Origin: Geopseudomonas sagittaria
GTDB lineage: Bacteria; Pseudomonadota; Gammaproteobacteria; Pseudomonadales; Pseudomonadaceae
Length of the DNA stretch: 64,000 nucleotides
Assembly (NCBI RefSeq): GCF_900115715.1
Contig: NZ_FOXM01000003.1
Location: 124,001 to 188,000 of the forward strand
Direction: 5' to 3'
A program made the translations under genes and the position numbers. Positions within the stretch are counted from its first letter, which is position 1. Every line of letters begins with the position of its first letter. The notes under the pieces were generated by a model. The model did not search any database. It was given only the letters and a program-made list of their open reading frames with translations, and was not told where the DNA came from. Shown here one piece after another: positions 1 through 64,000 of the stretch.

Positions 1-672
1 AAGATCGTCCGCTATCGCGAGCACGCCATCGGCGGCGCGGACGGCCACTACGGCCTGTTCCGCGGCGAGGACATGGGCAACACCTTCTCCCTGCTGCGCC
101 CCAACGAGCTGTGGTGGAACTACGGCGTCGACAAGTACCTCAAGGGCCAGAAGCCGCGCTCGCTGGACCTGCTCTACTGGAACAACGACCACACCCATCT
201 GCCCGGGGCCATGTACTGCTGGTACCTGCGCCACACCTACCTGCAGAACGAGCTGAAGACCGGCAAGCTCGAGGTCTGCGGCGAAACCCTCGACCTGTCC
301 AAGCTAGACATGCCGACCTACGTCGTCGGCGCCCGCGAGGACCACATCGTGCCATGGCGCAGCGCCTTCACCAGCTCACGTCTGCTCAAGGGGCCGACCC
401 GCTTCGTGCTCGGTGCTTCGGGACACATCGCCGGCATCATCAACCCGGCCTCGAAGAACAAGCGCAACTACTGGACCAGCGATGCGCTGCCGGCCGACCC
501 GGATCAGTGGCTGGAAGGCGCTACCGAACAACCCGGCAGCTGGTGGCTCGACTGGACCAACTGGCTGGGCCAGCATGCCGGCAAACAGGGCAAGCCGGTC
601 ACCCGCCTCGGCTCGGCCGACTACCCGCCGCTGGAGGCCGCCCCTGGCCAGTACGTGCTGGCCCGCAGCTGA
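1..672 (+). CDS. phaC: Class I poly(3-hydroxyalkanoate) synthase, C-terminal part (cut by window edge)
   Basis: The reading frame is open from the first base, so the N-terminus and the nucleophilic Cys lie outside the window. The visible 223 residues match the C-terminal half of PHA synthases: the segment LLRPNELWWNYGVDKYL, then LDLLYWNNDHTHLPG. The catalytic Asp lies in GAREDHIVPW (codon 340-342) and the catalytic His in GASGHIAGIIN (codon 424-426). The YLRHTYLQNEL segment is typical of class I enzymes. The enzyme polymerises 3-hydroxyacyl-CoA into storage granules in the cytoplasm. It converges with the LuxR-type gene that follows, with only 12 bp between stop codons. It may be part of a phaCAB-like locus to the left, which cannot be seen. 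Confidence 0.93.
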   Translation, partial: KIVRYREHAIGGADGHYGLFRGEDMGNTFSLLRPNELWWNYGVDKYLKGQKPRSLDLLYWNNDHTHLPGAMYCWYLRHTYLQNELKTGKLEVCGETLDLSKLDMPTYVVGAREDHIVPWRSAFTSSRLLKGPTRFVLGASGHIAGIINPASKNKRNYWTSDALPADPDQWLEGATEQPGSWWLDWTNWLGQHAGKQGKPVTRLGSADYPPLEAAPGQYVLARS

Positions 673-684
673 CCCAAGCCCCCC

Positions 685-1848
685 TCAATCCATCGCCACC
701 ACACTGCACAGCAACAGCTGCACCAGCGCGGTCTGCCGCTTCACCCCGGTCTTGGCGAACACCGCGCGCAGGTGGCTGCGCGCGGTGTTGCGGCTGATGC
801 CCAGCCTGGAGGCGGTCTCCTCGAGGGTCAGGCCCTCGCCGAGCAGCACGGCCAGCGCGGCCTCGGCCGGGGTGAGCTGGTAGAGCTGGCGCAGCAGGGG
901 TTCGGAGGGCTGCGCCGGGCGGTTGCTGTCGCGCAGGATCAGCTCGACGGCAGCCGCGCGGCCGGCTTCGGCGCTGGCGGTCAGCGGGATGCTGCGCACC
1001 AGCACGCTGAGGCTGCCGCGCTGGCCGGCGCGGTCGAGGGCAATGGCTTCCACCAGACCGGTACCGTTGCGGCCAGCAGCCGCCTGCTTGATCAGCCGCC
1101 ACAGGCGGCGGTCGTCGCGCGGCGAAATGGCCTCGAGCATGCCGTTGTGCAGCTGCAGGCTGTCCCGTTCGGCGAGGATGTCCTCGGCGATGCGGTTGAT
1201 CCTGAAGATGCCGCCCTGCTCGTCGAGCAGGATCGAGCCGATACCCATGCGCTCCAGGGTGCCGACATACAGGCGGCAGGCGCTCTCGACCCGGTCGAGG
1301 TGCGCGTACAGGCGCAGCGCGCGCTTGAGGTGCGCCAGCAGCAGGCCGCACAGCGCGCGCTCCGTCTCGCTGAACGGCCCGCTTTCCGGCGGACGGCTCA
1401 GGCGCAGGCGGAATTCGCGCTCGCGGCCGTCGTCGCTGCGGATGTCGGCGCCCATCATGTAGCGAACCTGCAACGGTTCGAGGAAATCGCGGTAGATCAC
1501 GCTGCCCAGCCACTCGCGCTCGTCGATCAGCTCCTCGAGCATCACCACGGTGTCGTGCGGCAGGTTGACGAACGGATCGACCGCGTACAGCGAGCTGCTG
1601 TAGAGGGCGTGGATGTGCGGCCGCGCCTCGCCGGCGAACACCACCAGGCCGCGATCCTCCGCGCTCGGCAGGCGGATGGTCAGCGACGCGTAGTTGGCTC
1701 CGAACTGCCGGCGCAGGGCGTCGAGCAAACCGCTCCACGGCTTGTCCTCGAGCAGGCCGTCGTAGACCAGACCGATCAACCCCTGCAGTTCGGCGTAGCT
1801 GGTGCCCGCCGCGAGGCAAGGGGCGCAGGCGCCCCCTGCCCCGTCCAT
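685..1848 (-). CDS. LuxR-family transcriptional regulator (TeiR-like layout)
   Basis: A 387-residue protein whose C-terminus is a LuxR-type helix-turn-helix (about residues 320-380: LTPAEAALAVLLGEGLTLEE, then SRLGISRNTARSHLRAVFAKTGV). The first 300 residues are a PAS/GAF-like sensory region without a response-regulator receiver domain. The ATG at 1848 is chosen over the GTG three bases upstream because GGAGG sits 6 bases before it. Its start overlaps the stop of the DUF1329 gene by one base, so the two are translationally linked. Size and layout resemble TeiR, the testosterone-responsive regulator of Comamonas; that resemblance is an inference from memory of the family, not an alignment. It probably controls the leftward cluster A operons. 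Confidence 0.82.
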   Translation of the reverse strand: MDGAGGACAPCLAAGTSYAELQGLIGLVYDGLLEDKPWSGLLDALRRQFGANYASLTIRLPSAEDRGLVVFAGEARPHIHALYSSSLYAVDPFVNLPHDTVVMLEELIDEREWLGSVIYRDFLEPLQVRYMMGADIRSDDGREREFRLRLSRPPESGPFSETERALCGLLLAHLKRALRLYAHLDRVESACRLYVGTLERMGIGSILLDEQGGIFRINRIAEDILAERDSLQLHNGMLEAISPRDDRRLWRLIKQAAAGRNGTGLVEAIALDRAGQRGSLSVLVRSIPLTASAEAGRAAAVELILRDSNRPAQPSEPLLRQLYQLTPAEAALAVLLGEGLTLEETASRLGISRNTARSHLRAVFAKTGVKRQTALVQLLLCSVVAMD

Positions 1849-3224
1849 CACAGACCTCCCCGCCGCGCCGCCTCCGGCCCGAACATCGCCGCCCGGAAGT
1901 TCGGGGCGTTCAGCTTGTAGCCCTTGGGTTGCTCGTTGATCAGGTTGAACGCCAGGTAGGATTTCTCCAGCAGGTCATGGTACAGACCGACACCGGCCTG
2001 CGGCGTCTGCGTCTCGTAGGCGTAGAAGAAGTTGAGCATCGAGGTGCGCCAGAGTTCGCCACGGCTGTCGTAGTTGTCGGCGACGATGGGGAACCAGGTG
2101 TCCTCGTCGATGTACAGGCGACGCTTGCCGTACAGGTGCCGGTAGTCGGCCTTGAGGGTGCCTTCCAGGACCCACACGCGGTGCTTCTCGTAGCGCATGT
2201 GGGTCGGGTCGATATGACCGGGCTTGATCAGGTCGGCGTACTTGAGTTGCGGCGAGTGGATGCGATAGGCGTTGTAGGGGATGTACAGCTCCTCCTTGCC
2301 AACGATCTTCCAGTCGTAGCGCTGGCCGGAACCGTTGAACAGCCGCACCTCGTCCACGGTGATGGAACCGCCGGAACCGGGGAACGCCATGTCGAAGCCA
2401 TAACCGGGGGCCTGGCGCACGCGGCGGGTACCCGGGTCGTAGCGCCAGCTCTGGCGTGGCTCGGTCTTGTCGTTCCAGAACTCCATGCCGGTGTTCACCT
2501 CGCCCTTGTCACGCAGCGGCAGCAGGGTCTCGTTGAGGTAGAAGGACGACTGGCCGCTGGTGTCGCCGATGCGCCCCGGCTCCAGATGCGGCGCCAGGTT
2601 CTTCGAGTGGACGCGCCCCCAGTTGACCTTGCCGTCCCTGACCACATAGGCGTTGTCCGAGACATATTCCTCGGTCCATGGGCGCACGGTGAACAGCGAG
2701 GCGTTCTTCAACAGCTCCAGGCCGCTCTTCGGCATGGGGAAGGGCGTACCGCCGGTCTTGGCCACCACACCCTCGCCGTCATCGGTCAGGTGGGCGTAGC
2801 CGACGTTGGCCTTGGTCGCCTGGCACACGCTGTCGTTGAAGCGGAAGTCGCGATGCGAGGGATAGACCGGCATGCTGAAGGTATCGGGATACAGCCGGAA
2901 CAACGCCTTCATGCCGTCGGTGAGGTACTGCGCGTGCTCGGCCATGTTCGCCGCAGTGATGGTGAACAGCGGCTTTTCGTCCGCATAAGGATCGAGCGGA
3001 TGGTTGCCGGTGCCCTGGAAGTTCACGTGCGGCGGCGCGCCCAGCCACTTGCCGGAATACTCCGGAATGCTGCCGTCGGCGTTGCCGGCGCGCTCGGCGC
3101 CCATGCAGGTGTAGGTGCTGCTGTCCAGCTGGGCCGCTTCATCGGTCTTGGCCAGCGCCGGCGTGGCGAGCGCGAACAGCGCGCCACAGGCGAGCAGGCT
3201 GGCGAGTTGCGTGTGCTTCTTCAT
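1848..3224 (-). CDS. DUF1329 family exported protein
   Basis: 458 residues with a clear signal peptide (MKKHTQLASLLACGALFALA, cleavage near residue 25). The N-terminal GAERAGNADGSIPEYSGKW motif is the hallmark of DUF1329 proteins, which adopt a LolA/LolB-like lipid-binding fold and are nearly always encoded next to a DUF1302 protein, as here (15 bp from the gene at 3240). It is probably periplasmic or at the outer membrane. Four Cys residues are scattered, with no lipobox. A paralogue lies at 45449-46822. A role in handling the hydrophobic substrate of the neighbouring enzymes is inferred from context. Confidence 0.88.
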   Translation of the reverse strand: MKKHTQLASLLACGALFALATPALAKTDEAAQLDSSTYTCMGAERAGNADGSIPEYSGKWLGAPPHVNFQGTGNHPLDPYADEKPLFTITAANMAEHAQYLTDGMKALFRLYPDTFSMPVYPSHRDFRFNDSVCQATKANVGYAHLTDDGEGVVAKTGGTPFPMPKSGLELLKNASLFTVRPWTEEYVSDNAYVVRDGKVNWGRVHSKNLAPHLEPGRIGDTSGQSSFYLNETLLPLRDKGEVNTGMEFWNDKTEPRQSWRYDPGTRRVRQAPGYGFDMAFPGSGGSITVDEVRLFNGSGQRYDWKIVGKEELYIPYNAYRIHSPQLKYADLIKPGHIDPTHMRYEKHRVWVLEGTLKADYRHLYGKRRLYIDEDTWFPIVADNYDSRGELWRTSMLNFFYAYETQTPQAGVGLYHDLLEKSYLAFNLINEQPKGYKLNAPNFRAAMFGPEAARRGGL

Positions 3225-3239
3225 GGGTCCCTCCCCTTC

Positions 3240-4901
3240 TTAGTAGGTGTACTTGGCGTTCAGCGACACGTAGTCGCGATCCGCCAGGGTGCGGCCATTG
3301 GCGATGTCCGCCGAGCCGAGGTAGCCGACGTAGGTCATGCCGACCTGGAAGTTGCCGAGGTACTTGAAGTCGCCGCCGACGGTGATGCGCTTCTCGTCGC
3401 GACCAAGACCCGAGTAGGCGCTGCCGGAGACGTTCTGGTTCCAGAACACCTTGGTGGTCAGGTCCCAGCCGCTGAACAGGCTCGGGTAGTCGAACATCGC
3501 GCCCACGCCGAGCAGCGTGCTGCCGCGGGTCTGGCCGTCGTACTCGAAGTCGTCGAAGCTGCCGTTCTGCCCCGGCAGCCCCCCGCTGACCTGCAGGGTG
3601 TCGACGCTGTCGATACGCTGGTGCACCACCTCGCCCATCAGCGTGGTCTGGTGGGCCAGCGCGCTCGGGCCGAGGATGTAGACGGCGTTGAGGTTGCCCT
3701 GGATCAGGTTGCCACGGGTCGGCGCGCCGTTGGACAGGTACACGGCGGCATCCTCGCGGTAGCTCAGGTCGCTGCCGATCTGCACCGCATCGCCGAGCTT
3801 GGTGCTCAGGCTCACCCCGGTGAGGGCGATGTCGTCGAAGTAGCCGAGCTGGTAGGCCGGCGCATTGCCCGCCCCGGTGTCGCGGCCGATGCTCTTGAGC
3901 GAGGAGTATTGGGTGTCGCCGGTGAAATCGAAGAACAGCGCCGCCACCCGGTCGTGGTATCGGTAGTGATAGAGACCGACCTCGGTGTTGTGGCCGAGCC
4001 GGTAGCGCAGACCCAGGCCCCACTGGCCGTCGTCGTCCGGCTCCACCTCGCCGGCGAAGTTGGCCACCCGGAAGCTCTGGTCCGGCAGGTTGCCGATCAC
4101 CCCCGGCGCCAGGCGGAAGAACTGCGCGCCCGGGCCGAAGTAGTCGCTGCCGAAGTAGTCGCCCACCGGGTTGAGCAGGGTCTCCTCCCACTTGTACTGC
4201 CAGAAGCCGATCAGGGTCAGGTCGTCGGTCAGCGAGAAGGACGCCGACACCTGGCCGACCGGCAGGTAGGCGTCCTTGGCCTCGGTGCCCGGCACGTTGA
4301 ACTTGGTGGCGTCCACCGGCGCCTGGCCCTGGCTGATGTTCGGCCAGAACAGGCTCTCGCCCCAGGCCACCAGGTGGCGGCCGGCCTTGGCCGACAGGTA
4401 GCGGCCGTCCAGATCCCAGCTGCCGAACACGAAGGCGTCCAGCAGGCGGAATTCGCCGCCGCTGCGTTCACGGGTCTTGTCGATGAAATGGTCGTGAGCG
4501 CCGATCTTGTTGACGGTGAGCGGCGAATCGTTGTCGTTGCTGCCGTGGTAGGCCGCATCGTAGAAGTGGCTGGCGCGCAGCATGGCGCCGACGTTGTCGT
4601 GGCGCAGCAGCGCCTCGCCGAACAGGCTGACCCGGTTGGTGATCAGCGAGCCGCGATCGAAGTTGCGTGTGCCGTCGTCGCTGTTGAGGTCGTTGAGGTA
4701 CTCGTCGGCCGGCTTCTCGGTACGCACCGAAGCGGTGTAGTTGACCGTCAGCGACGATTCGAGGGTGGTCGACTCGCCCAGTTCGGCGGTCGGCAGGGCG
4801 CTCACCGCCCCGCTGCTCAACGCCACCGCCATGGCGAGCAACTCGCGCAGGTACGGCGGTTGGCCGGCGCGCCGGCAATCCTTTCTTGCTGCCTTGGGCA
4901 T
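3240..4901 (-). CDS. DUF1302 family outer-membrane porin-like protein
   Basis: 553 residues. A signal-like segment (about 18-36, LRELLAMAVALSSGAVSALP) is followed by alternating aromatic/polar strands and the C-terminal ending NAKYTY, with a terminal aromatic residue as expected for an outer-membrane beta-barrel. The NFDRGSLITNRVSLFGEA segment near residue 80 is characteristic of DUF1302. It is followed within 15 bp by the DUF1329 gene. The second pair at 45449-48524 has the same order. Likely an outer-membrane channel for a hydrophobic compound, but no substrate can be read from the sequence. Confidence 0.87.
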   Translation of the reverse strand: MPKAARKDCRRAGQPPYLRELLAMAVALSSGAVSALPTAELGESTTLESSLTVNYTASVRTEKPADEYLNDLNSDDGTRNFDRGSLITNRVSLFGEALLRHDNVGAMLRASHFYDAAYHGSNDNDSPLTVNKIGAHDHFIDKTRERSGGEFRLLDAFVFGSWDLDGRYLSAKAGRHLVAWGESLFWPNISQGQAPVDATKFNVPGTEAKDAYLPVGQVSASFSLTDDLTLIGFWQYKWEETLLNPVGDYFGSDYFGPGAQFFRLAPGVIGNLPDQSFRVANFAGEVEPDDDGQWGLGLRYRLGHNTEVGLYHYRYHDRVAALFFDFTGDTQYSSLKSIGRDTGAGNAPAYQLGYFDDIALTGVSLSTKLGDAVQIGSDLSYREDAAVYLSNGAPTRGNLIQGNLNAVYILGPSALAHQTTLMGEVVHQRIDSVDTLQVSGGLPGQNGSFDDFEYDGQTRGSTLLGVGAMFDYPSLFSGWDLTTKVFWNQNVSGSAYSGLGRDEKRITVGGDFKYLGNFQVGMTYVGYLGSADIANGRTLADRDYVSLNAKYTY

Positions 4902-5078
4902 ACTGCCTCCGGATTATTGTTGTTCTGGCATTGCAGGCCCGCGCTCAGGCATACGCCACGCGGGCAGGTCCATTGCCCCGACGCGCGAGGAGCCGGCGCG
5001 GCGGGGACAGGTCCAGTGTGGGAAGGGTCGGGTGGGTGACACATCACCCATTTGAGGGATATCCGGGCGTGTTGCGGT

Positions 5079-5981
5079 TCACTTCGCCGGCGCGTTGAAG
5101 CCCACCCCGAAGTCATGCCCCCACACACTCACCTCGCTGGCCTCGTAGACGCTGTGCCGCGTCCAGTCGAGGACCAGGCCGCCGAAGCCGTACTCGATGG
5201 CGAAGCCCGAGGGGGTGTCCATGTAGAAGGAGGTCATGCGGTCGTTGACGTGCTGGCCGAGGGTGGCCATCAGCTTCACACCCGCGCGCTGCATGCGGTC
5301 GTGGGCGCGGCCGACCTCCACCAGGTTGTCCACCTCCACCATCAGGTGCACGCAGCCACTGGGCACCGGGCCGCCGAACAGCGCCAGGCTGTGGTGGCGG
5401 CCGTTGTTGCAATGCAGGAAGTAGATCGGGATCGCCGGGGCGTCCGGCGCCGGCTGGAAGCGGTGGATGTCGGACAGGCCGAAGCCCATGACATCGCGCA
5501 GGAACGCCCAGGTCTCCGCGAAGTTCTCTGCCGGCAGCACGGTATGGCCCATGCCCAGCTCGCCGGTGACGAAGCCCGGCACGCCGGCCGGCGAGACGAA
5601 GCGGCGAAAGTCCGAGCACACACCCCACACCAGCTCGTGCAGGTTGCCGGAAGGGTCGCGCAGGCTGGCCAGCCCGTTGACCCGGCGCACCGCGCACAGC
5701 TCGGCGCAGCCGCGCTCGAACGGCACCCCGGCGCGCTCCAGTTCCGCGCAGGCCTGCTCGAAGGCCTCCTCGCCGGCCAGCTCCCAGCCGCTGGCCACGT
5801 AGCGGTCGGCCGGCCCGCCCGACACGAACAGGCGGAACGGCCGCTCGTCCATCTTGATATAGAGGTCGCCCAGCAGCCCCTCCTCCACCATCATGCCCAG
5901 CACGTCCTCGGCCTGCCGGCGCCAGGCGCCCAGGTCGCGGCTCGACGCCACCACGTAGGCCAGTCCACGAATGTCCATCAT
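5079..5981 (-). CDS. Extradiol ring-cleavage dioxygenase (two-domain VOC, BphC/HsaC type), copy 1
   Basis: A 300-residue type I extradiol dioxygenase built of two vicinal-oxygen-chelate domains. The iron ligands are visible as H146 (GMGHTVLP), H212 (GCVHLMVEV) and E263 (FAIEYGFGG); second-sphere residues H196/H197 (GRHHS), H244 and Y253 also fit BphC/HsaC. It should cleave a substituted catechol next to the hydroxyls with O2. The start has GAGGAG upstream. It lies downstream of the Rieske oxygenase, separated by a REP pair. A second copy lies at 50839-51738. The residues around the substrate pocket differ between the copies, so they may act on different catechols. Confidence 0.92.
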   Translation of the reverse strand: MMDIRGLAYVVASSRDLGAWRRQAEDVLGMMVEEGLLGDLYIKMDERPFRLFVSGGPADRYVASGWELAGEEAFEQACAELERAGVPFERGCAELCAVRRVNGLASLRDPSGNLHELVWGVCSDFRRFVSPAGVPGFVTGELGMGHTVLPAENFAETWAFLRDVMGFGLSDIHRFQPAPDAPAIPIYFLHCNNGRHHSLALFGGPVPSGCVHLMVEVDNLVEVGRAHDRMQRAGVKLMATLGQHVNDRMTSFYMDTPSGFAIEYGFGGLVLDWTRHSVYEASEVSVWGHDFGVGFNAPAK

Positions 5982-6038
5982 CGGTTCTCCTCGTCGCGGC
6001 GCCGGGCGGGGGCACCATGGCGGCGCATGAACACCCCC

Positions 6039-6133
6039 GTAGGGGCGAATTCATTCGCCAAGCAGGCCATCGGCCTGCCCTTGGCAGCATTGGGGGCCGC
6101 GCTGCGGCCCATGGCGAATGAATTCGCCCCCAC
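6039..6133. repeat. REP-like inverted repeat pair 1
   Basis: The palindromic unit GTAGGGGCGAATTCATTCGCC (6039-6059, 21 bases with GAATTC in the centre) occurs again inverted at 6113-6133. The spacer is GC-rich. The same unit occurs as inverted pairs at 22737-22799 and 23651-23711. It occupies the 180-bp gap between the Rieske and extradiol genes, and could form a stem that affects mRNA processing or stability. Confidence 0.9.
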
Positions 6134-6161
6134 AGAAGAGCCCGGCGCACGCCTTGGCTGA

Positions 6162-7238
6162 TCAGCCTCTCAGGTGGCGGATTTCCGGCTTCACGCCGAC
6201 GTAGTCCATGTCGATCTCGTGCTCGTAGCGGCGGGTCGACTCCTCGGACGCCTCGTTGATCGGCTGGAAGAACTGGTCGTACCACTTGCGCGCGTGGTAG
6301 ATCGGCCCGTCGCTCTCGCACAGCATCGGGTTGCCGATGCGCACCTTGTTGTCCCAGATGGCCACGTCGGTGCCCAGGGCGACGCACTGCAGCTCGGTCC
6401 ACTCGGCGATCAGCTGCTGGTTCTCCGCCTTGCTCAGCCCCGGGATGTTCTTGGTGGCCACGCCGAAGTGCAGGGTGAAGCTGTTGTGGTCGATGGCCGT
6501 GTTGCCGACGATGTAGATGGTCTCCATGTAGTGGCCCTTGTACGGCCCCTTCAACGACACCAGCAGCACGCCCGGCCCGTAGTAGGTGGCGTAGGTGATC
6601 ACCGCCTCGCCCGCGCTCATGATCCGCGAGCCGGAGATCTGCACCTGGGTGGCCTTGTGGCCCTCGAACAGATTGGCGAAGAACAGCGACGGCGACTGGT
6701 GCGTCTCGTCGAAGTGCCCCATGTCGACGATGTTGTCCACCAGCTCGCGACTGTTGGCGTTGATCACCCACTCCGCCCAGTGCATCTGGCTGTACTCCGG
6801 CGAATACAGCTCCTCCAGGCGCGGGATCTCCTGGCCTTCGAGCGGCGGGTTGCCGTCCGGGTCGTGCCAGATGAACAGCGCCTCGTTCAGCTCGGCGGTG
6901 GCCCAGCGGCCCACCCGCGCCTTCGGCGGCACGCGCTTGCAGTAGGGAATGCTCGCCGCCTTGCCCTCGCGGTCGAACTGCCAGCCGTGGAACGGGCAGA
7001 CCACGTTGTCGTTCTCCAGGCGACCGTGGCTGAGGTCGCCGCCCATGTGCGGGCACCAGGCGTCGAGCACCTGCAGCGCGCCGTCGGAGGTCTGGAACAC
7101 CACCAGGCGGTAGCCGAAGGCGTTCACCGTGTGCGGCTTGCCGTCCTTGTACTTGAGGGCCGAGCCCAGGCAGTGCCAGCCGCGGGCGTAACGCTCGGGG
7201 ATCGGGTCGGCGATGATCTTTGCGCGATTCATGGACAT
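6162..7238 (-). CDS. Rieske non-haem iron oxygenase, KshA-like (3-ketosteroid 9-alpha-hydroxylase family)
   Basis: 358 residues. The N-terminal Rieske domain carries C62-x-H64 and C81-x2-H84 (CPHMGGDLSHG, CPFHGW). The catalytic domain has the iron motif DNIVDMGHFDETH with H175 and H180. The RYARGWHCLG opening, the KDGKPHTVNAFG segment, the CPHMGGDLS box and the IPYCKRVPP segment follow the layout of KshA oxygenases more closely than ring-hydroxylating dioxygenase alpha subunits; no beta subunit is adjacent. A partner reductase of KshB type is encoded at 13491-14519. GGAGAC precedes the ATG at 7238. The exact substrate is not shown; any fused-ring or substituted cyclic ketone is possible. Confidence 0.86.
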   Translation of the reverse strand: MSMNRAKIIADPIPERYARGWHCLGSALKYKDGKPHTVNAFGYRLVVFQTSDGALQVLDAWCPHMGGDLSHGRLENDNVVCPFHGWQFDREGKAASIPYCKRVPPKARVGRWATAELNEALFIWHDPDGNPPLEGQEIPRLEELYSPEYSQMHWAEWVINANSRELVDNIVDMGHFDETHQSPSLFFANLFEGHKATQVQISGSRIMSAGEAVITYATYYGPGVLLVSLKGPYKGHYMETIYIVGNTAIDHNSFTLHFGVATKNIPGLSKAENQQLIAEWTELQCVALGTDVAIWDNKVRIGNPMLCESDGPIYHARKWYDQFFQPINEASEESTRRYEHEIDMDYVGVKPEIRHLRG

Positions 7239-7255
7239 GGTCGGGTCTCCAGGGC

Positions 7256-8443
7256 TCAGAGGAAGCTGTCGGTGGTGGTCTGGTCGGTCAGGGCGATGAA
7301 GCCGAAGGCGCGGCCGAACAGGTCGACGTTATTGGCGATGTGCGCGCGGCCGGTGAACACGTCGAGGAAGATCCGCGTCAGCGGATTGCTGCGGTAGGTG
7401 CCGGTGGCGCCGCAGCAGCGCAGCAGCTCGTTGATGTGGTGGGCGCACTCGTTGGCCACCTGGGCGAGCTGGTAGCGCTGGCGCAGCCGCTCGTTGACCG
7501 GCGCCGCTTCGCCGCGCTCGGCCCAGGCCATCTGCACCTCGTAGTGGCGCTTGCGGTTCTCCACCATCTGCTCGTGGGCCACCACCGCGCGGGCGTAGGC
7601 CAGCTGCGCGTTGGGGTCGTCCACCGTGCGCATGCCGACGTTCTTGCTGATGCCCTGCTGGGCGTAGTCCTTGAAGTGCTGGATGGCCGCCGCCAGGCCG
7701 CCTAGGCAGGCGTTGGACACCGCGGGGATGAACATCTGGGCGAACGGCACCCGGTACAGCGGCGCGCTGTTCAGCTCGCGGCCGGGGTTGGCCGCGTCGT
7801 CGTGCTGCTGGGTGGCGTGGGTACGGTGCAGCGGCACGAAGGCGTCCTCGACCACGATGTCGTGGCTGCCGGTGCCGCGCAGGCCGATCACCTCCCAATT
7901 GCGCTCGATGCGGAAATCGCTCTGCGGCAGCAGGAAGGTGCGGTAGCTGTTGCCCTTGCCGACGCCCGGCGTCAGGTTGCCGCCGAGGAACACCCAGTCG
8001 CAGTGCTCGCAGCCGGTCGAGAAGCCCCAGCGCCCGCTGATGCGGTAGCCGCCCTCCACTTCCGTGACCCTGGCCACCGGCATGTAGGTCGAGGCGACCA
8101 GCGTCGAGGCGTCCTCGCCCCACACCTCCTGCTGCGCCTGCTCGGGGAACAGCGCCAGCTGCCACGGATGCACCGCCACCACGCCGTACATCCAGGCGGT
8201 GGACATGCAGCCCTCGGCCAGCGTCTGCTGGATCTCGGCGAACACCTTGGGCCCGAACTCGAAGCCGCCGTGACGTTTCGGCTGCATGACGCGGAACAGC
8301 TGCGCCTCCTGCAGCGCGGCGATCACGTCGTCGGCCACCTTCAGCTCGGCCTCGGCCTGCGCGGCACGCTCGGCTAGCAGCGGCACCAGTGCCCGGGCGC
8401 GGGCCACCAGCTCCTCGGGGGAAATTCTTGTTGTTTGCTCCAT
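7256..8443 (-). CDS. Flavin-dependent monooxygenase, oxygenase component (HsaA/HpaH C2 type), copy 1
   Basis: 395 residues with the acyl-CoA dehydrogenase fold, used in this branch for reduced-flavin-dependent hydroxylation. Family landmarks: LAEGCMSTAWMYGVVAVHPW (about 70-90), YRISGRWGFSTGCEH, GLRGTGSHDIVVEDAFVP, and the C-terminal GRAHIANNVD segment. It would ortho-hydroxylate a phenol to a catechol using FMNH2/FADH2 from a separate reductase (21752 or 34422). The ATG at 8443 is preferred over 8455 because GGTGAG lies just upstream; this is not certain. Copy 2 (18762-19949) is a close paralogue by eye; copy 3 (48634-49854) is more distant. It is the first gene of the leftward block that contains the Rieske and extradiol enzymes. 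Confidence 0.88.
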   Translation of the reverse strand: MEQTTRISPEELVARARALVPLLAERAAQAEAELKVADDVIAALQEAQLFRVMQPKRHGGFEFGPKVFAEIQQTLAEGCMSTAWMYGVVAVHPWQLALFPEQAQQEVWGEDASTLVASTYMPVARVTEVEGGYRISGRWGFSTGCEHCDWVFLGGNLTPGVGKGNSYRTFLLPQSDFRIERNWEVIGLRGTGSHDIVVEDAFVPLHRTHATQQHDDAANPGRELNSAPLYRVPFAQMFIPAVSNACLGGLAAAIQHFKDYAQQGISKNVGMRTVDDPNAQLAYARAVVAHEQMVENRKRHYEVQMAWAERGEAAPVNERLRQRYQLAQVANECAHHINELLRCCGATGTYRSNPLTRIFLDVFTGRAHIANNVDLFGRAFGFIALTDQTTTDSFL

Positions 8444-8925
8444 CGACTCACCCATGGTCGTGCGGGAAGAAGTCGCGGGCCGCCTGACTCGGGGCGGCCC
8501 GCCCTGTGTGATACGGGATGGATTTTTGGTCGGGGGGTGGGGGGCGACATCATCCGTATGGAGTAGCCGCGCGGGTAGTGGGGGTTTTGTTGATCTGGAG
8601 CAAGGAATGGGGTGTTGTAGGGGAGAGTTGGATGGGAGTCAGGGTCTGCGGTTGGCTGGGTGTTGTGAAAGCGGGTCTTGGTTGTTTTTCATCTGGACCC
8701 CGCGCTAATCTCAACGCCTGCTCGAATGCCGCATGCAAAGGGAGTTGCCGTCTTGGTTCTTAACCGCCTACCAGCCCCACCTCCTTCGCGCAGCTCGCAT
8801 TCCAGAGCTGTTTAATGCGTTCACCCTGAAACTTTATCCACTAAACCATGCCAAGGGGGGGGGGCATGCGCCACCTGGTATCTATTTTTATTAGAAGCCG
8901 CCACAAACAACTTTAGGGGACCCAC
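8444..8925. other. Non-coding stretch upstream of two divergent genes
   Basis: About 480 bp between the leftward monooxygenase and the rightward HEPN-type gene. It must hold both promoters, but I find no convincing sigma-70 or sigma-54 elements. It changes from GC-rich (8450-8700) to AT-richer (from about 8790), and it contains a run of ten G (8855-8864) bounded by CATGCC and GCATGC. I see no RNA gene or credible coding frame. Confidence 0.6.
8855..8864. repeat. Homopolymeric G tract (10 G)
   Basis: Ten consecutive G, about 60 bp before the proposed TTG start of the HEPN-type gene and flanked by the partial inverted repeat CATGCC / GGCATG. Tracts of this length are prone to slippage; the position fits a promoter-spacing effect, which is inference only. 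Confidence 0.7.
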
Positions 8926-10245
8926 TTGAAAACCGAATACCTAATACTAGTTCCTGGTGGCGATTCCTTCTGTAGCAGCAAGAAGGCATTCGTTGATTTT
9001 CTGAAGATCGATGCATTAATAACCATATCTGGCCAAAAATTATCGTACCGCCGATCCGCCAAAGCCAGAGATCTTGTTTCCGCGCGATTCCGAGTTGAAA
9101 CAGACAAGGTAAAAGACAAGGATGAAAGGTTTTTCTTACTAGTACTAGAATGCCAAAACAAAGATAGCATTGATGAGTTCTCAGAACTGTGCGAAAGAGT
9201 AAAATCCATTGCCGAGAGGATTTCTCCGGGCTCTACTGCAATCAACACCCTTTGGGATGGAGTTGGAAAAACATACGCTGAAAAGTCATACCCGGTGATC
9301 AATGAAGTTGAAAACCTAATGAGAAAGCTTATTGCAAAGTTCATGCTGATTAACGTTGGAATGAACTGGTCTAAGGATGCCATCAACCCAGAGCTATTTA
9401 AAAAAATAGAAAGCTACGAAGATGAAGATATCCACCTAAATGACCTCTACAAGCTCGACTTCATCCACCTCAAGCAGGTTCTTTTCGATAAAAAGCGCGA
9501 CATCAGCCTAGAAGAGCTAGATCGCATTCTCTCAAAGACCAACTTTTCTGATGAGGACAAAGACAAGATCACGAAGTACGCCCCCAGGTCCAACTGGGAA
9601 AAATACTTCTCAGCATTGCTCGATGAAAAAGACAAAGGCCTGGAAAAGAAATGGGAAATCCTCTACAAGCTAAGAAACAAAGTTGCACACAATCGCAATG
9701 TATCTAAAAGTGAATTCGATCAAATTGTCGGCCTGGCAAACGATATTAAAGATATAATCAGAAGAGCCACGGAAAAACTGGGCGAGATCAATCTCGACGA
9801 AGAGGATAGAGAGCTAATCATATATTCATACCAATCAGAATCGCCGGAGGCTATCGGATTTATTGCAGAAAAAGCTGTTGCCGAGTACTACTCTCGCCTA
9901 GGCTACAACATAACTCCGTCGCCAACGATGCGGGCGTTTGATTTTATAGCGAGCAACGATGGCGAAACTGTGGCGGTTGAGGTCAAATCAATTCGACCAA
10001 GAAGTTTTTACTCAATGCTTAGAATTGTTGCTGAGCGGCAACTCAAGCATTGGGTGTCCGAAAACAGTCTTGAGAAGCTCTCCAAAATCCATTTAGTGTG
10101 CGTATTGAGAGAGGATGGCGAGGTGCATACACTATCTCGCATCCGTCGCCACGCGGGAGATTTCTCCGAGGCATTTGGTGACTCTGTAGAAATTCGCCTT
10201 GGGAAAATAAATGATGAGTTCGTTTATTCACCAATGGAAATTTGA
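8926..10245 (+). CDS. HEPN-domain protein with C-terminal PD-(D/E)XK nuclease domain (putative defence protein)
   Basis: 439 residues, markedly AT-richer than its neighbours. A TTG start at 8926 is preceded by AGGGGA at good spacing. The middle part (about 130-290) ends in the HEPN RNase signature R-N-x-x-A-H (R250, H255, in LRNKVAHNRNVSKSEF). The C-terminal part (about 310-420) has E315, D339 (AFDFIAS), and E352-x-K354 (VAVEVKS), the pattern of a PD-(D/E)XK nuclease of the Mrr/HJC kind. The N-terminal 120 residues are not recognised. The pairing of an RNase-like and a DNase-like domain suggests an anti-phage or abortive-infection effector, but this is inferred from domains only. It is followed after 108 bp by another AT-rich gene on the same strand. 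Confidence 0.75.
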   Translation: MKTEYLILVPGGDSFCSSKKAFVDFLKIDALITISGQKLSYRRSAKARDLVSARFRVETDKVKDKDERFFLLVLECQNKDSIDEFSELCERVKSIAERISPGSTAINTLWDGVGKTYAEKSYPVINEVENLMRKLIAKFMLINVGMNWSKDAINPELFKKIESYEDEDIHLNDLYKLDFIHLKQVLFDKKRDISLEELDRILSKTNFSDEDKDKITKYAPRSNWEKYFSALLDEKDKGLEKKWEILYKLRNKVAHNRNVSKSEFDQIVGLANDIKDIIRRATEKLGEINLDEEDRELIIYSYQSESPEAIGFIAEKAVAEYYSRLGYNITPSPTMRAFDFIASNDGETVAVEVKSIRPRSFYSMLRIVAERQLKHWVSENSLEKLSKIHLVCVLREDGEVHTLSRIRRHAGDFSEAFGDSVEIRLGKINDEFVYSPMEI

Positions 10246-10353
10246 TTTTTAACTGATACATCTAGTTTTGCGGGAGCGACTTCTAATACTCGTCAAAAAT
10301 CTGCATTATTGAAATCCAAAAAAATTGCCACACCTGATCAACATGGAAACATT

Positions 10354-11070
10354 ATGGCACAAGACAACGCAGCATCCCGACTCCTTGATCTCCTTATCAA
10401 AGCTAAGAGCATCGACCCAAACACTGCGAGCATTCACGCATGGGAGCAGCTTCTCGGCGCAAAGAATAATCCGGCACTCCTACTCTCTAGAATGGGAAAA
10501 ATGATTGCTCTTCCAGAGCAGATTTCGACCACCTTAACCAACAGTACCGAAACAACTCCAGGTGTTGTTCAGCACATATCCAATCAACTTTACGCCGCAT
10601 TTACAACCCACAAATTTTCGGAAAAATGGGAGTTGTTCATCAACCGAATAGATACACACATGACGAACTACCTGGCATTAGCATCGACACTCCTTGAAAC
10701 GCAGATTAAAACTAAAAAACTTGATAAAGATGAGCTACAAGAATTACGAGAAGGCTTCGTCAAGCTGCTGGAGGAAGTCCGGTCATCCGACCTACCTCCT
10801 AGGCTAAAATCCTACGTCGTGCTTCAACTCCATGATCTTGTCTCTGTCCTTGACAACTACTTTATCACAGGCGCGGAGCCCATCTTGGAACGAATAGAAG
10901 CAACAATAGGCCATGCCTACATCGACAACGAGTACAAAGAATTCCTTAAGGACCACGAGTTGGGCAAGAGCCTTCTAGGCTGCCTTGGAGCAGCCGCCAA
11001 CCTCGTCACGGTTGCAGTAGGAATTCCACAGCTAACTCAAATCATTCAGTTGCTGCAACACGGTGGTTGA
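10354..11070 (+). CDS. Unknown protein with hydrophobic C-terminus, next to HEPN-nuclease gene
   Basis: 238 residues from the ATG at 10354, chosen because GGAAA lies 5 bases upstream; the frame is open further upstream without a good ribosome site. Mostly helical: charged helices at about 90-200 (LDKDELQELREGFVKLLEEV), then a C-terminal hydrophobic stretch, LLGCLGAAANLVTVAVGIPQ, that could be a membrane segment. I do not recognise the family. It shares strand and low GC with the preceding HEPN-type gene, so the two probably arrived together and may act together. Downstream it ends close to a palindromic intergenic repeat and the hipA remnant. Confidence 0.6.
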   Translation: MAQDNAASRLLDLLIKAKSIDPNTASIHAWEQLLGAKNNPALLLSRMGKMIALPEQISTTLTNSTETTPGVVQHISNQLYAAFTTHKFSEKWELFINRIDTHMTNYLALASTLLETQIKTKKLDKDELQELREGFVKLLEEVRSSDLPPRLKSYVVLQLHDLVSVLDNYFITGAEPILERIEATIGHAYIDNEYKEFLKDHELGKSLLGCLGAAANLVTVAVGIPQLTQIIQLLQHGG

Positions 11071-11397
11071 TCTCGCAAACTCAGTCGACGCTGCACTCGC
11101 CACGCTCGTTTGACGCGGATGAGCCTCAGGGATAGAACGCATCAAGTGCTTCGCCTCGGCAACACTGCAGCATCAAGAAGTACCCCTATTTTGTCACCTC
11201 GTAGCTGGCAATCCGCAGGGGAGGCCAGCCTCACGACACCTCCCCCACCGGATACCTCCACACCCCACAAGCCACCTCCGCCAGCACATCTCCCCTGGCC
11301 AGCAAGTAGGGTAGACAACGGCGCAGCCTTGTCTACCGATGCCCACGGTGGGTAATCGCTACGCGAGTTACCCACCCTACTGACTTATCAAAGCGGA
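11071..11397. other. Non-coding stretch at the right edge of the AT-rich insert
   Basis: GC-rich sequence without a credible gene between the unknown protein and the hipA remnant. Its right half is a long palindromic repeat (11306-11380). Small open frames here have no ribosome site and low-complexity products (runs of Pro and Thr). Confidence 0.6.
11306..11380. repeat. Compound palindromic intergenic repeat
   Basis: Begins GTAGGG and ends CCCTAC. Inside are two stems: GTAGACAA / TTGTCTAC (about 11311-11336) and GGTGGGTAA / TTACCCACC (about 11347-11376). It looks like one of the families of intergenic palindromes found in Pseudomonas genomes. It lies 17 bp beyond the stop of the truncated hipA. 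Confidence 0.8.
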
Positions 11398-11493
11398 TTA
11401 GCGGGCGTGATAACCAAAGCTCAGGCGACCATCCACCAGCGACAAGCTGCCGACCTGCTCGGCGAACAGCCAGACGGCGAGTTCATGCGCCAT
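11398..11493 (-). pseudogene. hipA: hipA remnant (31-codon N-terminal fragment)
   Basis: Reading leftward from the ATG at 11493, the frame gives MAHELAVWLFAEQVG, then SLSLVDGRLSFGY, the start of a HipA kinase, and stops at TAA (11400-11398) after 31 codons. The ATG lies inside the end of hipB, as in intact hipBA operons. The rest of the toxin (some 400 residues, including the kinase site) is absent; the sequence beyond is a palindromic repeat. The toxin is therefore lost while the antitoxin gene and its operators remain. Confidence 0.82.
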
Positions 11494-11737
11494 GACGAGT
11501 GGGCTCCGCTGGAGTCGGAGCATCCGCAAGTCCGTCCAATTGGACCCGACCACCCAGGGCATCGATCACGCGGAGCACCTGCTCCAGCCGCACCGAGGGC
11601 TTGCCTGCCTCCAGATCGACCACGAAGCGCACGCCCACCACGGCGGCCAGGGCCAGATCGGCTTGCGTCAGGCCCAGTTGCTTGCGTGCGGCTCGCAGGG
11701 CCGCGCCGAGCGCTTGTGTGGAGTCGATAGGGATCAT
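11483..11737 (-). CDS. hipB: HipB-type XRE antitoxin/repressor
   Basis: 84 residues from the ATG at 11737. It consists of a helix-turn-helix of the HipB/Y4mF kind: LGLTQADLALAAVVGVRFVV followed by DLEAGKPSVRLEQVLRVIDA. The C-terminal tail ends RHGA and overlaps the hipA remnant. The promoter region (11738-11870) has three TTCCCG-n2-CGGGAA-type palindromes, fitting autorepression. With hipA truncated, the protein could still act as a repressor, both of itself and of other genes with the same operator. One operator overlaps the end of the acyl-CoA synthetase gene, which reads in the same direction. Confidence 0.85.
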   Translation of the reverse strand: MIPIDSTQALGAALRAARKQLGLTQADLALAAVVGVRFVVDLEAGKPSVRLEQVLRVIDALGGRVQLDGLADAPTPAEPTRHGA

Positions 11738-11746
11738 GGCGTGCTC

Positions 11747-11774
11747 GAATAATTTCCCGTTCGGGAAATTATTC
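11747..11774. promoter_or_regulatory. HipB operator 1 (perfect inverted repeat)
   Basis: Two 13-base arms, GAATAATTTCCCG and CGGGAAATTATTC, with a TT spacer, ending 9 bp upstream of the hipB start codon. Position and symmetry fit an autorepression operator that also overlaps the core promoter or ribosome-site region. Confidence 0.8.
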
Positions 11775-11800
11775 GCCTGAAACCACACTGGCGCAAGCCA

Positions 11801-11820
11801 ATATTCCTGATCGGGAAAAT
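11801..11820. promoter_or_regulatory. HipB operator 2 (imperfect)
   Basis: ATTCCTGATCGGGAA keeps the TTCC-n6-GGAA core of operator 1 with one mismatch in an arm. It lies about 60 bp upstream of the hipB start. Confidence 0.6.
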
Positions 11821-11850
11821 TACGTGCACTCCGTCAGCTGTATGGGTGAA

Positions 11851-13473
11851 TTATTCCCGAACGGGAATCACCGTTCCCCGCAACTCCCCCTTCACCACCT
11901 TGTTCGACGCATTGACCGGCAGCGCGTCGAAGAAGCGCACCAGGCGCGGCACCTTGTAGTTGGCCATGCGCTGGCGGGACCAGGCGATCAGGCCGGGTTC
12001 GTCGAGCTGCTGGCCGGGGCGCAGCACCACGCAGGCGCAGCCGACCTCACCCATGCGCTCGTCGGGCACGCCGATCACCGCGACCTGGGCGATGGCCGGG
12101 TGTTCGAGCAGGCCGGCCTCGATCTCCGCCGGGTAGCAGTTGAAGCCGCCGACGATGAACATATCCTTGAGGCGGTCGGTGATGCGCAGGTAGCCGCGCT
12201 CATCCAGGGTGCCGACGTCGCCGGTGTGCAGCCAGCCGTCGGCATCGATGGTTTCGGCGGTGGCCTGCGGGTTCTCGAAGTAGCCCTGCATGACGTGGAA
12301 GCCGCGCAGGCACACCTCGCCCGCCTCGCCCGGCGGCAGCTCGCGGTTGCCTTCGTCGACGATGCGCACCTCGGTGCCGGGGAGCGCGCGGCCGCAGGTG
12401 GTGGCCACGGTTTCGGCGTCGTCGGCCGGGTCGCAGATGGTCGCCAGGCCGCCGCACTCGGTGAGGCCGTAGGCGGTGGTGACCACCGCGAAGCCCAGCT
12501 CGCGGCGCATGCGCTCGACCAGCACCGGCGGGATGGTGGCCGCGCCGGTGACGGCGATGCGCAGGCTGGACAGGTCGGTCTCGGCCAGCTTCGGGTGGGC
12601 GAGCATGGTCAGGTACAGGGTCGGCGGGCCGGGCAGCACGGTGATGCGGTCGCGTTCGATGCGCTGGAACACCGCCTCGGCGTCGAACACCGGGTGCGGC
12701 AGGATGGTCGCGCCGGCCAGCAGGCAGGTCAGCCAGCCGGCCTTGTAGCCGAAGGCGTGGAAGAACGGGTTGACGATCAGGTAGCGGTCGCCGGGGCGCA
12801 GGCCGATCACCTGCACGTACTCGGCGAAGGCGCGCAGGTTCTGGCCGTGGCCGCTCATCACGCCCTTGGGCTTGCCGGTGGTGCCGGAGGTGAACAGCAG
12901 GTCGGACAGATCGTCCGGGCGCACGGTCAGGGCGCGCGCCTGGGCCTCGTCCATGTCGACCGCCTCGCCGGCGGCGAGGAAGCCCTGCCAGCTCAGGTCG
13001 CCATGATCCGAGGGCGCCTCGCAGGGCAGCACCACCACGCGCTCCAGGCAGTCCGGGCGGTGCGCTTCGAGCATCGCCGGGTAGTCGACGCCGAGGAACT
13101 GGCCGACGCAGAACAGCAGGCGGGTGCCGCTGCGTTCGAGGATGTCGGCGGCCTCGTTGCCCTTCATGCGCGTGTTGATCGGCACCAGGGTGGCGCCGGC
13201 GCAGTGGATGCCCAGCGCGGCGAGAATCCAGTCGTAGCGGTTCGGCCCCCACACGGCGACGCGATCGCCGGGCTGGATGCCCTCGGCGAGTAGTGCGCGG
13301 CTCACCGCGAGCACCCGCTCGGGCAGCTCGGCGTAGTCGATGCGCACCTCGCCGTCGGCCAGGGCGCAGTGGCCGGCGTGCCGGCGTGCGGCGGCGAACA
13401 CCAGGGCGGGAATGCTCGCCGGCAGCAGGCTGTCGGCGGCGAACGGAACGGCGGAAATCGAAGAATCAGTCAT
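11851..13473 (-). CDS. Acyl-CoA synthetase (AMP-forming, FadD3-like)
   Basis: 540 residues of the ANL superfamily. Motifs: A3 [20 protein letters not shown]5 YGLTECGG, A7/A8 [14 protein letters not shown] with [20 protein letters not shown], and a C-terminal NKVVKGELR carrying the adenylation lysine. It activates a carboxylic acid to its CoA thioester with ATP. The last gene of the leftward block starting at 19949; its start is 17 bp from the reductase gene. In a steroid-like route such an enzyme would activate the acid left after ring opening, as FadD3 does, but a plain medium-chain ligase is also possible. Confidence 0.88.
11853..11868. promoter_or_regulatory. HipB operator 3, overlapping the acyl-CoA synthetase stop
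   Basis: ATTCCCGAACGGGAAT is a perfect 16-base palindrome with the same TTCCCG/CGGGAA arms as operator 1. It covers the last codons and stop of the synthetase gene. Confidence 0.75.
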
Positions 13474-13490
13474 TGCAGCCCCCAGGCCGG

Positions 13491-14519
13491 TCAATCGGGA
13501 AAGCGCACGCGCACGTGCGCGCTGGTGGCCACGGCCTGGCAGGCCAGGGTCCAGCCTTCGTCCAGCTCCTGCTGGTCGAGGGCCTCGTTGCGCAGCAGCT
13601 CGACCTCGCCCTGCTCCACCGTGCACATGCACGAGGCGCACGCGCCGACCAGGCAGGACTGCGGGGCACGCACCCCATTGCGGCGCATGGCGTCGAGCAG
13701 GGTTTCGCCGGGCTCGCAGTCGAGGGCGTGCTCGGCGCCGTCGAGGCTGACCTCCAGGCGCGCGGCCACCGCCGCCTCGCTGACCACCACTTCGCCCTGC
13801 TCGCCCTCGCCGGGCAGCGAGACGAAACGCTCGACGTGGACCTTGGCGGCCGGTACGTCGAGGTTGTGCAACGCGCTCACCGCGGCGTCCATGAACGGGC
13901 CGGGGCCGCAGATGAAGGCCTCGGCCTGCCTGAACGGCCGCGCCAGTTCGGCGAGCTGCTCGACGGCGGGGATGCCCTGCACCGAGTCCAGCCAGTGGAT
14001 CACCTGCAGGCGGCGCGGGTGGGCGGCGGCCAGGGCTTTCAGCTCGTCGCGGAAGATCACCGAGGCTTCGTCGCGGTTGGCGTAGATCAGCAGCACGCGG
14101 CCGGAACCGGTGTGCAGCACCGAACGGAGGATCGACAGCACCGGGGTGACCCCGCTGCCGCCGCCGAACAGCAGGAAGTCGCCGTCCAGGCTGCGCGGCA
14201 CGAACACCCCGGCCGGCGCCAGCACCTCGATGGCGTCGCCGGCCTTGGGCACGTCGCACAGCCAGTTGGAGGCGCGGCCGTCGCGCACGCGCTTGACGGT
14301 GACGCGCAGCGGCTCATCGAGCAGCGGCGTGCTGGACAGCGAGTAGCAGCGCGGCAGCCAGCTGCCGTCGTGGGGGATGCGCAGGGTGAGGAACTGCCCC
14401 GGCTTGTACTTGAACTGGCCGGCCAGCGCGGCCGGCACCTCGAACACCAGCGAGCGGGCGTCGGCGGTTTCCTCGATGACCTGCGCGACGCGCAGGGAGA
14501 TGTATTCGGGATTGTTCAT
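13491..14519 (-). CDS. Ferredoxin-NAD(P)H reductase of KshB/HmpX type with C-terminal 2Fe-2S domain
   Basis: 342 residues: FAD-binding barrel (RCYSLSSTP near 57-65), NAD-binding domain ([28 protein letters not shown]), and a C-terminal plant-type ferredoxin with the cluster motif C-x4-C-x2-C ([12 protein letters not shown]) and a later Cys near residue 327. This is the layout of KshB and phenylacetyl-CoA PaaE-like reductases. It is the natural electron donor for the KshA-like Rieske oxygenase (6162-7238), which has no reductase beside it. Start at 14519 is 2 bp from the SDR stop, so the genes are tightly coupled. Confidence 0.9.
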
Positions 14520-14521
14520 AG

Positions 14522-15295
14522 TCAGATACTCATGACGAACTGGCCGCTGTCGATGCGCAGTTCCATGCCGTTGATGGCGCGCGACTCGTCGCTGGCCAGG
14601 TACAGGGCGGCGGAAGCGACGTCCTCGGGCAGGCACATGCGGTTCATCGGGTCGCTGTCGATGGTGAACTGCGCCGGGTCGATGCCCGGCGGGTAGCTGG
14701 CGACGGTCATCGGCGTCAGCACGCCGTCGGGATGCAGCGAGTTGCAGCGGATGCGGTACCTCTGCCTGCGGCAGTGCGCCGCCACCGCGCGGTTGAGGGC
14801 GGCCACCGCACCCTTGGAGGCGCCGTAGGCCGCGTAGTCGTCGCGACCGGCCAGGGCGGCGATGGACGAGACGTTGATGATCGAGCCGCCGCCGCTCTCC
14901 TTCATCAGCGCGACGCCCATGCGGCAGCCGAGGAAGGCGCTGTCGGAGTTGACGCGCAGCAGCTTGTGCCAGTCGGCCAGGCTGCTCTCCTCGATGCTGC
15001 CCTTGAGCAGGATGCCGGCGTTGTTGACCAGCACGTCGAGACGGCCGTAGCGCTCGCGCACGCAAGCGGCGACCGCGTCCCAGCCGGCCTCGCTGCTGGC
15101 ATCGTGGCGGATGAAGCTGGCAGCGTCGCCCCGCTCCTCGTTCAGCTCGTCGGCCAGCGCCTGGCCGGCGTCGGCGTTGATGTCGGCGATCAGCACCCGG
15201 GCGCCCTCGTCCACCAGCGCCTGCACGATGGCGCGGCCGATGCCGCTGGCGCCGCCGGTGACCAGGGCGATCTTGTCCTGTACCCGTCCTGTCAT
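14522..15295 (-). CDS. Short-chain dehydrogenase/reductase
   Basis: 257-residue classical SDR: TGGASGIGRA cofactor loop (residues 14-23), NNAG (about 89-92), catalytic Ser in INVSSIAAL and Y-x3-K (YGASKGAVAAL). The Asp after strand 2 (LIADINAD) indicates NAD preference. It lies between two FAD dehydrogenases and the KshB-like reductase, suggesting oxidation of a ring hydroxyl to a ketone (hydroxysteroid-dehydrogenase-like), which is inference. Start at 15295; 14 bp follow the FAD gene. Confidence 0.9.
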   Translation of the reverse strand: MTGRVQDKIALVTGGASGIGRAIVQALVDEGARVLIADINADAGQALADELNEERGDAASFIRHDASSEAGWDAVAACVRERYGRLDVLVNNAGILLKGSIEESSLADWHKLLRVNSDSAFLGCRMGVALMKESGGGSIINVSSIAALAGRDDYAAYGASKGAVAALNRAVAAHCRRQRYRIRCNSLHPDGVLTPMTVASYPPGIDPAQFTIDSDPMNRMCLPEDVASAALYLASDESRAINGMELRIDSGQFVMSI

Positions 15296-15309
15296 GTTCG
15301 TCTCCTCGT

Positions 15310-17010
15310 TCAGGCACGCACGCCGAGAGGCGCGGCCTGGCTGGTGGTGGTGTGGCCGGCATGGGCCGCCGCTTCGCCGGCGCGGCGGCCAGAGAACACG
15401 CAGTCGGCCAGCGACAGGCCGCTGATGTAGAGGTGCGAGGGGATGCCGATGGCGGTGCGTCCGGCGGCGTACAGGCCGGGGATGGCCTGGCCGTGGCCGT
15501 CGAGCACCGCGCCGTTGTCCTCGTCGACCTTGAGGCCGCCGAGGGTCAGCGCGCCGAGCGGGAACACCGGGTTGCCCACCGAGATGTCGCAGGCGTAGAA
15601 CGGCCCCTGGTCGAGCACCTGGCGGCTGCTCTCCGACTTGCCGAAGGCGTCCGGCGCGGTTCCGCGGGCGGCGGCGTTGTAGGCGCGCAGCGACTCTTCG
15701 AGCAGCGCCGGCTGCATGCCGGTGACGCCCGCCAGCTCGCGCGCGGTGCGGCCCTTGCGCACCTTGAGGAGCATCAGCGCCAGCGCCGGCAGGCTCTGGA
15801 ACCACCAGTAGCCGCCGAACAGCGCCTGCTTGATGGCCTGGCGGCGCAGACGGGCGTCGAGTACCAGCCAGGCCTTGCCGCCCTGCTCCTCGCACAGCGG
15901 GTAGCCGAGGGTGCCGCCGTAGACTTCCTCGTTGACGAAGCGCTGCCCGGCGGTGTTGACCACGATGCCCTTCGGCCAGCACAGCGGCGGGTTGATGAAG
16001 CGCCACGGCGAGACCTGCTGCAGGCGGTCGCTGGCCGCGCCGGCGGTCAGGCCCAGGCGCAGGCCGCTGCCGTCGCAGCCGGTGGCGCCGACCTTGAAGT
16101 TGCGCCGGTACTTGGGCGCGTGCTCGCCGAGCAGCGCCCGGTTGAAGATGAAGCCGCCGGTGCTGAGGATCACCCCCTGGCGCGCCTGCACCAGGCGCGG
16201 TCGGGCGTGCTGCTGTTCGAGGCGCGCCAGCTTGCGGCGCAGGCCGTCGCAGTAGGCCGGGGCGAAGTTCTGCAGGCGCTCGGCACGCGCCGCCAGCTTG
16301 GCGTGCTCCCTGGCCGCCGGACTACCGGGCGGCAGGCACCAGAGTTCGGCGCCGATCACCCGTCCCTTGGAATCCAGCACCAGGCGCCGCGCCGCAGACT
16401 GGGTCTGGGCACGCACGCCGGCGCGCAGGCAGGCTTCCTGCAGCCGTGCATAGAGCACCGCGCCGCACTGGCCCTTGCCGACGGTGCGATGACCGCGCGG
16501 CGCCGGCGGCAGCGCGCCGCCATGCGAGGGCACTAGCTCGTTGCCCGAGTAGTAGAGGAAGTAGCCGTCCGGCGGATAGGAGGTCTTGCCGCCCGGCGGC
16601 ATGCTGTGTTCGTAGCGGGCGCCGTGGCCTTCCAGCCACTCCAGGTTGGCCACGCTGCTCTCGCAGAAGCGGCGCAGGGTGGCGTCGCCGATCACCCCCT
16701 GGGTCTCGTGCTTGAGGTAGTCGAACATCGCCTCGGGCGTGTCGGCGAAGCCGGCGTCGCGCTGCTGGCGGGTGCCGCCGCCGGCGTAGACCACCCCGCC
16801 GCTCTTGGCGCTGGCGCCGCCGCCGGTGAAGCGGTCGGCGACCAGCACGTCGGCGCCCTGGGCGCGGGCTTCCAGCGCCGCGCAGGCGCCGGCCGCGCCC
16901 CAGCCGATCACCAGCACGTCGCACTGCTCGGCCCACTGCACGCTGGCGGCGTCGGCCACCTGCAGCGGCAGCTGGATGTCGGTGCAGGTGGAAATCGGTT
17001 CGCTCTTCAT
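15310..17010 (-). CDS. FAD-dependent dehydrogenase of the 3-ketosteroid dehydrogenase / fumarate reductase family (possibly delta-4 type)
   Basis: 566 residues. The FAD motif VIGWGAAGACAALEARAQGA lies near residue 42; glycine-rich segments KSGGVVYAGGGT and LSTGGFIFN follow. The C-terminus SGLSLADCVFSGRRAG replaces the YPGxG tail of delta-1 dehydrogenases, a pattern I associate with delta-4 (TesI/Kst4D-like) or related enoate-forming enzymes. It sits 10 bp downstream of the KstD-type gene, matching the paired tesH-tesI arrangement of steroid degraders. The start at 17010 is preferred to 17037 because GGAGG precedes it. Substrate unproven. Confidence 0.8.
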   Translation of the reverse strand: MKSEPISTCTDIQLPLQVADAASVQWAEQCDVLVIGWGAAGACAALEARAQGADVLVADRFTGGGASAKSGGVVYAGGGTRQQRDAGFADTPEAMFDYLKHETQGVIGDATLRRFCESSVANLEWLEGHGARYEHSMPPGGKTSYPPDGYFLYYSGNELVPSHGGALPPAPRGHRTVGKGQCGAVLYARLQEACLRAGVRAQTQSAARRLVLDSKGRVIGAELWCLPPGSPAAREHAKLAARAERLQNFAPAYCDGLRRKLARLEQQHARPRLVQARQGVILSTGGFIFNRALLGEHAPKYRRNFKVGATGCDGSGLRLGLTAGAASDRLQQVSPWRFINPPLCWPKGIVVNTAGQRFVNEEVYGGTLGYPLCEEQGGKAWLVLDARLRRQAIKQALFGGYWWFQSLPALALMLLKVRKGRTARELAGVTGMQPALLEESLRAYNAAARGTAPDAFGKSESSRQVLDQGPFYACDISVGNPVFPLGALTLGGLKVDEDNGAVLDGHGQAIPGLYAAGRTAIGIPSHLYISGLSLADCVFSGRRAGEAAAHAGHTTTSQAAPLGVRA

Positions 17011-17020
17011 CCCGGCCTCC

Positions 17021-18727
17021 TCAGACGTTGCTAGCAAGGTGCCGGGCGGCGATGTAGCCGAAGGTCATCGCCGGACCGAGGGTGCCGCCGGCGCCGGGAT
17101 AGCTGGTGCCCATCACCGAGGCCGAGGTGTTGCCGATGGCGTACAGGCCGGGGATCGGCTGGCCGTTCTCGTGCAGCACCTGGGCGTTGGCGTTGGTCAG
17201 CAGGCCGCCCTTGGTGCCGATGTCGCCGGCGTCCAGACGCATGGCGTAGAACGGCCCCTTGGCGATCGGCGCCAGGCACGGGTTGGGCTTGACGTTGCTG
17301 TCGCCGTAGTAGCGGTCGAACACGTTGCCACCGCGGGCGAAGTCGCTGTCGACGCCGGTGCGGGCGAACTCGTTGACGCGCTTGACGGTGGCATCCAGGC
17401 CGGCAGGATCGACGCCGATCTGCCGGGCCAGTCCGTCGAGGCTGTCGGCTTTCCAGTACACGGTGTTCAGCCACTCCTTGCGCAGGCGGCTGTCGGGCGA
17501 CACCTGGGCCGGCATCAGCGGGCCCATGGCGTAGTTGAAGCGGTAGTGGCCGTCGAAGATCACCCAGGCCGGAATGCTCTTGCCGTCCTTCTGGTGCTCG
17601 CGATACATGGCGTCGACGAACTCCAGGTACGGCGCCGCCTCGTTGACGAAGCGTTTGCCCAGCCCGTTGACCACGATGGCGCCGGGGAAGGCGCGTTCGG
17701 CGAAGATGCCGCGCGGCTTCTCCTCGCCCGGCACCTTGATGGTCGGCGCCCACCAGGCCCAGTCGAGCAGGTCGGTGGCGGCGCCGATGGCCTGCGCGGC
17801 CTCCAGCGCGGCGCCGGTGTTGTTACCCGGCGGGGTGGCGCTCCAGCCGACCTGAGTCGGCTGCGGCAGATACTTCTCGCGCAGCGCCTGGTTCTGCTCG
17901 AAGCCGCCGCTGGCGAAGATCACCCCGCGACGCGCCTGCAGGGTCATCTTCTGGCCGCCCTGCACCACCTCGATACCGGTCACCCGGCCGTTCTCCACCA
18001 CCAGCTCGCGGAAGTCGGTGTTCAGCCACAGCGGCACGTTGCGGTCCATCAGCGAGCGGCGCAGCGCGGCGATCAACGAGGCGCCGAGGGCGGCGCGGCG
18101 GTCCATCTTGGTCTTGCGCCGCCACTTGAAGTCGAGCTTGTAGCGCAGCATCAGGCCGAGAATCATCAGCCGCCAGCCGAACTCGCGGGACATGGCCTTG
18201 TGCGCGTGGCGCGCGGTCCAGGCGATGCAGCCCATCAGCAGGGTGGTCGGCGACGGCTTGCGCATGTTGTCGTATTCGTCGCCGAGCAGGCTGGTGTCGA
18301 ACAGCTCGGGGTCCAGGCTGCGCCCGCCGGGCAGCGAGCCGGGCAGGTGCTGGTAGTAGTCGGGGTACTTCTCGGCCACCGCGTAGCGCACACGGCTGCG
18401 GGTCTCGAAGTAGTGGATCATCCGCGGCGCGTACTCGAGGTAGGCGCGCAGGCGCTCCTCGTCGATCTTGCCGTCGGTGGAGGCCTTCAGGTAGGTCAGC
18501 GCCTTGTCGAAGCTGTCGTTGCCACCCTTCTCGGCGAAGTAGTGGTTGTTGGGAATCCAGATGCCACCGCCGGAGATCGCCGAGGTGCCGCCGTACTTGT
18601 CGCTCTTCTCGACGACCAGTACGGAAAGCCCCTGGTCGGCGGCAACTACCGCCGCTGCCATCGCACCTGCCCCCGAGCCGACGACGATCACGTCGTAGGC
18701 GGACTGTGGCTGAACCTGTGTTGTCAT
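17021..18727 (-). CDS. FAD-dependent 3-ketosteroid delta-1-dehydrogenase family protein (KstD type)
   Basis: 568 residues. N-terminal FAD loop VVGSGAGAMAAAVVAADQGL; KYGGTSAISGGGIWIPNN; FASGGFEQN in the middle; C-terminal TSYPGAGGTLGPAMTFGY. Y543 and G547 in that tail correspond to the active-site Tyr and Gly (Y487/G491) of Rhodococcus KstD1. The family introduces a double bond next to a ring ketone and passes electrons to quinone. Two successive desaturations of a cyclohexanone ring would give a phenol, the substrate class for the HsaA-type monooxygenases encoded on either side. Steroid specificity is not proven. Confidence 0.85.
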   Translation of the reverse strand: MTTQVQPQSAYDVIVVGSGAGAMAAAVVAADQGLSVLVVEKSDKYGGTSAISGGGIWIPNNHYFAEKGGNDSFDKALTYLKASTDGKIDEERLRAYLEYAPRMIHYFETRSRVRYAVAEKYPDYYQHLPGSLPGGRSLDPELFDTSLLGDEYDNMRKPSPTTLLMGCIAWTARHAHKAMSREFGWRLMILGLMLRYKLDFKWRRKTKMDRRAALGASLIAALRRSLMDRNVPLWLNTDFRELVVENGRVTGIEVVQGGQKMTLQARRGVIFASGGFEQNQALREKYLPQPTQVGWSATPPGNNTGAALEAAQAIGAATDLLDWAWWAPTIKVPGEEKPRGIFAERAFPGAIVVNGLGKRFVNEAAPYLEFVDAMYREHQKDGKSIPAWVIFDGHYRFNYAMGPLMPAQVSPDSRLRKEWLNTVYWKADSLDGLARQIGVDPAGLDATVKRVNEFARTGVDSDFARGGNVFDRYYGDSNVKPNPCLAPIAKGPFYAMRLDAGDIGTKGGLLTNANAQVLHENGQPIPGLYAIGNTSASVMGTSYPGAGGTLGPAMTFGYIAARHLASNV

Positions 18728-18761
18728 TGTTGTCGTGTCCTGTGCCGTGGTCGCTGGGGGG

Positions 18762-19949
18762 TCAGACGTAGGGATCGGGGTTGGGCAGGCCGAGCTGCAC
18801 CGCGCCGTAGCTGCGTCCGTAGGCGGCGACGTTGTTGGAGATGTGCCCGCGCGCCTGGTGCAGGTCGCGGAAGGTGCGCGCCACCGGGTTGGTGTTGTAC
18901 AGGCCGGAGGCGGCCATCGAGCGCAGCAGGTCGCTGACTCGCTCGGCGCACACGTTGGTGACCTGGGCGGACTGGTAGCGGTACAGCAGGCGGGTCTCGG
19001 TATCGGGGATCTCGCCCTTCTCGGCCAGCGCCAGCATGTGCGCGAAGTTGCGCTCGAGGACCAGCTTGAAGGCGTCGACGGTGGTGATCGCCTCGGCCAC
19101 CGCGGTCTGCGCTACCGGGTCCTCGGCGGTCTTGGCGCCGTGCTTGCCGATGTGCTGCTTGGCGTTGTCGCTGAACTGGTTGATCGCACCCTGCAGGGCG
19201 CCGAGGCACGAGCTGGACACCGCGCGGGTGAACACCTGGGCGAAGGGCAGCGCGTAGATCGGGTTGGTGTTGACCTCGCGGCCCGGGGTGGCCGCCAGGC
19301 TGGCGTTGTTGGTGCGCTGCACGCGATGGGCGGGGACGAAGGCGTCCTCGATCACGATGTCGTGGCTGCCGGTGCCGCGCAGGCCGAGCACGTCCCAGTT
19401 CTTCTCGATGCGGTAGTCGCTGCGCGGCACCAGGAAGGTACCGTGCTCGGCCGGCTGGTCCTCGCCGGGCGGCAGGATGCCGCCGAGCAGGCCCCACTGG
19501 CAGTGCTCGCTGCCGCTGGAGAAGCCCCAGCGCCCGCTGATGCGGTAGCCGCCTTCCACCGGGGTGACCTTGGCCACCGGCATGTAGGTGGAGGAGATCA
19601 GCGTGCTGGTGTCCTCGCCCCACACGTCCTGCTGGGCCTCGACCGGATAGCGGGCCAGCTGCCAGGGGTGCACGCCCATCACGCCATAGATCCAGGCGGT
19701 GGACATGCAGCCTTCGGCGAGGGTCATCTGGATCTCGAAGAAGGTGCGCGGGTCGACCTCGTAGCCGTCCCACCGCTTCGGCTGCAGGGCGCGGAACAGG
19801 CCGGCCTCCTGCATCTCGCGGATGGTCTCGTCGGGCACCTTGCCCTCGCGGTCGGCCTGCTCGGCCCGCTCGCGCAGGGCAGGAACCAGGCGCCGGGCGC
19901 GAGCGATCAGCTCGATCTCTACCGCGGTTTTCTCTCGCATGACATGCAT
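18762..19949 (-). CDS. Flavin-dependent monooxygenase, oxygenase component (HsaA/HpaH C2 type), copy 2
   Basis: 395 residues, a close paralogue of the gene at 7256: LAEGCMSTAWIYGVMGVHPW, STYMPVAKVTPVEGGYRISG, GLRGTGSHDIVIEDAFVPAH. Reduced flavin must come from a partner reductase. GGAGGAG lies 6 bases before the ATG at 19949. It opens the leftward block that also encodes the two FAD dehydrogenases, an SDR, the KshB-like reductase and an acyl-CoA synthetase. Copies 1 and 2 probably arose by duplication and may take different phenols. Confidence 0.88.
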   Translation of the reverse strand: MHVMREKTAVEIELIARARRLVPALRERAEQADREGKVPDETIREMQEAGLFRALQPKRWDGYEVDPRTFFEIQMTLAEGCMSTAWIYGVMGVHPWQLARYPVEAQQDVWGEDTSTLISSTYMPVAKVTPVEGGYRISGRWGFSSGSEHCQWGLLGGILPPGEDQPAEHGTFLVPRSDYRIEKNWDVLGLRGTGSHDIVIEDAFVPAHRVQRTNNASLAATPGREVNTNPIYALPFAQVFTRAVSSSCLGALQGAINQFSDNAKQHIGKHGAKTAEDPVAQTAVAEAITTVDAFKLVLERNFAHMLALAEKGEIPDTETRLLYRYQSAQVTNVCAERVSDLLRSMAASGLYNTNPVARTFRDLHQARGHISNNVAAYGRSYGAVQLGLPNPDPYV

Positions 19950-20068
19950 CGCCTACTCCTCCGTCAATCTCGGTGAGCGAATGTGCTCGTGAGACCGATG
20001 ATCCGGCGCGGCCCGCCCGCGTTCATCGTCAAACCGGACTAGGCAGATACGTGCAGGCGGCGCAATGC

Positions 20069-20096
20069 AAAGGCCCGGCGCAGGGGCCGGGCCTTT
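20069..20096. terminator. Hairpin terminator, possibly bidirectional
   Basis: AAAGGCCCGG (20069-20078) pairs with CCGGGCCTTT (20087-20096) with an 8-base loop. It follows the aldehyde dehydrogenase stop (leftward) and precedes the monooxygenase promoter region. Confidence 0.75.
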
Positions 20097-20119
20097 GGGA
20101 TGGCAGACAGGTGATCGTT

Positions 20120-20151
20120 GATCGTTCCCACGCTCCAGCGTGGGAACGATC
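20120..20151. repeat. Perfect palindromic intergenic repeat
   Basis: GATCGTTCCCACGCT and its exact complement with a CC loop, 15-bp arms. The core CGTTCCCACGCTCCAGCG is a repeat I recognise as common in Pseudomonas intergenic regions. It lies 12 bp after the aldehyde dehydrogenase stop and could add to termination there. Confidence 0.8.
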
Positions 20152-20162
20152 AGGTCAGGGCA

Positions 20163-21596
20163 TCAGGGCGTTACCTGCGCCTCCATGGCGGCAAGGAAGT
20201 GTTCGCCATAGGGCGGCAGCAGGCCCCACTCGCGGCGCGGGTCGTAGGCGCCGGCCTCGAACACGGTGCGCGCGTGGCTGAACTCGAGGAAGCCCTCGCG
20301 GCCATGGTAGTGGCCCATGCCGGAGGCGCCGATGCCGCCGAACGGGGCGTCCTGCATGGCGGCGTGCATCATCGCGTCGTTGATGGTCACCCCGCCGGAC
20401 AGGGTGTGTTCGAGCACGTGCTGCTGCTCGGCGGGGTCGTTGCCGAAGTAGTACAGCGCCAGCGGCCGCGGCCGGGCATTGATGTCGGCGAGCACCGCGT
20501 CGATCTCGTCGTAGGGCAGCAGCACCATGGCCGGGCCGAAGATCTCCTCCTGCTGGATGCGGCAGGAAGCCGGCGGATCGACCACCACGCGCAGCGGCCG
20601 GCGACGGTCGGCGGCATCTGCTGGCAGCATTTCGGGCAACGACTCGATGCGCACGCCGGCGGCGATGGCGTCGTCGACCAGCCCCTCAACGCGCACCAGA
20701 TGGCGCTCGTTGACCACCGCCACCACGTCCGGGTTGCCCTGCACCTGCGGGAACAGGCTGGCGTAGGCGCCTTTCAGCTCGGCGAGGAACGCCTCGAGCT
20801 GCTCGCGCGGCACGTAGACCAGGTCCGGGTTGACGCACAGCTGGCCGCCGTTGTTGGCCTTGGCGGCGGCGATGCGGAAGGCGGCGGTCGCCAGGTCGGC
20901 GCTACGCGCGACGATGGTCGGCGACTTGCCGCCCAGTTCGAGGGTCAGCGGCACCAGGTTGTCGGCGGCGCTGCGCATCACCAGCTTGCCGACGGCGGTG
21001 CTGCCGGTGAACACCAGGTGGTCGAACGGCTGCGCGCTCACCGCGGCGGCGACCTCCGGGCCGCCGCTCACCACGCCGACCACCAGCGGATCGAGCAGCT
21101 CGGCGCAGGCCGCGGCCAGCACCGCGGCGGTGCGCGGGGCGATCTCCGAGGGCTTGAGGATCGCCCGGTTGCCGGCGGCCAGCACGTAGGCCAGCGGGCT
21201 GAGCAGGGTGAACAGCGGCGCATTCCAGGTGCCGATGATGGCGACCGAGCCCTTGGGCTGGTACATCACCCGCGCCTTGGCGCCCAGCTGGTCGTAGGGC
21301 GCGAACGGCTGGCGTTCCTGCGGCTGCATCCACTCCTCGAGATGGTCGCGGGCGTGTTTGAGCGAGGCCAGCGAGCCGAGCACGTCGTTCATCAGCGAGA
21401 AGCCCTGCGGGCGATTGCCGAAGTCTTCGTCCATGGCCGCCACCAGCGGCTTGTGCCAGGCCACCAGCAGGTCGATCACCTGCTGGATGCGCCGGCGGCG
21501 CTCGGCCGCATCGACCGCACCCTGGGCGACGAAGGCGGACTTCTGCTCGGCCAGCAGCGTGGCCAGCGCCTCGACAGGCGAAATTGCGGAACTCAT
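20163..21596 (-). CDS. Aldehyde dehydrogenase (coniferyl-aldehyde dehydrogenase-like)
   Basis: 477 residues, class 3-like ALDH as in CalB. Cofactor and catalytic segments: GTWNAPLFTLLSPL, FTGSTAVGKLVM, the catalytic Glu in LELGGKSPTIV, and the nucleophilic Cys in NNGGQLCVNPD. It oxidises an aldehyde to the acid with NAD(P). The start at 21596 has GGAGG upstream. It is divergent from the flavin reductase (155 bp apart), so the two are probably controlled together. Its acid product could be the substrate of the acyl-CoA synthetase; this is inference. Confidence 0.9.
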   Translation of the reverse strand: MSSAISPVEALATLLAEQKSAFVAQGAVDAAERRRRIQQVIDLLVAWHKPLVAAMDEDFGNRPQGFSLMNDVLGSLASLKHARDHLEEWMQPQERQPFAPYDQLGAKARVMYQPKGSVAIIGTWNAPLFTLLSPLAYVLAAGNRAILKPSEIAPRTAAVLAAACAELLDPLVVGVVSGGPEVAAAVSAQPFDHLVFTGSTAVGKLVMRSAADNLVPLTLELGGKSPTIVARSADLATAAFRIAAAKANNGGQLCVNPDLVYVPREQLEAFLAELKGAYASLFPQVQGNPDVVAVVNERHLVRVEGLVDDAIAAGVRIESLPEMLPADAADRRRPLRVVVDPPASCRIQQEEIFGPAMVLLPYDEIDAVLADINARPRPLALYYFGNDPAEQQHVLEHTLSGGVTINDAMMHAAMQDAPFGGIGASGMGHYHGREGFLEFSHARTVFEAGAYDPRREWGLLPPYGEHFLAAMEAQVTP

Positions 21597-21751
21597 CGAA
21601 CCTCCTGAAATTCGGCTGTGGCGACCGGTCGGCGCCCCAGCGGGATACTGGCGGCGGCCATCGTCCAAACGCCTCGTCCATTGAGACGATGTTGCCGCCG
21701 GTCACCGCTCGGATACTCGCCTCACCACTCCCCGTTCCAGCGAGGCAGAGC

Positions 21752-22732
21752 ATGAACGCGCCGGCTACCTTCGACCCACAGGCCTTCCGCGCCGCCCTGG
21801 GCACCTTCACCACCGGGGTGACCATTATTACCACCCGCACCGCCGAGGGCGAACCGATCGGCATCACCGCCAACAGTTTCAACTCGGTATCCCTCAATCC
21901 GCCGCTGGTGCTGTGGAGCCTGGCCAAGAACGCCCGCAGCCTGCCGGCCTTCAGCAGCGAGCGGCACTGGAACGTGCACGTGCTGGCCGCCGAGCAGGAG
22001 GCGCTGTCCGGGCGCTTCGCCGCCCAGGGCAGCGACAAGTTCGCCGGCGTCGAGCTGGACGACGGCATCGGCCCGGCGCCACTGCTGCCCGACTGCACCG
22101 CGCGCTTCCAGTGCCGCACCGCCTTCCAGTACGAGGGCGGCGACCATGTGATCTTCGTCGGCGAGGTGCTCGCCTTCGACAGCAGCGGCCATGCGCCGCT
22201 GGTGTTCCAGAGCGGCCAGTACGCGCTGGCCGCGCGCAAGCCGAGAACCGAGCTGCGCCTGGCCGCCCCGCCGCCGCCGGAGTGCAGCTATACCGAGGAC
22301 CTGCTCGGCTACCTGCTCGGCCGCGCCCACTACCAGATGCTCGATACCCTGCGCCGCCTGCTGGCCGGCCAGCAGCTCGACGAGCAGCAGTTCTTCATCC
22401 TGTCGATCCTGTGCATCCGCGACCACCTGACCCTCGACGAGATCAATGCCTTCGTCGGCTATACCGGCCTCAAGGTCAGCGCCGAGACGCTGCAGGCCCT
22501 GCAGCAACAGGACCTGATCGCCTGCGAGCAGGACGCTGCCGGCACCGAACGCTATGTGATGACCGCCCTCGGCCGCGAGGCGTCGCTGCACCAGATCGCC
22601 CTGGCCAAGGCCGTCGAGGCCGAGGTCGCCGACAAGCTGGACGCCGGTGACGTGATGGCGCTCAAGGTGCTGCTCAAGCGTCTGGTGGCCGCCACCGATC
22701 CCGGCCTGCCCGACCTGTGGGCGGCGCGCTGA
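21752..22732 (+). CDS. Flavin reductase with C-terminal winged-helix-like domain (C1-HpaH type), copy 1
   Basis: 326 residues. The first 165 form a flavin reductase domain (FRAALGTFTTGVTIITTRTA, ITANSFNSVSLNPPLVLWSL, GDHVIFVGEV). The rest (about 180-315) is a MarR-like helical region, as in C1, the reductase of p-hydroxyphenylacetate hydroxylase, where it holds the enzyme inactive until the phenolic substrate binds. It should supply reduced flavin to the HsaA-type oxygenases. First gene of the rightward block. A paralogue is at 34422-35366. Confidence 0.87.
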   Translation: MNAPATFDPQAFRAALGTFTTGVTIITTRTAEGEPIGITANSFNSVSLNPPLVLWSLAKNARSLPAFSSERHWNVHVLAAEQEALSGRFAAQGSDKFAGVELDDGIGPAPLLPDCTARFQCRTAFQYEGGDHVIFVGEVLAFDSSGHAPLVFQSGQYALAARKPRTELRLAAPPPPECSYTEDLLGYLLGRAHYQMLDTLRRLLAGQQLDEQQFFILSILCIRDHLTLDEINAFVGYTGLKVSAETLQALQQQDLIACEQDAAGTERYVMTALGREASLHQIALAKAVEAEVADKLDAGDVMALKVLLKRLVAATDPGLPDLWAAR

Positions 22733-22736
22733 GGCT

Positions 22737-22799
22737 CCTGTAGGGGCGAATTCATTCGCCTTGCATGGCCGCGTTGGCGAATAAATTCGCCCCTACAGG
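22737..22799. repeat. REP-like inverted repeat pair 2
   Basis: CCTGTAGGGGCGAATTCATT opens the element and TTCGCCCCTACAGG closes it, with a short spacer. The unit is the same as at 6039-6133 and 23651-23711. It lies between the flavin reductase and SDR genes. Confidence 0.92.
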
Positions 22800-22837
22800 T
22801 TCGTCCCGGACCGACAACAACGACAAGGAGATACGCC

Positions 22838-23611
22838 ATGAACATCCTGCAGCGCTTCACCCTCGACGGCAGCGTCGCCGTGATCACCGGCGCCGGTCGC
22901 GGCATCGGCCGTGCCATCGCCCTGACCTACGCCGAAGCCGGCGCCGACGTGGTCTGCGCGGCGCGCACCCTGGCCGACGTCGAGGCCGTGGCCGCAGAGA
23001 TCCGCGCCCTCGGCCGGCGCGCCATCGCCGTGTCCTGCGACGTCACCGACGCCGCCCAGCGCGAGGCCCTGGTCGCCGCCGCCCTGGAGCAGTTCGGGCG
23101 CATCACCCACCTGGTCAACAACGCCGGCGGCGCCGGTCCCAACGACCCGCTCACGCTGACCCCGGAGCGCCTGGACGAGATCCTGCGCTTCAACGTCACC
23201 TCGGCCTACCACCTCACCCAGCTGTGCGTGCCGCACATGCGCGAGGCCGGCGGCGGCAACGTCATCAACATCACCTCCGGCGCGGCGCGCTACGCCCAGC
23301 GCCAGTTCAGCGCCTACGGCACCGCCAAGGCGGCGCTGACCCAGCTGACCCGCCTGCTCGCCCAGGACTTCGCCCCGCAGGTGCGGGTCAACGGCATCGC
23401 CCCCGGGCCGATCCTCACCGACGCCCTGCAGCGGGTGATGCCCGCCGAGATGCGTGCCGCGATGGAGACCGGCACGCCGCTGGGCAGCCTCGGCGAGGTC
23501 GAGGACATCGCCTGCGCCGCGCTGTATCTGGCCAGCCCGGCGTCGCGCTGGGTGACCGGCAAGATCCTCGAGGTCGACGGCGGCGCCGAGAACAGCGTCT
23601 GGCCGGGCTGA
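22838..23611 (+). CDS. Short-chain dehydrogenase/reductase
   Basis: 257-residue classical SDR: ITGAGRGIGRAIALTYAEAG, NNAGGAGPNDP, catalytic Ser in NITSGAARYA and Y-x3-K in YGTAKAALTQL, close to 7-alpha-hydroxysteroid/glucose dehydrogenase-type SDRs. AAGGAG lies upstream of the ATG. Both sides carry identical REP pairs, so the gene sits in its own repeat-bounded cassette inside the rightward operon. It may oxidise a ring hydroxyl; the substrate is unknown. Confidence 0.9.
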   Translation: MNILQRFTLDGSVAVITGAGRGIGRAIALTYAEAGADVVCAARTLADVEAVAAEIRALGRRAIAVSCDVTDAAQREALVAAALEQFGRITHLVNNAGGAGPNDPLTLTPERLDEILRFNVTSAYHLTQLCVPHMREAGGGNVINITSGAARYAQRQFSAYGTAKAALTQLTRLLAQDFAPQVRVNGIAPGPILTDALQRVMPAEMRAAMETGTPLGSLGEVEDIACAALYLASPASRWVTGKILEVDGGAENSVWPG

Positions 23612-23650
23612 GAGCCCCAGACCCGAATCCCACGGCAATCGCATGACTGA

Positions 23651-23711
23651 TGTAGGGGCGAATTCATTCGCCCAGATGCCCCGGCAAGGCGAATGAATTC
23701 GCCCCTACAGG
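23651..23711. repeat. REP-like inverted repeat pair 3
   Basis: TGTAGGGGCGAATTCATTCG and, inverted, GGCGAATGAATTCGCCCC, the same unit as pairs 1 and 2. It ends 12 bp before the hydratase start codon, so its stem is in the leader of that gene. Confidence 0.92.
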
Positions 23712-23723
23712 AAAGGCAATCGC

Positions 23724-24515
23724 ATGAACGAATCCCTGATCGACACCCTGGGCGACGAGCTATTCGCCGCCCTGCGCGACCGGCGCACCCTGGCGCCGCT
23801 GACCGAGCGCCATCCCGACATCACCCTGGGCGACGCCTACCGCATCTCCCTGCGCTTCCTCGCCCAGCGCGAGCAGCAGGGCGAGCGGGTGATCGGCAAG
23901 AAGATCGGCGTCACCAGCAAGGCCGTGCAGGACATGCTCAACGTCCACCAGCCGGACTTCGGCTTCCTCACCGACCGCATGCAGGTGGCCGACGGCGCTG
24001 ACGTCAGCCTCATCGAGCACCGCCTGATCCAGCCGCGCGCCGAGGGCGAGATCGCCTTCATCCTCGCCGAGGACCTGGTCGGCCCCGGCATCACCGCCGA
24101 GGACGTGCTGGCCGCCAGCGCCTGGGTGGTGCCCTGCTTCGAGATCGTCGACTCGCGCATCCACGACTGGAAGATCCGCATCCAGGACACCGTGGCCGAC
24201 AACGCCTCCTGCGGCGTATTCGCCCTGGGCGAGCAGCGCATCGATCCGCGCACGCTGGATCTGGCCGCCGTGCGCCTGGAGATGAGCAAGAACGGCGCGC
24301 CTGCCGGCAGCGGCCTGGGCAGCGCGGTGCAGGGCCATCCCTGCGCAGCGGTGGCCTGGCTGGCCAACACCCTGGGCGAACTGGGCATCCCGTTCCGCAA
24401 GGGCGAGGTGATCCTCTCCGGCGCCCTCGCCCCGCTGGTGCCGGTGACCGCCGGCGACAGCATCCACCTCTCCCTCAGCGGCCTGGGCGAAGCCTCGCTG
24501 CGCTTCGTGCCCTGA
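23724..24515 (+). CDS. mhpD: 2-hydroxypenta-2,4-dienoate hydratase (MhpD/BphH/HsaE family), copy 1
   Basis: 263 residues of the fumarylacetoacetase-related hydratase/decarboxylase family: [33 protein letters not shown] (metal ligands), [19 protein letters not shown], and the C-terminal [15 protein letters not shown]. It adds water to 2-hydroxy-2,4-dienoates from meta-cleavage to give 4-hydroxy-2-oxoacids. The next two genes act on the product in order, with gaps of 25 and 10 bp. Copy 2 lies at 40531-41319. Confidence 0.92.
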
Positions 24516-24540
24516 CGCCCCCTTTTTCGAGAGCGAATCC

Positions 24541-25461
24541 ATGACCAAGAAGATCAGATGTGCCCTGATCGGGCCGGGCAATATCGGCACCGACCTGCTC
24601 TACAAGCTCAAGCGCAGCCCGGTGCTGGAGCCGGTGTGGATGGTCGGTATCGACGCCACCTCCGAGGGCCTGGCCCGCGCCCGCGAGCTGGGCCTGAAGA
24701 CCACCAGCGACGGCGTCGACGGCCTGTTGCCGCACGTATTGGAAGACAACATCCAGATCGCCTTCGACGCCACCAGCGCCTACGTGCACGCCGAGAACAG
24801 CCGCAAGCTCAACGAGCTGGGCGTGCTGATGATCGACCTGACCCCGGCCGCCATCGGCCCCTACTGCGTGCCGCCGGTCAACCTCAAGCACAACCTCAAG
24901 GCCGGGGCGATGAACGTCAACATGGTCACCTGCGGCGGCCAGGCCACCATCCCGCTGGTCGCCGCGGTGTCCAGCGTGCAGCCGGTGGAGTACGCCGAGA
25001 TCGTCGCCACCGCCGCCTCCAAGTCGGTCGGCCCGGGCACCCGCAAGAACATCGACGAGTTCACCCGCACCACCGCCGGCGCCATCGAGAAGGTCGGCGG
25101 CGCCAAGCAGGGCAAGGCGATCATCGTCATCAACCCGGCCGAGCCGCCGCTGATCATGCGCGACACCGTGCACTGCCTGACCGAGTCCGCGCCGGACCAG
25201 GCGGCGATCACCGCCGCCATCCTGGCGATGATCGAGCAGGTGCAGCAGTACGTGCCCGGCTACAAGCTGGTCAACGGCCCGGTGTTCGACGGCAACCGCG
25301 TGTCGATCTTCATGGAGGTGGAGGGCCTGGGCGACTACCTGCCCAAGTACGCCGGCAACCTCGACATCATGACCGCCGCCGCCGCACGCACCGCCGAGAT
25401 GTTCGCCGAGGAAATCCTCAGCGGCGAACTGACCCTCGCCCCGCAACCCGCCCTCGCCTAA
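24541..25461 (+). CDS. mhpF: Acetaldehyde dehydrogenase, acylating (MhpF/BphJ/HsaG), copy 1
   Basis: 306 residues. NAD-binding [12 protein letters not shown] at the start, the catalytic Cys in [13 protein letters not shown] (about residue 127), and conserved NIDEFTRTT and [13 protein letters not shown] segments. It converts the aldehyde from the aldolase to acyl-CoA and forms a channelling complex with the aldolase encoded next, 10 bp away. It is near identical in plan to the copy at 39551-40507. Confidence 0.95.
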
Positions 25462-25471
25462 GGAGCCGACC

Positions 25472-26503
25472 ATGGATCTTCGCGGCAAGAAAATCACCGT
25501 CCACGACATGTGCCTGCGCGACGGCATGCACCCCAAGCGCCACCAGATCAGCCTGCAGCAGATGAAGGACATCGCCAGCGGCCTGGACGCCGCCGGCGTG
25601 CCGCTGATCGAGGTCACCCACGGCGACGGCCTCGGCGGGCGCTCGGTGAACTACGGCTTCCCGGCGCACAGCGACGAGGAATACCTGTCGGCGGTGATCC
25701 CGCTGATGAAGCAGGCCAAGGTCTCCGCGCTGCTGCTGCCGGGCATCGGCACCGTCGACCACCTGCGCATGGCCCACGAGCTGGGCGTGTCCACCATCCG
25801 CGTGGCCACCCACTGCACCGAGGCCGACGTCTCCGAGCAGCACATCAGCATCGCCCGCCAGCTCGGCATGGACACCGTCGGCTTCCTGATGATGGCGCAC
25901 ATGAACAGCCCGGAAGGCCTGGCCAAGCAGGGCAAGCTGATGGAGAGCTTCGGCGCCAACTGCGTGTACATCACCGACTCGGCCGGCTACATGCTGCCCG
26001 ACGACGTGGCCGCGCGGATCGCCGCGCTGCGCGAAGTACTCGATCCGGCCACCGAAATCGGCTTCCACGGCCACCACAACCTGTCGATGGGCGTGTCCAA
26101 CTCCATCGCCGCCATCGGCGCCGGCGCCACCCGCATCGACGCCGCCTGCGCGGGCCTCGGTGCCGGGGCCGGCAACACGCCGATGGAAATCCTCGTCGCG
26201 GTGTGCGACCGCATGGGCATCGAGACCGGGGTCAGCGTGTTCGGCATCCAGGACGTCGCCGAGGACCTGGTGGTGCCGATCATGGACTTCCCGATCCGCA
26301 GCGACCGCGACGCCCTGACCATGGGCTACGCCGGGGTGTACGGCTCGTTCCTGCTGTTCGCCAAGCGCGCCGAGAAGAAGTACGGCGTGTCGGCCCGCGA
26401 GATCCTCGTCGAGATGGGCCGCCGCGGCATGGTCGGCGGCCAGGAGGACATGATCGAGGACACCGCGATGACCATGGCCCGCCAGCGCGGCCTGGCAGTC
26501 TGA
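25472..26503 (+). CDS. mhpE: 4-hydroxy-2-oxovalerate aldolase (MhpE/BphI/HsaF), copy 1
   Basis: 343 residues. Active-site [11 protein letters not shown] near residue 14-24 (Arg, Asp, His) and the metal motif [15 protein letters not shown]. It splits 4-hydroxy-2-oxoacids into pyruvate and an aldehyde. The C-terminal DmpG communication domain (about 280-343) that binds the dehydrogenase is present. It follows the dehydrogenase gene by 10 bp. Copy 2 is at 38508-39539. Confidence 0.95.
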
Positions 26504-26602
26504 CGGCCCGCGCAGGGTGCGCATCGCGCACCCTGCGGATGGATTTCGGCGCCGCAGTCATCAATCTCCGGGCCATGCGGCCCGGCAGCGAAGGAGCCTG
26601 CG

Positions 26603-27919
26603 ATGGCCCGTGCAACGACTTCTCCCAGCCTGTGGCGCAGCCACGGTCTGCTGTTCCTGCTGGCCCTGATGTACGCCGACACCTTCGTCGGCCGCCAGGT
26701 GCTGGCGGTGATGATCGAACCGATCAAGCAGGAGTTCGGCGCCAGCGACAGCGCCATGGGGCTGATCTCGGGCCTCGCCTTCGCCGCGGTCTACGCGGTG
26801 CTCGGCCTGCCGGCCGGGCGCCTGGCCGACCGCTTGCCGCGCGCCCGCCTGCTCGCCGGTGCCTGCCTGCTCTGGGCCTTGGCGACCATGCTCTGCGGCC
26901 TGGCCGGCAGCTTCGTGGTGCTGGTGCTGGCGCGCATGGCGGTGGCCGTGGCCGAGTCGCCGGCGACGCCGACCTCGCTGTCGCTGATCGCCGACCTCTA
27001 CCCGCCACACCGCCGCTCGTTCGCCATCAGCTGCTTCACCGCGGCGCCGACCTTCTCGGCGATCATCGGCCTGAGCGTCGGTGCCTGGCTGGTGGAAACC
27101 CACGGCTGGCGCAGTGCCTTCCTGCTCATCGGCCTGCCGGGCCTGCTGATCGCGGCTCTGCTGGCCACCACCGTGCACGAGCCGCAGCGCGGTCGCTGGG
27201 AGCTGAGCCATACACCGACCGCCCCGCAGGGCATGCTGCGCAGCGCGCTCGACCTCTGGCGGGAACCAGCGCTGCGCTGCCTGCTGCTCGCTAGCGGTCT
27301 CACCACCCTCAGCGGCTACGCCTTCGCCATGTGGAACGCCAGCTTCCTGGTGCGCTCCCACGACCTTTCGCTGCAGCACGCCGGCCTGCTCGCCGGCCTG
27401 GTCGCCGGCGGCGCCGCCGGCATCGGCACCCTGTTCAGCGGCTGGCTGACCGACCGCCTGGCGCAACACAATCGCCACTGGCTGATCGGCATTCCGCTGC
27501 TGGGCAACCTGATCGGCGGCCTGGCGATTGCCGCCTACCTGCTCTGGCCGACGGCCACCCTGGCCCAGCTCGGCAGCGTGGCGGTACCCACGGCGATGCT
27601 CTGGTGCGCCGTTTCCAGCTTCTTCTCGGTGTGGTGGGTCGCGCCTTCCTTCACCCTGGTCACCCACCTGGTCGCCCCCGACCGGCGCGGCACCGCCATG
27701 GCCATGCAGACCATCCTCTCCACCCTCCTCGGCGTCGGCCTCGGCCCTCTGGCCACCGGCATCTTCAGCGACCTCTTGCTGCCGGCCTTCGGTGTCGAGT
27801 CGCTGCGCTACGCCATGCTGGCGATCAGTGCGACCGTGCTCCTGCCGATCCTTCTGTTGTGGCGGGTCTACGGGCTTACGGCGAGGGAGGACGCGGCGCT
27901 GGCCTGTCGGGCGCTCTGA
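26603..27919 (+). CDS. MFS transporter
   Basis: 438 residues with about 12 hydrophobic segments. The loop 2-3 signature GRLADRLPRARL and the VGRQVLAVMIEPIKQEFGAS start resemble the spinster-like/aromatic acid branch of the major facilitator superfamily. AAGGAG precedes the ATG. It ends the rightward catabolic block, 99 bp after the aldolase, so uptake of the substrate or export of an intermediate is likely. The substrate is unknown. Confidence 0.87.
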   Translation: MARATTSPSLWRSHGLLFLLALMYADTFVGRQVLAVMIEPIKQEFGASDSAMGLISGLAFAAVYAVLGLPAGRLADRLPRARLLAGACLLWALATMLCGLAGSFVVLVLARMAVAVAESPATPTSLSLIADLYPPHRRSFAISCFTAAPTFSAIIGLSVGAWLVETHGWRSAFLLIGLPGLLIAALLATTVHEPQRGRWELSHTPTAPQGMLRSALDLWREPALRCLLLASGLTTLSGYAFAMWNASFLVRSHDLSLQHAGLLAGLVAGGAAGIGTLFSGWLTDRLAQHNRHWLIGIPLLGNLIGGLAIAAYLLWPTATLAQLGSVAVPTAMLWCAVSSFFSVWWVAPSFTLVTHLVAPDRRGTAMAMQTILSTLLGVGLGPLATGIFSDLLLPAFGVESLRYAMLAISATVLLPILLLWRVYGLTAREDAALACRAL

Positions 27920-28174
27920 ATCGACGTCCCCGTGGCTACGCGCCCCTGCGCCTGGAGCGAGCCATGCAACTGAGATCGCGCAACCAGAACGGCAAATGCC
28001 CGCTGCTGGCGACAAGGCCCGCTCACCGCGGCAACGAAGCACCTTCACGCATGAGCGAATCCGGTGTTCGACAAGGCTGACAAACCAATCTGGTTTTTTG
28101 ATAAAAAAAAGCGGCAACTCTTTCGAGTATGCCGCGAATGACGCTCCATATATTTTCCGCAGTGCAACCGAAAT

Positions 28175-28345
28175 TCAAAATCCGCCAAACACGTTATCCA
28201 GTCCAATTCGCGACAGAATCAAGCTCATCAAATCATCCTGCGAACGCTTTTCCGCATACGGATCATGAATACACGAAAACGCAAAAATTCCGAGCATGAC
28301 AGAAAATAACACCACCACCAATATCTTGTGTTTTTCCAATTTCAC
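28175..28345 (-). CDS. Small hypothetical protein with one hydrophobic segment
   Basis: About 56 residues from a GTG at 28345 preceded by GGAG; an ATG further upstream in the same frame has no ribosome site. One membrane segment (ILVVVLFSVMLGIFAFS) is followed by a polar tail with DPYAEKRSQDDLMSLILSR. The local sequence is AT-rich. The family is not recognised, and the gene may not be real. It is divergent from the exported protein gene at 28690. Confidence 0.4.
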   Translation of the reverse strand: MKLEKHKILVVVLFSVMLGIFAFSCIHDPYAEKRSQDDLMSLILSRIGLDNVFGGF

Positions 28346-28689
28346 AATATTCACTCCAGCTGCCTCAAGCCGACAAGGAATGACTCGCTCGCACATGGAT
28401 TCTACACACCAAGAACACACCAACATCGTCTATTCGGACTACAAGAGCCACGCTGAATACGCACACAATATATTGCACCGCGCATATCCAGAAACCTACC
28501 CTAGGCGTTTTCAGGGTATGTTCATCAGGCCGGCATGGGGCTGAACAATTCAAGGCATAGCTCGTCAAGGCATGGCTCGCCATGCAAGCAGAAACGACCA
28601 ACCAGACGCATACCCCACACCCCGATCGATCCTTGACCAAGGTGTGCTGCTACAAACGCAAAAACACAATAAAAACAGGAGGTTACCCC
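28346..28689. other. AT-richer intergenic stretch with no recognised gene
   Basis: 344 bp between the small leftward gene and the exported protein gene. I see no convincing coding frame; it ends in AACAGGAGGTT, a strong ribosome site for the next gene. The 255 bp left of the small gene (27920-28174) also hold no recognisable gene. Confidence 0.6.
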
Positions 28690-29448
28690 ATGTTCAATCG
28701 CATACTCTCGCTGCTATTCCTATTGGCATTCGCCATCCCTGCATGGGCCGACCCGGCTGTCGCCCATCGTCTGCACGAGATCCGCACCCATGGATTTCTG
28801 CTCTGTTCCAATCTGCTGGTCTATTTCAACAATCACGACCCTGCCGCCACTTTCGACCCCGAAGCAAAGCAAGCCTACCAGCAGAATCTCACGCATCTGC
28901 AAGGGATGGTGGATGGCCTCCCTGACAACACGGCGATTGCCAGTTCGCTAAATAAGATCAAGTCTGCAATCGACCATCTCGAGCAACAACCCAAAGATGC
29001 TTACGAGCAATATTCGCGCCTGATAAACCCAATTCTTCGCGAGCATGGAGAGCTCGACAAGGCTGTCGAAGCGGCCTACAAAACGGCCCGTTCGGAAGAA
29101 CCGACGACCGACAACCTCCACCAGCAAAGCCTTGACACGAGCCGCATGCTGCTGCTCTACGAGACTCAGGCATTCATTGGCCTCGGCATATTCTCCATTG
29201 AGTTCCACGAAGATACATTCCAGGAAATCGACCAGCGCATCAGCTCCCGTCACGCGACGCTGATCGAGCTGCTGCCACACTTCAGGAGTGATCTTGAAAA
29301 GATACACACCGACTACAACTTCATCCGCCCTCGCCTGCTCGCCCCTGGCCAGAGGATTGTTTCGCGCAGCGCCGCAATCTATCTGGGAAGAGGAGTGACT
29401 CGCCTGAACAACCTGGCGCAGACAAGCATCATTTCCGCCCGGCAATAA
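28690..29448 (+). CDS. Exported protein of unknown family, paralogue of the gene at 37651
   Basis: 252 residues with a signal peptide (MFNRILSLLFLLAFAIPAWA). Conserved blocks shared with the gene at 37651-38373: RLHEIRTHGFLLCSNLLVYF near the mature N-terminus, and YNFIRPRLLAPG followed by SRSAAIYLGRGVTRLNNLAQ at the C-terminus. Between them are helices with LLLYETQAFIGL. A perfect AGGAGGT ribosome site precedes the ATG. It is mainly helical and probably periplasmic. The function is unknown; the two copies in one catabolic region suggest a role in sensing or binding, which is inference. A hairpin follows the stop. Confidence 0.78.
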   Translation: MFNRILSLLFLLAFAIPAWADPAVAHRLHEIRTHGFLLCSNLLVYFNNHDPAATFDPEAKQAYQQNLTHLQGMVDGLPDNTAIASSLNKIKSAIDHLEQQPKDAYEQYSRLINPILREHGELDKAVEAAYKTARSEEPTTDNLHQQSLDTSRMLLLYETQAFIGLGIFSIEFHEDTFQEIDQRISSRHATLIELLPHFRSDLEKIHTDYNFIRPRLLAPGQRIVSRSAAIYLGRGVTRLNNLAQTSIISARQ

Positions 29449-29461
29449 ATCATCGGGAATC

Positions 29462-29483
29462 GACGCCGCAATCATGCGGCGTC
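29462..29483. terminator. Hairpin between convergent genes
   Basis: GACGCCGCA and TGCGGCGTC with an ATCA loop, 13 bp after the stop of the exported protein gene and in the gap before the end of etfA. The downstream T-run is weak. Confidence 0.65.
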
Positions 29484-29573
29484 AGCTTAAATTCCGTCAA
29501 AAGACAGGGCGCAAGCAGAACGCCTCGGCCCAGGCGAAGAACCAATCGCAGCCTGAGTTAACGTCGGGGATAT

Positions 29574-30536
29574 TCAGACGATGGCCTGCGACAGGTTGGG
29601 AACTGCCTCAAAGAGGTCGGCAACCAGGCCGTAGTCGGCGACCTGGAAGATCGGCGCTTCCTCGTCCTTGTTGATCGCCACGATGACCTTGGAGTCCTTC
29701 ATGCCGGCCAAGTGCTGGATGGCGCCGGAGATGCCGACGGCGACGTACAGCTCAGGGGCGACGATCTTGCCGGTCTGGCCGACCTGCATGTCGTTGGGCA
29801 CGAAGCCGGCATCGACAGCGGCACGCGAAGCACCGACGGCGGCGCCGAGCTGGTCGGCCACGCCATAGAGCAGCTGGAAGTTGTCGCCGTTCTGCATGCC
29901 GCGACCACCGGAGACGATGATCTTCGCCGCAGTCAGCTCCGGACGCTCGGACTTGGCGATTTCCTCGCCGACGAAGCGGGAGATGCCGGCGTCGCAGACG
30001 CTGGCGATGGCCTCGATGCTGGCGCTGCCGCCCTCGGCCGCCACGGCGTCGAAGCCGGTGCCGCGCACGCTGATCACTTTCACGGCTGCCGAGGACTGCA
30101 CGGTGGCGATGGCGTTGCCGGCGTAGATCGGCCGCTGGAAGGTGTCGGCGTCGATCACCTTGACGATCTCGGAGATCTGGTCGACGTCGAGCAGCGCAGC
30201 GACGCGCGGCAGGACGTTCTTGCCGTTGCTGGTGGCGGCGGCCAGTACGTGGCTGTACTCCTTGCCGCCCTGCTCTTGAACAAGTTGCGCAATCAGCGGG
30301 GCGAGGTTCTCCGGCAGCTGGTGGGCGTAGGCGGAGTGGTCGGCGACCAGCACCTTGGCCACCCCGGCGACCTGGGCAGCCGCCTCGGCGACGGCGGCGC
30401 AACCGCTGCCGGCGACCAGCAGGTGGATGTCGCCACCGATGGCCCGGGCAGCGATCTGCTGGGCCGCTGCCACGGTATTGAGGGTCGCCGCAGCCAGCGC
30501 GGCGTTGTCGTGTTCGGCAATGACGAGAATGGCCAT
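29574..30536 (-). CDS. etfA: Electron transfer flavoprotein alpha subunit
   Basis: 320 residues. The C-terminal FAD domain has [63 protein letters not shown] and [20 protein letters not shown]. With EtfB it accepts electrons from acyl-CoA dehydrogenases and passes them to ETF-quinone oxidoreductase. The ATG overlaps the etfB stop by one base. In many Pseudomonas genomes the ETF-QO gene lies upstream of etfBA; here an arylsulfatase is there instead. Confidence 0.97.
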
Positions 30537-31285
30537 CAGATCACCTTCGCTTCGTTCTTCAGTTTCTCGACCAGTTCGGCCACCGACTTGACCTTGATGC
30601 CGGCGCTGCGCGCGGCCGGGGCCTCGACCTTGAGGGTCTTCAGCGGCGAGGCGGTGGACACGCCGAGGGCGTCCGGCGTCAGCACCTCGAGCGGCTTTTT
30701 CTTGGCCTTCATGATGTTGGGCAAGGAGGCGTAGCGCGGCTCGTTGAGGCGCAGGTCAGTGGTAACGACGGCCGGCAGCTTGAGGGAAACGGTCTGCAGA
30801 CCGCCGTCGATCTCGCGGGTGACGTTGAGCTGGTCGCCGGCGACCTCGACCTTGGAGGCAAAGGTACCCTGGGCGAAGCCGGTCAGCGCGCCGAGCATCT
30901 GGCCAGTCTGGTTGTTGTCGCTGTCGATGGCCTGCTTGCCGAGGATGACCAGCTGCGGCTGCTCCTTGTCGACCACGGCCTTGAGCAGCTTGGCCACGGC
31001 CAGCGAGCCCAGCTCGGCGTCGGCCTCGACCAGCACGGCGCGATCGGCGCCGAGGGCCAGGGCAGTACGCAGCTGTTCCTGGGCAGCGCCCGGACCGACC
31101 GAGACCACCACCACCTCGCTGGCAATACCCTGCTCCTTGAGGCGCACCGCTTCTTCCACGGCGATCTCGCAGAACGGGTTCATCGCCATCTTCACGTTGG
31201 CCAGATCGACGCCGGAGTGGTCCGCCTTGACGCGGACCTTGACGTTGTAGTCCAGCACCCGCTTCACGGTCACCAGAATCTTCAT
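30536..31285 (-). CDS. etfB: Electron transfer flavoprotein beta subunit
   Basis: 249 residues: [20 protein letters not shown] opening, [19 protein letters not shown], the AMP-binding loop [16 protein letters not shown], and the recognition-loop region [20 protein letters not shown]. The sequence is of Pseudomonas housekeeping type. GAGGTG precedes the ATG. It is probably the electron sink for CoA-linked oxidation of the products of the neighbouring pathways as well as fatty acids. Confidence 0.97.
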
Positions 31286-31427
31286 CACCACCTCGCTCAT
31301 TGCTGTCATGCCCGGATGGGCTTGCTTGTTGCACGGATTATCGACAGCCGCGACCACCCTTGAGGAGGCAAGGAGAGCGAAGGGGGCGTTCAGCTTTGCT
31401 GCAGAATCCGCCGCGGCGCCAATGCAA

Positions 31428-31449
31428 GAGGCCCCCGGATGGGGGCCTC
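31428..31449 (-). terminator. Terminator after the arylsulfatase gene
   Basis: GAGGCCCCC and GGGGGCCTC with a GGAT loop, 14 bp past the stop of the leftward arylsulfatase gene, followed by TT only. Confidence 0.65.
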
Positions 31450-31463
31450 GCCGGAGGAAACGC

Positions 31464-33119
31464 TCAGGTGCCGGGCGGCGGTTCGACCACCCCTGCCCAG
31501 TCCACATAGCGCCGCCATTGTGCCTGGAGTTCCTCGACCTTCTGCGGATAGCGGGCGGCCAGATCGGTGGTCTCGCCGCGGTCCTCGGCCAGGTTGTAGA
31601 GCTTCCAGGCGTAGGGTCGGTCGGGCAGCGGCGGGCCGCTGTGCGGGGCACGGGCGGCCACCAGCTTCCAGTCGCCGTCGCGCACGTAGGCCTGGCCGAA
31701 CAGCTCGCCAGCCACCTGGCGGGGCGTGCCGGCCTGCTCGCCGGCGAGCAGGCCCAGCAGCGAGCGGCCGGTCATTGGCGCCTTGGGCTCTTCCCGGTAG
31801 CTGTCGCCGGGTAGCGGAAGGCCAGCCACCTCGAGGAAGGTTGGCGCCAGGTCGTCGACCCGGCCGAAGCCGCGCAGGATTCGCCCGCCCTCGCCGCCCA
31901 TGGCCGCCGGCAGACGCACGATGGTCGGCACGGCGATGCCGCCTTCGGCGGTGGTGCCCTTGACCAGACTGAACGGCGTCGCGCTGACCTCGGCCCAGCG
32001 GTAGCCATAGTTGATGTTGGAGCCCTTGTGGCCGATGTTGGCCAGCGAGTTGTCGGTCAGGCTGTCGCCCGGCGAATAGCCCTTGGCATGGTCCTCGCCA
32101 GCGGCACCGTTGTCGGACATGAACACGATCAGGGTGTTCTCGTATTCGCCGACGCGCTTGAGGTAGTCGATCAGCCGGCCGATGTTCATGTCCAGGTGCT
32201 CGACCATGGCCGCGTAGACTTCCATCTTGCGCGCCTGCACCGCCTGCTCCGCGGCGTCGAGCTGCTGCCACTGCGGACTCGGCAGGCTGGCCGGAGCGGC
32301 AGCGACGAACTGCGGATCGATCAGACCGAGCCGCTTCAGGCGCTCGATGCGCTCCTCACGGATGGACTCATAACCGGCGTCGTAGCGCCCCCGGTACTTG
32401 TCGATGTAGGCCTCGGGAGCATGCAGCGGCCAGTGCGGCGCCGTGTAGGCGGCGTAGGCGAAGAACGGCTTGCCCACCTCGCGCCCGGACTCGATGTAGT
32501 CGATCAGCCGGTCGGTGTAGAAGTCGCTGGAGAAGAAGTTCTCCGGCAGCTCGATGGGCTTGCCGTCCTCGCGGTAGCTGACGTTCTCGACGCGCACCGT
32601 GGAGCCTGGCAGCGGCTTGAAGTGGCTGGCGCCGCCTTCGAGCAGGGTCAGCGAGCGGTCGAAGCCCCAGGCGTGCGGCCCCTGCTCGTCGGCCTTGCCC
32701 AGGTGCCACTTGCCGGCCATGTAGGTGGCATAGCCGCCATCCTTGAGCAGCCGCGGCAGCGAATGGGCGCGCCCGTTGAGATGCCCCTCGTAGCCCGGCC
32801 GCCCCTGCAGTCCCTTGGCGAAGGGCAGCACCTCGGCCATGGTGCCGAGGCCGACCAGGTGGTTGTCGGTGCCGGACATCAGCATCGCCCGGGTCGGCGA
32901 GCAGGTCGGCGCGGCGTAGAAATCGGTCATTCGCACACCCTCCCCGGCCAACTGGTCGAGGCTTGGCGTCTCGATCTCGCCGCCGAAGCTGGCGAGGTCG
33001 GAGAAGCCCAGATCGTCGGCGAGGATCAGCAGGATGTTCGGCTGTTCGGCCGCCGCGGCGCCGGCCGGCAATACGCAGGCCAGCAGGGCGGCGCCGGCCG
33101 CCCGCTTGAGTCGTTGCAT
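31464..33119 (-). CDS. Exported arylsulfatase (type I, formylglycine-dependent)
   Basis: 551 residues with a signal peptide ([20 protein letters not shown]). After it, [14 protein letters not shown] gives the first metal ligands (two Asp). The modified residue is the Cys of CSPTRAML, in the sulfatase C-x-P-x-R motif, and GKWHLG follows. It should hydrolyse a sulfate ester in the periplasm after conversion of the Cys to formylglycine by a maturase that is not seen nearby. The start is set at 33119 because GGGAAC lies before it. It lies downstream of a beta-propeller gene. A sulfated phenol or steroid-like conjugate is one possible substrate, by context only. Confidence 0.9.
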
Positions 33120-33154
33120 GGCATGTTCCCGTTGTTCTTGGTGGCCCGGTCTGC

Positions 33155-34222
33155 TCATTCATCCGCCTGGGTGGATTGCAGGCGCAGCAGACGATCCCCG
33201 GTATAGGAACCGACATAGAGTACCCCGCCAGCCTCAACCGCCACCGAGGCACCGGCCAGCACGCCCTCGTCGGCCGCGAACAGCTCACGATTCTCGCCGC
33301 TCTGCGTATCCACCGCGGACACCTTGAAGCCCACCGGGCAGTGCTCGACATGGCTGGCGAAGCAGCGCTGGAAGGCGCCAGCGTCGTCGATGCCGGCGCC
33401 GAGCAGTCGGCCGTCCGCACCCCAGCTCAGGTTGTCGACCATGTAGCCGACCGGAACCCGCGCCAGCGGGCGGCCTTCCTGCAGGTCGAACTGGCGGATC
33501 TCCCCGGCGGTCCAGGCGGCGAACCAGGCATGCCGGCCATCGGCCGAGACCTGCACGCCATTGGGGAACGGCGCCTCGCTGCCCGCCAGCTTGTGCAGCG
33601 GCTGCCCCGGCGCCCAGCGCATCAGGTAGCCGGTGTCGCGGCCGTCGAGCAACTGCTCCAGCGGCAACGGCGGCGCCATGCTCGACGACTCGAACATCAC
33701 GGTGGCGATGAAACCGCCCTCCGGCGTGGCTGCCACGTCGTTGAAGCGGCCGACTTCCTTCTGTTCCACGCAACCGCGCCAGAACGCCTGCCAGTCACCG
33801 CCGTCCGCCACCAGCTCGACGAACTCGACGGCCTCGCGACCGCTGTGGTTGACCACCAGCAACTGCTGGCGGCCATCGGCGCGCTGCGCCAGGTGGATGC
33901 CGTGGGCGCCGGGCGCCTGCGCCGGGGCAGCGCAGCCGGCCTCGCCCCAGCCCGCCTGAGGCGCGATCTGCAGCGGCAGGTCGCGGACCTTCTCGGTCTG
34001 CAGGTCCATGATGCGCAGGCGCGACACCTGCTGCCCGGCCAGCCCGGGGGTGATGCTCATGATCAGCTGGCGGCCGTCCGGGGTGGGCTCCATATCCTCC
34101 GGCGGGGCGATCCCGCAGACCGGCTGAAAGCCCTGCCCCGGGGTGCAGGGCGGGGCGTCGGCGAAGGCGAAACCACTGAGCAGCGAACAGGCCAAGATGG
34201 CGGTGCGATTGATCCTGGGCAC
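33155..34222 (-). CDS. Exported beta-propeller protein (SMP-30/YncE-like)
   Basis: 355 residues from a GTG start at 34222 with GGAG upstream. A signal peptide (VPRINRTAILACSLLSGFAF) is followed by repeated strand units ending in Asp-Gly turns (TPDGRQL, ADGRQQ, SADGRHAWFA, GADGRLLGAG). These resemble SMP-30/gluconolactonase or YncE propellers. It precedes the arylsulfatase with a 35-bp gap, so both proteins are exported together. A lactonase or binding role is possible; the metal-binding residues cannot be assigned confidently. Confidence 0.72.
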   Translation of the reverse strand: MPRINRTAILACSLLSGFAFADAPPCTPGQGFQPVCGIAPPEDMEPTPDGRQLIMSITPGLAGQQVSRLRIMDLQTEKVRDLPLQIAPQAGWGEAGCAAPAQAPGAHGIHLAQRADGRQQLLVVNHSGREAVEFVELVADGGDWQAFWRGCVEQKEVGRFNDVAATPEGGFIATVMFESSSMAPPLPLEQLLDGRDTGYLMRWAPGQPLHKLAGSEAPFPNGVQVSADGRHAWFAAWTAGEIRQFDLQEGRPLARVPVGYMVDNLSWGADGRLLGAGIDDAGAFQRCFASHVEHCPVGFKVSAVDTQSGENRELFAADEGVLAGASVAVEAGGVLYVGSYTGDRLLRLQSTQADE

Positions 34223-34421
34223 GGGCGGACTCCTTTTGCGTTACCAGTCAGGTTTTCCGCCCAAGCTACCAGCCGCGACCCATTCGACCAGCCAAACCAA
34301 ACGAAAGGTGCTTTCGGTTTAACGCCAATGAAGCCGCCCGCCAGGTTGCCCAGAATGGTCTTACCTCGACAACACAACGGATCTCGCAGGCCGCGCCGCA
34401 GAAGGATCCCAGGAGAGCCTC

Positions 34422-35366
34422 ATGACTACTGCAGAGAACAGCATGGACCCCCGCCAGTTTCGCCGTGCCCTCGGCAACTTCGCCAGCGGGGTGACCATCG
34501 TCACCGCCTGCGGCCCGGACGGGCACAAGGTCGGCGTCACCGCCAACAGCTTCAACTCGGTGTCCCTCGAGCCGCCGCTGATCCTCTGGAGCCTGGACAA
34601 GCGCTCCAGCGCCTGGGAGGTGTTCAAGGCCGCCAGCCACTTCACCGTCAACCTGCTCGCCTCGGACCAGATCGCCCTGTCCAACCACTTCGCCCGTCCG
34701 CAGGAAGACAAGTTCGCCGGCATCGAGTACGCCAGCGGCCTGGGCGACGCCCCGGTGTTCGATGGTTGCGCGGGCAACTTCCAGTGCAGCCACTTCCAGC
34801 ACATCGACGGCGGCGACCACTGGATCATGATCGGCAAGGTGGAGCGCTACGAGGATCACGGCCGCGCGCCACTGGTCTACCACCAGGGCGGCTACGCCAT
34901 GGTTCTGCCCCACCCGCGCGGGCGCAAGCCGGAAAGCAGCGAAACCAGCGACGCCCGCGACCTGCTCAACACCCGCCTGGGCGACAACCTGTTCTACCTG
35001 ATGATCCAGGCGGTCAACGCCTGCCATCCGCGCTTCGTCCAGGAGAATCTGGCGCTGAACCTGCGCAACAGCGAGGCGCGCCTGCTGCTGGTCCTCGACA
35101 GCGCACCCAACGCCGGCCTGGGCGAGCTGCAGCAGGCGGCGGCGATGCCGGCCCAGGAAGTCGAGGACGCCCTGGTCACCCTGCAGGAACGCGGCTATCT
35201 GGAGTCCGCGGGCCAGCGCCACCAGGTCACCACGGCCGGGCGTGCCAAGCTGGAAGAGCTGTGGGCCACGGTGAACAAGGCGCAGGAGGACATTTTCGGC
35301 ACCTTGAGCGAAGGCGAGCTGGAGGTGGTCAAGAAGGCCCTGCGCCTGGGCATGGCCAGCCGCTGA
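34422..35366 (+). CDS. Flavin reductase with C-terminal winged-helix-like domain (C1-HpaH type), copy 2
   Basis: 314 residues. Reductase domain (FRRALGNFASGVTIVTACGP, TANSFNSVSLEPPLILWSLD, DHWIMIGKVERYEDHGRAPL), then a MarR-like domain at about 180-310 (LLLVLDSAPNAGLGELQQAA, VTTAGRAKLEELW). Same layout as the gene at 21752 and as the C1 component of p-hydroxyphenylacetate hydroxylase. It should feed the third monooxygenase (48634). AGGAGAG lies before the ATG, and a strong hairpin follows the stop. Confidence 0.88.
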   Translation: MTTAENSMDPRQFRRALGNFASGVTIVTACGPDGHKVGVTANSFNSVSLEPPLILWSLDKRSSAWEVFKAASHFTVNLLASDQIALSNHFARPQEDKFAGIEYASGLGDAPVFDGCAGNFQCSHFQHIDGGDHWIMIGKVERYEDHGRAPLVYHQGGYAMVLPHPRGRKPESSETSDARDLLNTRLGDNLFYLMIQAVNACHPRFVQENLALNLRNSEARLLLVLDSAPNAGLGELQQAAAMPAQEVEDALVTLQERGYLESAGQRHQVTTAGRAKLEELWATVNKAQEDIFGTLSEGELEVVKKALRLGMASR

Positions 35367-35376
35367 AACCCCGCCC

Positions 35377-35396
35377 GCGGGGCCGGACGGCCCCGC
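35377..35396. terminator. Hairpin between convergent genes
   Basis: GCGGGGCC and GGCCCCGC with a GGAC loop, 11 bp after the flavin reductase stop; the exporter gene converges on it from the right. Confidence 0.7.
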
Positions 35397-35435
35397 CACT
35401 TTCCCCTCCCGACACGGCCCGCCACCGCGCGGTGG

Positions 35436-36647
35436 TCAGGTGCCGACCTCATGCACAGGCTCGACCAGCGGCTCGCGGCGCAGGCGCACGGCCAGCAGGC
35501 CGGCGATGTTGAAGGCGAACACCACCAGTGCCAGCGGCAGCAGACTGCCATCGTGCAACCGGCTGACCAGCAGGCCGGCGAGCATCCCCATGCCGAAGGT
35601 GAGGCTGACGTGCAGCGCCGATGCCTGTCCGGCGCGCGCGCCCTGCTCGGCCATCGCCAGCGCCGTGGCGTTGGGGCCGACCAGGCCGACGCTCGACACC
35701 AGCACGAAGAACGCCGGCAGGATCAGCCACAAGCCTTCCAGCCCCTGGAGCTGGTTGAGCATCAGCAGGCTGCCGGCCAGCAGCGGCACCCAGAGCATCC
35801 TCGGCAGCAGTTGCTGCGGGCTGAACCGACGCAGCAGCAGGCGCACCAGCTGGCTGGCCAGCACCAGGCCGATGGCATTGACGCCGAAGAACAGGCCGAA
35901 GCGCTGCGGCGACACGCCGTGCAGCTCGATCAGCACGAACGGCGAGCCGACGATGTAGGCGAACATCGCCCCGGTGGTGCAGGCCTGGCTCAGCGAGTAG
36001 CCGATGAAGCGCCGATCCAGCAGCAGCTCGCCGTAGCCGGCCAGCACCGGTCGCAACGCCAGGCGTGCACTGCGCTGCGCCAGACTCTCGTCGAGCACGC
36101 TCAGCAGCCCCAGCAGACAGAGCGCACCGAAGCCGGCGAGGGTCACGAAGATGGCATGCCAGCCCCACAGCTCCAGCACCAGGCCACCGACCAAAGGCGC
36201 GAAGACCGGCGCCACGCCCATCACCAGGGTGATCAGGCTCATCACCCGCCCCGTCTGCTGCGGGGTGCAACGGTCGCGCACGATGGCCACCGCCAGCACC
36301 GCACCGGCGCAACCGCCCAGGCCCTGCACGAAACGCCAGCCGATCAGCCCGGCCAGGCTGTCGCTGCCGGCCAGCAGCAAAGAAGCCAGCGTATAGAGCG
36401 ACAGACCGAACAGCAGCGGCGGCCTGCGGCCGAAGCGGTCGCTGATCGGTCCGTAGCAGAGCATGCCAAGCAGCATGCCCACGAAATAGGCGGAAAAGCT
36501 CAGCTCGACCTCGCCAGGCGCAAGGCCAAGCCGCTCCTGAATCGCCGGGAATGCCGGCAGATACATGTCGGTGGACATCGGCGCGATGGCGGTCAACGCC
36601 CCCAGCAGCAGCAACAGCAGGAGCGGTATGTCCCGAGAGGAAGTCAT
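35436..36647 (-). CDS. Bcr/CflA-family MFS efflux transporter
   Basis: 403 residues with 12 hydrophobic segments. The start MSTDMYLPAFPAIQERL and the loop motif GPISDRFGRRPPLLFGL, together with RFVQGLGGCAGAVLAVAIVRD, are typical of Bcr/CflA drug-resistance exporters. Transcribed leftward, 76 bp after the hydrolase gene but separated from it by a strong terminator, so it has its own promoter. It may protect against toxic phenols or catechols, but that is inferred only from location. Confidence 0.9.
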   Translation of the reverse strand: MTSSRDIPLLLLLLLGALTAIAPMSTDMYLPAFPAIQERLGLAPGEVELSFSAYFVGMLLGMLCYGPISDRFGRRPPLLFGLSLYTLASLLLAGSDSLAGLIGWRFVQGLGGCAGAVLAVAIVRDRCTPQQTGRVMSLITLVMGVAPVFAPLVGGLVLELWGWHAIFVTLAGFGALCLLGLLSVLDESLAQRSARLALRPVLAGYGELLLDRRFIGYSLSQACTTGAMFAYIVGSPFVLIELHGVSPQRFGLFFGVNAIGLVLASQLVRLLLRRFSPQQLLPRMLWVPLLAGSLLMLNQLQGLEGLWLILPAFFVLVSSVGLVGPNATALAMAEQGARAGQASALHVSLTFGMGMLAGLLVSRLHDGSLLPLALVVFAFNIAGLLAVRLRREPLVEPVHEVGT

Positions 36648-36671
36648 GGATGTTTCCTGTTCACTGCAAAC

Positions 36672-36701
36672 AAAAAAGGGGGAAGGCAGCCCGCCTCCCC
36701 C
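36672..36701 (-). terminator. Rho-independent terminator after the hydrolase gene
   Basis: On the minus strand a GC-rich stem (GGGGGAGGC with GCCTTCCCCC) is followed at once by TTTTTT. It lies 22 bp after the stop of the hydrolase gene at 36723. Confidence 0.88.
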
Positions 36702-36722
36702 CTCGTCCCGGCCGGCCGTCGA

Positions 36723-37631
<909 letters not shown>

Positions 37632-37650
37632 TCAGGTAAGTGGGTCACCG

Positions 37651-38373
37651 CTACTCGGCATCGAGTTGCGCCAACCGCGTGGTGACTTGCCCCAGGTAGT
37701 AGGCGGCACTGCCCGGGACCCAGGCCCGGTCGTGCTGCAGCAGACGGGGGCGGATGAAGTCGTAGCTCTGCTTCAGCTTGGCCAGCTCGGCCGAGTGCTC
37801 GGGCCACTGGGCCGCGAGGTCGGCAAAGCCCTGATGGATCTGGCCATCCAGCTGGGGAACGGTGTTGTCGTCAACGTCCAGCACATACATGCCGATCAGG
37901 CTGAAGGCGCGCGTCTGGTAGAGCAGCAGCAGGCGCTCGACATCCAGGCTCAGGCCATGCAGGGTCAGCTGGCGCTGCTCGGCAGGCGGAGCCGCGGCGT
38001 AGGCGGTGGCCGCCTCGCGGTCGAGCCGGGCATGGGCCTTCAGCAGCGGGATGATCAGCTCGGGATACAGCTCCGCCTGGCCCGCCGGAACGCGCTCCAG
38101 ATCCGCGACCAGCGTGTGCATTTCTGCGCCAGCCTGGCCCAGCGGGGTGGCATCCTGCCCCGCCAGAAGCCCCCGCAACGTCTGCAGGTGCTCGCGGTAG
38201 CGCTCGGCATGACGCGGGTCGGCGGCATCCTGGTTGGGGTTGTAGAAGGCCAGCAGGTTGCTGCAGGTGCCGAAGGCCTGGATGCGGATGTCCTGCAGAC
38301 GCTGGGCAGACAGGCTGGCACTGGCCAGGCCGGGCAGCGCGAGCAGGAGGACAAGTAGCAGACGAAGATGCAT
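37651..38373 (-). CDS. Exported protein of unknown family, paralogue of the gene at 28690
   Basis: 240 residues from the ATG at 38373 (AAGGAAC upstream). Signal peptide MHLRLLLVLLLALPGLASAS. It shares with the gene at 28690 an N-terminal block, RLQDIRIQAFGTCSNLLAFY, and a C-terminal block, YDFIRPRLLQHD followed by PGSAAYYLGQVTTRLAQL, but is GC-rich like the surrounding cluster. It lies between the hydrolase and the aldolase genes, all leftward. Its position inside the degradation operon suggests a role tied to the pathway; no catalytic motif is evident. Confidence 0.78.
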   Translation of the reverse strand: MHLRLLLVLLLALPGLASASLSAQRLQDIRIQAFGTCSNLLAFYNPNQDAADPRHAERYREHLQTLRGLLAGQDATPLGQAGAEMHTLVADLERVPAGQAELYPELIIPLLKAHARLDREAATAYAAAPPAEQRQLTLHGLSLDVERLLLLYQTRAFSLIGMYVLDVDDNTVPQLDGQIHQGFADLAAQWPEHSAELAKLKQSYDFIRPRLLQHDRAWVPGSAAYYLGQVTTRLAQLDAE

Positions 38374-38442
38374 GACGGTGTTCCTTGTTGTTATGAGCAA
38401 TCATCCACGACCTTGGATTGCCGCGACTTCGGGTGACCCGCT

Positions 38443-38465
38443 CGCGCGCCCCTGGAGGGCGCGCG
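38443..38465. terminator. Hairpin after the aldolase gene
   Basis: CGCGCGCCC and GGGCGCGCG with a CTGGA loop, 43 bp past the aldolase stop. No T-run follows, so it may only be partly effective. Confidence 0.5.
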
Positions 38466-38507
38466 GGAGCCGGCAACCGCACCGCGCTCGGCCACTCCCA
38501 CCCTCGC

Positions 38508-39539
38508 TCAGCGCCCCTTGCCGGCCGCCAACAGGTCCAGTGCCACATCGACGATCATGTCTTCCTGGCCGCCGACCATGCGGCGGCGGCCCAGTTCGAC
38601 GAGGATATCCAGGGTCTTCAGGCCGTACTTCTCGGCGGCCACTTCGGCGTGACGCAGGAAGCTCGAATACACGCCGGCATAGCCGAGGCCGAGGGTCTCG
38701 CGGTCGACGCGCACCGGACGGTCCTGCAGCGGACGCACCAGGTCGTCGGCGGCGTCCATCAGGCGATACAGGTCGGTGCCGTGGTTCCAGCCCATGCGCT
38801 CGGCGGCGGCGATGAACACTTCCAGCGGCGCGTTGCCGGCGCCGGCGCCCATGCCGGCCAGCGAGGCGTCGATGCGGTCGCAACCCTCTTCCACTGCGGT
38901 GATCGAGTTGGCCACGCCGAGGCTGAGGTTGTGGTGGGCGTGCATGCCGGTCTGGGTCTGCGGATCGAGCACGGCCTTGAAGGCGCGCATGCGGTCGCGG
39001 ATGTCGTTCATGTTCATCGCGCCGCCGGAGTCGGCCATGTAGATGCACTGCGCGCCGTAGCTCTCCATCAGCTTGCCCTGGGCGGCCAGCTGCTCGGCGG
39101 GGATCATGTGGCTCATCATCAGGAAGCCGACGGTGTCCATGCCCAGCGAGCGGGCGTACTCGATGTGCTGCTTGGAGACGTCCGCCTCGGTGCAGTGGGT
39201 GGCCACGCGCACGCTGCGGGCGCCGGCGTCGTAGGCGGCCTTGAGGTCGTGCACGGTGCCGATGCCGGGCAGCAGCAGCACGGTGATCTTGGCGTGCTGG
39301 ACCACCTCGGCGGCAGCCTCGATCCACTCCAGGTCGGTGTGCGCGCCGAAGCCGTAGTTGAAGCTCGAACCCTGCAGGCCGTCGCCGTGGGTGACTTCGA
39401 TGGCGTCGACCTTGGCCTCGTCCAGGGCGCGGGCGATGTCCTGCACGTTCTGCAGCGAGTACTGGTGGCGCACGGCATGGCTGCCGTCGCGCAGGGTGAC
39501 GTCGGAGATGTACAGCTTCTTGCCGGGGTTGAAGGTCAT
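38508..39539 (-). CDS. mhpE: 4-hydroxy-2-oxovalerate aldolase (MhpE/BphI/HsaF), copy 2
   Basis: 343 residues. Active-site [14 protein letters not shown] with Arg, Asp and His; metal motif [14 protein letters not shown]. The start is followed by [17 protein letters not shown], as in DmpG. It makes pyruvate plus an aldehyde and pairs with the dehydrogenase 11 bp upstream. It resembles copy 1 (25472) across its length, with different residues after LRDG, so the two may prefer different chain lengths. Confidence 0.95.
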
Positions 39540-39550
39540 GGCGCGTCTCC

Positions 39551-40507
39551 TCAGCCGTTGTTCATGGCGTTGTTCAAAATCGACAGCGCCATGCGCTCGG
39601 CGGTAGCCAGCGCGGCGGAGGTCATGATGTCGAGGTTGCCGGCGTAGGCCGGCAGGTAGTGGGCGGCACCTTTGACTTCGAGGAACACCGAGGTCTTCAG
39701 GCCGGAGAACGTGCCGTGGCCCGGGATGTGCAGCGGCTTGTCTTGCGGAATCACGTCGAACTGCACCTTCTGCTTGAGGCGGTAACCCGGCACGTAGGCC
39801 TGCACGGCGGCGGCCATTTCCTCGACCGAGGCCTCGACCTTGGCCTGGTCGACGGACTCGGAGAGCACGAACACGGTGTCGCGCATGATCAGCGGCGGCT
39901 CGGCCGGGTTCATGACGATGATCGCCTTGCCCTTGACGGCGCCGCCGATCACCTCGATGGCCTGGGTGGTGGTCTCGGTGAATTCGTCGATGTTGGCGCG
40001 GGTGCCCGGGCCGGCGGATTTCGAGGCGATCGAGGCGACGATCTCGGCGTAGTGCACCTTGGCCACGCGCGAGACGGCGGCGACCATCGGGATGGTGGCC
40101 TGGCCGCCGCAGGTGACCATGTTGACGTTCAGGGCGGCGAGGTGCTCTTCCAGATTCACCACCGGCACGCAGTACGGGCCGATGGCCGCCGGGGTCAGGT
40201 CGATCAGGCGGATGTTCGGCTTCAACGAGCGCAGGAAGGCGTCGTTCTTGACGTGGGCGCCGGCGCTGGTGGCGTCGAAGACGAAGTCGATGTCCTGGAA
40301 CACCGCCATGCGGGTCAGGCCTTCGACACCCTCGTGGGTGGTGGCCACGCCCATGCGCGCGGCGCGCGCCAGGCCGTCGGAGGCCGGGTCGATGCCGACC
40401 ATGGCGCCCATTTCCAGGTGCTGGCCGTGGCGCAGGATTTTGATCATCAGGTCGGTGCCGATGTTGCCGGAGCCGATGATGGCGACTTTGAGTTTCTTGT
40501 CGTTCAT
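39551..40507 (-). CDS. mhpF: Acetaldehyde dehydrogenase, acylating (MhpF/BphJ/HsaG), copy 2
   Basis: 318 residues. NAD loop [12 protein letters not shown], catalytic Cys in [13 protein letters not shown] (about residue 132), and [12 protein letters not shown] and [13 protein letters not shown] segments. It converts the aldehyde from the adjacent aldolase to acyl-CoA. Gaps to neighbours are 11 bp (aldolase) and 23 bp (hydratase). Confidence 0.95.
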
Positions 40508-40530
40508 GGGAATTCCTTGGTAGATATCGC

Positions 40531-41319
40531 TCAGTCGAAGCGGATCGAGCAGCTGCCGATGCCGGCCAGGGTCATGCGCAACTGGTCGCCGGCCACCACC
40601 GGCACCATGGCCGACAGCGCGCCGGAGAGGATCACTTCGCCGGCCTTGAGGCTCATGCCGAGGCGACCCAGGGTGTTGGCCAGCCAGGCCACGGCGATCA
40701 CCGGCGAGCCCATGGTCGCCGCGCCGGCGCCGGTGCCGACGATGCGGCCGTTCTTCTCCAGCACCATGCCGGTGGTGAACAGGTCCAGCTGGCGCGGGTC
40801 GACCAGGCGGTCACCGAGGACGAACACGCCGCACGAGGCGTTGTCCGCCACGGTGTCCTGGATGCGGATCTTCCAGTCCTGGATGCGCGAGTCGACGATC
40901 TCGAAGCAGGCCATCACCCCCTCGGTGGCGCGCAGCACGTCGGCCACGGTGACGCCCGGCCCAGCCAGGTCGTGCTTGAGCACGAAGGCGATCTCGCCCT
41001 CGGCCTTGGGCTGGATCAGCGAGGCCATCGGCACGCTGGTGCCTTGGTCGACGATCATGCGGTCGGTGAGCTGGCCGAAGTCCGGCTGGTCGACCTTGAG
41101 CATGTCCATAACCGCCTGGCTGGTGACGCCGATCTTCTTGCCGACGATGCGCTCGCCCTGCTCCAGGCGCCGGGCGATCAGGCGCTGCTGGATGGCGTAG
41201 GCATCCTCGATGCCCAGTTGCGGAAAGCGCTCGGTCAGCGGCGCCACCACCTCGCCGCTGCGCAGGGCGTTGAACAGTTCGTCGCCCAATGCCGGGATGT
41301 CGATGGAAGTGCTATTCAC
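40531..41319 (-). CDS. mhpD: 2-hydroxypenta-2,4-dienoate hydratase (MhpD/BphH/HsaE family), copy 2
   Basis: 262 residues from a GTG at 41319 with GGAG 8 bases upstream; an upstream extension in frame has no ribosome site and is not family-like. Motifs: [69 protein letters not shown]. It feeds the dehydrogenase and aldolase that follow. Copy 1 is at 23724. Confidence 0.92.
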
Positions 41320-41372
41320 GGTGTGGTTCTCCGGTACGGGGAAACTGCGGAATGGGTTGAGACAGTTCAGGT

Positions 41373-41819
41373 TCATGTGATGGCGTGACAGCCGGCAGCG
41401 GCGCACTCGGTGTCCTGCTCCTCGCTGGCACCGGACACACCGATGGCGCCGACCAGCCGGCCGTCGACCAGCAGCGGAAAGGCGCCGCCCATCGGCACCA
41501 TGCGCGGCCTCAGCAGCAGGCAGGTGCGCACGTGCTCGGGCGCGCAGCTCATCAGCTCGCCCAGCGCGCCGGTCGGCATGGAGAACGACACCGCGGTCAT
41601 CGCCTTGTCCTGGGCGATGTCGATGGTGTGCAGCGGCGCCTGGGGCAGCCGGGAGAAGGCCAGCAGGTGGCCGCCGGCATCCACCACGGCGACGCTGACC
41701 CGCAGGCCGCGCTCCTGGGCATGGCGCAGGGCGGCGGCGATGGACTGGTGGGCCACCGGCAGGCTCAGCGGATCGCTGAGGCGCAGCGCTTCGGCGCCGG
41801 GGTTGGGATGCAGGTTCAT
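41373..41819 (-). CDS. GlcG/HbpS-like (DUF336) protein
   Basis: 148 residues. The pattern VAVVDAGGHLLAFSRL, the KAMTAVSFSMPTGALGE helix and GGAFPLLVDGRLVGAIGVSG identify the GlcG/PduO-C-like fold, which binds haem or cobalamin in some members. The ATG overlaps the stop of the RND gene by 4 bases, so it is translated with it. The role in the pathway is not known. Such proteins often accompany aromatic degradation genes. Confidence 0.85.
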   Translation of the reverse strand: MNLHPNPGAEALRLSDPLSLPVAHQSIAAALRHAQERGLRVSVAVVDAGGHLLAFSRLPQAPLHTIDIAQDKAMTAVSFSMPTGALGELMSCAPEHVRTCLLLRPRMVPMGGAFPLLVDGRLVGAIGVSGASEEQDTECAAAGCHAIT

Positions 41820-44239
41820 GCCAGCACCTCCCCGGCAGCGCGGGCGCCAGCCGGCGCCTGCTGCGGCTTGAGCATGAAGCAGGCCAGCGCCGGCACCAGC
41901 ACCAGGGCCACCAGCATGTTGCAGAGGAACATGAAGGTCAGCAGCACGCCCATGTCGGCCTGGAACTTGATCGGCGAGAAGATCCAGGTGACCACGCCCA
42001 GCGACAGGGTCAGGCCGGTGAACACCACCACCCGCCCGGTGAACATCAGCGCCTGGTAGTAGGCCTGCGACAGCGTGGCGCCGCGCTTGAGCCAGAACAG
42101 GGTGACGCTGAGGATGTACAGCGCGTAGTCCACGCCGATGCCGACGCCCAGCGCCACCACCGGCAGGGTCGCCACCTTGAGGCCCATGTCCAGCTTGACC
42201 ATCAGCGCCTCGGCGAGCAGCGAGGTGAGGATCAGCGGCAGGATGGCGCAGACCACCGCGCGCCAGGAGCGGAAGGCGATGAAGCACAGCAGGGTGACCG
42301 CCAGGTACACGCCCAGCAGCATCTGGCCGTTGGCCTGCTTGACCACGATGTTGGTGGCGCTCTCGATCCCGGCGTTGCCCGCGGCGAGCAGGAAGCGCGC
42401 GTCGGCGTCGTTGTACTCGGCGGCGAAGCGCTGGGTGACGTCGACTACCCCGTCCAGGGTGTCGGCCTTGTGATCCTTGAGGTAGGCGTACACCGAGAGC
42501 AGGTCGCAGGTGGCATTGAACAGTTCGCGCGGCGAGCGGATGGCGGCGGCGTTGATCATCGCCTGGTTGGGCGGCAGCTCGTTCCACTTGAGGTTGCCCT
42601 CGTTCATGCCGACGTTGATCTTGCGCGCCAGCCCGGCGATCGAGCTGGTGCCCTCGACGCCCGGCAGCTGGCGCAGCCGCCACTCCAGCTCCTCGACCTT
42701 GCGCAGGGTGTCGTAGTCGACGCACTGGCCGGCCGGGGTTTCCACCATGACCACGAACACGTCGCTGCTGGCCTGGTAGTGGCCGATGACGAACTGGTTG
42801 TCCTGGTTGTAGCGCGAGTCGGCGCGCAGCTCGGGAGCACCCGGATCGAGGTCGCCGACCTTCAGCTCCTTGCCCACCAGCACCGCGAACAGGCCGACAC
42901 CGAGGGCGACGACGATGGCGACGGTGGCCGCCCGCGGCGCGGTGAAGCGGTCGAGCCACTGCACCAGCGGATGCCTGGCACCACCCTGCTCCGCGCCGGC
43001 CTCGCTCTTCAGGCTGCGCGCGGCGGCCTGCGCCGAGACGCCGGTGAACGACAGCATGATCGGCAGCAGCGCCAGGTTGGTGAACACCAGAATGCCGACG
43101 CCGACGCTGGCGATGATCGCCAGCTCCTGGATCACCGGCACGTCGACGATGGTCAGCACGGCGAAGCCGACCACGTCGGCCAGCAGCGCGGTGATGCCGG
43201 CCGCGAACAGGCGGCGGAAGGTGTAGCGCGCGGCGATCAGCTTGTGGGTGCCGCGGCCGACGTCCTGCATGATGCCGTTCATCTTCTGCGCGCCGTGGCT
43301 GACGCCGATGGCGTAGACCAGGAACGGCACCAGGATCGAGTACGGGTTGAGCTCGTAGCCCAGCAGCGGCAGGCAGCCGAGCAGCCAGGTCACCCCGATC
43401 AGGGTGCAGCCCTGCACCACCAGGGTGCTGCGCCAGCAGCGGGTGAAGTAGTAGAGGATCGCCGAGGTGATCAGCACCGCCACGGCAAAGAAGCCCAGCA
43501 CCGCCTGCAGGCCGGCGATCAGGTCGCCCATCACCTTGGCGAAGCCGATGATGTGGATGTCCACGCCCTTGGCCTGGTAGCGCTCGCGGATCTGCTCGAG
43601 GGCATCGGACAGGGTCTTGTAGTCCAGCGCCTCACCGGTCTTCGGGTCGATGTCCAGCAGCGGGATGAGCACGATGCTGGAGCGCAGGTCGCGCGCCACC
43701 AGCTGGCCGATCTCGCCGGAGCGCTCGACGTTGGCGCGCAGCGTCTCGAGGCTGGCCGGGCTGCCGTCGAAGCCGTCCGGCACCACCGGGCCACCGTCGA
43801 AGCCCTCCTCGGTCACGCCCTGCCAGCGGGTCAGCGGCGTCCACAGCGACTTCATGAAGGCGCGGTCGACGCCCGGCACCAGGTACAGGTCGTCGTTGAT
43901 CTGGCGCAGGGTCTCCATGTACTCGGCGGTGAAGATGTCCTGCTCGCCACGGCTGGCTACGGCAATGCGCAGCGAGTTGGCCGAGCCCTTGAGGTCGTCG
44001 CCATGGCTCAGGAAATTGAGCACGAACGGGTGATTGGCCGGAATGGTCTTCAGGAAGCTGGCATTGAGCCGCAGGTTGGTCGCCGCCAGGGCGAACACCA
44101 GGGTCAGCAGCAGGCAGACGCTGATCACCACGAAGCGGTGGTTGAACAGCAGGCGCTCGAGGCGGTTGCCCGAGTACTTGTCGAAATCCGCGAGGGATGC
44201 GATGGCCTCGAAGCCATCGGAAGATGTACCGATACCCAT
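41816..44239 (-). CDS. RND/MMPL-family membrane transporter
   Basis: 807 residues with two halves of six hydrophobic segments each. The first half has FVVISVCLLLTLVFALAATN near the N-terminus, LIAGLQAVLGFFAVAVLITS, and LNPYSILVPFLVYAIGVSHG; the second half has VVALGVGIGVDYALYILSVT. Large loops follow TM1 and TM7. This is the hydrophobe-exporting MMPL branch of the RND superfamily, without an adaptor protein. It is leftward between a YCF48-like gene and a GlcG-like gene. Transport of the hydrophobic substrate or its intermediates across the inner membrane is inferred. Confidence 0.9.
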   Translation of the reverse strand: MGIGTSSDGFEAIASLADFDKYSGNRLERLLFNHRFVVISVCLLLTLVFALAATNLRLNASFLKTIPANHPFVLNFLSHGDDLKGSANSLRIAVASRGEQDIFTAEYMETLRQINDDLYLVPGVDRAFMKSLWTPLTRWQGVTEEGFDGGPVVPDGFDGSPASLETLRANVERSGEIGQLVARDLRSSIVLIPLLDIDPKTGEALDYKTLSDALEQIRERYQAKGVDIHIIGFAKVMGDLIAGLQAVLGFFAVAVLITSAILYYFTRCWRSTLVVQGCTLIGVTWLLGCLPLLGYELNPYSILVPFLVYAIGVSHGAQKMNGIMQDVGRGTHKLIAARYTFRRLFAAGITALLADVVGFAVLTIVDVPVIQELAIIASVGVGILVFTNLALLPIMLSFTGVSAQAAARSLKSEAGAEQGGARHPLVQWLDRFTAPRAATVAIVVALGVGLFAVLVGKELKVGDLDPGAPELRADSRYNQDNQFVIGHYQASSDVFVVMVETPAGQCVDYDTLRKVEELEWRLRQLPGVEGTSSIAGLARKINVGMNEGNLKWNELPPNQAMINAAAIRSPRELFNATCDLLSVYAYLKDHKADTLDGVVDVTQRFAAEYNDADARFLLAAGNAGIESATNIVVKQANGQMLLGVYLAVTLLCFIAFRSWRAVVCAILPLILTSLLAEALMVKLDMGLKVATLPVVALGVGIGVDYALYILSVTLFWLKRGATLSQAYYQALMFTGRVVVFTGLTLSLGVVTWIFSPIKFQADMGVLLTFMFLCNMLVALVLVPALACFMLKPQQAPAGARAAGEVLA

Positions 44240-44265
44240 GTTGTTGACCTCGTGTATCCAGCGAC

Positions 44266-45345
44266 TCAGCGCAGGGCGTCCGGCTCGAAGAAGGCAACCC
44301 CGTTCACACCGACGGCGACGCCGCCGCCCTGGGCGGTGGCCTGCAGGCCGGCGAAGGGGAATTGCCGGGTGGGCTTGACCGGCCTGAAACGCAGGCCGTC
44401 GTCGCGGCTGAGCCAGCCGGTGCCGGACTCGTCGACCAGCAGGATGGCGCCATCGGCCAGGTTGATCCCGGTGGTCAGGCTCTTGCTGGTGGCCAGCTCG
44501 ACCTGCTGCCAGCTCGCCCCGGCATCCGTGGAGCGGAACAGGTTGCCGCGCAGGCCGAAGGCCAGCAGGCTGCCCTTGCCGCTCACCACCAGGCCGAAGA
44601 AGCTGCCGGCATAGGGCTCGCCGAGCGGCTCCAGCTGGCGCAAGTCGGCATCCATGCGCAGCAGCATGCCCAGCTCGCCGGCCAGGTAGAGCTTGCCGTG
44701 CAGCGGGCGGGCGACGTTGACATGGCGCTGTTCGCTGCCGTCGAGCAGCGCCAGCGAGGGCGTCCAGTCGGTGCCGCCGTCACGGGTGGTAAAGCCGAAG
44801 CCATAGGCGCCCACGACCACGACGTGCTGGCGATCGACGCACTGGATATCGAGGAACGGCTTGTCGGCGCCCTCCATCTGCAGGCGCCGGGCGTCAGCCG
44901 ATTGCTCCGGGTCCTGCAGTTCGCGCGCCAGGAGGATCCTCGCGGCGGCCTGCCGGCCGTCCAGCTGCTTGCTCCAGTTCTGCCCGCCATCCACGGTCTT
45001 GAGGATCACGCCGCGATGACCGACCGCCCAGCCGGTCTGCGCATCGGCGAAGCACACCCCGGTCAGGGTCACGGTCACCGGCACGCTGGCCTGCTGCCAG
45101 CTCTGCCCCTGATCGTCGGAATACACCACATGGCCGCGCACACCCACCGCCACCAGGCGCTCACCGGCCCTGGCGATGGCGCTCAGCATGGACTGGGCGG
45201 CCAGCGCAGAAGGCAGCGCCTTTTGCTCCAGGGTATCCGCCACCTTCCTGCTCGGCGCTTGATTGGCCGCCGCCTCGACGGCATGGGCGCTAGCGCCACC
45301 CATGCCGGCCAGACATACACACAAGGCAATTATTGTTTTTTTCAT
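44266..45345 (-). CDS. YCF48/Hcf136-like exported beta-propeller protein
   Basis: 359 residues with a signal peptide (MKKTIIALCVCLAGMGGASA). Repeats with DDQGQSWQQ, DGGQNWSKQ, DGGTDWTPS and DAGASWQQV are BNR/Asp-box units (S/T-x-D-x-G-x-x-W), and AQTGWAVGHRGVIL is a YCF48-type repeat. Such proteins are often next to MMPL and DUF1302/DUF1329 genes. It is probably a periplasmic scaffold. Its gene starts 26 bp before the MMPL gene and is preceded by a 7-bp tandem repeat. Confidence 0.87.
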   Translation of the reverse strand: MKKTIIALCVCLAGMGGASAHAVEAAANQAPSRKVADTLEQKALPSALAAQSMLSAIARAGERLVAVGVRGHVVYSDDQGQSWQQASVPVTVTLTGVCFADAQTGWAVGHRGVILKTVDGGQNWSKQLDGRQAAARILLARELQDPEQSADARRLQMEGADKPFLDIQCVDRQHVVVVGAYGFGFTTRDGGTDWTPSLALLDGSEQRHVNVARPLHGKLYLAGELGMLLRMDADLRQLEPLGEPYAGSFFGLVVSGKGSLLAFGLRGNLFRSTDAGASWQQVELATSKSLTTGINLADGAILLVDESGTGWLSRDDGLRFRPVKPTRQFPFAGLQATAQGGGVAVGVNGVAFFEPDALR

Positions 45346-45363
45346 GCTTCGAACCTCTGCTAC

Positions 45364-45390
45364 CACCTGCCACCTGCCACCTGCACCTGC
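45364..45390. repeat. Short tandem repeat (CACCTGC, three to four copies)
   Basis: Three exact tandem copies of CACCTGC (45364-45384) and a fourth sharing one base, 19 bp upstream of the YCF48-like start codon. On the coding strand the unit reads GCAGGTG. Confidence 0.85.
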
Positions 45391-45448
45391 TACCGGAGCA
45401 GCGGCCCGCCCCGGGAACCGGTGCAGGCCGCTGTCTGCCGCGCAGGGC

Positions 45449-46822
45449 TTAACGCGCGCTCTGGTTGGTCAGCGACTCCGGCGAGAAGTAGCTCTCGCGG
45501 CGGCGCTCGGCCATGGCGTACTGGTCCTTGCCTGAGTCGCCCAGGGCGCAGTTGTAGACCCAGGCCTGCGTGCGGTGGTCGTGGAAGAAGCCGGTGCAGT
45601 AGTTCACCGTGGCCGGGATGTCCGGCGCGGCGAACGGCGTGGTCAGCGCGGTGCGCCACAGGGTGCCTTCGGCGTCCCAGCCATCGAGGATCGCGGTACC
45701 CCAGTTGTCCTCGTCGTAGTAGTACTTGCGCTTGGGCACGGCGTGGCGCTTGCCGGGCTTCAAGGTGGCCTCCACTTCCCAGACACGGTGCAGCTCCCAG
45801 CGCATCATCTCCGGCTTGGCGTGGCGCTGGCCCATCACTGCCTGGTCGGCGTTGGCCAGCAGCTTGTTGTTGTTGTAGGGAATGATCATTTCCCGCTTGC
45901 CGAGCAGCTTCCAGTCGTAGCGTTCCGGCGAGCCGCCTCCACCGAAGGTCTCGTCGACGAAGTTGACCCCGGAGGCCACCACGTTCGGCGTGTCGAAGTT
46001 GATGCTCGGCGCGCGGCGCACGCGACGCTGGCCGGCCAGGTACTGCCACAGGGTGCGGCCCTTCACGTGGTCGAGGACGTTGTGCACCATCAGCGCCTCA
46101 CCGGCGCGGAAGGCCGGGGCGTAGGTCGCCTGGATGGCCAGCATGTAGTTGGGGTTGGGCGAGGTCTCGGCCGAACCTTCCTTGTAGTAGTAGGGATACT
46201 GCCCTTCGTCCTGGGCCGCGGTGGCCAGCACCTGCTTGCCATCGGCGGTGGTGGTCCACACCTTGTACTTGGTGTGGGTGGACTCGCCACGCCACAGGGT
46301 CATGTGGTTCCAGTGCACTTCCAGACCCGACTGGGGAATCGGGAACGGCACGCCGCCGTAGGCGCCCTTCACGGTCAGGCCGTCGTTCTCCAGGGTCGCG
46401 TTGGTGGCGTTCTTGAAGGTGTTGTCGTAGATCCACTGCGGCGCCGCGGCGGTGCGGCGGGTCGGATAGACGTCGATGCGGAAGGTGTCCGGATTTTGCT
46501 TGAACAGCTGGATCACCCCCTCGGCCAGCTTGTCCTTGTACTGATCCAGGTTGGCCGCGGTGATGGTGAACAGCGGCTTGTCGGCCGCGAACGGATCGAC
46601 GTTGCGCTGGCCAGGCTGGTAACCGGCCGGCACCTGGGTGAAACCGCCGTCCCAGGCCGGAATGCTGCCGTCGGCATTGGCGGCGCGCTCGGCGCCCAGC
46701 GGGGTCAGCTTGTCCTTCAGGGCGGCGGCCTGCTGCGGGCTGACCGCCGCATGGGCGGCGCCGATGCACAGGGTCAGCAGGGATACGCAAGTCAGGAAAC
46801 GGGTTTTCTTGTTGTTGTACAT
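45449..46822 (-). CDS. DUF1329 family exported protein, copy 2
   Basis: 457 residues from the ATG at 46822. Signal peptide (about 1-25, ending AAHA), then LTPLGAERAANADGSIPAWD, the DUF1329 signature, and IPYNNNKLL and WELHRVWEVEATLKPGKRH toward the C-terminus. It shares this plan with the gene at 1848-3224. It is preceded by a DUF1302 gene, with a 10-bp gap. A lipid-binding fold acting in the periplasm is known for the family; a role with the porin is inferred from co-occurrence. Confidence 0.9.
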   Translation of the reverse strand: MYNNKKTRFLTCVSLLTLCIGAAHAAVSPQQAAALKDKLTPLGAERAANADGSIPAWDGGFTQVPAGYQPGQRNVDPFAADKPLFTITAANLDQYKDKLAEGVIQLFKQNPDTFRIDVYPTRRTAAAPQWIYDNTFKNATNATLENDGLTVKGAYGGVPFPIPQSGLEVHWNHMTLWRGESTHTKYKVWTTTADGKQVLATAAQDEGQYPYYYKEGSAETSPNPNYMLAIQATYAPAFRAGEALMVHNVLDHVKGRTLWQYLAGQRRVRRAPSINFDTPNVVASGVNFVDETFGGGGSPERYDWKLLGKREMIIPYNNNKLLANADQAVMGQRHAKPEMMRWELHRVWEVEATLKPGKRHAVPKRKYYYDEDNWGTAILDGWDAEGTLWRTALTTPFAAPDIPATVNYCTGFFHDHRTQAWVYNCALGDSGKDQYAMAERRRESYFSPESLTNQSAR

Positions 46823-46832
46823 GGTCAACACC

Positions 46833-48524
46833 TCAGAAAGTGTGCGAAACGCTGAAGGCAATGAAGTCGCGGTCGGCGTTGGTCTGTTCGTAGGTCTTGA
46901 TGCCGCCGATGTTGATCGGCGCCGAGGGGCCGAAGAAGCCGTTGTAGGCCAGGCTGAAGTTGATCGACTTCAGGTAGTCACCGGCGATGCCGATGTTGTA
47001 GTTGCCGCCCTTGGACTGGCTGAAGCCGCCGACCGCCGAGGAGCGGCCGTCGATGCCGTAGCCGAAGCCCATCGGTACCGACAGGTCGAGGCCGTCGAGC
47101 ACCTGGAAGTAGGTCGGGGTGAACACCACGCGCATGGCGGTGGCGTCGCGGGTGGCGTTGGGGTCGAGCATGTCGCGGTTCTTGTCCACGCTCAGCGTGC
47201 GGTTCCATGCCAGCTCGGCAAGGATGACCGCCGAGTCCCAGAAGGTGCCGGTGGGCAGCACGTTGATCATGTTGATCTGCGCATGGGCGGTCTTGCCCAC
47301 GGCATACAGCGGGTTGTGGTCGTTGTCGCCGACCGGCACCGGCGCGACCGCGCTGAGGTCGGCCACGGTCAGGCTGACCAGCGGGGCGTCGTGGCGGATC
47401 GAGGCCTCGAAGCCGACGTTGGCGTTGCCGATGCCGCGGTTGGCACTGAAGCCGAAGGCGGTGATGTCCTCCGGGAACACCAGCATGTACTCGCCCTGCT
47501 TGTCCCCCGGCTGGCCCGCACCGACGTTGGCCCCCGGGCGCACCTGCACCTGGAAGTTCTTGTCGTGGTAGCGCACGGCATACAGGCCGAAGTCGGTATC
47601 CAGCTCATCGGAGCGGTAGCGCAGCTGGATGCCGCCCTGCCCCGAGTCGCGCGCCTCGATATCCTTGCCGCGGTAGAAGGAAGCTACCGGCCCGACGCCC
47701 GGCGCCGTGGCGAGGATGATGCGCTCGCCGCCCTCGTCGAGCAGGTCGGCCGGGCTGAAGTAGCTGCCGGCACCCGGCAGACGGTTGCTCTCCCACTCGA
47801 ACTGGTAGTAGGCGCCCACCGAGAAGTTGGGAGTCAGCTGCAGCTGGGTGGAGAACTGCTTGACCGGCAGGCCGAGCTCCTTGAACTGCGAGTTGGGCAC
47901 CGAGATCGCCTTGACCACGTCGATCGGCTGCTGGGCGGCGGCGATGCCGTTGTTGCCGAAGAACAGGCTCTCGCCGTACAGCAGGGCATGCTGGCCGAGC
48001 CGGGCCACGCCCCACATCTCCTCGCCCAGGTTGAAGTCGCTGTAGACGAAGGCGTCGAGGAACTCGGCGTCGCGGCCGTGCAGGTCGCGGGTGTCGTCGG
48101 TGAACTCGTCGTGGTCGACGCTGAAGGCGTTGGCGGTATCCGGGGAGTCGTTGTCGTTGTCCTTGTTGTAGACATCGTCGTACCAGGCCGCGCCGCTGAC
48201 GCGGAAACCGGCGCCGTTGCGCGAGACATCCAGCTCGGAGAGCAGGTCGACGCGATTGGAAATGATCCCCTGATCGAAGTTGCGGTCGCCATCGTCCAGG
48301 TTCGGGTCGGCGACCAGCTTGTCGTGCTGGTCCTTAACCCGCCAGGCATTGCTGTATTTAACGGTGTTGTCCCAGCGCACTTCCCAATCGTTGCCAGTCT
48401 CGAACTGGAAGGCCTGCGCCGGCATATTGGGCAGCAACAGGATTGCGACGCTCAGGGCAGAAAGTTTGAAAGCTTTTTCAACCACGCAGGCAGAGCCGAC
48501 AGTGAACTGTCTTTTATTAGCCAT
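46833..48524 (-). CDS. DUF1302 family outer-membrane porin-like protein, copy 2
   Basis: 563 residues from the ATG at 48524, with GAGGTG upstream. A long signal region (about 1-40, ending NMPAQA) is followed by FETGNDWEVRWDNTVKYSNA, GDRNFDQGIISNRVDLLSEL, and beta-rich repeats to a C-terminal SVSHTF. The terminal Phe fits an outer-membrane barrel. Paired with DUF1329 as in cluster A. The copy in cluster A is about 30 residues shorter at the N-terminus. Confidence 0.89.
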   Translation of the reverse strand: MANKRQFTVGSACVVEKAFKLSALSVAILLLPNMPAQAFQFETGNDWEVRWDNTVKYSNAWRVKDQHDKLVADPNLDDGDRNFDQGIISNRVDLLSELDVSRNGAGFRVSGAAWYDDVYNKDNDNDSPDTANAFSVDHDEFTDDTRDLHGRDAEFLDAFVYSDFNLGEEMWGVARLGQHALLYGESLFFGNNGIAAAQQPIDVVKAISVPNSQFKELGLPVKQFSTQLQLTPNFSVGAYYQFEWESNRLPGAGSYFSPADLLDEGGERIILATAPGVGPVASFYRGKDIEARDSGQGGIQLRYRSDELDTDFGLYAVRYHDKNFQVQVRPGANVGAGQPGDKQGEYMLVFPEDITAFGFSANRGIGNANVGFEASIRHDAPLVSLTVADLSAVAPVPVGDNDHNPLYAVGKTAHAQINMINVLPTGTFWDSAVILAELAWNRTLSVDKNRDMLDPNATRDATAMRVVFTPTYFQVLDGLDLSVPMGFGYGIDGRSSAVGGFSQSKGGNYNIGIAGDYLKSINFSLAYNGFFGPSAPINIGGIKTYEQTNADRDFIAFSVSHTF

Positions 48525-48633
48525 TTGAACACCTCGAATGACGGTAACCCGTCTTTTATTGTTATGGGGTGACTGCCGGAGCCAGGCTGCCGGCAGTGGC
48601 ATACATCCGATTACACAAGTTCCCCCGAACAGC

Positions 48634-49854
48634 TCAGTCGTTGATCGATACCGGCTCGAGGCCGAAGATCATCGGCGGCAACTGCTGGCCGAGCAGGTAG
48701 GCACCGAGCATGCCGGCGGTGTCGTCGGCGTTCTGGGTGATGTGGTTGGCGGCGGCGATGACGTCGCGCAGGATGCGTTGCAGCGGGTTGTCCAAGTAGA
48801 TACCGCGCGCCGAAGTGGCCTTGAACAGCAGCATCACCGCTTCCTCGCACTCGCGGCCGACGCGGGCGATGTCGAGCATGTAGTGGACGCGCTCGAAGGT
48901 CGGTACCAGTTCGCGGCGCTCCACGATCTCGGTGCTCTCGGCCATCATCTGCAGCAGGCGGGCGCGGGCGGTGCGCACACGCACCACGGCATTGCCCAGG
49001 CGGTCCTTGACGTAGGGGCTGAGCGCCGCGCTGTTGCCGTCGGTGGTGTTGGTGCGCACGCTCATCTGGCGGATGTACTCGTCGACGCCGCCCTGGGCCA
49101 TGCCGACGATCAGCGAGGACACCGCGCCGAAGAACACCTGGTTGAACGGGTACAGGTAGTGGTTGCCGCGCTCGCTGTACTCGTACTTGATCAGGCTGTG
49201 CGCGCGGTGATAGGGCACGAAGGCATCCTTGACCAGCAGGCTCTTGCTGCCGGTGCCGGCCAGGCCGAAGGTGTGCCAGTCGTCGATGATCTCGTAGTCG
49301 TCGGCCGACACCAGCATCGACAGGCGGTCGATCACCTTGCCGTCGGCGTCCTTGCGCAGGCCGCCGAGGAAGGCCCACTGGCCGTGGTCACAGCCGCTGG
49401 AGGTCTTCCAGGTGCCGCTGATGCGGTAGCCACCCTCGACTTCCTCGACCTTGCCGAAGGGCGGGTAGGACGAGGCGATGATGGTGCGGTCGTCAGCGCC
49501 CCACACGTCCAGGCAGGCCTGCTCGGGCATGCTGCCGAATTCCCACTGGTGGATGCCGAGGATCATCATGTTCCAGGCGCTGCTGCAGCAGCCGCGGCCC
49601 AGTTCCATCAGCACCTTGTAGAACACGCTGGGGTTCATTTCCCAGCCGCCGAAGCGGGCCGGCTGGAGGATCTTGAAGAACCCGGCATCGACGAACGCCT
49701 GGATGGTTTCCTTCGAGACCATGCGGTTCTTTTCCACCGACGTGGCCTTTTCCAGCAGCATCGGGATCAGGTCGCGGGCGCGCTGCAGCAGTTCGGCCTC
49801 GCTGGGAATCTGCTGGCAGGCCATGACTTCGGACTTCTTCAGGACTTGGCTCAT
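48634..49854 (-). CDS. Flavin-dependent monooxygenase, oxygenase component (HsaA/HpaH C2 type), copy 3
   Basis: 406 residues. Motifs LGRGCCSSAWNMMILGIHQW, YRISGTWKTSSGCDHGQWAF, GLAGTGSKSLLVKDAFVPYH, more diverged than copies 1 and 2 and closer to the HsaA pattern in SGCDHGQW. It should convert a phenol to a catechol with reduced flavin from the C1-type reductase at 34422. It is the third gene of the leftward block that begins at the sigma-54 promoter. Start at 49854. Confidence 0.88.
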   Translation of the reverse strand: MSQVLKKSEVMACQQIPSEAELLQRARDLIPMLLEKATSVEKNRMVSKETIQAFVDAGFFKILQPARFGGWEMNPSVFYKVLMELGRGCCSSAWNMMILGIHQWEFGSMPEQACLDVWGADDRTIIASSYPPFGKVEEVEGGYRISGTWKTSSGCDHGQWAFLGGLRKDADGKVIDRLSMLVSADDYEIIDDWHTFGLAGTGSKSLLVKDAFVPYHRAHSLIKYEYSERGNHYLYPFNQVFFGAVSSLIVGMAQGGVDEYIRQMSVRTNTTDGNSAALSPYVKDRLGNAVVRVRTARARLLQMMAESTEIVERRELVPTFERVHYMLDIARVGRECEEAVMLLFKATSARGIYLDNPLQRILRDVIAAANHITQNADDTAGMLGAYLLGQQLPPMIFGLEPVSIND

Positions 49855-49937
49855 GTTGGTATCTCGCAATTATTTTTATTGGCTAGCCGGATCGGGAATC
49901 CGGATCGAAACGGCAGGTCTGTCCTGTTCGGCGGGCG

Positions 49938-50816
49938 TCACAGCTTTCCGCTGGCCAGGAACTGCAACATCACCCGGTTGAACTCCTGCGGATCCTCGTA
50001 TTGCGGCCAGTGCCCGGCCTCGGTCTGCATCACGTACAACTGGCCCTTGGGCAGGCGCGGCAGGGCGGCCTCGGCGGCGGCGACGTCGTGGATCGGGTTG
50101 TGGGTGGTCCACAGCAGCAGGGTTTCGCATTGCACCTTTTCCAGCTCGATCATGTCCGGCTTGCCACCGTCCTTGACCTTCTTCAGGCGCGCGTAGATCA
50201 GCGGCGCGCACTGCTGGTAGCCCGCCGAGGAGTAGAAGGTCAGCCGCGACTGGATCAGCTCGTCGGTCAGCAGGTGCCAGTTGCCCTCGTAGAGCAGCCA
50301 CTGCATGCGCTCGCGGATGCTCTCGAAGGTCGGCGCCTGACCGAAGCTGCGGGCCGACAGTTCGGCCAGGTACTTGAGGTCGGCGCGGCCCTTGTCGCTG
50401 ACCACCGGAATGCCGCCGGTGGTGTTGAGCACCGCACGCTTGATGCGCTGCGGATAGCGCACCGCGAAGTCGCCGGTGACCACCCCGCCCAGCGACTCGC
50501 CGGAGATGTGCGCCTGCGGGATGTCCAGCGCATCCATCAGCTCGCGTAGCTGCTCGACGTAGTCGGCAATCGAGTACTCGATGTCGGTTTTCTTCGCCGA
50601 CAGGCCGTGGCCGACGTAGTCGAAGGCAATCACGTGATAGTGCTCACCGAGAGCCACCACGTTCTTGGCGTAGGCCTCCAGGTGACCGCCGATGCCGTGC
50701 ATCAGGATCAGCGTTTCGGCCTTGCCGTGGCCGGCTTCGGCGATGCGGGTGCGGCCATAGGTGGGCAGATCGACGTAGCGGATCTCGGCGCCCAGAAAGT
50801 CCAGCCAGATGCTCAT
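49938..50816 (-). CDS. Alpha/beta hydrolase (meta-cleavage product hydrolase-like) with unusual acid position
   Basis: 292 residues from the ATG at 50816. LMHGIGGHLEAY oxyanion region, nucleophile S108 in ISGESLGGVVTGDF, and His in TEAGHWPQYEDPQEFNRVML. At the position of the triad Asp (WGRDD in BphD) the sequence is LWTTHNPIHD, with Asn in place of the usual Asp; another Asp three or four residues later may serve. It sits between the extradiol dioxygenase and monooxygenase 3, which argues for action on their ring-fission product. Confidence 0.82.
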   Translation of the reverse strand: MSIWLDFLGAEIRYVDLPTYGRTRIAEAGHGKAETLILMHGIGGHLEAYAKNVVALGEHYHVIAFDYVGHGLSAKKTDIEYSIADYVEQLRELMDALDIPQAHISGESLGGVVTGDFAVRYPQRIKRAVLNTTGGIPVVSDKGRADLKYLAELSARSFGQAPTFESIRERMQWLLYEGNWHLLTDELIQSRLTFYSSAGYQQCAPLIYARLKKVKDGGKPDMIELEKVQCETLLLWTTHNPIHDVAAAEAALPRLPKGQLYVMQTEAGHWPQYEDPQEFNRVMLQFLASGKL

Positions 50817-50838
50817 GTTCGGTTCTCCGCTTGTTCGG

Positions 50839-51738
50839 TCAGGCAATCACGTTGCGCTTGTGGCCCCAGTCGCTGAGCTGGGAGTAGCTGCGCACTTCCC
50901 AGTCGGCGTCGTCGATCACCACGCCGCCCCAGCCCATTTCGAAGTTGAAGCCCGACGGCGTGCGCGCGTAGAAGGAGAACATGCGGTCGTTCGGGTGATG
51001 ACCCAGCTCCAGGGCCACCGGAATGCCGGCCTTCACCGTGCGGTCATAGGCCAGGCCGACGTCGTCGAGGTCTTCCACCTGCAACATCAGGTGGTTGAGG
51101 GTCTTGGTGGCCATCGGGTTTTCGGCGGTGGCGATCGAGTGGTGGCGGCCGCTGGCGGAGTGGAAGAAGGTCGCATCCACCAGCACGCCGGGCATGACCT
51201 CCTCACGGATGTAGTCGCTGACCCGCAGCTTGAGCACGTCCTTGTAGAAGCTCACGGTCTGCTCGCCCTTGCCGGCCTTGGCGAACGGCAGGATGTGACC
51301 GACGCCCAGCTCGCCGCAGACGAAGCGGCTTTTCAGCACAGTGGAGCGGAACGGGTCCTGCAGCCTGGCCACGTGCGGGCCGAAGAAGAACTCATGGGTG
51401 AAACCGTTGGGGTCCTGGCAGGCGTAGGCCTTTTCCACCTTGCGCCGCTGCAGGGTCTGCGGCGGTACGGCGGTGACCTCGACGCCCTTGTCGCGCAGCT
51501 CGGCCACATACTCCTCGAGGGCCCGCTCGGTCTTCAGCTCCCAGCCGGCGACCAGCAGGTCGTCGATGCTGTTCTCTTCCAGGAAGATGCGCTGCTGGTG
51601 CTCGTCCATGCGCAGGCTCATGCCCTGCGCGTCGCGCTGGCCAACCTGCAGACCGAGGATCTCGGTGGCGAACCACTGCCACTGATCCAGATCGCTGACA
51701 CCCAGGCCGACATAACCCAGTGAGTTGATCTCTGCCAC
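50839..51738 (-). CDS. Extradiol ring-cleavage dioxygenase (two-domain VOC, BphC/HsaC type), copy 2
   Basis: 299 residues from a GTG at 51738 with AGGA upstream. Iron ligands H148 (GVGHILP), H216 (LNHLMLQV) and E267 (FNFEMGWGG); H199/H200 (GRHHS), H247/H248 (GHHPNDR) and Y257 fit the catalytic sphere. First gene after the sigma-54 promoter at 51834-51849 and divergent from the V4R activator. It should open the catechol made by the monooxygenase two genes downstream. Confidence 0.93.
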   Translation of the reverse strand: MAEINSLGYVGLGVSDLDQWQWFATEILGLQVGQRDAQGMSLRMDEHQQRIFLEENSIDDLLVAGWELKTERALEEYVAELRDKGVEVTAVPPQTLQRRKVEKAYACQDPNGFTHEFFFGPHVARLQDPFRSTVLKSRFVCGELGVGHILPFAKAGKGEQTVSFYKDVLKLRVSDYIREEVMPGVLVDATFFHSASGRHHSIATAENPMATKTLNHLMLQVEDLDDVGLAYDRTVKAGIPVALELGHHPNDRMFSFYARTPSGFNFEMGWGGVVIDDADWEVRSYSQLSDWGHKRNVIA

Positions 51739-51833
51739 TTCACGTTCCTCTGTTGTTTTTATTGTTCCGGAGACCCTTGCCCACCGCCCCGGCCTGTTGC
51801 GCCGAGAGAGCTGCCGGCGCTTTCCCTAGATAG

Positions 51834-51849
51834 AGCAACGCCCGTGCCA
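51834..51849 (-). promoter_or_regulatory. Sigma-54 (-24/-12) promoter of the cluster B leftward operon
   Basis: On the minus strand: TGGCAC-n5-TTGCT, a consensus -24/-12 element with GG and GC 10 bases apart. It lies 95 bp upstream of the extradiol dioxygenase start and next to the sigma-54 activator gene, which is transcribed away from it. Confidence 0.9.
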
Positions 51850-51963
51850 GCACCTGAAAAGGCGCCGACAAATCCTGAGAATCCGTTTGTTTTCAACGAG
51901 ATAGGATTTGGCTAAAGAGATTTCTGGGCGCATTGCGCAGCCCCTTGCGGCGGACAGCCCTTG

Positions 51964-51991
51964 CGAATTTTCCGCAGGCACCGAAAATTCG
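51964..51991. promoter_or_regulatory. Candidate upstream activator site for the V4R regulator
   Basis: CGAATTTTC and GAAAATTCG, 9-bp arms 10 bp apart, about 115 bp upstream of the sigma-54 promoter, a usual distance for enhancer sites of XylR/DmpR-type activators. A weaker repeat (AAATCCT / AGGATTT) lies at 51870-51909. Confidence 0.55.
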
Positions 51992-52106
51992 GAACGAAAA
52001 ATGTGAAATCGTCGACGACGCTTGTCCGGAGCCTCCCGAACAGGAGATGCTGGCGACCAATCTCGGCAGCGAATTGCGGATAACTACAAGCAGCACAGGC
52101 ACATAC

Positions 52107-53960
52107 ATGAGCACGACCACGAGCGAAGACGGCGCAGGCGCACGCAAGGGAAGGCGCAGCGACTCGCGTGGCATCATCACCGACCTGCGTTTCCCCGACA
52201 TGCAGGACCTCACCGAGCACCTGTTCTTCAACCCCCAGGAAGGGATGATCTGGCTCGGCGAGAAACGCATGCTCCTGCTGCAAGCCGAAGCCGTCGGCGC
52301 CCTGCGCCAGGAGCTGATCGACTCCATGGGGGTCGAGTTCACCCGCGGCGTGTTCACCCGCATCGGCTATCTCACCGGCCTGCGCGATGCCGACCTGGCC
52401 ATCAAGACCCGCACCAGCGGCACCCAGCTCGACATCCTCGCCGCCGGTGCGCAGCTGCACGCCCTGGCCGGCATGGTCGAGGTCACCCCGATATGCATCG
52501 AATTCGACCAGAGCAAGGGCTACCTGTACGGCGAGTTCCTCTGGAAGCACTCGGTGGAGAGCGACCTGCACGTGGCCAGCAACGGCACCAGCAGCGATCC
52601 GGTCTGCTGGATGGAAGTGGGCTACAGCTCGGGCTTCCTGACCCGCCTGATGGGCAAGCGCATCCTGGTGCGCGAGACCGAGTGCGGGGCCTGCGGCGAC
52701 GAGGTCTGTCGGGCCGTGGCGCGGCCGGTGGAGGAATGGGACGACGCCGAGGCAGACCTCAAGTACTTCCAGCCGCGCGCCGCCGACCATCGCCGCGGCG
52801 CGCCGGCACCCCAACCCTCCGAGAAACCCGCGGCGCCCAGCCTGGTCGCCGCGCCCTTCGGCCTGACCCAGCCGCGCAGCAGCCTGGTCGAGCTGGATCG
52901 CCCGGTGGGCAGCTCGGCGGCCTATCATTCGGCGCTGCACAAGATCCTGCGGGTGGCCACCACCAACGCCACCGTTCTGCTGCTCGGCGAGAGCGGCGTG
53001 GGCAAGACCATGTTCGCCCACGAGGTGCATGCCAACAGCCGGCGCGTGAACGGCCCCTTCGTGGAGATCAACTGCGCGGCCATCCCCGAGGCGCTGATCG
53101 AGTCCGAGCTGTTCGGCGTGCAGCGCGGCGCCTACTCCGGCGCCACCGAACCGCGCGCCGGGCGCTTCGAATACGCCGATGGCGGCACCATCTTCCTCGA
53201 CGAGATCGGCACCCTCAGCATGACCGCGCAGAGCAAGCTGCTGCGGGTGCTGCAGAGCGGCGAGCTGGAGCGCCTGGGCAGCAACAAGACCATCAAGGTG
53301 GACGTGCGGGTGATCGCCGCGACCAACGAGGATCTGACCGTGGCGGTCAAGGAGGGACGCTTTCGCAGCGACCTGTTCTACCGGCTCAACGTGTTCCCGG
53401 TGACCATCGCCCCGCTGCGCGAGCGCAAGGACGACCTGCCGCTGCTGCTGGACGTGTGCGTCACCAAGCTGTCGGCGCTGCACGGCCGGCGGCTGGCCGG
53501 CATCACCCCGCGGGCGCTGCAGGCGCTTCTCGACCATCACTGGCCGGGCAATATCCGCGAGTTCGAGAACGTCATCGAACGCGCGGTGATCCTCGCCGAT
53601 GACGACGACGCCATCGACCTGCGCCACCTCTCCGGCCTCAACCAGAGCGGACAGCGCGAGCGCGTTGGCACGGTCAGCTGGGAGGCCGGTCCGGCCATCG
53701 GCATCCGCCTGCCGGAAAGCGAGCCGTCCGGGGTCGGCCTCGCCCAGCAGGAAAACGCCAGCCACGAGCAACTGCTCAATCTGGCCAAGCGCACCCTGCA
53801 GCGCGGGCCGGTCAAGCTGCCGGATATCGAGGAGGTGTACATCGAGGTCGCCATGGAGCAGTGCGAGGGCAACGTGTCCAAGGCCGCCACCCTGCTCGGC
53901 ATGACCCGCGCCCAACTCGACTACCGGCTGAAGAAGATGGCGCCGAGCGGGGAGTCCTGA
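52107..53960 (+). CDS. Sigma-54-dependent activator with V4R phenol-sensing domain (XylR/DmpR/MopR family)
   Basis: 617 residues from the ATG at 52107; the frame is open further upstream and an ATG at 52047 is an alternative. N-terminal XylR_N and V4R domains (about 25-215) keep the residues known from MopR: H118 and W146 (equivalent to the phenol-contacting H106 and W134) and the zinc set C167, E190, C193 and C201. The AAA+ domain has Walker A GESGVGKT (294-301) and, in the sigma-54 contact loop, GAYSGA (341-346) instead of GAFTGA. A Fis-type helix-turn-helix ends the protein ([20 protein letters not shown]). It should switch on the divergent operon when a phenol is bound. Confidence 0.93.
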
Positions 53961-54099
53961 AAGCTCGGCGCCTCAGGCTTGCGGCGTTGCCATCGGCCCC
54001 GGAAGAAAGGCACCCGTGGCCGCTAGCGGCAGCGGGATCGCCCTGCAAGCCTGCGGACAGCCCGCGGCGATCCGCGAGCCATCCCGGCCCTGCCGAGCG

Positions 54100-54606
54100 T
54101 CAAGCCTCGCCCAGATAGTCCTTCTTGCCGAGCTCGACACCGTTGTGGCGCAAGATGGCGTAAGCGGTGGTCAGGTGGAAATAGAAGTTGGGCAGGACGA
54201 AGCCCAGCAGATAGGTTCGCCCGGTGAAGTGGATTTCCTGGTCGTGGGCCTTGAGCACGATGGCGCGCTCCTCGCTGCCGTCGACCTGCTCCGGCGCCAC
54301 GCTCTTCAGGAAGGCCACGGTCTTGGCGAGGCGTTCCTGCAACTCGGCAAAGCTGGTTTCGGTATCGGCATAGCTCGGCACCTCGATACCGGCCAGACGC
54401 GCGGCACAGCCCTTGGCCGTGTCGGAGACGATCTGCACCTGACGCACCAGCGGCAGCATGTCGGGAGCGAGCCGGGCGTTAAGGAAGACTTCCGGGGCGA
54501 TTTTCCGCGCGGCGGCATGGGCGGCAGCCTTGGCGAGGATGGCCGCCAGATTATCCAGGCCACGGAGGAGCATCGGGATGGAAGCTTGGTACATGGAGAG
54601 GGACAT
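54100..54606 (-). CDS. DUF1993 family protein
   Basis: 168 residues from the ATG at 54606. MSLSMYQASIPMLLRGLDNL opens the protein and a C-terminal PNFYFHLTTAYAILRHNGVE segment closes it; both are hallmarks of DUF1993, a helical bundle related to the DinB-like fold. The family function is not established. It is a single gene converging with the sigma-54 activator gene; no link to the pathway is visible. Confidence 0.87.
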   Translation of the reverse strand: MSLSMYQASIPMLLRGLDNLAAILAKAAAHAAARKIAPEVFLNARLAPDMLPLVRQVQIVSDTAKGCAARLAGIEVPSYADTETSFAELQERLAKTVAFLKSVAPEQVDGSEERAIVLKAHDQEIHFTGRTYLLGFVLPNFYFHLTTAYAILRHNGVELGKKDYLGEA

Positions 54607-54742
54607 GCGCTGATTCCTGGCAGGGGGATCGGGCTGGCGCCCGATCCGGGGTTGCAATAACGCCGTGCTGCTCGGCGTTGACGACTTCAAGATAGCCGAT
54701 GGCGCCCACCCTGCATGAGCGCCAGCGCACGGGTTGCTCCCC

Positions 54743-55318
54743 TCAGCCGAAGGCCGTCTCGGAATTGGCCGCCGTGCAGAAGCGCGCGATGCTGGCCACC
54801 GAGTTGGCGTGCTCCTCGGCCGACGGCGAGGCGCAGCAGTCCTCCAGCAGCACCACGTCGAAGTCACGGTCGTGGGCGTCGCGCACGGTGGCCTGGACCA
54901 CCGCCTGGGTGCTCACCCCGCTGCAGTAGATGCGCTCGATGCCCTCGCGCTTGAGCAGCAGCTCCAGCCGGGTCTGGTAGAACGGCGAGACGCGGTGCTT
55001 GACGATGTCCCACTCGCCGGCCTGCGGCGCCAGCGCCGCGTGCACCTGGCCACCCCAGGCGTTCATCTTGAGGATGCCGTTCCTGGCGATCGGGCCGAAC
55101 ACCTGCGAGTTCGGGTTGGCCTCGCGGTGATCGTCGGAGAACGCCACGCGCACGAAGGCCACCGGGATGCCCTTGCCGCGCGCCTTCTCGATGGCCGCGG
55201 CGGTGCGCGCAATGATCTCGCGCGAGCGCACCTGCTCGCCCAGCGGCGACTTGCCGCTGGCGCCGTCTTCGTGGATCAGGTCGTTCTGCATGTCCAGAAC
55301 CAGATAGATGCTCTTCAT
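54743..55318 (-). CDS. Isochorismatase-fold hydrolase lacking the usual catalytic Cys
   Basis: 191 residues. The catalytic Asp is in YLVLDMQNDLIH (D9) and the Lys in DIVKHRVSPFY, but the Cys of the cysteine-hydrolase motif (G-V-S-T-x-x-C) is replaced: the segment reads SGVSTQAVVQATVRDAHDRD. Nicotinamidases and other amidases of this fold need the Cys, while isochorismatases such as EntB and PhzD do not have it. It may cleave a vinyl-ether or be a non-amidase. Leftward and 25 bp from the SDR gene upstream. Confidence 0.85.
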   Translation of the reverse strand: MKSIYLVLDMQNDLIHEDGASGKSPLGEQVRSREIIARTAAAIEKARGKGIPVAFVRVAFSDDHREANPNSQVFGPIARNGILKMNAWGGQVHAALAPQAGEWDIVKHRVSPFYQTRLELLLKREGIERIYCSGVSTQAVVQATVRDAHDRDFDVVLLEDCCASPSAEEHANSVASIARFCTAANSETAFG

Positions 55319-55343
55319 TGTTTCAAGTCTCTGCTGGGTTGAA

Positions 55344-56075
55344 TCAGTCGCACCACAGGGCGCCGTTGATGTCGAGGATTTCGCCGCTGATGAAGCCGGC
55401 CTTGTCGGAGAGCAGGAAGGCCACCGCCTCGGCGACCTCCTCGGCGCGGCCCATGCGCCCGAGCGGGATCAGCGCGCGCAGGGTCTCGGGGAAGGTGGTG
55501 GTCATGTCGGTGGCGATCGGGCCGGGCGCCACGGCGTTGACCCGCACGCCGCGGCTGGCCAGCTCCTTGGCGAGGAACTGGGTCAGGCTGTGCACCGCCG
55601 CCTTGGACATGCCGTAGGCCACGTTGCCGGCGCTGGCCTGCTCGGCCGGGTCCAGCCACGGGCGGGCATTGCCGCCGTTCTTGCCGACCACCGAGCCGAT
55701 GTTGACGATGGCGCCGCGGCAACGGTCGGCCATGCGCCGGCCGACCAGCTGGCACGGGATCAGCGTGCCCTGCACGTTGATGCGCAGCACCCGCTGCAGC
55801 TCGGCCTCGTCCAGATCCAGCGCGCTGCCCCTGGAGACCACCCCGGCCACGTTGACCAGCGCGTCGATCTCGCCCAGCTCGCGCTCGACCTCCTCCACCG
55901 CCGCCGCCACGGCGGCGCGCGCGGACACGTCGCAGGCGCGGAACCAGGTGCCGGCCGGCAGCGTCGCCGGCTCGCTGAGGTCGAGCGCCGCCACCCGGTA
56001 GCCCTGCGCCGCCAGCAGCCGGCACACCGCGCTGCCGATGGCGCCGCCGGCGCCGGTCACCACTGCCACGGCCAT
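55344..56075 (-). CDS. Short-chain dehydrogenase/reductase
   Basis: 243-residue classical SDR: VTGAGGAIGSAVCRLLAAQG, NVAG, catalytic Ser in NIGSVVGKNGG and Y-x3-K in YGMSKAAVHSL. The ATG at 56075 is one base after the stop of the FAD dehydrogenase gene upstream, so the two are coupled. Acts with the TcuA-like enzyme and the isochorismatase-fold protein in one operon whose substrate is unknown. Confidence 0.9.
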   Translation of the reverse strand: MAVAVVTGAGGAIGSAVCRLLAAQGYRVAALDLSEPATLPAGTWFRACDVSARAAVAAAVEEVERELGEIDALVNVAGVVSRGSALDLDEAELQRVLRINVQGTLIPCQLVGRRMADRCRGAIVNIGSVVGKNGGNARPWLDPAEQASAGNVAYGMSKAAVHSLTQFLAKELASRGVRVNAVAPGPIATDMTTTFPETLRALIPLGRMGRAEEVAEAVAFLLSDKAGFISGEILDINGALWCD

Positions 56076-56076
56076 C

Positions 56077-57522
56077 TCAGCGGCGCTCCGCAGCGGTGTG
56101 GCCGGCGATGCGGCCGAACACCAGGCCGCGCAGCACCGAGGTGCCGCCGCAGTAGTTGCCGAAGTACATGCCGGCGGTTTCCCCGGCGGCGTACAGGTTG
56201 CGGATCGGCTCGCCGTCGACATTGATCACCCGCGCCTGCTCGTCGGTCTTCAGGCCGCCGAAGGTGAACACGTTGGCCGAGATGATCGGGTACGCCAGGT
56301 ACGGGCCCTTGTCGAGCGGCAGCGCCCAGTTGCTCTTCGGCGGATGCAGGCCCTCGGTGGCCAGGCCGTCGAGCTGCAGCGGGCGGTACTCGCCGGGGCG
56401 GCAGGCGGCGTTGTACTCGGCCACGCTGCGCTCCACCGCCGCCACCGGCAGGCCGAGCTTGGTCGCCAGTTCGGCCAGGCTCGCGCCCTCGATGGCCGGC
56501 TGGTCGGTACGGATGCCCAGGCGGTAGTTGGGGATGTCCTTGACCTTCTGGTCGAGGATCACCCAGGCGATGCCATCGGTCTGGGCGAAGATCTTGCGGG
56601 TGACGCGCTCGTACCAGGCGTCCACGGTGCCCGGCGCCTCGTCGGTGAAGCGCAGGCCTTCCTTGTTGAGCAGCACGCCGTAGGGAAAGATGAAGATCGA
56701 CGGCTCGGAGATGCCCGAGCGCGGGTCGACCGGCTCGGCGTGGTAGCTGCCGTACTCGCCGGCGGCGGCGGCGCCGATCTCCAGCGCCATCTGGATGCCC
56801 TCGCCGCGGTTGTAGTAGCCGCCCTTGCACACCGGGCGCATGAAGGAGGCGCGCGGGCCGACGTAGCGGCTGAGCATCTCCAGGTTGCCCTCGAAGCCGC
56901 CGCAGGCCAGCATCACCGCGCCGCCGAAACGGATCTCGCCGCGTGCCGGCGAGTACGCGCGCAGGCCGACCACCTCGTTGCAGCCGGCGGTGAGCAGGCC
57001 GCGCGCCGTGGTCTCGTAGAAGAACTCGGCGCCGAGCGCCTCGGCACGCGCCGCCAGCGCCTCGACGATGGCCTCGCCGCCGCCCACCGGCAGCAGGCGC
57101 GGCTGGGTGCTGGTGAGGAACTGGGTGGGCAGGAAGTCGAACTTCACGCCGTTGTCCTTCAGCCACTGCACGGTGCCCGGCACCTCGGCGGCGAAGGTGC
57201 CGATCACGTTGGCGTCGATGGCCGCCAGCGCGCGGGTCTGCACCGACCAGGCGCTGCGCTCGCTGAGGCTCTCGGCGACGAAGTCCGGGTCCTGGTAGAA
57301 GCCCGAGTTTTCCGCCAGGAAGGCGTCGAAGTCGTCGGTCACCTCCTCGTGGCTCTTCATGCGGAAGTAGGCCTCGGTGAAGCGGGTCTGCCCGCCGCGC
57401 TCCTCCTTCCTCGCCCGCTCCAGCACCGCCACGCGCAGACCGTTTTCCGCCGCCGATACCGCGGTGGAAAGCCCCGCGGCGCCGCAACCAACCACAATCA
57501 GGTCGAAATTAAGATCAGTCAT
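56077..57522 (-). CDS. FAD-dependent dehydrogenase, tricarballylate dehydrogenase (TcuA)-like
   Basis: 481 residues. FAD loop IVVGCGAAGLSTAVSAAENG, then RGGQTRFTEAYFRMKSHEEV, LACGGFEGNLEMLSRYVGPR, and NLYAAGETAGMYFGNYCGGT at the C-terminus, as in TcuA and related fumarate reductase-like flavoproteins. It lacks the KstD YPGxG tail. It would oxidise a polycarboxylate or cyclic acid. First gene of a three-gene leftward operon divergent from a LysR regulator (86 bp apart). Whether it joins the main pathway is not clear. Confidence 0.85.
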   Translation of the reverse strand: MTDLNFDLIVVGCGAAGLSTAVSAAENGLRVAVLERARKEERGGQTRFTEAYFRMKSHEEVTDDFDAFLAENSGFYQDPDFVAESLSERSAWSVQTRALAAIDANVIGTFAAEVPGTVQWLKDNGVKFDFLPTQFLTSTQPRLLPVGGGEAIVEALAARAEALGAEFFYETTARGLLTAGCNEVVGLRAYSPARGEIRFGGAVMLACGGFEGNLEMLSRYVGPRASFMRPVCKGGYYNRGEGIQMALEIGAAAAGEYGSYHAEPVDPRSGISEPSIFIFPYGVLLNKEGLRFTDEAPGTVDAWYERVTRKIFAQTDGIAWVILDQKVKDIPNYRLGIRTDQPAIEGASLAELATKLGLPVAAVERSVAEYNAACRPGEYRPLQLDGLATEGLHPPKSNWALPLDKGPYLAYPIISANVFTFGGLKTDEQARVINVDGEPIRNLYAAGETAGMYFGNYCGGTSVLRGLVFGRIAGHTAAERR

Positions 57523-57587
57523 TTTGTGCCTCCTTGAGCTGGTTGTTACGATAGAAATCCGCGCGTCTCGATTCGAGGCCGGCTGAA

Positions 57588-57602
57588 CTAATGGGGCATT
57601 AG
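57588..57602. promoter_or_regulatory. Palindrome next to the lysR start, candidate operator
   Basis: CTAATG-GGG-CATTAG, a perfect 15-base palindrome ending 6 bp before the lysR start, within the divergent promoter region. Confidence 0.6.
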
Positions 57603-57608
57603 AAAAAG

Positions 57609-58571
57609 ATGAAGAGCCGGATCGACAAACTCTGGGCCATGCAGGTGTTCACCCGCGTGGTGGAATGCGCCAGCTTCAACCGCGCCGCCGAATCGCTGGA
57701 CATCGCCAACGCCACAGTGACCGCCAGCGTGCGCAACCTGGAGACCCATCTGGGCGTCACCCTGCTCAGCCGCAACACCCGCACCCTGCGCCTGACAGAC
57801 GCCGGCGAGCGCTACTTCAAGCACTGCGTCGAGCTGCTGCGCCAGGTCGAGCAGGCCGAATCCGAGGTGATGGAGCAGACCGCCAGCGTCCAGGGCCAGC
57901 TGTGCATCGAGTCGCCGGCCGCCTTCGGCAAGGACGTGATGGCGCCGCTGCTCGCCGAATTCGGCGCCCGCCACCCGGACCTGCGCATCGCCCTGCGCCT
58001 GACCGACCACCCCGAGGGGCTGATCGAGAGCGGCACCGACATGGCCATCCGCATCGACTCGGTCAACGACGCCGACCTGGTCGCCCGCCCGCTGTACCAG
58101 GCCCACTACGTCGCCTGCGCCACGCCGGCGCTGCTGGAGCGCCTGGGCACCCCGGAGCACCCCAGCCAGCTCGACCCGGCCCAGTGCCTGGGCCTGTTCC
58201 GCAAGGGCAGCTTCACCCCGGCGGCGTGGTCGTTCACCCACGGCCAGGAAGCCCACGACTTGCAGCCGGTGGGCAAGCTGCACTTCAACAGCACCGACGC
58301 CCTGATCGACGCCGCGCTGGCCGACCAGGGCTTCATCTACGTGCTGGACGTCTTCGTCAACCGACTGCTCTCCCAAGGCAAGCTGGTGGAACTGTTCCCC
58401 GGCTGGCAGACCTACGGCCGCACCTTCTTCACCGTCACCCCCAAGTCCCGCTTCGTCGCCCCGCGCACCCGCGCCTTCATCGAATTCCTGCTGGCGAGCC
58501 TGGACGCCCAGCGCCGGCCGGCGCCGGGGGCGAGTGTGGGGTTGCATGTGGGGAGACGGGGGCGGGGGTGA
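57609..58571 (+). CDS. LysR-family transcriptional regulator
   Basis: 320 residues. N-terminal helix-turn-helix FTRVVECASFNRAAESLDIA with SVRNLETHLGVTLLSRNTRT, then a periplasmic-binding-protein-like effector domain to about residue 300. It is divergent from the SDR/FAD/isochorismatase-fold operon and is its likely regulator. The 3' end of this gene (58377-58553) is present again, diverged, at 60190-60365 after hipA. Confidence 0.93.
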   Translation: MKSRIDKLWAMQVFTRVVECASFNRAAESLDIANATVTASVRNLETHLGVTLLSRNTRTLRLTDAGERYFKHCVELLRQVEQAESEVMEQTASVQGQLCIESPAAFGKDVMAPLLAEFGARHPDLRIALRLTDHPEGLIESGTDMAIRIDSVNDADLVARPLYQAHYVACATPALLERLGTPEHPSQLDPAQCLGLFRKGSFTPAAWSFTHGQEAHDLQPVGKLHFNSTDALIDAALADQGFIYVLDVFVNRLLSQGKLVELFPGWQTYGRTFFTVTPKSRFVAPRTRAFIEFLLASLDAQRRPAPGASVGLHVGRRGRG

Positions 58572-58587
58572 GATTAGAGCCACTATG

Positions 58588-58606
58588 ATATCCTTTAACC
58601 GGATAT
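58588..58606. promoter_or_regulatory. HipB-type operator of the intact hipBA
   Basis: ATATCC-n7-GGATAT, resembling the E. coli HipB site (TATCC-n8-GGATA) with one base less between arms. It is 22 bp before the hipB GTG start. Confidence 0.75.
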
Positions 58607-58628
58607 TCACCTGCCAAGGGTCAATATA

Positions 58629-58946
58629 GTGGACTTCTCATTCGCAGACCGCAGCGAGATTCTGCAGGAACTGGGGCAGCGCTTGCGCCTCCAGCGACTG
58701 GCCCAGGCGCTGACCCAGCAGGAGCTGGCCGGTATGGCCGGTGTCGCTCCCGGCACCATCAAGAAGCTGGAGGGCAACGGCACCTCCTCGCTGGAAACCG
58801 TGGTGCGCGTGGTACAGGCTCTCGGGCTGACCGATGAGCTGCAAGCGCTGTTCGTGCTGCCCAGCCAATCCATCGCCCAGATGGAGCAGGCCGAACAGGC
58901 CCGGCAGACCCAGCGGGTACGGGCGCCGCGGAGAAAGCGCCCATGA
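58629..58946 (+). CDS. hipB: HipB-type XRE antitoxin
   Basis: 105 residues from a GTG at 58629. The helix-turn-helix is LAQALTQQELAGMAGVAPGT followed by IKKLEGNGTSSLETVVRVVQ; the tail ends in basic residues. It overlaps the hipA start by 4 bases, as in hipBA operons. It represses its own operon through the palindrome at 58588 and neutralises HipA. It is distinct from the hipB at 11483, whose operators are TTCCCG/CGGGAA-type. Confidence 0.88.
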   Translation: MDFSFADRSEILQELGQRLRLQRLAQALTQQELAGMAGVAPGTIKKLEGNGTSSLETVVRVVQALGLTDELQALFVLPSQSIAQMEQAEQARQTQRVRAPRRKRP

Positions 58947-60157
58947 AAAAGCTCGACGTCTACTACTGCGGCTGGGGCGAGCACTGGCGGCTGGGCACCC
59001 TGGCCGACGACGGCACCAGCCTGCTGTTCGAGTACTCCACCGAGGCACTGGCCCAGAAGCTGGAGCTGTCGCCCCGCCACCTCAAGCTGCGCGCGCAGGC
59101 ATACGGCGGCTTTCCGGCCTACCAGCACCGCCTGCCGGGACTGGTGGCCGACGCCCTCCCCGATGGCTGGGGCCTGCTGCTGATGGATCGGCTGTTCCGC
59201 AGGCAGGGCATCAGCCCCGGCCCACTCGACCGTCTGGCCTTCATCGGCGACCGTGCTCTGGGGGCGCTGAGCTTCGTCCCCGCCGCAGACACGCCGCTGC
59301 CGGAAGCCGAGCTGCAGCTGCTGGCGCTGGCGCAGGAATCGCAGCAGGTGCTCGCCGGCGAGGAATCCGCCGTGCTGATGGAGCTGGTGCTCACCGGCGG
59401 ATCGCCCCAGGGCGCCCGCCCCAAGGCGCTGGTGCAGTATGACCTGCAGGCGCAGCAGGTCAGCACCCTGTCCGACGCCCCCGGCGAACCCTGGCTGGTG
59501 AAGTTCCAGGCCCAGGGCGAGCACAAGGAGGTGTGCGCCATCGAGAACCTGTACGCCGAACTGGCGCGCGCCTGCGGGCTACGCATGCCCGCCACCACCT
59601 ACTTCGACCTGTCGCCCAAGCTGGCCGGCTTCGGCATTGCCCGCTTCGACCGCGCCGGCGAACAGCGTGTGCCGGTGCACAGCCTGGCCGGTCTGCTGCA
59701 TACCGACTTCCGCCTGCCCTCGGTGGACTACACCACCCTCCTGCGCGCTACCCGCCTGATGACCAGAGACCAGCGCGAAGTGGAACAGGCCTTCGCCCAC
59801 GCGGTATTCAACGTGGTGTTGCACAACCGCGACGACCACGCGAAGAACTTCGCCTACCGGCTGGACAGCGACCGCCGCTGGCGCCTCGCCCCGGCCTACG
59901 ACCTGACCTTCAGCCAGGGACCGGGCGGCGAACACCAGACCGACATCTGCGGCGAAGGGCGCCGCATCACCCGCACCCACCTGCTCACCCTCGCCAGCCA
60001 GGGCGGGGTGGAGCCTGCCGAAGCCAACGCGATCATCGAGCGCATCCTCGAACAGGCCGGGCATTTCCGCCAGCGGGCGAGCGGACACCCGATCCGGCGC
60101 AATACGGTGGCGCAGATCACACAGGTGATTGAGGATTGTCGCAGTGCAGTGGCATAG
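58943..60157 (+). CDS. hipA: HipA-type serine/threonine kinase toxin
   Basis: 404 residues, apparently intact. Kinase residues: D297 in HNRDDHAKN (matches the catalytic D309 of E. coli HipA), D320 in LAPAYDLTFS (metal-binding Asp), and the N-terminal subdomain with RLPGLVADALPDGWGLLLMD. HipA phosphorylates a tRNA synthetase or other target and causes growth arrest. It is coupled to hipB by a 4-base overlap. A diverged copy of the lysR 3' end follows 32 bp after the stop. Confidence 0.93.
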   Translation: MKKLDVYYCGWGEHWRLGTLADDGTSLLFEYSTEALAQKLELSPRHLKLRAQAYGGFPAYQHRLPGLVADALPDGWGLLLMDRLFRRQGISPGPLDRLAFIGDRALGALSFVPAADTPLPEAELQLLALAQESQQVLAGEESAVLMELVLTGGSPQGARPKALVQYDLQAQQVSTLSDAPGEPWLVKFQAQGEHKEVCAIENLYAELARACGLRMPATTYFDLSPKLAGFGIARFDRAGEQRVPVHSLAGLLHTDFRLPSVDYTTLLRATRLMTRDQREVEQAFAHAVFNVVLHNRDDHAKNFAYRLDSDRRWRLAPAYDLTFSQGPGGEHQTDICGEGRRITRTHLLTLASQGGVEPAEANAIIERILEQAGHFRQRASGHPIRRNTVAQITQVIEDCRSAVA

Positions 60158-60189
60158 CCGGGCATGCTTCCCGGCCGCTCGACCAGAGC

Positions 60190-60365
60190 GGCAAGCTGGT
60201 GGAACTATTCGCCGGCTGGCAGGCGTGCGGGCGCACCTTCTTCACCGTCACCCCAAGTCCCGCTTCGTCACCCCACGCACCCGCGCCTGCATCAAGTTCC
60301 TGCTGGCGAGCCTGGACGCCCAGCGCCGACCGGCGCCGGGGGCGAGTGTGGGGTTGCATGTGGGG
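60190..60365 (+). pseudogene. Diverged duplicate of the 3' end of the lysR gene
   Basis: 176 bases match the last part of the lysR gene at 58377-58553 (GGCAAGCTGGTGGAACT to GGGGTTGCATGTGGGG) with roughly one base in ten changed and one deletion that shifts the frame. No start or ribosome site belongs to it, so it is not expressed as a protein. It marks the right edge of the hipBA module. The bases to 60632 after it hold nothing I recognise except the leader of the next gene. Confidence 0.85.
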
Positions 60366-60632
60366 TGGAGGGGGTGGGGATTGAGTAGCTATGCTTCCTT
60401 CTACTGCCGGAACTGATTGAGCAGATTGGGCTTTCCGTCCATGGCGCATGCCCCACTTTCAGCAGTTACCAGGCTGTCACAATGCCCGGTCTAGTCAGAG
60501 GGTGGGCGAGAGAACAAGGAATGCTATCCGCCAAGCCCGCGAAGGCACTATCACCCCGCTTGGGGTCTATTTAGAATTAGGCGGCTGCACCTACGACTCC
60601 GCGCAACGAAAAGGCACAAAGATGGAGGGAGT

Positions 60633-62705
60633 ATGTACAACACTTCGCTCATGAACACGACAGCGAGCCAACTTGGATTTTGGTCTGCTGGGTTCATCAT
60701 TCCCATGGTTGCGTCCTCCATTCTGCTTCAGTTCGCAGGCTCGCCCAAACGCAAACCGGGAACCTCGATCACCCTACGAGTTCTGTCAATACTGGTCGCA
60801 GCATTTTTTGTATACGCCGGGTACGTTGGCGGTGGAGAACAAATTAATCCAGGCGGACTTCTGGCCTTTTTAGTAACCGTTGCGTGGGCGATCAAACAGC
60901 ACTTGACGCACAAGACCGCCTCACAGCCCATTCAAGCCGACGCCGCTGAGCAACACGGCTCAATTCAAGAATTAGAGTTGCAGATAAGAGGAAGATTGCT
61001 CTGTGCAAAATGCGGCACCGACAATTCAACCGAAGCTGGCTATTGCTATAAGTGTGGCACCCAGCTGTCGCAAGTCGAGTCTCCGTCGGCAGGGTTACTG
61101 CACTTGAGAGAAACTGTCAAAGGAGCAACCGAATCAACCAGCAATACCCGCCGACCGTCAGCACGAAAGACCAACTTCCTTGTGACGCATTGGAGAGGCG
61201 ACTACTCTCTGGGCTTTTCGTATTGGGTCATCGGTTCTTTGCTTACTATTGTCGTGGTCGCCATAAGTGCAGCGACTGGTTCGATTAACGGATTGCGAGA
61301 ACTCGGACCAAGGACTTCTGGCGCTGTCATCTTGGCATTTTATGGATTCATCATCCCATTATCATTATGGCAACTGGTCGGAATATGGAGGTCAGCCAAC
61401 AAGCATAGTCAGAGGGGTGGAAAAGCAATCTGGGCTAGTCTTGCGAAAGTGATGGTAATTTTAGGACTATTGCGCGCGGCGGTTGACTTCACCACCATGG
61501 GAGTCCCCCTCATATCCGAGGGCGCCAAGTTGCTTGCAGGTCTAGACAGTACACCTCCACATGCAATTCGCCTCCTTCGGGATGGCACTGAGCTAGAGTT
61601 AGCAGGCGGAATGCCATTCGGAACTACCGATGCTATCAAGAAGTTCCTCGATGCAGCCCCAGCCATTCAGGTAATTCACTTAAATAGCCAAGGAGGCCGA
61701 ATGAATGAGGCATACCAGCTCTATAAAACGATCAAAGAAAAAGGTTTGATCACATACACGTCGGCCGACTGCGTCAGTGCTTGTTCTTTCGCCTTCCTTG
61801 CAGGCCGAGAAAGGTATCTCGGTGAAAGTGGCCGACTTGGTTTTCACAGCATGTCACTCGGCGAATTGAGCGGAGAAGCACTTAAAGAAATTAACGACGA
61901 ATTCCGGAGAACGTTAAAAGATCATGGTGCGCCCAACAGCTTTATCGATCATGCTCTGTCCACTTCGCCGAAGGATATGTGGTACCCAAGCAAGGATGAA
62001 CTATTAAGAGCAAAGATTATCGATTCAGTTGTCGACTCACGGCACTTCGGACTATCTGGCGTCACTCAATGGAGAGATGCTCAAAAAATTGAGTCGGGCT
62101 TGCTCACTAACCCGGCCTTTTCAGCACTCGCTCAATATGACCAACCGAACTACGCAAGACTGCGAAACATTTTTGTCGCCGGGATTCAGAAGGGACGAGC
62201 AGAAATCGAAATTCAGAATGAAATCCGCTCTATATTCTTGGGTGAATTGATTCCGACGTACCTCAAGAAGGCACCCAACGAGGCGCTAATCCGATACTGG
62301 CGCTCCCAGATCGCGCAGATGATACACCTTGCAAAACTGAACCCGCAATACTGCACTGACTTTGCATACCCGGAGCTCGCGAAATCCACTCTAGACTTTC
62401 AGCATCTACTACCTAAAGACATGCTAATTGAAAACTTTGATGCATTGGCGGCCGTTATCAAAGGCGCCAGAACGAATCCGCAAGAATCTGGATCCACCCC
62501 CCAGATTCAGTCCGATTTGGAAGCGGCAGTTATGAGGGTTGTGCAGGAGTACCCGTGGACACTTGAGGTTTTGGCGAATCCGGCTAACCATAAGGATGAT
62601 CCCGCCTCACTCTGCGCGGCTATCATTGCGCTTTATTCAGAGGTCTTAGCAATACCGAGCGGCAGCCGATCCGGCCCCGCACTTCGGAACATGCTCAGCG
62701 AATAA
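60633..62705 (+). CDS. Multi-pass membrane protein with zinc ribbon and ClpP-like serine protease domain
   Basis: 690 residues, AT-richer than neighbours. Two N-terminal hydrophobic segments (about 10-34 and 47-90), then a zinc ribbon CAKCGTDNSTEAGYCYKCG (about 129-147), two or three more hydrophobic segments (about 195-290), then a domain with NSQGGRMNEAYQLYKTIKEK and CVSACSFAFLAGRER, the glycine-rich loop and Ser site of ClpP/COG3904-type proteases. The last 250 residues are helical and unrecognised. The ribosome site GGAGGGAG is strong. I infer a membrane-bound protease-like protein, perhaps of mobile or defence origin, next to hipBA. Confidence 0.72.
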   Translation: MYNTSLMNTTASQLGFWSAGFIIPMVASSILLQFAGSPKRKPGTSITLRVLSILVAAFFVYAGYVGGGEQINPGGLLAFLVTVAWAIKQHLTHKTASQPIQADAAEQHGSIQELELQIRGRLLCAKCGTDNSTEAGYCYKCGTQLSQVESPSAGLLHLRETVKGATESTSNTRRPSARKTNFLVTHWRGDYSLGFSYWVIGSLLTIVVVAISAATGSINGLRELGPRTSGAVILAFYGFIIPLSLWQLVGIWRSANKHSQRGGKAIWASLAKVMVILGLLRAAVDFTTMGVPLISEGAKLLAGLDSTPPHAIRLLRDGTELELAGGMPFGTTDAIKKFLDAAPAIQVIHLNSQGGRMNEAYQLYKTIKEKGLITYTSADCVSACSFAFLAGRERYLGESGRLGFHSMSLGELSGEALKEINDEFRRTLKDHGAPNSFIDHALSTSPKDMWYPSKDELLRAKIIDSVVDSRHFGLSGVTQWRDAQKIESGLLTNPAFSALAQYDQPNYARLRNIFVAGIQKGRAEIEIQNEIRSIFLGELIPTYLKKAPNEALIRYWRSQIAQMIHLAKLNPQYCTDFAYPELAKSTLDFQHLLPKDMLIENFDALAAVIKGARTNPQESGSTPQIQSDLEAAVMRVVQEYPWTLEVLANPANHKDDPASLCAAIIALYSEVLAIPSGSRSGPALRNMLSE

Positions 62706-62814
62706 TGGTGCCGTGAGGTTAACGTGAATATCTGGGCGGGGGTCATTTCCGGACATACGGCCAGAGTAGGTATGGTGGAAACGCCTCCCAGCATCCCCAC
62801 CAACATCCCAAGTC

Positions 62815-63801
62815 TCAGGACACCACCCCTCCCTCCCCCACCACCCTCAACAACTCCGGCAACAGCTGCTCCCAATCCCCCACCACACCAACGCTGGCGA
62901 CCTTGAAGATGTCCGCCGCCGGGTCCTTGTTGATGGCGACGATGCGGGTGTCCGGGCTGATGCCGGCGAGGTGCTGCGGGGTGCCGGAGATGCCGACGGC
63001 GAGGTAGATGTCCGGACTGACGAACTTGCCGGAGACGCCGACCTGGCGCACCACCGGGACCATGCCGGCGTCGACCGCCGGCAGGCTGCCGCCGAGGCTG
63101 CCGTACAGGCGTTCGGCCAGTTCCTCGAGCAGGGCGAAGCCCTGTTCGTTGACCCCGCGGCCGCCGGAAACCACGATGCGCGCGCTCTCCACCGGCGGCA
63201 GGCGCTGGCCGCTGGTGCTCTCCTCCACCGCCAGCGGCGCGGGCAGCTCGGTGTCCAGCTCCAGGCGCTCGCACGGCGGCTCGGCGCCAGCGGCCGGCTC
63301 GGCCTTGCCGAGGCGCAGGCAGGCGACGGCGTTGCCGCTGGCCTGGGTCACGCCCAGACGCAGGCGGCCGCCCCAGGTGGCGCGTTCGGCCTGCAACCCT
63401 TCCACCGTCCAGCGCAGCGCGCTGCAGCGGCCGAGGGGCTGGGCGTCCAGCGCCGCCGCCAGGTGTGCGGCCAACTCCTCGCCGTCGGCGCCCGGCGGCA
63501 CCAGCAGCAGGCGCTGCGCGGCGGCGGGCTGACGGCGCACCGCGTCGGCGCCGGCCAGTGCCAGGGCGGCGGGTTCGGCGTCGAGAGCCAGCCCGCCATG
63601 CGCGGCCAGGCAGATGCGCGCGGCGCCGGCGGCGGCCGCGCGGCGGGCGCCTTCCTCGTTGCCGGCGTTGCCGAGCAGCAGCGCGGCGAAACCGAGGCCG
63701 GCGTCGGCGGCCACCCGCTGGGCGGCGCCGAGGGTCATGTCGAGGGCGTCCTCGCCCCAGGCCAGGGGGATCAGGGCCAGAATCTCGCGCTGCGCGCTCA
63801 T
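62815..63801 (-). CDS. etfA: Electron transfer flavoprotein alpha subunit, second set
   Basis: 328 residues. GGRGVNEQGFALLEELAERL, LGGSLPAVDAGMVPVVRQVG, VSPDIYLAVGISGTPQHLAG and VAINKDPAADIFKVASVGVV are the FAD-domain segments. The N-terminal third is Ala-rich and less conserved than in the housekeeping copy (29574). The gene overlaps etfB by 4 bases. Secondary ETF pairs like this often serve dimethylglycine or sarcosine-type dehydrogenases, but the partner is outside the window. Confidence 0.93.
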   Translation of the reverse strand: MSAQREILALIPLAWGEDALDMTLGAAQRVAADAGLGFAALLLGNAGNEEGARRAAAAGAARICLAAHGGLALDAEPAALALAGADAVRRQPAAAQRLLLVPPGADGEELAAHLAAALDAQPLGRCSALRWTVEGLQAERATWGGRLRLGVTQASGNAVACLRLGKAEPAAGAEPPCERLELDTELPAPLAVEESTSGQRLPPVESARIVVSGGRGVNEQGFALLEELAERLYGSLGGSLPAVDAGMVPVVRQVGVSGKFVSPDIYLAVGISGTPQHLAGISPDTRIVAINKDPAADIFKVASVGVVGDWEQLLPELLRVVGEGGVVS

Positions 63802-64000
63802 GCCGCGTTCTCCTCATCTTCGCCACGCAGGTAACCGGCCAGCGCACGGGCCTGGCTCGGCACGTCGCCGTGCAGCAGCCGGCACTGACCGCCGCGCTGC
63901 ACTTCGCGGGCCGGGGCCAGGTCGGCGAGGCGGACGTCGCTGTCCGCTGCCGCACTGGCGGTGACGCTGTCGAAGGTCATCTTCTTGGCCAGCATCACGT
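63798..64000 (-). CDS. etfB: Electron transfer flavoprotein beta subunit, second set, C-terminal part (cut by window edge)
   Basis: The last 66 residues or so, ending LRGEDEENAA, with the segment LAKKMTFDSVTASAAADSDV. The position upstream of etfA and the 4-base overlap support EtfB; the fragment alone is weakly diagnostic. The N-terminus lies beyond the right edge. Confidence 0.75.
   Translation of the reverse strand, partial: VMLAKKMTFDSVTASAAADSDVRLADLAPAREVQRGGQCRLLHGDVPSQARALAGYLRGEDEENAA

Follow-up and report, generated by a model that had tools for sequence, protein, structure and literature searches.

The window analysed here (64,000 nucleotides of one Geopseudomonas sagittaria contig) is, with a probability of roughly 0.93, part of a large region for aerobic steroid catabolism by the 9,10-seco pathway, comprising a tes-like operon and a second oxygenase cassette (Table 1), which we infer to be two transcription units. 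Gene families, gene order, conserved catalytic residues and retention across the genus were all observed, and on these grounds steroids appear to be the substrates of these enzymes in the strain. Family searches covered 37 of the window's 49 called genes. The criterion of PMC4810484 for a proteobacterial 9,10-seco cluster requires six or more out of eight enzyme types (KstD, KshA, HsaA, HsaC, HsaD, HsaE, HsaF and HsaG), including KshA and HsaC; judged with models other than that paper's, all eight have members in the window. For all named enzyme matches in the 5079-19949 set the E-values exclude chance. The HsaA, HsaC, HsaD and KstD scores all lie below the NCBIfam cut-offs, and our guess is that those cut-offs were calibrated with other proteins, largely from actinobacteria. 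The first-pass annotation had listed a KshA-like oxygenase, a KshB-like reductase, a KstD, a second FAD enzyme, two HsaA-type enzymes, an HsaC-type enzyme, an SDR and an acyl-CoA ligase, and profile and PDB matches recovered every one of them; only the interval it gave (6162-19949) needs correction, as the HsaC-type gene lies outside it, at 5079-5981.

Table 1. Features of the window, with positions counted from its first nucleotide
Feature	Positions	Strand	Basis
HsaA1/TesA2-type 9,10-seco-steroid A-ring hydroxylase, oxygenase	18762..19949	-	HsaA model, PDB 2rfq
KstD2/TesH-type 3-ketosteroid delta1-dehydrogenase, 568 aa	17021..18727	-	7p18, four conserved catalytic positions
Kst4D2/TesI-type 3-ketosteroid delta4(5alpha)-dehydrogenase	15310..17010	-	4at0, aligned Tyr/Tyr/Ser
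SDR between Kst4D2 and KshB	14522..15295	-	SDR family models
KshB-like reductase, flavin and C-terminal plant-type ferredoxin (ORF17 position)	13491..14519	-	PaaE model, PDB, position
FadD3/ScdA/StdA3-type HIP-CoA ligase, first C/D-ring step	11851..13473	-	NCBIfam FadD3 family
Variable low-GC insert (hotspot) separating the operon from the second cassette	8604..11400		GC, relatives
HsaA2, second seco-steroid hydroxylase	7256..8455	-	HsaA model
KshA2, divergent 3-ketosteroid 9alpha-hydroxylase oxygenase	6162..7238	-	KshA_C, Rieske motif, iron ligands
HsaC2/TesB-type extradiol dioxygenase	5079..5981	-	HsaC model, PDB
DUF1302 protein of second cassette	3240..4901	-	PF06980, 408 bits
DUF1329 protein of second cassette	1848..3224	-	PF07044, 375 bits
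LuxR-type regulator	685..1848	-	HTH matches, paralogue
HsaB-like flavin reductase	21752..22732	+	below-cut-off models
HsaE-F-G-type hydratase, aldehyde dehydrogenase, aldolase	23724..26503	+	Pfam
HsaD/BphD-type meta-cleavage-product hydrolase	36723..37568	-	BphD, HsaD models

In the operon (19949 to 11851), HsaA1 scores 396 bits on the HsaA model (cut-off 450) and has 2rfq as its best PDB match (297 bits). KstD2 reaches 766 bits against PDB 7p18, annotated '3-oxosteroid 1-dehydrogenase', and its Y124, Y367, Y543 and G547 align with Y139, Y338, Y507 and G511 of chain 4c3x, which we take to be the catalytic residues of R. erythropolis KstD1; Y543 and G547 are the tail picked out at first reading. 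Kst4D2 falls in a PRK07121-type FAD-binding family (744 bits, above the cut-off of 466) with 4at0, '3-ketosteroid-delta4-5alpha-dehydrogenase', as its best PDB match (193 bits), and its Y364, Y528 and S530 align with Y339, Y486 and S488 of that chain, presumably the catalytic residues. The KshB-like reductase has reductases and ferredoxins as its PDB matches, and since its best NCBIfam model is PaaE (236 bits, below the cut-off of 421), the name leans also on the position of the gene, which is as in C. testosteroni. The SDR, constant in position in all four 20-kb loci compared within the genus, is probably a hydroxysteroid dehydrogenase. At the end of the operon the ligase exceeds the cut-off of the FadD3-family model (768 versus 657 bits), and beyond it lies the insert, with a GC content of 0.41-0.51 over 8700-11100 and contents that differ among relatives.

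Taken together, ring A of 3-ketosteroids would be desaturated by Kst4D2 and KstD2, after which C9 hydroxylation by KshA with the KshB-like reductase would lead to opening of ring B and aromatisation of ring A. HsaA, with the HsaB-like reductase, would then make the catechol, HsaC would cleave it, and HsaD and HsaEFG would finish the A-ring fragment, while the HIP acid left over would enter, via the FadD3/ScdA ligase, a route encoded by ipd-type genes at another place on the contig. The models for the HsaB-like protein all stay below cut-off (p-hydroxyphenylacetate hydroxylase reductase 216, FerA 154 and HsaB 127 bits), and the HsaEFG-type set has a paralogous set at 38508-41376 (56-60% identical). 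For the SDR, the aldehyde dehydrogenase and the duplicated HsaEFG enzymes, the sequence leaves room for more than one reaction.

The genes for the C/D rings and the side chain, which the first-pass annotation had missed in the window and thought might be elsewhere, are indeed found outside it on the same contig. IpdA, a C/D-ring marker (ipdA/scdL1 etc.) of proteobacterial 9,10-seco clusters, matches PDB 6co6 with 278 bits and is part of a block (C30:44860-54705), 75-85 kb from KshA2, with thiolase, SDR, hydratase and acyl-CoA dehydrogenase genes. The thiolase, SDR and two hydratases exceed the cut-offs of general models, and we take the neighbours of ipdA, also by position, to be FadA6, IpdF, EchA20, IpdB and IpdC. 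Directly upstream of the window, side-chain-type genes (C30:89963-120340) include a CasG-like ligase that falls short of its cut-off (392 versus 750 bits) and a lipid-transfer-protein thiolase that exceeds its own (688 versus 469 bits). Both IpdA and this thiolase are present in all eight genomes of the genus.

The first reading had also considered a smaller substrate for the cluster, an alicyclic or bicyclic ketone whose ring would be opened along a route from cyclohexanone to phenol. Relatives of KstD do include 4-oxocyclohexanecarboxylate desaturases, on whose models KstD2 scores 387 and 373 bits, and the hydrolase scores higher on the biphenyl model (BphD, 415 bits, cut-off 462) than on the steroid one (HsaD, 268 bits, cut-off 400). 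However, both desaturase scores are below cut-off and far below those on the ketosteroid dehydrogenase models, the best in NCBIfam for KstD2 (590 and 583 bits, themselves below cut-offs near 789), which disfavours a plain cyclohexanone route. With a KshA_C domain present, tes-operon gene order, IpdA and side-chain-type genes on the contig, and an 'acyl-CoA synthetase' that turns out to belong to the FadD3 (HIP-CoA ligase) family and sits in the same operon, a smaller substrate seems very improbable indeed. For the opening of steroid rings A and B, as first suggested, there is good support from the family matches, the catalytic residues, the order of the operon and the genomic surroundings.

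In the second cassette (8455 to 685), HsaA2 scores 346 bits on the HsaA model (cut-off 450), again with 2rfq as best PDB match, and HsaC2 scores 275 bits on the HsaC model (cut-off 450), with 2zi8 as best PDB match (228 bits). The DUF1302 protein presumably has an outer-membrane role, and the LuxR-type protein, whose HTH matches barely attain the Pfam cut-off (GerE 23.6 versus 23.5) and which is 39.7% identical to a paralogue near KshA1, probably regulates the cassette. KshA2 carries the KshA catalytic domain (Pfam KshA_C, PF19298, 217 bits, cut-off 23.3), its top three PDB matches are all KshA (286-315 bits, the next match having 74), and a Rieske motif (CPH...CPFH) starts at residue 62. Its H175, H180 and D291 align with His181, His186 and Asp304, named as iron ligands of KshA in PMC4064121, so that the 2-His-1-Asp iron site is intact.

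The pocket of KshA2 is a different matter. According to PMC4064121, the ring-binding residues V176, Q204, Y232, M238, N240, N257, F301 and W308 are conserved among known KshAs. KshA2 retains Q204, Y232 and W308 and has isoleucine for V176, while M238L, N240V, N257V and F301L (L225/V227/V244/L288 in its own numbering) occur in all eight KshA2 proteins of the genus and set them apart from nearly all other KshAs examined. KshA1 has H, T, N and F at these four positions. As canonical proteobacterial KshAs also vary at 176, 238 and 240, the pocket is not decisive for KshA membership. Among the loci named here, an uneven sample (out of 253, the 80 loci that most resemble KshA2), two Nevskiaceae KshAs (L037 and L072) also have L238 and V257, with F301 kept, so that only V240 and L301 are confined to the clade of KshA2 and the MAG SZAS-72 in the 92 rows counted; two other Pseudomonadaceae rows have threonine at 301. 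A term look-up in PMC8228715 did not return the pocket residues. With its pocket altered, KshA2 may handle a different steroid.

It could also be that KshA2 is a Rieske oxygenase of other regiochemistry (i.e. not acting on C9) that was recruited into a steroid region, for which the altered pocket and the long branch (0.80 changes per site) might speak. This is unlikely, since KshA2 is flanked in all eight genomes by HsaA2 and HsaC2, the enzymes for the two steps that come next in the 9,10-seco pathway, and the only strong KshA matches of SZAS-72, with which it pairs in the tree (100/100), are two of the KshA2 type, its nearest kin outside the genus (the next has 30% identity, in a MAG that is perhaps not complete). 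One of the two adjoins ipdA/ipdB-like genes.

A tentative reading of the second triad, with somewhat less than even odds, is that steroid degraders of the Pseudomonadaceae gained, at least twice and from different sources, a second complete triad for B/A-ring opening with a remodelled, more hydrophobic KshA pocket, and that here HsaA2-KshA2-HsaC2 may open steroid nuclei poorly handled by the KshA1 set (e.g. hydroxylated or side-chain-bearing bile-acid intermediates); the steroids assigned to each triad are predictions from sequence. The second triad could equally well be redundant, acting on the same substrate and retained for dosage or because genes of the first set are dispersed, a possibility also falling a little short of an even chance. 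HsaC1 (adjoining ipdA) and HsaC2 are 61.6% identical, HsaA1 and HsaA2 56%, and the latter two group with Crenobacter in a single clade (100/98). The 287 kb of the genome that were compared (C30 1-227 kb, C34 240-300 kb) contain a single KshB-like gene, so that one reductase may serve both KshAs, and KshA1 has DUF1302, DUF1329 and LuxR paralogues of its own nearby, by which the second set is not singled out. The trees moreover point to mixed ancestry: HsaA2 pairs with Crenobacter HsaA (100/99), as does KshA1 with its Crenobacter counterpart, and HsaC2 is not placed, for which reason the idea of one co-evolved, co-inherited module was dropped. Against mere redundancy, both triads (HsaA1, HsaA2 and HsaC2 included) are kept in all eight genomes, even one of 3.2 Mb, and four pocket positions have changed in KshA2; a second close KstD occurs in only three of the eight (KstD2 itself is in all). 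Both triads are under purifying selection.

Pocket variation was also given up as a general rule for second KshAs. All 13 genomes outside the genus with several copies were sampled, giving 14 additional copies (for 10 of these genomes the sample excludes the higher-scoring ones), of which 11 are canonical and three variant. A single origin of the variants G371b, G257b, KshA2 and that of SZAS-72 is weakly rejected (p-AU 0.043, an optimistic value because the group was named after the first tree). Among plasmid records (16 at E 1e-40), KshA2-type proteins reached at most 48.3% identity, and for KstD2 the best of 36 records, from Vibrio alfacsensis, had 68.5%.

By itself the operon is unremarkable, a known pathway now extended to the P. 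linyingensis/P. oryzagri group of Pseudomonas, to which this soil strain belongs and for which a literature search found no steroid-degradation paper. The second triad offers a clean natural comparison, with two KshA lineages per cell in all eight genomes, four pocket substitutions and an otherwise intact active site, which makes substrate choice by proteobacterial KshA directly testable, and KshA2 may yield a 9alpha-hydroxylase for steroids that are poor substrates of present enzymes.

Compared with known systems, the order of the operon is that of the locus tags of Comamonas testosteroni CNB-2 (TesA2-TesH-TesI-ORF17(KshB)-ScdA, Table 1 of PMC8399759), except that here an extra SDR gene interrupts it, the HsaB-like gene stands apart and the operon is followed by a second HsaA-KshA-HsaC cassette; in that table CNB-2 has a single KshA, a single HsaA and a single TesB. 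In the bile-acid cluster of Pseudomonas stutzeri Chol1, the same source lists neighbouring tags for HsaA, KstD, KshB and StdA3 (RS11025-11045), an order close to the present one, but the Kst4D tag is distant (RS11110) and the table has one KshA, compared to KshA1 and KshA2 here. Rhodococcus jostii RHA1, of a different phylum, likewise has a second oxygenase set beside its sterol set, the cholate-specific KshA3, HsaA3 and HsaC3, of which KshA3 is needed for cholate (PMC8399759, PMC4064121), whereas KshA2 departs from the pocket residues that the latter describes as conserved among known KshAs. Closer by, another genus of the Pseudomonadaceae (L203, L204) also has a second KshA-HsaA-HsaC-KshB cassette with a pocket-variant KshA, in genomes that likewise encode a canonical one, and in the tree that second KshA has actinobacterial KshAs as its sister group (100/100) instead of KshA2.

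The window spans bases 124001-188000 of C30, a contig of 396 kb in a genome of 4.6 Mb, and all enzyme types named by the first-pass annotation were found there by family profiles and PDB matches. The proposed interval, 6162-19949, holds the set as named except for the HsaC gene, which lies just beyond it (see the table). The FAD enzyme described as lacking the KstD tail is Kst4D/TesI-like, with 4at0 as its best solved relative; in alignment to 4at0 the three presumed catalytic positions of this enzyme (Kst4D2) are conserved, as are all four in KstD2. A tRNA-Arg called by ARAGORN within the Kst4D2 gene is most likely false, and an Rfam search of the window gave no match at the gathering threshold.

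The set had been read as suggesting a steroid-like or alicyclic ring-opening route, with the reservation that the substrate may be smaller, since genes for C/D-ring and side-chain degradation were not seen. That these might be elsewhere proved correct: C/D-ring and side-chain-type blocks lie upstream of the window on the same contig. The former contains IpdA (278 bits to 6co6) with a second HsaC adjoining it. Its thiolase, its SDR and both of its enoyl-CoA hydratases exceed the cut-offs set for general models in NCBIfam, and it also encodes two acyl-CoA dehydrogenases. Its IpdB, IpdC, FadA6, EchA20 and IpdF are presumptive names based on position; for IpdA, IpdB and IpdC the NCBIfam search gave no model at E 1e-60. 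The side-chain-type block encodes a lipid-transfer-protein thiolase that passes its cut-off (688 bits against 469), a CasG-like ligase that does not (392 bits against 750), as well as acyl-CoA dehydrogenases, a ChsH2-like MaoC protein, two SnoaL-like proteins, an amidase and an OYE-type flavoenzyme (mycofactocin OYE model 455 bits, BaiCD 445, both below cut-off), from which we infer a bile-acid-type route. All eight genomes of the genus have one IpdA each and a side-chain thiolase 10-20 kb from KshA2. KstD2 scores higher on ketosteroid models (590 and 583 bits) than on those of 4-oxocyclohexanecarboxylate desaturases (387 and 373; all four below cut-off), and a KshA_C domain, a FadD3-family ligase and IpdA are present as well, which makes it highly improbable that the cluster acts on an alicyclic substrate. 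The smaller-substrate reading is unsupported, and the steroid ring-opening reading is right. The window also holds a sulfatase (PF00884) with a 48% paralogue on the contig, possibly for the hydrolysis of steroid sulfate esters, as well as two hydratase-aldehyde dehydrogenase-aldolase sets, both complete and 56-60% identical.

Features of the window and of contigs C30 and C34 (plain positions are those of the window)
Feature	Position	Strand	Remark
HsaA1, KstD2, Kst4D2, SDR, KshB-like, FadD3-family ligase	19949 to 11851	minus	gene order
HsaC2 gene	5079-5981	minus	
HsaA2-KshA2-HsaC2-DUF1302-DUF1329-LuxR	680-8603		aligns as DNA in named strains
Low-GC insert	8604-11400		between FadD3 and HsaA2 genes
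Segment of insert	8926-10245		weak PADLOC PDC-M34B match (E 7.5e-7); no Pfam match
tRNA-Arg call	16828-16913		most likely false
Hydratase-aldehyde dehydrogenase-aldolase sets	23724-26503; 38508-41376		
Sulfatase	31464-33119		
Sulfatase paralogue	C30:39966-41684		
Third HsaA-like oxygenase, hydrolase, BphC-like dioxygenase, MobR-like sigma54 regulator	48634-53960		separate phenol- or biphenyl-like meta-cleavage cluster
HTH and HipA pair	58629-60157		HipBA-type toxin-antitoxin
690-aa ORF missed by gene caller	60633-62705		weak zinc-ribbon match below cut-off; no PADLOC match; GC lower around this window end (0.598)
C/D-ring block	C30:44860-54705		
Side-chain-type block	C30:89963-120340		
Three further KstD-family genes	C34:268698-281396		

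The ring-opening oxygenases form two triads on the contig, whose KshAs are 43.6% identical over 330 residues, their HsaCs 61.6% and their HsaAs 56.3%; a third HsaA (35-36%) is in a separate cluster. Both copies of each occur in all eight genomes of the genus, and a second close KstD in only three; on the contig the two KstDs are 54.6% and the two Kst4Ds 45.9% identical. The KstD-family genes on contig C34 of the same genome (38-42% to KstD2) neighbour shikimate- and transporter-like genes (named by eye) and have relatives of similar identity in 6/8 genus genomes, its own included. The second triad with its DUF1302, DUF1329 and LuxR genes aligns in 4/4 named strains (locus L023 whole, the others piecewise), which apparently are four of the eight genomes, so that the strains and the eight genomes are not independent sets. 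Median pairwise dN/dS (28 pairs each) is 0.20 for KshA2, 0.14 for HsaC2 and 0.15 for HsaA2, and 0.23 for KshA1, 0.14 for HsaC1, 0.23 for HsaA1, 0.30 for KstD2 and 0.19 for IpdA, which places both triads under purifying selection. Paralogues of DUF1329, DUF1302 and LuxR lie within ~8 kb of KshA1, and KshA accompanies all three at another four of the named loci, likewise from Pseudomonas (L067, L079, L080, L085); the second triad therefore shares a common layout and has no unique one. Inheritance of the second triad as a single block was rejected, with HsaA2 grouping with Crenobacter (100/99), KshA2 with the MAG SZAS-72, and the placement of HsaC2 unresolved.

KshA2 is 97% identical to its counterparts in Pseudomonas linyingensis, P. 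oryzagri, Pseudomonas sp. A-1 and 'Stutzerimonas stutzeri K1', which assigns the host to this group. It represents a divergent lineage: among the 88 KshAs placed in a tree (80 named loci, the best 80 of 253 by KshA2 similarity, and 8 of 16 genus rows) it forms a clade with two SZAS-72 proteins (support 100/100, branch of 0.80 changes per site), and KshA1 groups with Crenobacter on a separate long branch (0.81). The predicted steroid-ring contacts of M. tuberculosis KshA (V176, Q204, Y232, M238, N240, N257, F301 and W308) are stated to be conserved among known KshAs (PMC4064121). Mapped via a sequence from Nocardia, with the iron ligands as anchor points, these positions read I, Q, Y, L, V, V, L and W in KshA2 (8/8 genus genomes). 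With four named near-copies from the genus left out, F301 is found in 18/18 actinobacterial, 8/8 KshA1 and 56/56 other proteobacterial rows, and N257 in 18/18, 8/8 and 54/56, the two exceptions being Nevskiaceae (L037, L072) that retain F301. Canonical proteobacterial KshAs also deviate at some of these sites: 238 is mostly H, 240 mostly T, and 176 differs too. The only two strong KshA matches of SZAS-72 (a MAG that may be incomplete) are both KshA2-type (63 and 61%; next 30%), one of their genes adjoins ipdA/ipdB-like genes, and HsaC matches are present at 57% and, weaker, 38%, so that the KshA2 type probably serves steroid degradation.

The second triad with its pocket-variant KshA is a new variant, and it might have a different substrate (a probability of roughly 40%). 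In Rhodococcus KshA isoenzymes differ in substrate preference, RHA1 requiring KshA3 for cholate (PMC4064121), five homologues of KshA occur in Sphingobium Chol11 (PMC8399759), a published KshA phylogeny has five clusters (PMC5790920), and the testosterone/cholate pathway is patchy across Proteobacteria (PMC4810484). Among the open-access papers searched, one mentions Pseudomonas linyingensis and steroid, once each, and none mentions Geopseudomonas with steroid.

KshA occurs at E 1e-60 in 69 of 398 sampled Pseudomonadaceae genomes, with multiple copies in 13 genomes from outside the genus. Of 20 rows examined (every lower-scoring copy from these 13 genomes, 14 in total, and six other KshAs), 17 have the canonical residues at both 257 and 301; the variant second copies of genomes G257, G279 and G371 have L, I and L at 257 and T, F and T at 301. 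In G371 and G257 the variant lies in a compact cassette Kst4D-KshA-HsaA-HsaC-KshB-hydrolase (loci L203, L204) and is sister to actinobacterial KshAs (support 100/100), the first copy being 70-71% identical to KshA1; the G279 variant has no cassette-type neighbours within 20 kb. It seems that additional triads whose KshA has a changed pocket were gained at least twice, the second case being based on two genomes. A single clade of G371b, G257b, KshA2 and SZAS-72 was weakly rejected (p-AU 0.043).

The low-GC insert looks like an insertion hotspot; at this site (names by eye) locus L119 carries an IS-like transposase and a HipA-like gene, L120, L121, L025 and L028 a DUF262-looking protein, L122 and L024 Trk-like genes, and L023 two large proteins. 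The meta-cleavage cluster is adjoined by an MMPL/RND protein and DUF1302/DUF1329 paralogues, and its HsaA and BphC co-occur in 4/8 genus genomes (36-38% rows).

The operon of HsaA1, KstD2 and Kst4D2 is ordinary and canonical, its six genes being contiguous in 4/4 genus loci read over 20 kb (L119-L122). Its ligase exceeds the FadD3-family cut-off (768 versus 657 bits); HIP-CoA ligases of this kind begin C/D-ring degradation (PMC8399759), and one HIP gene was therefore already within the first-pass gene set. Taking locus tags to reflect gene order, P. stutzeri Chol1 has HsaA (RS11025), KstD (11030), KshB (11040) and StdA3 (11045), and C. testosteroni CNB-2 has TesA2 (RS06920), TesH (06925), TesI (06930), ORF17/KshB (06935) and ScdA (06940) (both PMC8399759). 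The order in CNB-2 equals that of the present operon, which has one extra SDR.
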